26,628 bases of DNA from a virus, in IMG/VR virus record IMGVR_UViG_3300044574_000117, positions 1 to 26,628 of that record. One strand, given 5' to 3'. Below, piece after piece: positions 1 through 26,628 of this stretch (the stretch's first letter is position 1; every line of letters begins with the position of its first letter). The notes beneath the pieces were generated by a model. That model was given only the letters and a program-made list of their open reading frames with translations, did not search any database and was not told the origin of the DNA. The position numbers and the translations under genes were made by a program.

Positions 1-285
1 GTGCTCTCCTTTCGCCTTGGCAAAGGCTTCCATTTGCGCCTTGCGCTTTTCCTTGTCGGAAGAGAACACCACCTTAACGGGGGCAACCTCTTCCAGCCTG
101 GCCGCGATCGCCACACAGGCGAGCCGCAGGGATTCGCCCTGCAACTTGCTCGCCTCCTTGTGTATCTCGCCAAGGCTGGCGAGAGTGAACACTAAGGCGA
201 TGGCCGGAACCGTCGCAGCCTTGGCCGCGCCCTTGCGGGGCTTGGCCGTTGCCTGCGTGTCTTGCGTTTGTGTATTGGTTTCCAT
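1..285 (-). CDS. Partial hypothetical protein, 3' end outside window
   Basis: This leftward frame is open from an ATG at 285 to the window edge, giving the first 95 residues of a longer protein. The N-terminus is rich in Thr, Gln, Ala and Lys (it begins METNTQTQ) and low in complexity. A more ordered, helix-prone stretch follows from about residue 28, ending in a charged Lys/Glu/Ala-rich segment. No family is recognised. The start is chosen because it is the first ATG of the frame and because the region above it is non-coding. A 5-bp hairpin with a GAAA loop on the coding strand (296-309) ends 10 nt before the start and contains the only AGG that could act as a ribosome binding site. The real length and function cannot be judged from this window. 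Confidence 0.7.
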   Translation of the reverse strand, partial: METNTQTQDTQATAKPRKGAAKAATVPAIALVFTLASLGEIHKEASKLQGESLRLACVAIAARLEEVAPVKVVFSSDKEKRKAQMEAFAKAKGEH

Positions 286-1043
286 GGTTTTATGACCTGC
301 TTTCGCAGGGGACTAGCAGGCAATCGCCCTCTAGTCGCGTCGCTCTGTGCTAGTGCTTTCCATCCGGCAAATGCCGGACGGAGAGCCGTCGCCGCAGAGC
401 AAAGGGATGGCCTGGGAATGACCTGTGAAAGAACGTCCCCCAAGGAGCACAGGGGGAAACCGATTGCAAAACAATAAAAACACGCTTTCCCTAGTCCCTG
501 GGTCACAATGATTTGCGCATTGTGTTGGGCTAATGATACAAAGCGTAGCCTATGCTACACTTGCCTTGCTCTCTAGCGTTGCCTCTAGCTATCGCGCCTA
601 CCACCAAAGTCTAAACCACCTAGCTGTCAATCCGTAGATGAACCTAGCTAAGAACTAGGGGAAAGAGCCTATGTCAATAGGGTTGATTAGCAATGAGGGA
701 TGAACCCGGAGCCAAGCGGGGGGCGGTTACCCCAAGCCCGTAGCAAATCCCCCTAGAGGCTCGATACTTAAGTCTAGACTTAACAATAGCCAAGTTGCTG
801 GCCTCCAGGGCCTAGCGTTGCCCAGGTGACCCAGGAAACCACCCTAGAAGCGACCCACCACCCCCTAGAAGCGACCCCGGCGGTTGGGGCCTGCGGTTGG
901 AAAAGACCTTCCCCTCTCCTCAGGCACGCGAAATATCCCCCTGGGGTATTTTTTGACCCCCTATGTGTTTTTAAGGCCCTACCCTATTTTATTCTACCCC
1001 TCCCTTATTATTTTGTTCAACTGCCTATTTGGGATGGGCGCGG
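286..1043. other. Non-coding region rich in inverted repeats and CTAG
   Basis: No convincing gene lies here. Inverted repeats seen: CCTGC/GCAGG (296-309), GACTAG/CTAGTC (311-336), TCCGGC/GCCGGA (363-378), TCCCCC/GGGGGA (436-457), CACAATG/CATTGTG (504-524), GTAGC/GCTAC (545-558), CCTAG/CTAGG (643-659), CCTAT/ATAGG (668-681), GGGG/CCCC (720-733) and a 16-bp perfect palindrome (768-783). An 8-bp pair, GCCTCTAG at 581-588 with CTAGAGGC at 753-760, could close a domain of about 180 nt. CTAG occurs 14 times between 313 and 868. A 15-bp sequence is directly repeated at 842-856 and 863-877, and CTAGCGTTGCC recurs near 573 and 812. Possible roles are a structured RNA, a replication origin or the leader of the gene at 1-285; none is proven. 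Confidence 0.6.
768..783. repeat. 16-bp perfect palindrome
   Basis: TTAAGTCTAGACTTAA reads identically on both strands. It sits in the non-coding region between the partial leftward gene and the end of the leftward array. Perfect palindromes of this size are typical of binding sites for dimeric proteins, but no partner is evident here. Confidence 0.7.
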
Positions 1044-1205
1044 TCATGCATATGAGCCCTTCAGGACATTTTTGATGATGCCGGGGATGGAGGAGGGGTC
1101 GGAGACGGCGAGGGAGACGGGTTCTCGCTTGTTGTTGAAGATGAGGCGGATAATCCAAGCGGAGTCTTCCTTGGTGAGGAGGATTTGGTCTGGGATGGGT
1201 TTCAT
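1044..1205 (-). CDS. Small hypothetical protein (53 aa), last gene of leftward array
   Basis: A 53-residue protein beginning MKPIPDQILL. Longer in-frame starts exist further upstream, but they run through the YpsA-like gene in another frame. The ATG at 1205 lies 4 nt after the stop of that gene, which fits the tight spacing of the whole array, so it is chosen. The protein is mixed, with an Ile/Leu-rich central segment (around AWIIRLIF) and a basic Lys-rich tail, and it has no Cys or clear motif. No family is recognised. It is the distal gene of the array; a long non-coding region follows. Confidence 0.6.
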   Translation of the reverse strand: MKPIPDQILLTKEDSAWIIRLIFNNKREPVSLAVSDPSSIPGIIKNVLKGSYA

Positions 1206-1209
1206 GGCT

Positions 1210-1536
1210 TTATATGATTTCGTGGCTTTTAGTGGCTTCTGGAGCGGCGAGGTTGCCATGAGCCCCGTTCTGGGGGTTGAGGCCCGCCACGTGCTCAGGA
1301 TTGGCCGGAACGGGCCTTTCAAGGGATTGAGGGAACACCATTGGCCCAATCTCGTATAAGGCTGCCTCGTACAAGGCGTCCCCGGGATACAATGGGTGGA
1401 CGGGGTTCCGGCCCCAAAGGAAGTCCTCAGCCAAGCGGCCCTTCGGACACCAACCCCCATGCTCGATGCCATGCTCAATGGCAAAATCAAGCCCGGCCCG
1501 GTCTGCTCCCGTCTGTCCTCCGGAAATAATCTTCAT
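1210..1536 (-). CDS. YpsA-like / putative molybdenum carrier-type protein, short form (108 aa)
   Basis: The first 40 or so residues match the start of the YpsA-like family also annotated as putative molybdenum carrier, a Rossmann-type fold related to SLOG nucleotide-binding proteins. The diagnostic pieces are the glycine loop [16 protein letters not shown] (residues 4-19) and [13 protein letters not shown] (26-38). Family members are usually about 150 residues. Here, after residue 38, the expected segments are not recognisable and the protein ends at 108, so it is a short or diverged form. No intact continuation is seen in the other two frames. Members of this fold are thought to bind nucleotides or nucleotide-derived ligands; the substrate is unknown. 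It overlaps the upstream gene by 4 nt. Confidence 0.7.
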
Positions 1537-1871
1537 GGCTTTTTGTAGAATCGCTGCATCTTGATTTCACAGAAGTCGGTGTACCGGTTGCAGTCGCTGT
1601 CGATGACGTAGTGGACGATGACTTCTTGGTAGGGGATGGGGCGCGGGGGGATATTGTCGTTGTAGGCCGCGATGTCCATGAAGGCGTTAAGGTAGTCCGT
1701 GGCGCGGTGGTAGATGGCCCAAGAGTCAACGTGGGCCGGAATCCTGACCTTGACGCCCCACCGGCAAATCACGAGTCCGTCCATACTGGCCGGGCGCTCG
1801 GACGGCGAGCTGTCCTGCGTGGCGTATTCGTTGAGGGCGTCTAAGCCCGAGGCCTTTTCTTCGTCATTCAT
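1533..1871 (-). CDS. Hypothetical protein (112 aa)
   Basis: A soluble, acidic-starting protein ([10 protein letters not shown]) of 112 residues. It has an ordered core from about residue 33 with several aromatic residues ([15 protein letters not shown]) and a short basic end. It contains two separated Cys but no recognisable metal motif. No family is recognised. The start at 1871 forms an ATGA overlap with the stop of the upstream gene, and its own stop overlaps the start of the YpsA-like gene the same way. This makes translational coupling likely and supports both ends. Confidence 0.65.
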
Positions 1872-2083
1872 ATTTTTTCTGGTTGGCGCGGAGCGCGGCG
1901 GATGGTGTAGCTGTAATGCTCGGTCTTGACCACGAGCGGTGTCAAGACCACCTTCATGTCAATCCATTCCGCCTCCCCGATGTTGATGGGAGGGGTTGGT
2001 ATTGGCCGCTGGGAGAATGGGCAGCAGGTGCACCAACAAAGCGGGAACCCGCACCGGTCGCAGATGATTCGCGTCTGGCTCAC
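1868..2083 (-). CDS. Small cysteine-rich protein (71 aa), GTG start
   Basis: A longer frame to 2236 exists, but its first part lies inside the DUF7768-like gene on the same strand. The GTG at 2083 overlaps that gene's TGA (GTGA), matching the array pattern, so it is the preferred start. Near the N-terminus is a Cys cluster, CDRCGFPLCWCTCC, with several CxxC and CxC spacings that could bind zinc. The C-terminal half is a plain mixed segment around KVVLTPLVVKTEHYSY. It may be a small zinc-binding phage protein. An ATG start at about 1959 is possible but would leave a gap and lose the Cys cluster. Confidence 0.55.
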   Translation of the reverse strand: MSQTRIICDRCGFPLCWCTCCPFSQRPIPTPPINIGEAEWIDMKVVLTPLVVKTEHYSYTIRRAPRQPEKI

Positions 2084-2406
2084 TTGTAGCCCTCCAACTT
2101 CCTTATTTCCACGGGCTTGCCAGCCTGCTTCGCGGCCTCGATGCCGTACTCCATGCCCTTGGTTATGCCCTTGTCGATGTAGACCACCGTGCCCTCGGAT
2201 ACCCCGCGCCAAGCCAACCCCGCGTCGATGCCCCATTGCCGTTCCTCCGGCACCTCATCCCGTAGGACCCCGGGCTGGGTGTAGAGCAGGTGGGAGGCTA
2301 TCGGGGCCTCGCCCCGGGAAAGGGAGTCGCGCAAGCACGCCCGAGCGTACCTGATATTGGCCGGAATGTCCCCGGCGTAGGGTGATTCAAGGATGACGAG
2401 TTTCAT
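2080..2406 (-). CDS. DUF7768-like nucleoside 2-deoxyribosyltransferase-related protein
   Basis: At 108 residues this matches the phage family known as DUF7768, a compact Rossmann-like fold related to nucleoside 2-deoxyribosyltransferase and SLOG proteins. Characteristic pieces are the start MKLVILESPYAGD, then IRYARACLRDSLSRGEAP (residues 18-35), ASHLLYTQPGVL (37-48), VPEERQWGIDAG (52-63) and the closing YIDKGITKGMEYGIEAA. Family length is close to this. The biochemical activity is not settled; a role in nucleotide or nucleoside handling is inferred from the fold. The next gene upstream ends 4 nt before its ATG, and its own TGA overlaps the GTG of the Cys-rich gene. Confidence 0.75.
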   Translation of the reverse strand: MKLVILESPYAGDIPANIRYARACLRDSLSRGEAPIASHLLYTQPGVLRDEVPEERQWGIDAGLAWRGVSEGTVVYIDKGITKGMEYGIEAAKQAGKPVEIRKLEGYK

Positions 2407-2409
2407 GGG

Positions 2410-2613
2410 TTAGGAGTCGATGCCGGCGTTGAAGATGGCCTGTGCAAGGGTGGGTCCGTAGCCCACGTGCTCGTTGGGCGATTGGTGGCCGCACCTGACC
2501 ACCCAATCATGGCAAAGGAGGTTGTCGTCAAAGACCATCTTGGCTTCGCGATACCGGAAGCGGTTGAGCGGCGGGAGGTTTACGGCCTCCTCGGGCAGGA
2601 TTTCGTTGTTCAT
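2410..2613 (-). CDS. Hypothetical protein (67 aa)
   Basis: A small soluble protein starting MNNEILPEEA. An in-frame start 18 nt upstream is possible, but the ATG at 2613 gives the usual ATGA overlap with the upstream gene and is preferred. The body is Asp/His/Trp-containing (LLCHDWVVRCGHQS) and ends GYGPTLAQAIFNAGIDS. That ending resembles, in spacing only, the end of the protein at 4092-4364 (GGGRTEEEAIL...AGI), so the two may be distant relatives. Function is unknown. Confidence 0.6.
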   Translation of the reverse strand: MNNEILPEEAVNLPPLNRFRYREAKMVFDDNLLCHDWVVRCGHQSPNEHVGYGPTLAQAIFNAGIDS

Positions 2614-2765
2614 GACGGGTCCTCCGGCCAAAGGGTGTCCTTAATGTCCTCCAGGGATGGTCCGTCAAGGGTGATAAACCAAAAGAACGGGATGGCAATG
2701 ACCACAAGAGGGAGAAGAAATATCGCCCGGAGGAATTTTATCGGAACCAGAATGATGGTTTTCAT
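2610..2765 (-). CDS. Small single-pass membrane protein (51 aa)
   Basis: A 51-residue protein starting MKTIILVPIK. Residues about 12-32 form one hydrophobic segment (FLRAIFLLPLVVIAIPFFWF) long enough to cross a membrane, followed by a short acidic tail (SLEDIKDTLWPEDPS). Both ends show 4-nt overlaps with neighbours (TGA over ATG at 2610-2613 and ATG over TGA at 2762-2765), which strongly supports it as real despite its size. With a basic N-terminus and acidic C-terminus, the positive-inside rule places the tail outside the cytoplasm. Function is unknown; small phage membrane proteins often act in lysis control, exclusion or host takeover. Confidence 0.6.
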   Translation of the reverse strand: MKTIILVPIKFLRAIFLLPLVVIAIPFFWFITLDGPSLEDIKDTLWPEDPS

Positions 2766-2869
2766 GGCAAGGAGATGAGCGAGGAGACCAGCCCGTGGCC
2801 GAACTCCTCCAGCTCGTAGCAGTTGAACTGGCCGTCGCAGGCAAAGACGATGTATTTCTTGTGGTTCAT
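2762..2869 (-). CDS. Stand-alone 35-aa copy of the capsule-transferase-like C-terminus
   Basis: A 35-residue frame from ATG 2869 to TGA 2762. Both ends overlap neighbouring genes by 4 nt. About 17 of 31 aligned residues are identical to the last 33 residues of the 272-aa protein at 4361-5179: GQFNCYELEEFGHGLVSSLI here against GQFNCQELKELGYGIVSGLI there, with the preceding Ala-Cys also shared. The DNA is close as well: GCAGTTGAACTGGCCG is common to both on the plus strand. It is therefore either a duplicated, detached terminal module or the remnant of a second full-length gene. The intact start, stop and coupled overlaps argue that it is translated. Confidence 0.6.
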   Translation of the reverse strand: MNHKKYIVFACDGQFNCYELEEFGHGLVSSLISLP

Positions 2870-3423
2870 TTGTTATTCCTATAAAAGACCTTTCCGGTGT
2901 TACGGCAAAACTCCCTATCCATCGTTGAGGCGAGCCTTACAAGTTCGGTTGTTTCATTATCTAGAGAATACCCCATACGGTTAAACTGGCTTATCCAATA
3001 GAATTCCGAGCGTTCATTAACATGGTGATACCCGCCCGCGCCCGGCAGGGCGTGCGTTATGAAAACAACGTCCCCCAGCGATATAGCCGAGAACACGTTA
3101 TCCACGTACTTTTCATCTACGTGTTCAAGAAACTCTACGCACCAAACTAAATCCAATGTGCTCCTTTTGATGGCATAAGAACTTAACGGCCCAATGGAGA
3201 AGTCGTGCAATACGGTTGGGGAACACGCCGGGTCGCCATCAATTCCGGTGTAGCTCAATCCCGCCGATTCGGCAACCTTCTTCATGCCCATGGGGCCACA
3301 GCCAACGTCAATTAGTCCGGTAACCCCATATTTGTCCATTATTGCGCGGACGGCACCAGCATCAATGTGGGTCCTGTTTCCGTGTCCCCCGAGATGGGGC
3401 GGAAGAATTGAGGCGTTATTCAT
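2866..3423 (-). CDS. Class I SAM-dependent methyltransferase
   Basis: A 185-residue Rossmann-fold methyltransferase. Motif I, LIDVGCGPMG, lies at residues 37-46. The acidic residue for the SAM ribose follows in TGIDGDP (59-65). A post-motif region WCVEFLEHVD (94-103) resembles the Methyltransf_11/23 type, followed by a strand DVVFITHALPG. The His-rich GGYHHVNERS downstream is also typical of this group. The target is not evident: small molecule, sugar or protein are all possible. It sits inside the coupled leftward array, overlapping both neighbours by 4 nt. The protein is near the minimum size for the fold, so there is no extra target-recognition domain. Confidence 0.75.
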   Translation of the reverse strand: MNNASILPPHLGGHGNRTHIDAGAVRAIMDKYGVTGLIDVGCGPMGMKKVAESAGLSYTGIDGDPACSPTVLHDFSIGPLSSYAIKRSTLDLVWCVEFLEHVDEKYVDNVFSAISLGDVVFITHALPGAGGYHHVNERSEFYWISQFNRMGYSLDNETTELVRLASTMDREFCRNTGKVFYRNNK

Positions 3424-3848
3424 TTTGAGGGTTCTGAATCAAAGGGTTGGGCCGGGACCGGGACATACTCGTCCCCGCGCTGGATGGCAAGCTCCCGGCG
3501 AATCTCCGTGCAAAGCCTGACGTTGAGGGCATCCTCCACGGACGCGAACAACGGTGCTATCTGGCTGATGGTGAACCCGGCCAAGCTGGTCCCAATCGGC
3601 GTGACGATGAATTCAAGGTACTTGTGGGTATTGGCGAATTCGATGAACCGGTCCACCCCGGCCTTGACATCGGCCAGCGTCACTTTGGCTACCCAAGGAC
3701 GTAACTCCTTGGTGATGATGGCGTAGCTGTCGCCCTGAAGTCCCTCGGGGTAGCCCTGAAGCGCCCCATGATATAGCTTGGCAAAGAGCGCCGCGCCCTT
3801 GCCGTGCCGCCCCTCACGATTGGACCCGAATACGAAAATTGTTCTCAT
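3420..3848 (-). CDS. Macro-domain-like conserved phage protein (A1S_2505-type)
   Basis: A 142-residue protein of a conserved phage family related to macro domains. The family signature is at the start: IFVFGSNREGRHGKGAALFA (residues 4-23), followed by GYPEGLQGDSYAI and later VTPIGTSLAGFTISQIAPLF. Macro-like proteins bind ADP-ribose or related nucleotides; catalytic activity has not been shown for this subgroup as far as I know. With the YpsA-like and DUF7768-like genes, this gives three proteins of nucleotide- or ADP-ribose-type folds within 3 kb. The C-terminal 20 residues are Pro/Glu/Ser-rich and probably disordered. It is coupled to both neighbours by 4-nt overlaps. Confidence 0.7.
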   Translation of the reverse strand: MRTIFVFGSNREGRHGKGAALFAKLYHGALQGYPEGLQGDSYAIITKELRPWVAKVTLADVKAGVDRFIEFANTHKYLEFIVTPIGTSLAGFTISQIAPLFASVEDALNVRLCTEIRRELAIQRGDEYVPVPAQPFDSEPSK

Positions 3849-3991
3849 TGGTTTCTATTCTTGATTGATTCGTCTATGCATACAAGCGACCACCATAACG
3901 CGAGTGCATATCCAATCGGGTTGGAAAAGTGAACCGCAAAAAGCAGCGATATTGCTGCCATAAAGGCAAATAGCGGCGGGATTGTTTTCAT
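3845..3991 (-). CDS. Small membrane protein (48 aa)
   Basis: A 48-residue protein. The frame is open to 4066, but the upstream part overlaps another small gene and the ATG at 3991 gives the usual ATGA overlap. Nearly the whole protein is hydrophobic: residues about 5-22 (PPLFAFMAAISLLFAVHF) and 25-41 (PIGYALALWWSLVCIDE) could be two membrane segments separated by a short turn. It ends in a basic tail (SIKNRNQ), so both ends are predicted inside. Function is unknown. Confidence 0.55.
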   Translation of the reverse strand: MKTIPPLFAFMAAISLLFAVHFSNPIGYALALWWSLVCIDESIKNRNQ

Positions 3992-4095
3992 GTCTTTTTG
4001 TACCAACGCTTGTCGTTCTTGGAACGCCCGGAGATGTCCATCCTTGACCGGGCCGTGAAGGCGCATTCCTGCGCCGGTGTAAGTTTCTTGTTCAT
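3988..4095 (-). CDS. Small basic peptide (35 aa)
   Basis: A 35-residue frame starting MNKKLTPAQE and ending NDKRWYKKT. About a third of the residues are Lys or Arg. Its ATG overlaps the upstream stop and its TGA overlaps the downstream ATG, each by 4 nt, which is the main evidence that it is real. It could bind nucleic acid or an acidic host protein, but no motif shows this. A random open frame of this length is possible; the two coupled overlaps make that less likely. Confidence 0.45.
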   Translation of the reverse strand: MNKKLTPAQECAFTARSRMDISGRSKNDKRWYKKT

Positions 4096-4364
4096 TCCAG
4101 ACTGTAGTGCTTGATGCCAGCCTTCTGGCAGTAGTTCAGGATGGCCTCTTCTTCGGTTCGCCCGCCGCCAATCTCCCTCGGCGAGTATGTAGACCCATCA
4201 GTTTTGATGACATGACAGGTCCAAGGGAACACGTCGTTGCCGAATTCGTCCTCGTCCATTTCTAGGGCTTCGGAAAAGAATTCGGTCACAAGCCCATGCT
4301 TCCGCAGCCAAGCAAGCTTCGGGGAGAGTGATTCAGGAAGGTCGTCGAATAGCATGGCGCTCAT
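4092..4364 (-). CDS. Hypothetical acidic protein (90 aa)
   Basis: A 90-residue protein starting MSAMLFDDLP. The frame extends to 4484, but that part lies inside the capsule-transferase-like gene. The ATG at 4364 overlaps that gene's TGA by 4 nt and is preferred; an ATG three codons later is an alternative. The middle is acidic (EALEMDEDEFGND), followed by a beta-rich piece with CHVIKTDGSTY and the closing GGGRTEEEAILNYCQKAGI. The last part resembles the end of the protein at 2410-2613 in its Gly-x-Gly-x-Thr...Ala-Ile...Ala-Gly-Ile pattern. No function is assigned. Confidence 0.6.
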   Translation of the reverse strand: MSAMLFDDLPESLSPKLAWLRKHGLVTEFFSEALEMDEDEFGNDVFPWTCHVIKTDGSTYSPREIGGGRTEEEAILNYCQKAGIKHYSLE

Positions 4365-5179
4365 GACTTTAGGTTGATAAGTCCGGACACGATGCCGTAT
4401 CCGAGTTCCTTGAGTTCTTGGCAGTTGAACTGGCCGCCGCAGGCCGTGAAGAACGCCCGACAGCGCCCCATGTCCTTGTACCAAGCCGTGTCAGCCTCAA
4501 CCGTGTACCCCGCGAGCTTGGCCTCCAGCCCGGCGTTGCTGCAAATGGTCTTGACGACAACATTGTGCGGCCCGCCTAGGACCGATAGCTGCTCCATGAG
4601 CGGTTGGTCTTTATCCACCACCATCATTCCCGGCGTCTCGGCCATCATATGAGCAATGACATCATCCTGCGGGTGGGGACGGAAGAACGAGGCGTTCATC
4701 GCCTTATACCTAGACACCATGTCGATTTCCCCCAAGCCGTGGGAGCGGTCACCGACAGTCTGGCCAAGTATGACCACTGACATCGGATGGTTCTCTTTGG
4801 ACTCGGCAATATCAAGGTAGTGCATCAGACCGCTTCTGCGGCTGACGGCCTTGGGCGGATGCAGCAGGAAATTCAACACCTTCGCGGTGGGTCCGGGGCG
4901 AAGGATTCCGCCAAGGCTTATGGCGTAGTAGTCATCCTCCTGCGCGGACCTGCCATACTGCGAGCGGCCCAGATAGCCGGAGTCCATCACGATGACCGGC
5001 AGCCCATATGAGCTGATGATATGAACCATGTCCTCGTGCGGTGGCCTCATGCCCCAGCACGCGAAGGCGTCGGCCTCTGCTGGGTCCAAGGCATGCTCAA
5101 TCCCGGGGCTTTTCAGCAGCGCGGCCACCGCAGGCTGCTCCCACGCCTCGCCCAAGTTGAAGATTTTGATGGTGCTCAT
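4361..5179 (-). CDS. Capsule-transferase-like (KpsS/GT-B-type) protein, 272 aa
   Basis: The ATG at 5179 is chosen because the upstream frame overlaps another gene and is poor in coding signal. The C-terminal two thirds look like the KpsC/KpsS-type sugar or glycerophosphate transferase fold found in many phages: VVILGQTVGD (residues 135-144), FFRPHP (165-170) followed by Q/D residues, and SNAGLEAKLAGY (214-225), which corresponds to the nucleotide-donor loop of this group. The final segment, ACGGQFNCQELKELGYGIVS, matches the usual end of the family and is copied in the 35-aa gene at 2762-2869. The first 120 residues are less typical. The likely activity is transfer or processing of a nucleotide-linked sugar; the substrate is unknown. 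Confidence 0.6.
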   Translation of the reverse strand: MSTIKIFNLGEAWEQPAVAALLKSPGIEHALDPAEADAFACWGMRPPHEDMVHIISSYGLPVIVMDSGYLGRSQYGRSAQEDDYYAISLGGILRPGPTAKVLNFLLHPPKAVSRRSGLMHYLDIAESKENHPMSVVILGQTVGDRSHGLGEIDMVSRYKAMNASFFRPHPQDDVIAHMMAETPGMMVVDKDQPLMEQLSVLGGPHNVVVKTICSNAGLEAKLAGYTVEADTAWYKDMGRCRAFFTACGGQFNCQELKELGYGIVSGLINLKS

Positions 5180-5181
5180 GA

Positions 5182-5334
5182 TTATTCGGCGGCAGCGACC
5201 AACGCTACAACAGCGCAGACGATGGTGATGCCGAGTACGAAGTTGTAGTTGTTGCGGAAGGCGCATAGCGCCACCACGATTAGGGTGGCGGCAATATACT
5301 TCGCCAACTCTCTTGTGAATATTTCTGGTCTCAT
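5182..5334 (-). CDS. Small membrane protein (50 aa)
   Basis: A 50-residue protein starting MRPEIFTREL. Residues about 13-24 (YIAATLIVVALC) and 33-48 (LGITIVCAVVALVAAA) are hydrophobic, separated by a short polar turn (FRNNYN), suggesting a hairpin of two membrane segments. The stop is 2 nt before the start of the next gene, and the upstream gene's stop is 8 nt away, so it fills the space exactly. Function is unknown. Confidence 0.55.
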   Translation of the reverse strand: MRPEIFTRELAKYIAATLIVVALCAFRNNYNFVLGITIVCAVVALVAAAE

Positions 5335-5342
5335 GGTGATAA

Positions 5343-5957
5343 TCAACCCCAAGTTTCCGCAAAAGCAAGCGCTATTCCGGAATAAGTTTCCGACCTTTTC
5401 TTAGCCCGCTCAGGAGAAGGACCTAGGCGATTTTGTCCTGAGTCGCATTGGTTGGACCAACGCTCCACGATGCGCCCATTCCAAGTTACTAGCCTTCCGG
5501 CAACCCTCTTTGAGTGGTCCAGCGGAAGCGGCGGAAGGTTCTTGAGCCAAAGGCACGTCTTCTTGCTGGCATCGTCCCCAAACTCATAGGGCTGGATATA
5601 CTGGTCTGGCTTGCCAATGATTGTGCTCATGCATCCGACTGGATTCTCAAGGCAAATCTTCTTGATGGGGGCCTCCCAGCAACGCAGGAAGAACACAGCG
5701 GCATAGTGGGTTTCCCGCTCGCGCTCGGGCCTGCGGTGATTCCAATGCAGACCGGATGACGAAAGGTAGGTGCATGGCGGGTGGGCAATCATCATGTCCC
5801 ATTTCCCGTCATGAATGACATCCAGCAGGTCCCCTTGGATATGGAACCGCGAATTGTCGTCCGATGGCTCAAGGTCGCAACTGAACGCCTTGTGTCCACG
5901 CGCCCGGAAGGCACGGCGCACAACGCCGGATAGTTCACACCCAACCAAAATTTTCAT
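5343..5957 (-). CDS. C5-cytosine methyltransferase-like phage protein (204 aa)
   Basis: The N-terminus MKILVGCELSGVVRRAF resembles motif I of C5-cytosine methyltransferases, followed by CDLEPSD (motif II area) and IQGDLLDV (motif III area). IAHPPCTYLSSSG (residues 58-70) carries the Pro-Pro-Cys of catalytic motif IV with Cys62. The usual Glu-Asn-Val of motif VI is instead ENP (104-106, in LENPVG). At 204 residues it is much shorter than classical enzymes (over 300) and no clear target-recognition domain is seen. This compact type with ENP is common in phages; whether it methylates DNA, a nucleotide or something else is not established. Start 5957 overlaps the upstream stop by 4 nt. Confidence 0.65.
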   Translation of the reverse strand: MKILVGCELSGVVRRAFRARGHKAFSCDLEPSDDNSRFHIQGDLLDVIHDGKWDMMIAHPPCTYLSSSGLHWNHRRPERERETHYAAVFFLRCWEAPIKKICLENPVGCMSTIIGKPDQYIQPYEFGDDASKKTCLWLKNLPPLPLDHSKRVAGRLVTWNGRIVERWSNQCDSGQNRLGPSPERAKKRSETYSGIALAFAETWG

Positions 5958-6352
5958 TTGCGCCCCCTTGTCAGTCTGTAGATTTTGTCGATGCACCATT
6001 GAAGGAAGTAGGCCTGCGCCTCGTCCTCGTATACCCCCGTCTTTATCCCTAGGTGGTCGAACAGGTAGTTGGAGAAATGCAGGCATTCATGGGCGATTAC
6101 CCCCGGCTGCGGGACCGGACTCTTGAATGCAACACAATGCAGGTTATTGTGGGCCAAGAATTTACCAGATGACAGAAAGAACTCCTTGTCGCCAAACTTG
6201 CAGCCACGGTCAACGTGGATGAATTCAATCTTGAGCTGGTCAGATGTTGCCCCCCAAATCACATAGCAGCCCTGACCGTAGTTCTCGTTCCAGATGAACG
6301 CCCGGTTTGGCCTGCCATTCCTTCCCGTAATCTTCCATTCCTTAGTCCGCAT
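5954..6352 (-). CDS. HExxH metallopeptidase-like protein (132 aa)
   Basis: A zinc-peptidase-like motif, HECLH, is at residues 88-92 in VIAHECLHFSNYLFDHLG, followed by an acidic DEAQAYFLQW segment whose Glu111 could be the third metal ligand. This arrangement is seen in a conserved group of small phage proteins. The core is preceded by a beta-rich N-terminal part with WNENYGQGCYVIWG. No signal peptide is present, so it would act in the cytoplasm or in assembly. The substrate is unknown. The start at 6352 is preferred over an upstream ATG because it limits overlap with the membrane-protein gene to 11 nt. Confidence 0.65.
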   Translation of the reverse strand: MRTKEWKITGRNGRPNRAFIWNENYGQGCYVIWGATSDQLKIEFIHVDRGCKFGDKEFFLSSGKFLAHNNLHCVAFKSPVPQPGVIAHECLHFSNYLFDHLGIKTGVYEDEAQAYFLQWCIDKIYRLTRGRK

Positions 6353-6593
6353 ACGGCCTCCCCCATGTCTCCAAGAAAGCCCTAGCCGTGGCTTGGGACA
6401 GACCGAGAGACAGGATGATACATGGCACAATCAAAAGACCGCAAATCACTCCGGAAGCAAGTAGGCCGGATTCATAGTAGAAGAATCGCCCAATCGCATG
6501 CAGCAGAACCATGGGTAGCGCGGCGGCAATCAACGTCACAATATAAGAGACGATTACCTTGATGAACTCAATGGCGTATTTCCAGCGGCTCAT
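6342..6593 (-). CDS. Membrane protein (83 aa)
   Basis: An 83-residue hydrophobic protein starting MSRWKYAIEF. Two clear membrane-length segments are visible: about 13-32 (VIVSYIVTLIAAALPMVLLH) and 43-66 (LLASGVICGLLIVPCIILSL). The ends are polar and the C-terminus carries Arg and Asp. It overlaps the upstream gene by 4 nt and the downstream HExxH gene by 11 nt. It may be an inner-membrane phage protein; no family is recognised. Confidence 0.6.
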   Translation of the reverse strand: MSRWKYAIEFIKVIVSYIVTLIAAALPMVLLHAIGRFFYYESGLLASGVICGLLIVPCIILSLGLSQATARAFLETWGRPYAD

Positions 6594-6979
6594 TTTACAC
6601 CTCCGTCAACATGGCTTGGCGGCTCGACGACGGCCTCGGGGGCCTTGGGCTCCTCATAGGCGCCCATGACCTTCTCCTTGGCCTCGGCAATGGAGGCCTG
6701 CATCTGCTCGGCCAGCTTTGCCTTGGTGGCATCATCTGGCTCTAAGATATCAATATGTCCGTTGAAGATTGCAAGCACGTGCTTCCCAAGATTCAGGACT
6801 CCCCTTTCTCCAGCCGTCCGGGCCAAGCGCTCCATGCCGAATTGGTCCACAAAGCCGATTGAGCCCGTCACGACATCCTTGCCGTCAACCTTGACGATAT
6901 CAAACATGGCGTAAACAGGGCTGGCGGCAATGGCCTTGACGGTCTTGAGCGCGGGTGATTTCGATTCTTGATTTTCCAT
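6590..6979 (-). CDS. Hypothetical protein (129 aa)
   Basis: A soluble protein starting MENQESKSPA. A mixed alpha/beta core runs from about residue 13 to 85 (AIAASPVYAMFDIVKVDGKD, then GSIGFVDQFGMERLA, and HVLAIFNGHIDIL). A Lys/Ala/Glu helix and a Pro/Glu-rich tail follow. No family is recognised. The start follows an A/C-rich leader (AACAACACTATAGTT) with no Shine-Dalgarno sequence, and a 35-nt gap separates it from the upstream gene, one of the few real gaps in the array. Confidence 0.65.
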   Translation of the reverse strand: MENQESKSPALKTVKAIAASPVYAMFDIVKVDGKDVVTGSIGFVDQFGMERLARTAGERGVLNLGKHVLAIFNGHIDILEPDDATKAKLAEQMQASIAEAKEKVMGAYEEPKAPEAVVEPPSHVDGGVK

Positions 6980-7014
6980 AACTATAGTGTTGTTAGTTTT
7001 TGTTGGTTGTCAAA

Positions 7015-7653
7015 TTATCTTGAGGAAATTCCGGGCTTGGCCCCACGGGCTTCCAACGCCTCTTGTAGCAACGCCAAGTTCCTCCATGTTGAGGCCGTCA
7101 GGTGGTAAAGCTGTTCGTCGCTAGGCGGCTGTCCGCCGGGAACCCAACCGGAGTCGATAAGGTGCCTCATGATGCAATCCGGATGGTCCGACGACTTGCT
7201 GCGAGCCCAAGTCGGCCCCTCGGTGGAACCCGGGTTGTGCTTCTTGTCCGACACGTATGAGTGACGGGCAACCTCAAAGCAAGCGGCGGGAAAATATCCA
7301 AGCAGGCCACGATAGAGCGCCCCTTCCTTGCGGGTCTTGTCATCCTGTGGGATATAGAATCGGCGCTTACCGCCAATCGCCTCTTGGAACTTGTCCAAAA
7401 CATCTGCGTGCGTTGTAACGCGCTCCCCCCACATAGCCTTGTCGTCCCGGCATCCAGCCACCGGAATCTTGCGGTAGAGCCGCATGTCCATCTTTGCCCC
7501 GTATTCATTAGCCTCCTCTGCGCTCTTGAAGGATTCGGCATTGACGAATTCAGCCGGGCTCCCACGGGAAACCCAGATGTCGTTTTGCAGAACCAGCCCA
7601 TGCTCGACGTGCTGGTAGCCGCCGATGTCTTTTGGTAGTGGTTGGTAGCTCAT
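7015..7653 (-). CDS. dATP/dGTP diphosphohydrolase-like (DUF5664-type) protein, 212 aa
   Basis: The C-terminal half matches a phage all-alpha NTP-pyrophosphohydrolase-like family annotated as dATP/dGTP diphosphohydrolase (DUF5664-type). Visible family pieces are GLLGYFPAACFEVARHSY, then HNPGSTEGPTWARSKSSDHP, IMRHLIDSGW and HLTASTWRNLALLQEALEARG. The N-terminal 80 residues are less familiar. Such proteins would cleave dNTPs to dNMP and pyrophosphate and alter the nucleotide pool. The metal-binding acidic residues expected of MazG-type enzymes are only partly visible (Glu in FEVARHSY, Asp in SSDHPD), so activity is inferred. It overlaps the upstream gene by 4 nt and is followed by a 35-nt gap. 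Confidence 0.55.
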   Translation of the reverse strand: MSYQPLPKDIGGYQHVEHGLVLQNDIWVSRGSPAEFVNAESFKSAEEANEYGAKMDMRLYRKIPVAGCRDDKAMWGERVTTHADVLDKFQEAIGGKRRFYIPQDDKTRKEGALYRGLLGYFPAACFEVARHSYVSDKKHNPGSTEGPTWARSKSSDHPDCIMRHLIDSGWVPGGQPPSDEQLYHLTASTWRNLALLQEALEARGAKPGISSR

Positions 7654-7886
7654 AAAAATAGATTGTAGAATTGCTTTTCTGGCACAACCACCGCTTCGGT
7701 TGCTCCAGCCTTAACGATTCTGGCGGTCTTGTTTCTCACCATGAACCTGAGGTTGTTTTTGAGATTTTCAAGTCGAATCGTGGCACACGAGTACTTGTCG
7801 GGCTTGAAAACAAATAGCGCATCCTTGCAAGCCAAGAAACCGCAGTCCTTTCCGAAGCTCTTGTAGACTAAAATTAAATCGCTCAA
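7650..7886 (-). CDS. Hypothetical protein (78 aa)
   Basis: A small basic protein starting MSDLILVYKS. It appears beta-rich, with alternating hydrophobic strands (LILVYKSFG, FLACKDALFVFK, NNLRFMVRNKTARIVKAG, EAVVVPEKQF). Two Cys are present without a metal motif. It is coupled by 4-nt overlaps to both neighbours. No family is recognised. Confidence 0.6.
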   Translation of the reverse strand: MSDLILVYKSFGKDCGFLACKDALFVFKPDKYSCATIRLENLKNNLRFMVRNKTARIVKAGATEAVVVPEKQFYNLFL

Positions 7887-8098
7887 TTGTCACCACCCTT
7901 CAGCGAGGTGTATTGTAGCATCCGCGCCTGCGTGATAGAGGCTAGCCCCGTGACATCAACGATGTCACCGTGCCAGTCGTGGTTCACCTTTGACCTGAGG
8001 TTCTCGTCGGTGATTCGATAGGTGATAATAAAGGAGTCAAAGTGCTCCTTGAGTATCTTCCTGACCTCAATTATCGCCTGTTCCTGCTTTGGTGTCAT
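7883..8098 (-). CDS. Hypothetical protein (71 aa)
   Basis: A 71-residue soluble protein starting MTPKQEQAII. The first third is a likely amphipathic helix (EVRKILKEHFDSFI), followed by ITYRITDENLRSK and a small C-terminal domain ending QYTSLKGGDN. No family is recognised. The ATG at 8098 overlaps the 3' end of the upstream gene by 32 nt, a longer overlap than elsewhere in the array. Confidence 0.55.
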   Translation of the reverse strand: MTPKQEQAIIEVRKILKEHFDSFIITYRITDENLRSKVNHDWHGDIVDVTGLASITQARMLQYTSLKGGDN

Positions 8099-8300
8099 GG
8101 TCGGTTTGTAGGAATTTAAGTGCGCACGATTCTATCGCAAGTTCCTTGGTATCAAGGAATTCGCCAACAACCCGGTGTCCGTCTGGGGCCACCAGCACAA
8201 ACCTCATTTTGTCCCCGTCTTCGTCAAACGAAGCCAAGTATCCCTTGCAGGAGGCGATGAACATGGCCCGGCCACAAAGCTTGTAGCGTGCATCATCCAT
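8067..8300 (-). CDS. Hypothetical protein (77 aa)
   Basis: A 77-residue protein starting MDDARYKLCG. The central part appears beta-rich (FIASCKGYLASFDEDGDKMR, then FVLVAPDGHRVVGEFLDTK), and it ends in an acidic, Gly-rich tail. It overlaps the small basic gene upstream by 8 nt and the downstream gene by 32 nt. No family is recognised. Confidence 0.55.
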   Translation of the reverse strand: MDDARYKLCGRAMFIASCKGYLASFDEDGDKMRFVLVAPDGHRVVGEFLDTKELAIESCALKFLQTDHDTKAGTGDN

Positions 8301-8424
8301 GGGAACGGCGGCGGTGAAACTTGTTCAGTTGCGGCAACCTTCCGGTTGGCTTGTCGATATCCTGTTCGATGCCGTGGATAAACTTCGGTGCCCGCTTGCG
8401 GGACTGCTTGGGCTTTATCTTCAT
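8293..8424 (-). CDS. Small basic protein (43 aa), first gene of leftward array
   Basis: A 43-residue frame starting MKIKPKQSRK and ending KFHRRRSHG, with more than a third Lys, Arg and His. It is the first frame downstream of the leftward promoter candidate and overlaps the next gene by 8 nt. No Shine-Dalgarno sequence precedes it. The strong positive charge suggests nucleic-acid binding, but there is no recognisable fold. A competing frame on the same strand (8204-8443) would overlap the next gene for almost its full length and is less credible. Confidence 0.45.
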   Translation of the reverse strand: MKIKPKQSRKRAPKFIHGIEQDIDKPTGRLPQLNKFHRRRSHG

Positions 8425-8471
8425 GAAGTCGCACTAGACGCAAGAATGCCGATAAGTCAAGCGTTCTGATA

Positions 8472-8500
8472 ATTATTCAAAAATTACTTGCTTTTGCAAA
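8472..8500 (-). promoter_or_regulatory. Candidate leftward promoter
   Basis: On the minus strand, TTGCAA (plus 8495-8500) is followed after 16 nt by AATAAT (plus 8472-8477), which is 4 of 6 and 5 of 6 matches to the sigma-70 boxes. Transcription would begin near 8465, about 40 nt before the first gene of the leftward array. The -35 box lies inside a palindrome. Confidence 0.45.
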
Positions 8501-8515
8501 AGCTTGGGCTATAGG
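8488..8515 (+). promoter_or_regulatory. Candidate rightward promoter
   Basis: TTGCTT (8488-8493) and TATAGG (8510-8515) are separated by 16 nt. The match is modest, but the element faces away from the leftward promoter candidate and is interleaved with the same palindrome. It would drive the region leading to the tRNA genes. Confidence 0.3.
8490..8503. promoter_or_regulatory. 14-bp palindrome between divergent promoters, operator-like
   Basis: GCTTTTGCAAAAGC is a perfect palindrome placed between the two divergent gene blocks, overlapping the -35 region of the leftward candidate and lying just inside the rightward one. This is where a repressor or activator dimer would control both directions. 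No regulator gene is recognised in the window. Confidence 0.5.
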
Positions 8516-8660
8516 TGGGTTCTGTTCTTTGTAAGTCTTTCGGTCGGGGGCATCCGTGAACCGCGCTACTAATCAACCTGCGTTGTCTATCCGGTGCATA
8601 CCGGGCAATGTTCAAAAACCCCCACCCTTTCCCCCCTGAGTAGCTTCGGCGAAAAGGCTC

Positions 8661-8690
8661 CCTGCATCCTCCGGGGTGCAGGCGATTTTT
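8661..8690 (+). terminator. Intrinsic-terminator-like hairpin directly upstream of tRNA
   Basis: CCTGCATCC (8661-8669) can pair with GGGTGCAGG (8674-8682) around a 4-nt loop, with one G-T wobble, and is followed by CGATTTTT. This is a classic intrinsic terminator shape. Its T-run ends on the first base of the tRNA-Met. The right arm TGCAGG is repeated in the tRNA acceptor strand (8690-8695), so the left arm could also pair with the tRNA. It may end a short leader transcript or act in tRNA processing. Confidence 0.5.
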
Positions 8691-8767
8691 GCAGGATGGC
8701 GCAGTCTGGCAAGCGCGTCTCGCTCATAACGAGAAGGTCGTTGGTTCAAATCCAACTCCTGCACCCA
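8690..8767 (+). tRNA. tRNA with CAT anticodon (elongator Met, or Ile2)
   Basis: A full cloverleaf is visible: acceptor TGCAGGA/TCCTGCA, D stem GCGC/GCGC, anticodon stem TCTCG/CGAGA with loop CTCATAA, T stem GTTGG/CCAAC with loop TTCAAAT. CCA is encoded (8765-8767). The first pair is T-A and the anticodon stem lacks the three G-C pairs of initiators, so it is an elongator-type tRNA. The discriminator base is C, unusual for Met. With a CAT anticodon it could be Met or lysidine-modified Ile. Confidence 0.9.
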
Positions 8768-8793
8768 ATTTCACTACAACAACAACCAATACT

Positions 8794-8967
8794 ATGGAAA
8801 ACGAAATCACCCTAACCCCCGCGTCAAAAATCGTAGAGATGACCAAGGCCCTTCCCGAAATCCCCAACGGTGCCCGCCCGCTCGTTTACGAGCAGGTCAT
8901 CCCGATTCCGGTCAGCGCCAATGCCAACGAGGAGTCTGGTCGTCCCGACCCGGCGCACGTTTATTAA
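8794..8967 (+). CDS. Small hypothetical protein (57 aa)
   Basis: A 57-residue frame starting MENEITLTPA, in which the ATG at 8794 follows an unstructured CAA-rich leader (ACAACAACAACCAATACT). An upstream in-frame ATG at 8689 lies in the tRNA and is rejected. Composition is polar and Pro-rich (ALPEIPNGARP, VIPIPVSANANEESG), probably with little fixed structure. No family is recognised. It sits between tRNA-Met and tRNA-Thr. Confidence 0.5.
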   Translation: MENEITLTPASKIVEMTKALPEIPNGARPLVYEQVIPIPVSANANEESGRPDPAHVY

Positions 8968-9040
8968 CCATCTTCGACGGTCATTGAGGGGCCTACTGGG
9001 AATTCCCGATGGGCAGCGACCTGAGCCGCCGAACCATTTC

Positions 9041-9115
9041 GCACTTGTAGCTCAGTGGTAGAGCTGCTGTTTTGTAAACAGCGGGTCGTTGGTTCGACTC
9101 CAACCTTGTGCTCCA
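9041..9115 (+). tRNA. tRNA-Thr (TGT) with two T-T mismatches in acceptor stem
   Basis: The cloverleaf is clear: D stem GCTC/GAGC, anticodon stem GCTGT/ACAGC with loop TTTGTAA (anticodon TGT, reading ACA), and T stem GTTGG/CCAAC with loop TTCGACT. The acceptor strands GCACTTG and CTTGTGC pair except at the fifth and sixth positions, where T faces T twice in a row. CCA is encoded at 9113-9115. Confidence 0.88.
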
Positions 9116-9120
9116 TCTTC

Positions 9121-9197
9121 GCGTAAGTAGCTCAATTGGCAAGAGCGCCCTCCTTCCAAGTGGGTGGTTGCAGGTTCAAGCCCTGTCTTGCGCACCA
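9121..9197 (+). tRNA. tRNA-Gly (TCC)
   Basis: Acceptor GCGTAAG/CTTGCGC (one G-T wobble), D stem GCTC/GAGC, anticodon loop CTTCCAA with anticodon TCC, T stem GCAGG/CCTGT with loop TTCAAGC, discriminator A and encoded CCA (9195-9197). The anticodon stem CCCTC/GTGGG has one T-T mismatch. It reads GGA codons. It starts 5 nt after the tRNA-Thr CCA, so the two are probably processed from one transcript. Confidence 0.9.
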
Positions 9198-9202
9198 TTT
9201 TT

Positions 9203-9466
9203 ATGAATGAACCACTCCTCAGATACTCGGCAACCCCGAACGACCCATACAAGCCCTTCAAGAAACGGAAGCGCGAGTATGAGCCGTCTTGGGTCGCTCC
9301 TGAACATGGCCGTGCCGCCCGTCATATGCAACGGGCTTATCCGGTTTCTCATGATGGCAGGAAGATGGTTGAGCTTGGCCGCGAGCTTGTGCTTGAGCGT
9401 CGTCCCGTTATCATGATTCCTGAGCGCGAGCCGATTTTTCTTGGAATTGACCAAGCTTCTGCTTGA
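9203..9466 (+). CDS. Hypothetical basic protein (87 aa)
   Basis: An 87-residue protein starting MNEPLLRYSA at the ATG 5 nt after the tRNA-Gly CCA. It has a Lys/Arg patch (PFKKRKREYEPSW) followed by an Arg-rich helix-prone part and a C-terminal stretch ending in EREPIFLGIDQASA. No family is recognised. Its stop is inside the promoter candidate for the structured RNA that follows. Longer in-frame starts upstream run into the tRNA and are rejected. Confidence 0.5.
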   Translation: MNEPLLRYSATPNDPYKPFKKRKREYEPSWVAPEHGRAARHMQRAYPVSHDGRKMVELGRELVLERRPVIMIPEREPIFLGIDQASA

Positions 9467-9490
9467 CAACAAAACTTTTAGTGGTATCAG
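9463..9490 (+). promoter_or_regulatory. Sigma-70-like promoter upstream of structured RNA
   Basis: TTGACA (9463-9468) matches the -35 consensus perfectly and TATCAG (9485-9490) matches 4 of 6 bases of the -10 box, with 16 nt between. Transcription would begin near 9497, just before the first strong hairpin of the non-coding stretch. Confidence 0.5.
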
Positions 9491-9496
9491 TTGAAA

Positions 9497-9770
9497 TGTT
9501 CTTTGGGTTGGAAACCGGGCGCAACTACGCCCCATTTCCATAAATGGCAGCAGGCGTGAAACCCTGCTCTCTGCCATGCGACGATAAAGACGGTGAAACG
9601 TGGGGGCCATACCCAACCGAGTCGCTGGTGGTAAGTGGCTTACGCCACCGCTGAGGTCACTCATTCGATTTGAGCAACCAAAGCATCCTGTTCTCTTGCC
9701 TGCGGTCCCAAGCCGCTGGGAAGGGGGCAGTTTGCACTGAAGCCAACCCACCCGATTTGAATGAGCGAAA
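9497..9770 (+). ncRNA. Candidate structured RNA between tRNA cluster and exonuclease
   Basis: No credible gene fills 9467-9853. The stretch holds strong stems: GGAAA+GGGCG with CGCCC+TTTCC (9510-9539); ATGGCA+GCAGG with CCTGC+TGCCAT (9544-9577, one 4-nt bulge); GGTG+GTAAG with CTTAC+CACC (9627-9649, 2-nt bulge); and longer-range pairs TGGGTTGG/CCAACCCA (9504-9511 with 9743-9750) and CTCATTC/GAATGAG (9660-9666 with 9759-9765). The last two cross, so they would form a pseudoknot if both exist. CGATTTGA is directly repeated (9666 and 9753). A good promoter precedes it and no T-rich terminator follows. It resembles no RNA family I can name. GOLLD and ROOL RNAs also lie near phage tRNAs but are longer. 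Confidence 0.5.
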
Positions 9771-9853
9771 CCGAAAATGGGAGATAATAAATAATCAGGT
9801 GTAGAGCGAAGACATTTGACTTATTTTCAATTCTGAGTTTAAGGTTGTGCCAT

Positions 9854-10663
9854 ATGATTAAGACTAATAAGGTTCGCCGACTCTTCGCAGACATTGAAAC
9901 AAGCCCGACAGTAGGGTTGTTCTGGGGGGCCGGATTCGGGCTAAATATAGCACATGAAAATATCTTGGTTGAGCGCAGGATTATCTGCGTGGCCTACAAA
10001 TGGGAGGGTGAGCGCGACGTGACGGTGCTGCGCTGGGACGAGAATCAGGACGACCGACAGCTCCTGATTTCCTTCATCAAGGTGGCAAATGAGGCCGATG
10101 AAATCGTTGGCCATTATGGCAATCACTTCGATTGGCCCTGGATTCGCACCCGCATCCTCTACCATAAGCTTCCCCCGGTTCCGGTGTGGAAGACGGTTGA
10201 TACCAAGGCCTTAGCCTCGAAGTATTTCTACTTCCAGAGCAACAAGCTTGACTATATTTCCAGCTTCTTGGGGCATGGCCGCAAACTCCATACCGACTTC
10301 CAGCTCTGGAAGGACGTTATGAATGGGGACCAGAAGGCCTTGGACTACATGTGCAAGTACTGTGGCGTTGACGTTAAACGCCTTGAATCGGTATACCACG
10401 ATATTGCCCCGTTCGTCCCTGTTCGCTCTCATGTCGGAGTGCTTGGCGGTCTGGACAAGTGGACCTGCCCGCGCTGTGGGGGGACTAATGTTCACCTGAG
10501 CAAGAAACGGGTGACATCACATGGCACGGTGCAGTACCAGATGCAGTGTGGTGACGACGGCTCCTATTACAGCATCTCAGCAACAGCTTATGAAGAGTAC
10601 CAAAAAGACAAAAAGAGAAAGCTATCGAAGATACGAATCACTCCCAAGGCGGGGCACCGCTAA
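9854..10663 (+). CDS. DEDDy 3'-5' exonuclease-like protein with C-terminal zinc ribbon
   Basis: A 269-residue RNase-H-fold nuclease of the DnaQ/YprB-like type. Exo I is FADIET (Asp13, Glu15), Exo II is GHYGNHFDWPW (residues 86-96, with Asp93), and Exo III is YCGVD (Tyr169, Asp173), so it is the DEDDy form. The C-terminus adds CPRCGG (205-210) and a single later Cys232 near a QCGDDG sequence, suggesting a partial or degenerate zinc ribbon. It may proofread or trim DNA or RNA. No polymerase domain is fused and none is found in the window. The ATG at 9854 is chosen over an in-frame TTG 9 nt upstream. Confidence 0.75.
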   Translation: MIKTNKVRRLFADIETSPTVGLFWGAGFGLNIAHENILVERRIICVAYKWEGERDVTVLRWDENQDDRQLLISFIKVANEADEIVGHYGNHFDWPWIRTRILYHKLPPVPVWKTVDTKALASKYFYFQSNKLDYISSFLGHGRKLHTDFQLWKDVMNGDQKALDYMCKYCGVDVKRLESVYHDIAPFVPVRSHVGVLGGLDKWTCPRCGGTNVHLSKKRVTSHGTVQYQMQCGDDGSYYSISATAYEEYQKDKKRKLSKIRITPKAGHR

Positions 10664-10681
10664 GGTTGAACTATCAGCCTC

Positions 10682-11107
10682 ATGGCTAAGAACAAAGCAA
10701 AACCCAAGAGGGATATTGAACTGAAGGGCGTCGCCGGGACGATGCAGGACCTCATTGGCAGCTCGGTTGACATCAAGATGCCAGATGGTGGTATTGTCAT
10801 CGTTCCGTCCGAACGTTCGGGGAACCGCGTGGCCAACATGATTTTGGCTGCGCAAATTCGCCATCTTATCCAAGAATCCATCAAGAGCTACAAGGACAAG
10901 GATATGCTGGCAACCCCCAAGGACCTGAAGGACTTGGCTGAAGCAGCGAAGTCGCTGCATCAATTTTCAGGGGAGGTCTACAAGGAGGACGAGCCCATGC
11001 CCAACGCCCCGAAGAAAATCAGGGAGCCATCCAAGGCCGATGATGATATCTCGTTTGACTCTGCCATCGAGACTCCTCCGATTGAGCCGGAGAAGCCCAA
11101 GGCATGA
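10682..11107 (+). CDS. Hypothetical protein upstream of TerL, possible small terminase
   Basis: A 141-residue protein with a basic start (MAKNKAKPKRDIELKG), a central predicted helical part (NRVANMILAAQIRHLIQESI, then LKDLAEAAKSLHQF) and an acidic Pro-rich tail. It overlaps the terminase start by 4 nt (ATGA). Small terminase subunits are often found here and have a similar size and helical content, but no DNA-binding motif is recognised, so this is only a positional guess. Confidence 0.5.
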   Translation: MAKNKAKPKRDIELKGVAGTMQDLIGSSVDIKMPDGGIVIVPSERSGNRVANMILAAQIRHLIQESIKSYKDKDMLATPKDLKDLAEAAKSLHQFSGEVYKEDEPMPNAPKKIREPSKADDDISFDSAIETPPIEPEKPKA

Positions 11108-13053
11108 ACATAGTAGAACTCAAGGTTATTCATCATTTCGCCGCATCCGAGCAATGGGCTGAGGCAGCCAATGAGGCCTTGCGGTTGATTGGCAGGCAGC
11201 CGATTGCCAAAAGCAAAAGGGACTCACTTCCCATTCTGAGGAAGCTGTTTCAATCGTTGCTGGATAAGGATATGTACTTGCATGCCGCGACCCTGCAATG
11301 GGGTGGCGACATGTTCAATGCCGAGCCCGAGTCAGTGGCACGCACGTTCAACGCAATCTCGGGGAATTCCAAGGTGCTGCTGATGGGTGCGTCATCCATG
11401 GGCAAGTCGTACAACGCTGGCGTTTACCTTGCGCTGGACTACCTGCGTGACCCGCTCTACACCACCGTAAAGCTTGCCGCCGTCAACGAAGACCATCTGA
11501 AGAAGAATCTGTTTGCGCACGTGGCCAAGCTGTTCCGCAATCTTGCCATCCCGTCAGAACACGACATCATTGTGCGTGATTCCGACCTATGGATTGGCAT
11601 CAAGGAAGCCGGGTACGAATTCGGCATTTCGGGTATTGCGTTCAAGCAGTCGCAAGAGAAGGGCGGCCAGTTCAAGGGATACAAGTCATTACCCGTCAGA
11701 CCAAAGCCACACCCGAAGTTCGGCATGATGTCACGCCTGCGCGTGCTGCTGGACGAGGGGCAGGACGCTCCCGGTGGTCCGTTTCAGGACTTCAACTCCC
11801 TCTATGCCTCAATTTCCAACGAGGGGCTGGTGAAGGTAATAGTGGCGTTCAATCCCGTCTCCGTTGACCGCATCGTTGTCCAGATGGCCGAGCCCGAGGA
11901 AGGCTGGCATGTTGACCAAATCGACACGCTCTACGATTGGGAATCCAAGGCTGGATGGACTGTATGCCGACTGGATGCAGTCATTTGCGAGAACGTCAAG
12001 CAGAAGAAGCTGGTCTACGAGGGGCTACAAACCTACCAAGGCTTCATCGGCTACCTGAAGTCGGGCGGCGACAATTCACCGAGCTATAGCTGCTTTGCCC
12101 GTGGATTCCCCCCAATGAAGGGTTCCACCAACAACATCATCCCGCCGATGTGGCCGCAGGAGGCTCGCGGGGAAGCCACCTTCATCCAAACACCAATCAA
12201 TGTAGCCGCCATCGACTTGGCCTTCATGGGCTCCGATTCCGCCCAAATGGCCGTTGGTCGATGGGGATTGGCGTCGGGATACAAGCCGCAGAACCAGATT
12301 ATTGGAGCCAGTGGAGTTCCGACAACATTTGTTCCGTTTCATGACCGTGGCAACATGAAGGAAAGCCGTCCGCGCCATGTCCTTCAGATAGACCAACTGA
12401 TATCGCTGGCCAAGCATGACGACACCATTCGCATGGCCCAAGAAATTATCTCCCGCTGCAATCAGCTTGGCGTAAAGCCCGAGAATTGCGGGGTTGACAT
12501 GACTGGCATCGGTCAGGGCACCTATGACCACCTCAAGGGGGTGTGGGGCGACTGCATTGGTATTTCGTGGAGCCATGGAGCAACTGATATGAAAATTCTG
12601 GCCGAGGATACCGACCCGGCCAGCAAGCAGTGCGACGGCATCATGTCCGAGATGTGGTGGGCTTTCCGGAGATGGATTGACCCGACGGTCAAGGCCATCC
12701 TGATAAATCCCATTATCCCTCCGCAGCCCATTCACACGCAGATGACTTCACGGCAGTTCACCACCGGCAAGAACGGAATCAAGGTGGAGTCCAAGGAGTC
12801 GTTCCGCGCCCGCAACCAGAAGTCTCCGGACGAGGCAGATGCCGTCATCCAGCTTTGCCACGTGGTTCGTCGAATTACCGACACTCTTCCGGGCATGATT
12901 GAGCGGCCCAAGAACCAGAACAGCCGCCCGGGTCCGGATGCCCCTGTGTTCACAACTCCGGCCAAGCAGCAGCCCACAGAGGACCATGACTCAATCTGCG
13001 GGGACCCCGAAAATGAGGAGGATAATCTATATGAGGCATCGCTTGAAAACTAA
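11104..13053 (+). CDS. terL: Terminase large subunit
   Basis: A 649-residue packaging motor with ATPase and nuclease parts. The Walker A-like loop is GASSMGKS (residues 95-102), and the Walker B is VLLDEGQD with Asp217-Glu218. A coupling-type segment VIVAFNP follows at about 245-251. The nuclease residues are Asp371 (AAIDLAF), Asp465 (CGVDMTG) and the Asp576/Asp579 pair in SPDEADAVIQL, the usual RNase-H-fold arrangement. It would translocate DNA into the prohead and cut the concatemer. The Pro-rich tail after residue 595 is probably disordered. It begins inside the previous gene (4-nt overlap) and its 3' end overlaps the next gene by 23 nt. Confidence 0.92.
   Translation: MNIVELKVIHHFAASEQWAEAANEALRLIGRQPIAKSKRDSLPILRKLFQSLLDKDMYLHAATLQWGGDMFNAEPESVARTFNAISGNSKVLLMGASSMGKSYNAGVYLALDYLRDPLYTTVKLAAVNEDHLKKNLFAHVAKLFRNLAIPSEHDIIVRDSDLWIGIKEAGYEFGISGIAFKQSQEKGGQFKGYKSLPVRPKPHPKFGMMSRLRVLLDEGQDAPGGPFQDFNSLYASISNEGLVKVIVAFNPVSVDRIVVQMAEPEEGWHVDQIDTLYDWESKAGWTVCRLDAVICENVKQKKLVYEGLQTYQGFIGYLKSGGDNSPSYSCFARGFPPMKGSTNNIIPPMWPQEARGEATFIQTPINVAAIDLAFMGSDSAQMAVGRWGLASGYKPQNQIIGASGVPTTFVPFHDRGNMKESRPRHVLQIDQLISLAKHDDTIRMAQEIISRCNQLGVKPENCGVDMTGIGQGTYDHLKGVWGDCIGISWSHGATDMKILAEDTDPASKQCDGIMSEMWWAFRRWIDPTVKAILINPIIPPQPIHTQMTSRQFTTGKNGIKVESKESFRARNQKSPDEADAVIQLCHVVRRITDTLPGMIERPKNQNSRPGPDAPVFTTPAKQQPTEDHDSICGDPENEEDNLYEASLEN
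13017..13022 (+). promoter_or_regulatory. Strong Shine-Dalgarno sequence inside the end of terL
   Basis: AGGAGG lies 8 nt before the ATG at 13031. It is the clearest Shine-Dalgarno site seen in the window, and it decides between two in-frame starts (13013 and 13031). It stands out because most other starts here have none. Confidence 0.65.
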
Positions 13054-13600
13054 CCATAAGCGACTACCGTTTGGCGGACACCACTTCCGGGAGCGCGGCG
13101 TCACCCTTAAGGGGGAAACGTTCGACGACGCGGTTGAGCTTCTGACCGACTTTAGGTTGATGAACGGGTGGCCGGTCGGGAACCCCTCACAGGAGATAGT
13201 CAATTACTATGCGGAGAAATTTCAGTGGATGGTGGAGTACGACCTGTCCGGCAAGGCAGATGAACCCGAGAACGAGAATTATACTGCATGGCGCGAGTGG
13301 ATTAGCTCTGTGTGGGGTAAACCTCAGGGCAAGTTCATCACCAGAAAGGAGGCATCATTCCGCTGGGACATCTGCAAGAACTGCCCGTTCAATGTTGGCT
13401 CCCCTTGGAAGGAGTCGAGGGAATCAATCGAATTTCAGCGCAAGTCGTTGCTGCTGAAAAAGGGAGAGAAAACACCCGACAATTATTGCTTTTGCGCCTT
13501 GCACCGGGCAGATGTTGGTGTAGCTTCATTTCTAGAATCGCCCCAGGAACTAAGTCGGAAGGATAAAAACAAGTCCAACCATCCCGGGTGCTGGTTCTAA
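13031..13600 (+). CDS. Cysteine-rich conserved phage protein (189 aa)
   Basis: Beginning MRHRLKTNHK at the ATG after AGGAGG. The middle contains FRLMNGWPVGNPSQEIVNYY and WREWISSVWGK, a pattern seen in conserved phage proteins of unknown function. A likely metal site is formed by CKNC (Cys115, Cys118), CFC (Cys153, Cys155) with His158, and HPGC (His184, Cys187) near the end. The spread of ligands suggests one or two zinc sites holding a C-terminal domain. Its place directly after terL and before the primase-helicase does not fix a role. Confidence 0.6.
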   Translation: MRHRLKTNHKRLPFGGHHFRERGVTLKGETFDDAVELLTDFRLMNGWPVGNPSQEIVNYYAEKFQWMVEYDLSGKADEPENENYTAWREWISSVWGKPQGKFITRKEASFRWDICKNCPFNVGSPWKESRESIEFQRKSLLLKKGEKTPDNYCFCALHRADVGVASFLESPQELSRKDKNKSNHPGCWF

Positions 13601-13740
13601 TTCTTTGAAGGGTCCAAAAGAGCGCTAATTCTCTCCGTGAGGTTTCTTGTTTCCTCGCCCGGTATCCAGCCCGCAAAGGTCTTCCAGCGCGGTTCGTTTG
13701 AGAGTAAGCGAGCCCCCTTTGACTTTAACCAAAACAAAAC

Positions 13741-15582
13741 ATGTCAGCAGACGCACAAGAAATCAACAGAAAGCTCCTCGACCGATTCGAGGAGGCATGC
13801 CTCCACTTGCTTCCTAATGGGAAACGCCGTGGTATCAACTGGCTGGTTGGCGACATATCCGGTGCAGCCGGTGAATCGCTTCAGGTCACCATGACTGGCT
13901 CTGCCGCCGGGAGGTTTATTGATTTCACCAACAAGGACATAAAGGGCGCAACCCCGCTGTGGCTGTGGAGCAAAGCGAAGAATGTAACTTATACAGAAGC
14001 AGTAAAGCAGGCGTCCGAGTTCCTTGGCCTTCGCCCCGACGACTATGGTGTCCGTCGCCATCGTCCGCGTTCCTATGCGAAGCCGCCCATTGTCACCATG
14101 CCGGCACCCACCGATGGAACGCCGGTGATGAAGTACCTTGTGGACGAGCGCAAGATTGACCCTGCGGTCATCGCAAGGGCAAAGATTGGAGAGACGCCGG
14201 AGGGCGATGCCATTGTTTTCAACTTTGCCGACTTCGACGGCGAAAAGAAGCAATGGATGCTGGCCCATCGCAAGATACTCAAGCTGGCTCGTCCAGACGG
14301 AAAAAAGGACTGCTGGTCCACCAAGGGAACCAAGCGCTGCCTGTACGGAAAGAACATGATTGATGACAACACCAGCGAGATTGTCATCTGCGAGGGGGAG
14401 ACGGACTGCCTGTCTTGGCACTCATTGGGTATTTCCGCCGTGTCCATGCCCAACGGCGTGTCTGACTTTGAATGGGTTGACATCGACTGGGAGTGGCTGG
14501 CTCGGTTTGAGAAAATCTACATCTCAACCGACATGGACGAGCCGGGGCTCAAGGCATCACCAGAGATTTGCAAGAGGCTTGGCCTGCACCGGTGCTATAT
14601 CGTCGCCCTGCCAAAGAAGGATGCCAACGACTGCTTGGTGGGGGGATTGAAGCGCGAGGATATGATGAAGTGCCTGGAAGACGCCAAGGCCATCGAGCTG
14701 GATGAAATCAAGAGCGCCGAGTCCTTCAAGAAGGATGTTGTTGACCACTACGAGACCGACCCGTCAGCCGAAGGATACTCGACGCCTTGGGATACAGAAC
14801 TTCCGTGGCGCATCCGTAAGGGCGAAATGACCGTCCTGACCGGGTTCTCTGGCCACGGCAAGTCCCAGATGCTTAACCAATTGATGATTAACCTGATGGC
14901 TCAAGGCGCTCGTGTTATGGACGCATCGTTGGAGGTCCGACCCGCGCTAACCCTCTACTACATGACCCGGTGTGCTTTGGCCAAGAAGCACCCAACGCGT
15001 GACGAGGTTGAGAAGTGCGTGGATTGGATGAACGAGAGCCTCCACTTCCTAGACTGCGTTGGCACCGTGAACGTCAACCGTCTAATGTCCGCAATCGAGT
15101 ATTCCCGAAAGCGGTATGGAACCGACATCTTTATCATCGACTCCTTGTTCAAGTGCGGCCTGTCTGGTGAGGACTATGCCGGTGCCCGCGAATTCGCCGA
15201 CAGGCTCACCACCTTCTGCAATAACACAGGGGCTCACGTTATCCTTGTGGCCCATTCCCGCAAAACTTCCAACGGCAACGAGTACTCAATCCCCACCAAG
15301 TCAGACGTGGCCGGCTCCTCTGATATCACCAATGCCGCCTTCAACGTCATCGTGTGCTGGCGCAACAAGATGAAGAAGAGGAAGATAGACGAAGCCCGGC
15401 AAACAAACAATGTCGAGCTTATGGCAGAGTGGGGTCAACAGCCTGACGGAAAGATACTTCTAGATAAGCAGCGCTATGGGGACGGCGAGGAGTGCGAGGT
15501 CAATACATGGTTCTCCAAAGACGCCTGCCAATTCCACATCGGAAGTGAACAAATCTTTCCATACTTTAAGGTTTCTGCATAA
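13741..15582 (+). CDS. Primase-helicase (TOPRIM + RecA-type helicase), T7 gp4/Twinkle-like
   Basis: A 613-residue fusion. The N-terminal 100 residues (LLPNGKRRGINWLVGDISG, then GSAAGRFIDF) match the phage primase type but show no CxxC zinc ribbon. TOPRIM motifs follow: CEGETD (217-222), STDMDEPG (262-269) and KKDANDCL (292-299). The helicase part has Walker A GFSGHGKS (368-375) and a Walker B around FIIDSLF, then LVAHSRK and an Arg-rich end (CWRNKMKKRK), as in replicative DnaB/gp4 helicases. It would unwind and prime at the fork. The start follows an A/C-rich leader with no Shine-Dalgarno. Its position between terminase and portal is unusual. Confidence 0.88.
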   Translation: MSADAQEINRKLLDRFEEACLHLLPNGKRRGINWLVGDISGAAGESLQVTMTGSAAGRFIDFTNKDIKGATPLWLWSKAKNVTYTEAVKQASEFLGLRPDDYGVRRHRPRSYAKPPIVTMPAPTDGTPVMKYLVDERKIDPAVIARAKIGETPEGDAIVFNFADFDGEKKQWMLAHRKILKLARPDGKKDCWSTKGTKRCLYGKNMIDDNTSEIVICEGETDCLSWHSLGISAVSMPNGVSDFEWVDIDWEWLARFEKIYISTDMDEPGLKASPEICKRLGLHRCYIVALPKKDANDCLVGGLKREDMMKCLEDAKAIELDEIKSAESFKKDVVDHYETDPSAEGYSTPWDTELPWRIRKGEMTVLTGFSGHGKSQMLNQLMINLMAQGARVMDASLEVRPALTLYYMTRCALAKKHPTRDEVEKCVDWMNESLHFLDCVGTVNVNRLMSAIEYSRKRYGTDIFIIDSLFKCGLSGEDYAGAREFADRLTTFCNNTGAHVILVAHSRKTSNGNEYSIPTKSDVAGSSDITNAAFNVIVCWRNKMKKRKIDEARQTNNVELMAEWGQQPDGKILLDKQRYGDGEECEVNTWFSKDACQFHIGSEQIFPYFKVSA

Positions 15583-15587
15583 AACCG

Positions 15588-15617
15588 TTGACAATTAACC
15601 ATTTTTGAGCTTATTAA
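15588..15617 (+). promoter_or_regulatory. Candidate promoter upstream of portal gene
   Basis: TTGACA (15588-15593) is a perfect -35 box; TATTAA (15612-15617) after 18 nt is a 4-of-6 -10 box. It lies between primase-helicase and portal, where a late transcript could start. The start codon follows only 8 nt later, so a leader would be nearly absent, which lowers confidence. Confidence 0.3.
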
Positions 15618-15625
15618 GCCAATAA

Positions 15626-17749
15626 ATGGAAGATTCAGCCTATTCTTCGCAGAACCAAGTCCTACCGGACGCCGTAGGTTCTTCTCCCGAATTGTCGAAA
15701 TCGACACTGGAGCCCACCAACCGAACGGTCAACAGCGTCAACCAAGCGTTCTCGGTGTGCGAGACGATGGTTTCCGACTGGAAGAAGGGCATTTTGTTTG
15801 CCGCGCGCATCACCGCCAAGATTAACGGAGAGAAGCCGTACAACCAAAAGAAACTCAAGGACGCCGGCAAGGACTACAAGACCAACGTTTCAACCGGATT
15901 CTTGGCTACCGAGTGCGCGAGGGTTGTTCCTCGCCTGTTCATGCCCATCAAGACAGCCAAATACCTGACGGCTGCGTGTTTGCCGAACAACTGGCCCAAT
16001 GCCTTGGAAAAGACCGAGTTCTTCCGCCAGACCGTAACTGAAACGATTCGTAGCTGGCCAAAGTTCAATTTCTATATTCGCGGCCTCGCCAGAGAGGTTG
16101 GCATCTATGGATTCGCGTCGAATGCATTCTTCGACAAGTACGACTGGAGGCCAAACCTGATGCGGGTGGACAAGGGCTTTGTGCCTCAGGGCACCGAAAT
16201 CATGGACGAGCCCCAGTTCTTCATGGCCAAATATGACTACAGCCCGAATGAACTTTTGGACCTGCTCAAGACCTCCATCGACTCTGGCCGGTCTGAATGG
16301 ATGAAGGAAAACGTGGTGAACGCCATTCAGGATGCGCTTCCGCCGCCGGTTGATGCGACTTATCCAAATGCTCGCGTGTACGAGGAGCTTATTCGTCAGG
16401 CGTCATGGTCCTACACCTACACGAAGGGTGCACGCAAGATTTCCACTTATCAACTTTTTGCGAAGGAAGCCACCGGCAAGGTAAGCCATTACATCCTGCT
16501 GGCTGGCGACCAGCCGATTGTCACCAAAGACAGCAAGCCAGATGGCAAGAAGGACTCTCGCCTGCTTTACGAATTTCTGGACAAATACCCGTCAATGGGT
16601 GATGCGGCCAACACCATGGTATTCGACTTTGGTGATGGCACCATCCACGGCTCTTGGGGCACTGGCCAGATTCTGTACGACCTAGCGGTTCATGTGGAGA
16701 AGATTCGTTGCGACGGCATGGATAACATGCGCATGAGCAACAAGATGAAGCTCACCGTGGCCGATGGCAAGAACGTCAACGACGTTAAGCTGTCCATCAA
16801 CGACCAATGGATGCTGGTGTCTAGCGCCCAGTTCTCAGGCAATACAGCCGGTCTCACAACCGACATGGAGGGATATGAGTTGCTGGACCAGAAGCTGTCC
16901 CAACTTGCCCAGCAGAAGATTGGCGCGTTTGTTCCACCCATCCCGCTTCAGCCATCCGATGTCAAGGCCGCTCAGGTCAATGCCGCCATGGCAAAGGAAC
17001 GCGAGCTTCAGGAGGCCCTGCTGGAGAATTGGCTTATCCAGTTTGCCGTTCTGGTCCGCGCTATGACGCGCCGCCTCTCAGACAACGAGAGCCCGGATGC
17101 CGTGGCCAAGAAGTTCCAAGAAAAGCTACTCACGCGCCTAACCCGCGAGGAGATAAACATGCTGGCCACCGAGTTCCCGATTCAGTCTGTCATGGACTTC
17201 ACTGAATATCGCGCCCAGCAGAAGGCCGCTTTCTGCGCTTCCATCGCCAAAGACCCGCGTTTCCGTCAGGACATCGCCGCCCGCCACATGGCCGGTGGGG
17301 TCGGGGATGCAAGGTTTGTTGATGAAATCATCGTCCCGGAGGGTGATAACTCAATGCAACTTGCAGCTCAACGCCAACAGCAGCTTGAAAACGCCGCCAT
17401 GGTCATTGGTCAGGACGTTCCAATCCTGCCTCAGGACATGGATTGGGTCCACATGACCACGCTAAAGCCCAGCCTGTCCCAGACCATCCAGTCCGGGAAT
17501 GCCCAGCTTGCCGAAATCGGCCTGCGTCACTATGCCGCGCATTATGCGCAAGCTGTTGACAAGAAGGAGATTCCGCCCGAGCAAATCAACCCGGAAAAGT
17601 CTTGGATTGCCGCCGCAGAAAAGACCATTGCCGCGCTGGCCGAGCAGGCGCAAATCCAGCAAGCCACCAAACAGGCCCAAGAGCAGTCGGCAAAGCAGGC
17701 CCAAGAAATCGTTGGTCAGGAGCAGAATCAGCTTGCGCCGGCGCAATAA
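15626..17749 (+). CDS. Portal protein (head-to-tail connector), about 707 aa
   Basis: A large protein located after terL and before a scaffold candidate, the usual place for a portal. The size fits podovirus-type portals (about 700 residues). A region of aromatic/helical segments follows the first 150 residues (WPKFNFYIRGLAREVGIYGF). A central part contains IRCDGMDNMRMSNKMKLTV, in line with the long helices and wing of portals. The last 60 residues form a Gln/Ala-rich coil (AALAEQAQIQQATKQAQEQS), as in portal barrel or crown tails. No strict motif proves the call; context, length and tail composition are the evidence. Confidence 0.7.
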   Translation: MEDSAYSSQNQVLPDAVGSSPELSKSTLEPTNRTVNSVNQAFSVCETMVSDWKKGILFAARITAKINGEKPYNQKKLKDAGKDYKTNVSTGFLATECARVVPRLFMPIKTAKYLTAACLPNNWPNALEKTEFFRQTVTETIRSWPKFNFYIRGLAREVGIYGFASNAFFDKYDWRPNLMRVDKGFVPQGTEIMDEPQFFMAKYDYSPNELLDLLKTSIDSGRSEWMKENVVNAIQDALPPPVDATYPNARVYEELIRQASWSYTYTKGARKISTYQLFAKEATGKVSHYILLAGDQPIVTKDSKPDGKKDSRLLYEFLDKYPSMGDAANTMVFDFGDGTIHGSWGTGQILYDLAVHVEKIRCDGMDNMRMSNKMKLTVADGKNVNDVKLSINDQWMLVSSAQFSGNTAGLTTDMEGYELLDQKLSQLAQQKIGAFVPPIPLQPSDVKAAQVNAAMAKERELQEALLENWLIQFAVLVRAMTRRLSDNESPDAVAKKFQEKLLTRLTREEINMLATEFPIQSVMDFTEYRAQQKAAFCASIAKDPRFRQDIAARHMAGGVGDARFVDEIIVPEGDNSMQLAAQRQQQLENAAMVIGQDVPILPQDMDWVHMTTLKPSLSQTIQSGNAQLAEIGLRHYAAHYAQAVDKKEIPPEQINPEKSWIAAAEKTIAALAEQAQIQQATKQAQEQSAKQAQEIVGQEQNQLAPAQ

Positions 17750-17766
17750 TTGATTCTGGTTGACAT

Positions 17767-18012
17767 ATGCCTGAACTTACCGAAATTAAAAAGGTTACCG
17801 TCCTAGCGTTGAGGCGGTTCCTTCTCTCCGAGCCCGGGATTGAGGTCCAGCTTGTTCTTCGCGAACAATGTCCATCCATCCCCGGCAATGGAGACGCCCA
17901 TAACATCATCTTTGCCGCTGGACGAGCCGAGGGTTGGAAGCTTTGCATTGCCGCAATGCACAACCTTATCGCCGTAGAGAGGGTCAAGACTGAAAACCTA
18001 GAGAACGCTTAA
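17767..18012 (+). CDS. Hypothetical protein (81 aa)
   Basis: An 81-residue soluble protein starting MPELTEIKKV, located between the portal and scaffold candidates. It appears alpha/beta with a short motif HNIIFAAGRAEGWKLCIAAM in the middle and an acidic end (VKTENLENA). It has one Cys pair without a metal pattern. In several podoviruses a small head protein lies here, but no family is recognised. Confidence 0.55.
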   Translation: MPELTEIKKVTVLALRRFLLSEPGIEVQLVLREQCPSIPGNGDAHNIIFAAGRAEGWKLCIAAMHNLIAVERVKTENLENA

Positions 18013-18024
18013 TACAATACGAAT

Positions 18025-19500
18025 ATGCACGACGAAATCAAGCCAACAGATGTTGAGGTCTCCAAAGACCCCTCAGGTCCCGTAATTACGACCAAGAACG
18101 AATCCACGGAGGTTCTCGATGCCAACGGTCGTCCCCTTGGCGGCGAAACGCCGTTGAGCAAAATCTTCGATAAGATTGCGGATGGCACTGACGCCAAAAC
18201 CGCCGTAAAGGAGGTAATGCGCAAGCCGGTTGTCGTGGTTGACGAGCAGGCTCAAAAAGAGACCAAGCCCCCCACGGTTGAGGACGAGGGCAATAAGCGC
18301 CCGCTGTTCGATGAACAGAAGGAAGATGTTGTGGTTGAAAAGAAGGTCGAGGCGAAGGCCCCCGAGCCCAAGGTTGAGGCCAAGCCCGAAGATGAAGTTT
18401 CGGAGTCTGACCTTCAGGTTCTCCCGCACGACAAGCCGAAGACCGCCCAGCGCATTTCCGCTCTTCTAAAGAAGTCTTCTTTGGCCCAAGAAATGGCCGA
18501 GAACACCAAGAAAGAGCTGGAGATTAAGGCCAATCGCCTTTCCGAGCTGGAAGAGGAGCTGAACAAGGTCAAGTCGGTTGACCCTCTTACAGACGAAAAG
18601 GTCAAGGGCCATCTTGAAGAACTTGCCATGTATCGTCGCCGCTACGACTTGGAGAATAGCGATGATGTCAAGCAGAAGTTTGATGGTCGTGTTACCGGGG
18701 CAGAAGAGGCCATTCAAAGCACCCTCGCCAGTCGCGGGGCACCAGAGTCCCTTATTGCCGAAATCAAGGCCGAGGGCGGGTGGCTGAAGTTCATAGACAG
18801 CAATCGCGTGATTTCCCTCGCCAGCGGCAAGGAAATGCCAGCCTCTGAGCTAGCCGAGGCCATCAAGCAGAACCTCCCCCATTCCGAGCGCCGCAAGATT
18901 GAGGCCCTTGAACTGGAGCAGGTTCAAGCCCAGCGAGACAAGCAGACGTATTTCCAAGAGGAAACAAAGAAAGCCAAGGATTATTTTGCCACCAAGGAGA
19001 ACCAGACACGCGAACAGGCTTTGGCGCAGAAGAAGCAGTTCGATGATGCCGTTAAGGTCGTTGCCGAGTGGCGCACAAAATTCCGAGAAGAGAACCAATG
19101 GCTTAAGGAGCAGGAGGTTCCGGCCAACGCGACAGCCGAACAGAAGGCGGCGCTTGAGGACCACAACACGCACGCTAAGCAGCTTAATTCCTTGATGGAA
19201 AGGCACCTACAGGCCAAGGACATCAACCAGATGCTTGAGGTTCTGGTGGACTCCATCAAGTACCATCAGGAGCGCCGAAACCTTGCCAAGGCCTTGGCTG
19301 ATAACAAGAAGCTGCAAGACTCACTGAAGGCAAAACAGGACGAGTTAGACAAGTTCAAGAAAGCCGGTTCGTCTGTCAGAAGCTCCGGCAGCCTGTTCTC
19401 CAGCGGAACCCGATCCGAGTCTTCAACAGAAAAGAAGGCCCCGCCCAGCCTTGAGGACGCTTTTGCCGCCCTTGAGCAGGGTAAATCTCTCGATTCCTAA
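18025..19500 (+). CDS. Scaffold protein candidate (491 aa, acidic coiled coil)
   Basis: A long, highly charged protein with almost no Cys. The first 130 residues are Pro/Glu/Lys/Val-rich and look disordered (EAKAPEPKVEAKPEDEVSES). Several coiled-coil-like stretches follow, for example LEIKANRLSELEEELNKV, and further ones around residues 290-330 and 400-450. It ends with a Ser-rich segment and SLEDAFAALEQGKSLDS, a helical tail like the capsid-binding end of scaffolds. Position after the portal supports scaffold. Unusually, five other genes separate it from the capsid gene. An alternative is an internal virion protein. Confidence 0.6.
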   Translation: MHDEIKPTDVEVSKDPSGPVITTKNESTEVLDANGRPLGGETPLSKIFDKIADGTDAKTAVKEVMRKPVVVVDEQAQKETKPPTVEDEGNKRPLFDEQKEDVVVEKKVEAKAPEPKVEAKPEDEVSESDLQVLPHDKPKTAQRISALLKKSSLAQEMAENTKKELEIKANRLSELEEELNKVKSVDPLTDEKVKGHLEELAMYRRRYDLENSDDVKQKFDGRVTGAEEAIQSTLASRGAPESLIAEIKAEGGWLKFIDSNRVISLASGKEMPASELAEAIKQNLPHSERRKIEALELEQVQAQRDKQTYFQEETKKAKDYFATKENQTREQALAQKKQFDDAVKVVAEWRTKFREENQWLKEQEVPANATAEQKAALEDHNTHAKQLNSLMERHLQAKDINQMLEVLVDSIKYHQERRNLAKALADNKKLQDSLKAKQDELDKFKKAGSSVRSSGSLFSSGTRSESSTEKKAPPSLEDAFAALEQGKSLDS

Positions 19501-20318
19501 TGTCGCACGAACCGCTTCCAATCGACGCAGAGGCCCAGAGCCTCTCGTCGGAAGCCACGATTACCATGTGGCAGGGCCGAAAGGTCTTCTTGATGCATCC
19601 GGTTTATCGGTCTTTTAATGCCAAGACCCACTTCACGATGTTCGCGTGCTACAAGGACTATGGGCCGGAAAGAATCGGCATCATAGAACCGGTTGAAGGA
19701 ACCGTCATTCACGAGGCCCGCAATATCCTTGTGGACCGGGCCATGAACAATCTTGAAGCCGAGACGTTCATCATGATTGATGACGACATGGTTCTTCCGT
19801 GTGGCAGCGAGGCCTATTTTAATGGCAGGCTTCGGGCCGGTGTTAGCCCGGAATCGGCGCGGTTCAATGCCATATCACGCATCATGAGCCATGGCCGCGA
19901 CAAGGAAATCGTATCTGCGCTTTATTTCGGCAGGCACGAGTTTGGTCTGGCACAATGCGAGTGGGGTTTTAATTCCGAGAACAGGCAGCATAATATAGAC
20001 TTCCGCTCTGGCCGTCATCGCGGGCTAATTCCAATGCCGTGGGTTGCGACGGGATTCATGAAGATTGAACGTACAGCCATCGAAAAGCTCAAGAAGGCCA
20101 TTGACGAGGGGGAGTTCCCGGAGTGCAAACCAAAGCCGGGACAGGGGTGGTATGGATATTTCGCGCCGGTATCAACCGGCATTGGCGAAGATGTTAGTTT
20201 CGGCTTGCGAATGCAGAAGATTGGTGTTCAGTCATACCTAGACGCTTCGCTGGTTTGCCTTCATGCCGACGGCAACACGATGTACGGGCCACGTAATACG
20301 CGCAATCCAGACAAATAA
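19500..20318 (+). CDS. GT-A-type glycosyltransferase-like protein (272 aa)
   Basis: The start overlaps the scaffold stop by 1 nt (TAATG). A hydrophobic strand followed by an acidic triad, FIMIDDDMVLP (residues 90-100, Asp94-96), resembles the metal and nucleotide-sugar site of GT-A enzymes. Downstream, the segment PMPWVATGFMKIERTAIEKL and GIGEDVSFGLRMQKIG (228-242) match the acceptor-side and second acidic region (Gly229-Glu230-Asp231) of such enzymes. It should transfer a sugar from a nucleotide-sugar donor; the acceptor is unknown. It is the first gene of the sugar block. Confidence 0.7.
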   Translation: MSHEPLPIDAEAQSLSSEATITMWQGRKVFLMHPVYRSFNAKTHFTMFACYKDYGPERIGIIEPVEGTVIHEARNILVDRAMNNLEAETFIMIDDDMVLPCGSEAYFNGRLRAGVSPESARFNAISRIMSHGRDKEIVSALYFGRHEFGLAQCEWGFNSENRQHNIDFRSGRHRGLIPMPWVATGFMKIERTAIEKLKKAIDEGEFPECKPKPGQGWYGYFAPVSTGIGEDVSFGLRMQKIGVQSYLDASLVCLHADGNTMYGPRNTRNPDK

Positions 20319-20319
20319 T

Positions 20320-20988
20320 ATGAGTATTCGAGAAATCAAGCCAAGGAAAAATCGGTTCGGAACCATCATTTCCTATTTCGTGGACGGAGTGAACACTCCT
20401 GACGATGCAGCCAACCTTGGGTCTATTGGTGCATTTTCTGCATTTGTTGCCATTCATACTCTAGGAAATCCGCCTCAGCCAAACGTTGACGGCGTGACAT
20501 ACATTACCCATCGGGTTGGCCCAAGGCTCAAAAGCGCCATTGGTCACTACATATCCCAGATTCGTGGTGAACAGCTCATTGCGTTCGTCAATCCATCAAC
20601 CAGACTGATTGAGGACGCCACCAGAATCTATCAGTATGCCGACTCCTACCGAATGGAACGAGCATTCGGGTTCTTTGCCGGAAACCCCGAGAATCCCACT
20701 GTTGTTGGGTTTTCAGCCGCCATCATGCCGCACCTGTTTCATGCCGTTCCAGAACAGATGGATGTCGGCGGAGAATGGCTTAAGTGGATGCACAAGTGGG
20801 CACCAAGAGCCATGATGCCCCATAGATACTTCGATGCCAATGGACTCATTGCCGTTGCGGACGTTGAGGTCAAGCCAGCCGAGTCATATGAGATTGTGTC
20901 AGAACCTATCGTTGTGCCCGAAAAGGCACAGGAGTCGGTTCTGGTTGAGAAAAGGAAGGCTGGACGCCCAAAGAAAAAGGCGAAATAA
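20320..20988 (+). CDS. Hypothetical protein (222 aa) with AT-hook-like C-terminus, in sugar block
   Basis: The ATG at 20320 is preferred; the frame upstream overlaps the previous gene. The middle of the protein (LIAFVNPSTRLIEDATRIYQ, then RAFGFFAGNPENPTVVGFSA) is alpha/beta, with a Trp-rich stretch (GEWLKWMHKWAPRAMM) followed by HRYFDANGLIAV. The last residues form a short basic Lys-Arg-Lys-Ala-Gly-Arg-Pro-Lys-Lys-Lys tail like an AT-hook, which could bind DNA or an acidic surface. No family is recognised, but the protein lies among glycosyltransferase genes and its stop overlaps the next start by 1 nt. Confidence 0.55.
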   Translation: MSIREIKPRKNRFGTIISYFVDGVNTPDDAANLGSIGAFSAFVAIHTLGNPPQPNVDGVTYITHRVGPRLKSAIGHYISQIRGEQLIAFVNPSTRLIEDATRIYQYADSYRMERAFGFFAGNPENPTVVGFSAAIMPHLFHAVPEQMDVGGEWLKWMHKWAPRAMMPHRYFDANGLIAVADVEVKPAESYEIVSEPIVVPEKAQESVLVEKRKAGRPKKKAK

Positions 20989-21746
20989 TGCTACTACTTA
21001 ACATCCAGTTCTGGTCTGGAGACAGGAAGCAGGCCATGGAGCTTGCCCGCTTCATGGCCGACCTTGAGCCGGCCATGCGCCATGACGCATGCGTGCTGTT
21101 CTCTGCTAGGTTCGATTGCAAGCACGACGAGGACACGATGAAGTATGTGGCCCAGAAATTCAGGGTATTCAAGTTTACCGGAAAGCGAAAGCATACAGGA
21201 TGGCCCGCCGGCCCAAACCAGCTCATGGGAGAGTCGTATGAGTTTGTCATTGAGGCGCTTAGGTTCAAAAAGCTCCCGCCAGAAGTCGATGCGGTGATGT
21301 TCATTGAGGCCGACTGTGTTCCGCTGTCCAAGGACTGGATTACCAAGTTGTACGCAGAGTACAGGTCCTCCGGGAGGTTGGTGGGCGGTGCTTGGCTCAA
21401 GAAGGACGATGCCGGAATAGAGCATATAAATGGCAACTGCATCATCTCCACTAGGTTCTGGGAGCATTGTCCGCAAATATTCTGGCCACCCAATCAAGGC
21501 GGCTGGGACGCCCTTTTGGCGGGAAGCATCCTTCCGCACGCCTATCCGTCGCGCTTTATCTGGTCGGACTATCAGCTCGGTCAGGAGCATAACCCTTGGC
21601 GCGGATGCGATTACCTATGGGCCGCAAAGCGCTATGGAGCCAAGGATAACGTCTTTTATGGTCAGGACCTATACCCGGTATGGTTTCATGGAATCAAGGT
21701 CGCCAGTGGCCTTAAATGCGCAAGGGCGAGGCTTCTGAACAAATAA
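20988..21746 (+). CDS. GT-A-type glycosyltransferase-like protein (252 aa)
   Basis: The N-terminus LLLNIQFWSGDRKQAMELAR and later VMFIEADCVPLSKDW (residues 103-117, with Glu107-Ala-Asp109) have the strand-plus-acidic motif of GT-A enzymes. Further on, IEHINGNCIISTRFWEHC and GGWDALLAGS fit the acceptor half of such proteins, and VWFHGIKV near the end could supply a conserved His. It overlaps the previous stop by 1 nt. Donor and acceptor are unknown. Confidence 0.68.
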   Translation: MLLLNIQFWSGDRKQAMELARFMADLEPAMRHDACVLFSARFDCKHDEDTMKYVAQKFRVFKFTGKRKHTGWPAGPNQLMGESYEFVIEALRFKKLPPEVDAVMFIEADCVPLSKDWITKLYAEYRSSGRLVGGAWLKKDDAGIEHINGNCIISTRFWEHCPQIFWPPNQGGWDALLAGSILPHAYPSRFIWSDYQLGQEHNPWRGCDYLWAAKRYGAKDNVFYGQDLYPVWFHGIKVASGLKCARARLLNK

Positions 21747-21750
21747 CCCA

Positions 21751-22437
21751 ATGCCCAACATCAAGATTCTTCCTAACGGGGTAATGGTCGTTGCCGACGA
21801 CACCCATATCTCGAAGTGGGTCGAGCAGGCCAACGACATCGAGATAGCAAGGGCCTTCATATCCCAATTTTCGAGCCACATCCGGCCCGGTTCGACCGTC
21901 ATTGACATCGGGGCCTGTATTGGCGACCACACCGCAACCTACTCAAATCTCGTTGGCCCAACCGGAAGGGTTGTGGCACTTGAATGCGGCGGTGACTCGT
22001 TTGCCTGTTTGGCCCACAACATGGAGCGTCACCCAAATGTTGTGGCCCTCAAGCTGGCTGTTGGCTCGGCCACCGGCAGGGGTGATTTCATCAGAAGCCC
22101 TAACATTGGGGCGTCACACCTTCACGCAAGCAAGAGCGGTTCCGTTCAGATTGTGTCACTCGACGCCTTGGTCAAGTTGCTTGAACTCAAGCCAGGCTTC
22201 ATCAAGATTGATGCCGAGGGCTGGGAGCACATGATTCTGTGCGGAGCGTCAGCAACCCTAGCGGCATTTAAGCCGCATATGGTTCTGGAAATCAATCATG
22301 GTGCGCTACTTAGGTCTGGGTCCAGCCGTCAAGCGGTGTTCCAAAAACTGGACGAATTGGGCTATGCTTGGTCCATCATTGGGCGCGATGGCATCAACGA
22401 CCCGCAGTACGACATCCTTGCCTATCCCAAGACTTGA
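21751..22437 (+). CDS. FkbM family methyltransferase
   Basis: A 228-residue SAM-dependent O-methyltransferase. Motif I is STVIDIGACIGDHTATYS (48-65), the acidic residue of motif II is in VVALECGGDSF, and the family-typical strand FIKIDAEGWEH lies at 150-160. MVLEINH follows. FkbM enzymes methylate hydroxyl groups on sugars or polyketides, which suits a neighbour of glycosyltransferases. It starts 5 nt after the previous stop, and its TGA overlaps the TTG start of the next gene. Confidence 0.85.
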   Translation: MPNIKILPNGVMVVADDTHISKWVEQANDIEIARAFISQFSSHIRPGSTVIDIGACIGDHTATYSNLVGPTGRVVALECGGDSFACLAHNMERHPNVVALKLAVGSATGRGDFIRSPNIGASHLHASKSGSVQIVSLDALVKLLELKPGFIKIDAEGWEHMILCGASATLAAFKPHMVLEINHGALLRSGSSRQAVFQKLDELGYAWSIIGRDGINDPQYDILAYPKT

Positions 22438-23156
22438 AGACATCAATTTTCATCAGGACGTACCCCAAGGACTTTCCGTGGCTCATTCCATGCCTTCGCT
22501 CTATCGAGAAGTATTGCACCGGATTCCACGAGATAGTTGTCCACGTTGACCCGGAGCACGTCAATTCATTGGGCTCTGGGGTGCCAAGCAACGTGCGCAT
22601 CGTAACGTCCCCTGTCATGCACCACAATGGGTACATCAACCAGCAGATTGCGAAGGTTCTCGCGTGGCAATGGTGCACCGGGGACATAATCTGCTTTCAC
22701 GACTCGGATTGCCTGTTTAATCGGCCAAACACCCCGGACGACCTGATGCGGGAAGGAAGACCGATGATGATTATCACTCCATATGGTCTTGTGGGAGACG
22801 CAATTATGTGGAAGGCCCCAACAGAGGCATGCCTACAATCTCGCGTTGAGTACGAGTTCATGCGTAGATTTCCCCTAACATACCACAAGTCAACACTTTG
22901 CGACTTCGGAAAGTGGTTTGAGCAGACCGGTCGGGGCAAGATTGAGAACCATATTGCCCGTCAATCCATTTTCTCTGAGTTCAACGCCATTGGGGCATAC
23001 GCTTTCGCCTATGAGCGCGGGAAGTATACTTGGGTGAATTCTGTCACCGACCCGTTGCCCACACCCCACGTTCGCCAGTTTTGGAGCCACGGTGGAATAG
23101 CGTCCAATCTTCCAGAGATAAACGCTATTTTGAATAAAAGCGCAGAAAGTGCTTGA
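22434..23156 (+). CDS. Glycosyltransferase-like protein (DUF6492-type), TTG start
   Basis: The first in-frame ATG upstream lies inside the FkbM gene. The TTG at 22434 overlaps that gene's stop (TTGA), and the protein then begins with the family-like segment KTSIFIRTYPKDFPWLIPCL. The central ICFHDSDCLF (residues 86-95) contains Asp90-Ser-Asp92, the DxD metal motif. MMIITPYGLVGDAIMWKAP and the end VRQFWSHGG resemble DUF6492-type glycosyltransferases. It would complete a set of three transferases. Translational coupling to the methyltransferase is likely. Confidence 0.7.
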   Translation: MKTSIFIRTYPKDFPWLIPCLRSIEKYCTGFHEIVVHVDPEHVNSLGSGVPSNVRIVTSPVMHHNGYINQQIAKVLAWQWCTGDIICFHDSDCLFNRPNTPDDLMREGRPMMIITPYGLVGDAIMWKAPTEACLQSRVEYEFMRRFPLTYHKSTLCDFGKWFEQTGRGKIENHIARQSIFSEFNAIGAYAFAYERGKYTWVNSVTDPLPTPHVRQFWSHGGIASNLPEINAILNKSAESA

Positions 23157-23372
23157 CTTGCTCAAGACTTTCTGAGAGAAGCACTACGCCCTCAAAGAAA
23201 CCAGAAGTATAGAGGGCCTCGCTTCTGGGGACGAAGGCGTAAGGTCCGCTCGCCGACGGAATCAAGTGAATAGGTAGCCGCAAGGCCACCCGGTTCGTTT
23301 CATTCATTCGGTGACGGAGTTGTAGAAATACGATGAAGTCACCTTTCAAAAACTTCAACGTAAAATACTACA
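23157..23372 (+). other. Structured leader upstream of capsid gene
   Basis: A 216-nt stretch without a gene. A strong stem is formed by AGAAGC+GCCCTC (23177-23182, 23188-23193) with GAGGGC+GCTTCT (23212-23217, 23221-23226). GGAC/GTCC pairs at 23229-23247, and GCC/GGC closes a GCAA loop at 23277-23286. The 9-mer ACTACGCCC also occurs in the candidate RNA at 9524-9532. It ends in an A/C-rich stretch just before the capsid ATG. A TTGACT at its start (23153-23158) lacks a clear -10 box. It probably sets mRNA stability or translation of the capsid gene. Confidence 0.45.
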
Positions 23373-24605
23373 ATGCCTCTTCCTGCTGAATGCACACTCA
23401 CTCCCAGCGACTACTCTTCGGGTATCGCTTCTCAGGTCTCGATTCTTCGAGCCGAAGCCGTGCGATACATCGCACTTAACGACCCCTACGCCAACGTTGT
23501 CGAGGGCGGAACCACACCCAATCACATGGGTGAGACTATTCGCACCTTGGTTACGAATCGCCAGGTCACAAACCAGAGCCTTACCAACCCTACTTTCAAT
23601 CCCACGATTGATGCTTGCGGTACTGTTGGCGCCAAGTCCGAGTTTGGCCAGACTGTGTTTACCACACAGCTTGAGACCCTTCGTGGTCAGGGTCCCACTA
23701 TCTGCTTGAATCAGTCCCGCTACGCGGTGCTTGATTCCTATCGGATTGCTGAGCAGAACCTCAAGGACGCCATCAAGGCCCTCAATTCGGCGGACATCCG
23801 TTCCCAGCTCCTGATTAACTCGGGCGTGAAGGCGGTGCTCTACTCCAATGCGACGAACCTTGGTCAAATCCTCTCGGGTGGCTATAATCAGGTTGCCGTG
23901 AACTTCCTTGGCGGTCTCCCGACCTCCTCGGTCAGTCACAAGTTCCTGGTTGCCCTGAGCAACTACATGCGCGACAACCTGTCCCCGGAATACTTCGGTG
24001 ACGGTGCCGGTCAGTTTGTAGTGTTCATCAGCTCCTCGGACCAGACCGAAGTCCTCCGCAACGAGGCCGGTATCAAGCAGGAACTGCTCGCGTTTGTCAC
24101 GGGTAACGACAAGGGTGTGGGTGATGCGCTCAAGCGCTACGCCTTCATCGACTATCCATACCGTGGCATTAAGCTGGCCATTGACCAACAGCCCCTTCGC
24201 TTCGATGTGGTTGACGGCAACGGCTTTCCGGTGCTCATTGAGCCCCTCGTTCGCACGGTGACCGACTACGGTGTCGAGAATGCCACTAATGCGTCTTGGG
24301 TCAACGCGCTGTATGAGGTCGGTTTCCTTGTCTCCAAGGGCACCTTCCGTCGGCTCGTTCCGGAGCGGTTTGTTGGCGAAGGTTCCTTCAAGTTCGACCC
24401 GCAGTTTGTCATGGGCGAGCTTGGTTGGCACTATGTCGAGGACAACACCTGTAACGTTTGGGGTGACTTCGGGTTCCACAAGTATCAGTTCGTCCGGGCC
24501 TTCCAGCCGCGTCGTCCGCATGCTGTGATTCCCGTGCTCTACAAGCGTTGCGCGGTTGACCTTGGTCTCGGTGCCTGCACCGGCATCACCAGCCTGACGC
24601 TCTAA
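23373..24605 (+). CDS. Major capsid protein candidate (410 aa)
   Basis: A 410-residue protein with long runs of beta and mixed segments and no enzymatic motif. It follows a long structured leader, uses strongly biased, mainly C- or T-ended optimal codons (many GGT, CTC, TTC, GTC), and is followed immediately by a strong intrinsic terminator. All are marks of a highly expressed virion gene. N-terminal pieces such as ALNDPYANVVEGGTTP and later QLETLRGQGPTICLNQSRYA are in line with capsid-type proteins. Gene order and expression signs are the evidence; no HK97 signature is visible by eye. Confidence 0.7.
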   Translation: MPLPAECTLTPSDYSSGIASQVSILRAEAVRYIALNDPYANVVEGGTTPNHMGETIRTLVTNRQVTNQSLTNPTFNPTIDACGTVGAKSEFGQTVFTTQLETLRGQGPTICLNQSRYAVLDSYRIAEQNLKDAIKALNSADIRSQLLINSGVKAVLYSNATNLGQILSGGYNQVAVNFLGGLPTSSVSHKFLVALSNYMRDNLSPEYFGDGAGQFVVFISSSDQTEVLRNEAGIKQELLAFVTGNDKGVGDALKRYAFIDYPYRGIKLAIDQQPLRFDVVDGNGFPVLIEPLVRTVTDYGVENATNASWVNALYEVGFLVSKGTFRRLVPERFVGEGSFKFDPQFVMGELGWHYVEDNTCNVWGDFGFHKYQFVRAFQPRRPHAVIPVLYKRCAVDLGLGACTGITSLTL

Positions 24606-24620
24606 GCTGAGTTCTCTTCG

Positions 24621-24646
24621 AGCCCTCCCTTACCGGAGGGCTTTTT
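24621..24646 (+). terminator. Intrinsic terminator after capsid gene
   Basis: AGCCCTCC (24621-24628) pairs perfectly with GGAGGGCT (24635-24642) around a 6-nt loop and is followed by TTTTT. It lies 16 nt after the capsid stop, so it would end or attenuate the capsid transcript. Confidence 0.85.
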
Positions 24647-24663
24647 AGAGGACTTTGCTTCTC

Positions 24664-24701
24664 AATAATCGCCCTCGACATCAACGTCTTGGGTGATTAT
24701 T
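24664..24701 (+). repeat. Long hairpin before first fibre gene
   Basis: AATAATC (24664-24670) pairs with GATTATT (24695-24701), then a G-T wobble, CCC/GGG and, after a small internal loop, GAC/GTC around ATCAAC. This gives one long hairpin of about 14 pairs. Without a T-run it is not a terminator; a mRNA processing or protein-binding site is more likely. Confidence 0.55.
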
Positions 24702-24723
24702 CATTCCTAAGTCCATACCTATA

Positions 24724-25650
24724 ATGGCCCTTGACCTCTACACGAACAACGAAAGGGAGTTCATTTACGAGGCCTGCGATAGGCTTTGCGTACTAGCTGG
24801 TACAGAAAGGCCGGTCAGCTCCGACCCAATATGGATGGTCGAGAAGAAGGGCCTTCAGGCTGTTGTTGCTTTTAGTCCGTCTTCTGGAAGCGTGACCTCG
24901 GTTGGCCTTGCCGCACCGAGCATGTTCTCAGTGTCTGGTTCGCCCGTGACAGGAAGCGGTACGCTTACTCTGACTTTGGCGAGCCAAGCACCCCATGCCG
25001 TTTTGATTGGCCCAACATCTGGGCCTAATGCGCAGCCAACGTTTCGCAGCCTTGTTGCATCTGACCTGCCGTCGCTGCCATACCTATCATCCACCTTGGG
25101 TTCCGCCCACCTGTTTGTGGGGAATGCCGGCAATGTGGCAACGGATGTGGCGGCTTCTGGCGATGTGACGCTGGCAAACACCGGGGCGTTTACAGTTAGA
25201 GGCATCAACGGAACCCTGCTCTCCGGACTTAGTACCGGACTCTTAAAGAATACAACCGCAACAGGAATTCCGTCCATAGCGGTTCCAGCGGTGGATTACG
25301 TGGCTCCATCCGCCTATGCCTCTGCCAACGGCTTGACGATGAATACCGCCCGCCTGCTCGGGCGTACCACGGCCCTGAGCGGTGATGCCGAGGAGATTTC
25401 GGTTGGGTCCGGCCTTACCCTGAGCGCAGGGACGCTGATGGGAACGGGTGGCACGGTAACGGCGGTATCCATTGCAACCGCCAACGGGTTTGCTGGTTCA
25501 TCTTCCGGTGGTGCGACCCCAATTCTGACTATCACCACAACCATTACCGGCATGTTGAAGGGGGACGGAACCTCCATTTCTGCTGCCATTTCCGGAACCG
25601 ATTATCTCACCCCGGCCCAAGTCCTGTCCCGCGTTTTCTGCAACTGCTAA
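24724..25650 (+). CDS. Tail fibre-like structural protein (308 aa)
   Basis: The first 50 residues are a charged, unique domain (YTNNEREFIYEACDRLCVLA) that may attach to the virion. The rest is Gly/Ser/Thr/Ala-rich with the repeat style of phage fibres: GSVTSVGLAAPSMFSVSGSP, TFRSLVASDLPSL, and later GTVTAVSIATANGF. These repeats form stacked beta structures in fibre shafts. It ends with CNC. It probably forms a fibre or decoration. It starts after an A-poor TATA-containing leader with no Shine-Dalgarno. Confidence 0.7.
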   Translation: MALDLYTNNEREFIYEACDRLCVLAGTERPVSSDPIWMVEKKGLQAVVAFSPSSGSVTSVGLAAPSMFSVSGSPVTGSGTLTLTLASQAPHAVLIGPTSGPNAQPTFRSLVASDLPSLPYLSSTLGSAHLFVGNAGNVATDVAASGDVTLANTGAFTVRGINGTLLSGLSTGLLKNTTATGIPSIAVPAVDYVAPSAYASANGLTMNTARLLGRTTALSGDAEEISVGSGLTLSAGTLMGTGGTVTAVSIATANGFAGSSSGGATPILTITTTITGMLKGDGTSISAAISGTDYLTPAQVLSRVFCNC

Positions 25651-25662
25651 CCAACTCTCGCC

Positions 25663-26628
25663 ATGATTATTCTAGCCAACACCACCGACAGCCTTGAAGT
25701 AGTTCTGGGCGGAGCCATCACCACTAACCAATTGCGGGTCATGGGTTCTTGGCGCGACATCACGACCACAGCCTTCTCGCCAGACCGTACAGTCATCCTG
25801 ACAAACGACGCAACCCCGGTTAGCGCGGTTGGCTCCCCTGCGGTCTCAGCGCAGCGCGTGGTTGACCTGCTAAACGTCTATAACTCTGATACGGTGGCGC
25901 AGACGGTCACCATCCAGTTCAACGACAACGGAACCCGTTACACGCTATGGAGCGCCTCTTTGGCGACTGGCGAGTCGGTGCAGTATGTGGATGGAATTGG
26001 CTGGAGCAAACTAGGGGCTACTGGGGCAGTCACAACGTCTGGCGTTTCTTCAATTGCCGGGACAGCAAATCGCATTACGGCATCAGCAGCAGTTGGCCCG
26101 GTAACGCTGGATATTTCGGCTGCTTATATTGGGCAGGCCAGCATCACCACCGTCGGCGCACTCAACGCTGGCAGCATCACCTCGGGCTTTGGCAGCATCG
26201 ACGTGGGGGCGGACAGCATCACGGGTGGGGCGATTTCGGGCACGACGGGGACGTTCAGCGGGACCGTCACGACCACCGGAGCAAACAGCACGGTCAACAT
26301 CAACCCGACATCAGGCGGTTACGGCACGCTCGGCTTTCAGGACGGCAGCACGAACAAGTTCCAAATCTACAAGAGCGACACCAACGAGTTCAACATCTAC
26401 AACAACGCGGCGGCGGCTGCAATTATGACTGTCCCTGCGTCCAACGCGACCGCGACTTTCACGCCTCGCATTGTGGCATCGGGCGGCATGGACGGCATCA
26501 TCGGCGCAACCACCCCGGCGGCGGGCAGCTTCACGACGCTGGCGGCGAGCGGGGGCGTCTCGTCAGTGCGCACAGGTGGAGGCGAAACCTACGGGAATAC
26601 ATCCACCACTACAGCCGGAGTATACCAC
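25663..26628 (+). CDS. Partial tail fibre-like protein, 3' end outside window
   Basis: Open from ATG 25663 to the window edge (322 codons). The first 100 residues contain a compact beta domain (ITTNQLRVMGSWRDITTTAF, then DTVAQTVTIQFNDNGTRYTL). Gly/Ser/Thr-rich fibre repeats follow, such as GGAISGTTGTFSGTVTTTG and IIGATTPAAGSFTTLAASGG, patterns common in fibre and adhesin proteins. From about 26130 the DNA is richer in G+C and in AGC, ACG and GGC codons than the first part, which may mark a recently acquired receptor-binding module. It is the second of two fibre-like genes in a row. Confidence 0.72.
   Translation, partial: MIILANTTDSLEVVLGGAITTNQLRVMGSWRDITTTAFSPDRTVILTNDATPVSAVGSPAVSAQRVVDLLNVYNSDTVAQTVTIQFNDNGTRYTLWSASLATGESVQYVDGIGWSKLGATGAVTTSGVSSIAGTANRITASAAVGPVTLDISAAYIGQASITTVGALNAGSITSGFGSIDVGADSITGGAISGTTGTFSGTVTTTGANSTVNINPTSGGYGTLGFQDGSTNKFQIYKSDTNEFNIYNNAAAAAIMTVPASNATATFTPRIVASGGMDGIIGATTPAAGSFTTLAASGGVSSVRTGGGETYGNTSTTTAGVYH

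What the first reader, a model, noticed from the sequence alone, without database searches (positions are those of the whole stretch)
19500..23156. Sugar-modification block inserted between scaffold candidate and capsid gene
Three GT-A-like glycosyltransferases, a FkbM methyltransferase and an unknown protein with an AT-hook-like tail form a coupled block (1-nt TAATG overlaps, one TTGA overlap) between the scaffold candidate and the major capsid gene. Scaffold and capsid are usually adjacent. Phage-encoded glycosyltransferases acting on virion proteins have been reported in some phages, so a late gene set that builds and methylates a glycan on capsid or fibre is a fair inference. Acting on host surface polysaccharide or on DNA is the alternative.
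Basis: partly seen in the sequence, partly recalled or inferred. Interest (0 to 1): 0.72.

Follow-up and report, generated by a model that had tools for sequence, protein, structure and literature searches.

The report
Conserved glycosyltransferase pair in phage head operon
A large group of phages known only from environmental DNA carries sugar-attaching enzymes wedged between two head-building genes, where they probably decorate the virus particle with sugars; the window adds a third enzyme and a methyl-capping enzyme to this set.

Summary
The block is real: GT1, an unknown protein, GT2, an FkbM methyltransferase and GT3, tightly spaced between a scaffold-like gene and the putative major capsid gene (MCP). 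The window is a whole 26.6 kb viral record. Structure models put GT1 and GT2 confidently in the GT-A fold with conserved catalytic residues. The 'insertion' reading is wrong. In an MCP-anchored scan of uncultured virus contigs, 34 of 35 distinct capsid clusters have GT1 directly after the scaffold gene, and 30 have GT2 directly before the MCP. GT1 is inherited with portal, scaffold and MCP (r 0.90-0.95). Only the material between them (unknown, GT3, FkbM) is variable. The MCP, GT1 and TerL queries tried found no close match among 50,697 annotated phage records. Best reading: late glycosylation, and here methylation, of a virion protein, as in mycobacteriophage Corndog. Candidate substrates are collagen-like or Ser/Thr-rich fibres encoded just after the MCP (50 of 57 loci versus 6 of 76 N4-like controls), or the MCP itself. 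Unexpected: many relatives' GT1 carries an N-terminal helix-turn-helix, others an AT-hook; unexplained. DNA glycosylation is disfavoured (no Tet/JBP in 16 relatives, thymidylate-synthase family in 2). No glycan has been shown.

The parts
11104..13053 (+). large terminase candidate (TerL), start of the structural module
   Evidence: Conserved upstream of portal in relatives; Walker A-like GASSMGKS; no Pfam or PHROG family above threshold; label is by order and size
15626..17749 (+). portal candidate (707 aa)
   Evidence: Conserved in 71 of the first 88 loci; 50-63% identity in nearest relatives; no PDB match by profile; label by order and size, as in N4
17767..18012 (+). small conserved protein between portal and scaffold (N4 gp58 position)
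   Evidence: Conserved in 59 loci
18025..19500 (+). scaffold candidate (491 aa, charged, coiled-coil-like)
   Evidence: Conserved in 76 of the first 88 loci; position of N4 gp57
19500..20318 (+). GT1, GT-A glycosyltransferase, core gene of the head module
   Evidence: Homologue model (L005, 45% identical) pLDDT 93.5, Z 17.9 to human LH3 and STIV A197; D94-D95-D96, E230-D231, H255 invariant or nearly so in 37 members; dN/dS about 0.05 against L009; window copy lacks the N-terminal HTH of its nearest relatives
20320..20988 (+). unknown protein with AT-hook-like C-terminal tail (GRPKKK)
   Evidence: Family of 10 distinct members in the same position; no detectable relation to GT1, GT2 or GT3 profiles; no PDB hit
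20988..21746 (+). GT2, GT-A glycosyltransferase, second core gene, directly before MCP in most relatives
   Evidence: Window protein model pLDDT 97.3; Z 14.9 to C1GalT1, 14.3 to B3GalT6 and xylosyltransferase 1, 12.7 to PBCV-1 capsid glycosyltransferase 2p73; E107-x-D109 and H234 conserved
21751..22437 (+). FkbM-family methyltransferase (variable cargo)
   Evidence: TIGR01444 88.1 bits (cut-off 37.7); PF05050 3.5e-14; also in L002, L020 (as part of one 464-aa ORF that also matches GT3) and several of L023-L054
22434..23156 (+). GT3, probable GT-A glycosyltransferase related to DUF6492 (variable cargo)
   Evidence: DUF6492 and Glycos_transf_2 sub-threshold, relative L002 above DUF6492 cut-off; D92, E182 invariant in 18 members
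23373..24605 (+). major capsid protein candidate (410 aa); possible substrate
   Evidence: Highly conserved (69-80% to nearest relatives); 383 viral contig stretches encode relatives; no PHROG, Pfam or PDB match; label by order, size and conservation
24724..25650 (+). Ser/Thr-rich (25%) fibre-like ORF just after MCP; candidate substrate
   Evidence: Composition; repeat-region similarity to ORFs of L034, L113, L127, L158
25663..26628 (+). second Ser/Thr-rich (27%) fibre-like ORF, open at the end of the record; candidate substrate
   Evidence: Composition

Best explanation
The block is a late virion-glycosylation module. GT1 and GT2 are metal-dependent GT-A enzymes that use host nucleotide sugars to build a short O-glycan on a virion protein made in the same operon. 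The most likely substrate is the Ser/Thr-rich or collagen-like fibre encoded directly after the MCP; the second is the MCP itself. In the window GT3 adds a further sugar and the FkbM enzyme O-methylates the glycan. Shown: fold of GT1 (through a homologue) and GT2, conserved catalytic residues, FkbM membership, near-universal placement between scaffold and MCP, co-inheritance of GT1 with head genes, frequent Thr-rich fibre genes downstream. Inferred: catalysis, donor, acceptor, order of steps, benefit (particle shielding, stability or surface sugar display).
For: 34 of 35 MCP clusters (95% identity) with scaffold and MCP on one locus have GT1 first after the scaffold; 31 have GT2, 30 of them last before the MCP. 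GT1 distances track scaffold (r 0.951), portal (0.945) and MCP (0.898) as tightly as head genes track each other (portal-MCP 0.921; 47 loci, 0 of 999 permutations). Closest folds of GT1: human LH3 (collagen glycosyltransferase) Z 17.9, STIV A197 17.9, Mimivirus R699 17.2, Mnn9 15.9, COLGALT1 15.6; R699 is a biochemically shown viral collagen glucosyltransferase (PMC9546862). GT2 matches many protein- or glycoprotein-acting GTs and the PBCV-1 capsid GT. Collagen-like Gly-X-Y runs of 8 or more triplets, often Thr in Y, within 9 kb after the MCP in 31 of 57 loci and Ser/Thr-rich ORFs in 19 more; N4-like controls 0 of 76 and 6 of 76. No strong membrane helix in the five proteins (maximum 19-residue hydropathy 1.36). 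Precedent: Corndog encodes an O-methyltransferase, two GTs and a GlcNAc-transferase between portal and protease, proposed to modify the capsid (PMC4351075); virion glycosylation by phage GTs later reported (Freeman 2023, cited in PMC12363180; not read directly).
Against: No glycan, host or virion has been seen. Shared GT-A fold does not fix the acceptor: teichoic-acid GTs (TarP Z 13.2) and polysaccharide synthases also match. Many relatives' GT1 bears an HTH or AT-hook, not expected for a virion-protein GT. The window itself has no Gly-X-Y run; its nearest relatives have Ser/Thr-rich rather than Thr-collagen ORFs. The N4-like control has a different layout. L003/L004 show the same head genes without the GTs, so the GTs are not indispensable.
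Confidence: 0.62

Rival explanations
1. The enzymes act on a host surface glycan (lipopolysaccharide, capsule or teichoic acid) to block superinfection or readsorption.
For: Many phage GTs do this; pelagimyophage GTs were read so (PMC7029224). TarP and RmlT (teichoic-acid GTs) match GT1 at Z about 13.
Against: Position fixed between scaffold and MCP across a diverse lineage; GT1 co-inherits with head genes, whereas surface-modifying genes usually vary with the host; no membrane anchor by hydropathy and no flippase recognised in the block.
Confidence: 0.17
2. The enzymes glycosylate phage DNA bases; the HTH or AT-hook parts bring them to DNA.
For: Confident N-terminal HTH in many GT1 relatives (pLDDT about 97; Pfam HTH families in several members); AT-hooks in 6 GT1 rows and 5 of 10 unknown-family members.
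Against: No Tet/JBP oxygenase in 16 relatives' records and thymidylate-synthase-family genes in only 2 of 16, so the hydroxylated base acceptor of known DNA GTs is missing in most; HTH lost in the window clade and absent from many others; structural neighbours are mostly protein or glycan GTs. Several records are fragments, so absence is not proof.
Confidence: 0.12
3. GT1 (and perhaps GT2) works as an assembly factor or structural protein of the procapsid, its GT-A fold being secondary.
For: Immediate coupling to the scaffold gene and deep co-inheritance; variable N-terminal binding modules.
Against: Catalytic DDD, ED and His invariant in GT1 and E-x-D/His in GT2, which a purely structural role would not require; L003/L004 carry the same head genes without it.
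Confidence: 0.06

Closest known systems
Mycobacteriophage Corndog (cluster O) gp35-gp38 virion-modification block
   Same: O-methyltransferase plus glycosyltransferases inside the head operon (between portal and protease), expressed in infection and proposed to modify capsid subunits (PMC4351075); virion glycosylation later reported (cited in PMC12363180)
   Different: Different slot (portal/protease versus scaffold/MCP), different phage type; homology between the enzymes was not tested here; here GT1 and GT2 are near-universal in a large lineage and GT1 often carries a DNA-binding-type module
Mimivirus R699 and human LH3/COLGALT1 collagen glycosyltransferases
   Same: Same GT-A fold, GT1 Z 15.6-17.9; collagen-like proteins are encoded near the enzymes in many relatives
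   Different: No sequence-level match in PDB by profile; no hydroxylase domain; acceptor would be Thr/Ser rather than hydroxylysine; window itself lacks a Gly-X-Y run
STIV A197 (archaeal virus GT-A protein)
   Same: Stand-alone viral GT-A, Z 17.9, 2.2 A over 170 residues with GT1
   Different: Unrelated virus group and gene context; function of A197 not established here
PBCV-1 capsid glycosyltransferase (2p73)
   Same: Viral GT-A enzyme for major capsid glycan; Z 12.7 with GT2
   Different: Eukaryotic algal virus; ranks among many ties, not the top match
N4-like phages (Schitoviridae) head module
   Same: Order portal, small gene, scaffold-like gene, MCP; similar protein sizes
   Different: No GT1, GT2, GT3 or FkbM profile match in 140 N4-like loci; none of this lineage's MCP, portal, scaffold or TerL profiles hit them

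Membership tests
GT-A glycosyltransferases (GT1) | GT-A Rossmann-like fold | tested here: met
   AlphaFold2 model of the L005 homologue, pLDDT 93.5; Z 17.9, 2.6 A over 187 residues to LH3
GT-A glycosyltransferases (GT1) | DXD metal site, catalytic acid/base, C-terminal His | tested here: met
   D94/D96, E230-D231, H255 in 100% of 37 members
GT-A glycosyltransferases (GT2) | GT-A fold and DXD-like motif | tested here: met
   Window protein pLDDT 97.3, Z 14.9 to C1GalT1; E107-x-D109 in 96-100% of 24 members
GT-A glycosyltransferases (GT3) | GT-A fold and DXD motif | tested here: inconclusive
GT-A glycosyltransferases (unknown protein 20320-20988) | relation to the block's GT families | tested here: inconclusive
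FkbM methyltransferases | match to curated model over cut-off | tested here: met
   TIGR01444 88.1 bits over cut-off 37.7
Collagen glycosyltransferases (LH3/COLGALT/R699) | sequence-level homology and activity on collagen-type acceptor | tested here: inconclusive
   No PDB profile hit by sequence; fold match only; activity not testable
Virion-glycosylation blocks of the Corndog type | GTs plus methyltransferase within the head operon | tested here: met
   Corndog layout from PMC4351075
Virion-glycosylation blocks of the Corndog type | glycan found on a virion protein | not testable with these tools
   Needs virions and mass spectrometry
DNA-glycosylating systems (T4-like, Tet/JBP-linked) | enzyme that makes a hydroxymethylated or oxidised base | tested here: inconclusive
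   Tet_JBP 0 of 16 records, thymidylate-synthase family 2 of 16; records may be fragments and the window is partial
Gtr-type serotype conversion | membrane-anchored GT with flippase | tested here: not met
   No strongly hydrophobic 19-residue stretch in the five proteins; no GtrA-like gene recognised in the block
Schitoviridae | N4-type MCP, portal and TerL | tested here: not met
   No hit of this lineage's profiles in 140 N4-like loci; MCP profile-profile E 0.05, probability 1%; gene order alone is alike

The most novel reading that the evidence does not exclude
GT1 is a DNA-tethered glycosyltransferase (HTH or AT-hook module on a GT-A domain) that works at the packaging or assembly site, glycosylating DNA by an acceptor chemistry not yet described or DNA-bound virion proteins, as a fixed step of head morphogenesis in a whole uncultured phage lineage.
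Probability: 0.1. Interest if true: 0.88.

Novelty: new variant of a known kind. Interest (0 to 1): 0.6.

Why it matters
If right, glycosylation would be a standing part of head gene sets in a diverse phage lineage (383 contig stretches encode MCP relatives) rather than an occasional add-on. It would link collagen-like or Ser/Thr-rich fibres to dedicated glycosyltransferases in phages, as in giant viruses. The GT1-GT2 pair with its optional cargo makes a testable system: an MCP-proximal substrate, two fixed enzymes, and natural variants with or without GT3 and FkbM. The HTH-GT fusion is an open puzzle that can be tested directly.

Tried and rejected
tblastn of the window's TerL and GT1 and of two relatives' MCPs against 50,697 phage records: no match. 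GT1 relatives in cultured phages are distant (24-30%), and in the two contexts inspected, HTVC023P and MW202825, no head gene of this kind was annotated next to them. Profile search of MCP, portal, GT1 and the unknown family in PDB: nothing significant. N4-like kinship of the MCP: not significant, although the order matches. Base-modification enzymes: Tet/JBP none, thymidylate-synthase family 2 of 16. Acceptor residues on the MCP from the single GT-less lineage: Y123 (F), T168 (S), N306 (S) differ, but one lineage is no statistical test. Unknown protein as a fourth GT: no support. Host: one MAG contig in a Candidatus Peribacteraceae bin carries scaffold, GT1, GT2 and MCP; binning alone is weak evidence. 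One scan failed for lack of conserved columns. Freeman 2023 is not held.
Full report
The five genes are there and are tightly packed. GT1 starts on the scaffold stop (TAATG), GT2 on the stop of the unknown protein (TAATG), and GT3 on the FkbM stop (TTGA, with a TTG start that matches the start of relatives). The other two junctions are gaps of 1 and 4 nt, so the coupling is slightly looser than written. The window is a complete viral record of 26,628 bases, not a piece of a host.

Identity of the parts. FkbM is above curated cut-offs in two libraries. GT1 has weak PHROG glycosyltransferase matches and Anp1 matches in 13 of 37 members. GT2 has no GT match in Pfam. A GT1 relative (L005) folds at pLDDT 93.5 as a four-helix N-terminal module plus a GT-A domain; the best solved matches are human LH3, STIV A197 and Mimivirus R699, Z 17-18, then Mnn9 and COLGALT1. 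The window's own GT2 folds at pLDDT 97.3 as GT-A, best Z 14.9 to C1GalT1, with many ties including the PBCV-1 capsid GT. Catalytic residues are invariant or nearly so. GT3 stays probable. The unknown protein stays unknown: no relation to GT1, GT2 or GT3 profiles.

Not an insertion. Seven close MCP relatives and 80 GT1 relatives already showed the same order. To avoid picking loci by the block itself I scanned with the MCP alignment (383 relatives, best 80 kept). Of 35 capsid clusters with both scaffold and MCP on the locus, 34 have GT1 first after the scaffold, 31 have GT2 and 30 of these have it last before the MCP. The one exception, L003/L004, carries a beta-helix-like ORF there, and no GT1 was found in those two records (both are partial). 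FkbM, GT3 and the unknown family are patchy and change order (GT3 comes after FkbM in the window, before GT2 elsewhere); in L020 one 464-aa ORF matches both FkbM and GT3, which suggests joint action. Limits: the 80 kept loci are those nearest to the query, and they are phylogenetically clustered.

Inheritance. Across 47 loci GT1 distances correlate with scaffold (0.951), portal (0.945) and MCP (0.898), no permutation of 999 reaching these; GT2 somewhat less (0.78-0.87). Between the window and L009, GT1 is the most constrained gene compared (dN/dS about 0.05, with saturated dS). This is core-gene behaviour.

What it acts on. Host surface: weakened by fixed position, co-inheritance and lack of membrane segments. 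DNA: no Tet/JBP in 16 relatives and thymidylate-synthase family in 2 of 16. Virion protein: favoured. While checking for substrates I found that 31 of 57 loci with at least 4 kb after the MCP encode Gly-X-Y proteins, often with Thr in Y, and 19 others a Ser/Thr-rich ORF. In 76 N4-like loci, which share the gene order without GTs, the counts are 0 and 6. Thr in Y is typical of bacterial collagen-like proteins, and BclA is a known glycosylated one (PMC8968730). In the window the two ORFs after the MCP are Ser/Thr-rich (25-27%) without Gly-X-Y, so the collagen link is lineage-wide, not shown for the window. The control has a different genome layout and collagen-like fibres occur in other environmental phages, so this is an association only.

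DNA-binding modules. An HTH (17 rows by motif, plus L017 and L020 by eye) lies at the N-terminus of GT1 in two of three deep branches; the third has long disordered tails, some with AT-hooks. The window and L009 sit inside an HTH clade (support 98) and have lost it. The unknown protein has an AT-hook-like tail in 5 of 10 members against 2% of ORFs. A virion-protein GT does not need this. It may tether the enzyme to the packaging complex or serve as a protein-binding helical module; it may also mean a DNA target that the enzyme searches missed. I leave it as the main unexplained observation.

Known and new. Phage-encoded virion glycosylation from a block in the head operon is known from mycobacteriophages: Corndog has an O-methyltransferase and three GT-type genes between portal and protease (PMC4351075), and capsid and tail-tube glycosylation is cited to Freeman 2023 in PMC12363180. 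New here are the near-universal two-enzyme core between scaffold and MCP in a lineage with no close match among annotated phages for the queries tried, its variable GT3/FkbM cargo, the HTH or AT-hook GT1 forms, and the frequent collagen-like or Ser/Thr-rich neighbours.

Caveat on labels. MCP, portal, scaffold and TerL are named by order, size and conservation. No library gave a family match, and the MCP fold was not predicted.

Noticed in passing
L005:6458-6625, L006:6254-6430, L123, L136, L150 and others (GT1 N-termini): Helix-turn-helix module fused to a GT-A glycosyltransferase, predicted with high confidence in L005; other GT1s carry long basic tails with AT-hooks and a conserved 'SxNPF' or 'SFDPF' motif near the N-terminus.
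   Followed up: partly
window:13741-15582: TOPRIM plus DnaB-type primase-helicase gene sits between terminase and portal inside the structural operon, a pattern of the window's closest relatives only.
   Followed up: partly
L010, L012 (helicase ORFs of about 970-1007 aa versus 613), L010, L014, L044 (TerL ORFs of 777-1014 aa versus 649): Much longer helicase and terminase ORFs than in the window; in L006/L010 the helicase match resumes after a long gap, which suggests inteins.
   Followed up: no
L002 after GT1; L003:7324-7884; L004:8951-9511: Beta-helix-like protein (PF13229-type) in the scaffold-MCP slot; in L003/L004 it lies where the GT block is in relatives.
   Followed up: partly
window:23157-23372: A 216-nt non-coding gap before the MCP; many relatives have about 110-260 nt there, suggesting a conserved promoter or leader.
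   Followed up: no
window:8690-9197: Three tRNA genes (Met-CAT, Thr-TGT, Gly-TCC) between the leftward early genes and the rightward late genes.
   Followed up: no
window:1213-1536, 2083-2406, 2869-3423, 7018-7653 (minus strand): Left arm has cpYpsA SLOG, DUF7768, a class I methyltransferase and a dATP/dGTP diphosphohydrolase-like gene; 4364-5368 and 5346-6086 have no Pfam match.
   Followed up: partly
L052, L057, L063, L119, L122, L128, L159 upstream of TerL: One or two GT3-like genes directly upstream of the terminase, so GT3 relatives also occur at the other end of the structural operon.
   Followed up: no
L182 (JABFSS010000103.1, MAG of Candidatus Peribacteraceae): Contig binned with a CPR bacterium carries scaffold, GT1, GT2 and MCP of this lineage; a weak host lead.
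   Followed up: partly
G013:12155-22741 (relative behind L072): A 3,528-aa ORF of the size of N4 virion RNA polymerase in one sub-lineage; identity not tested.
   Followed up: no
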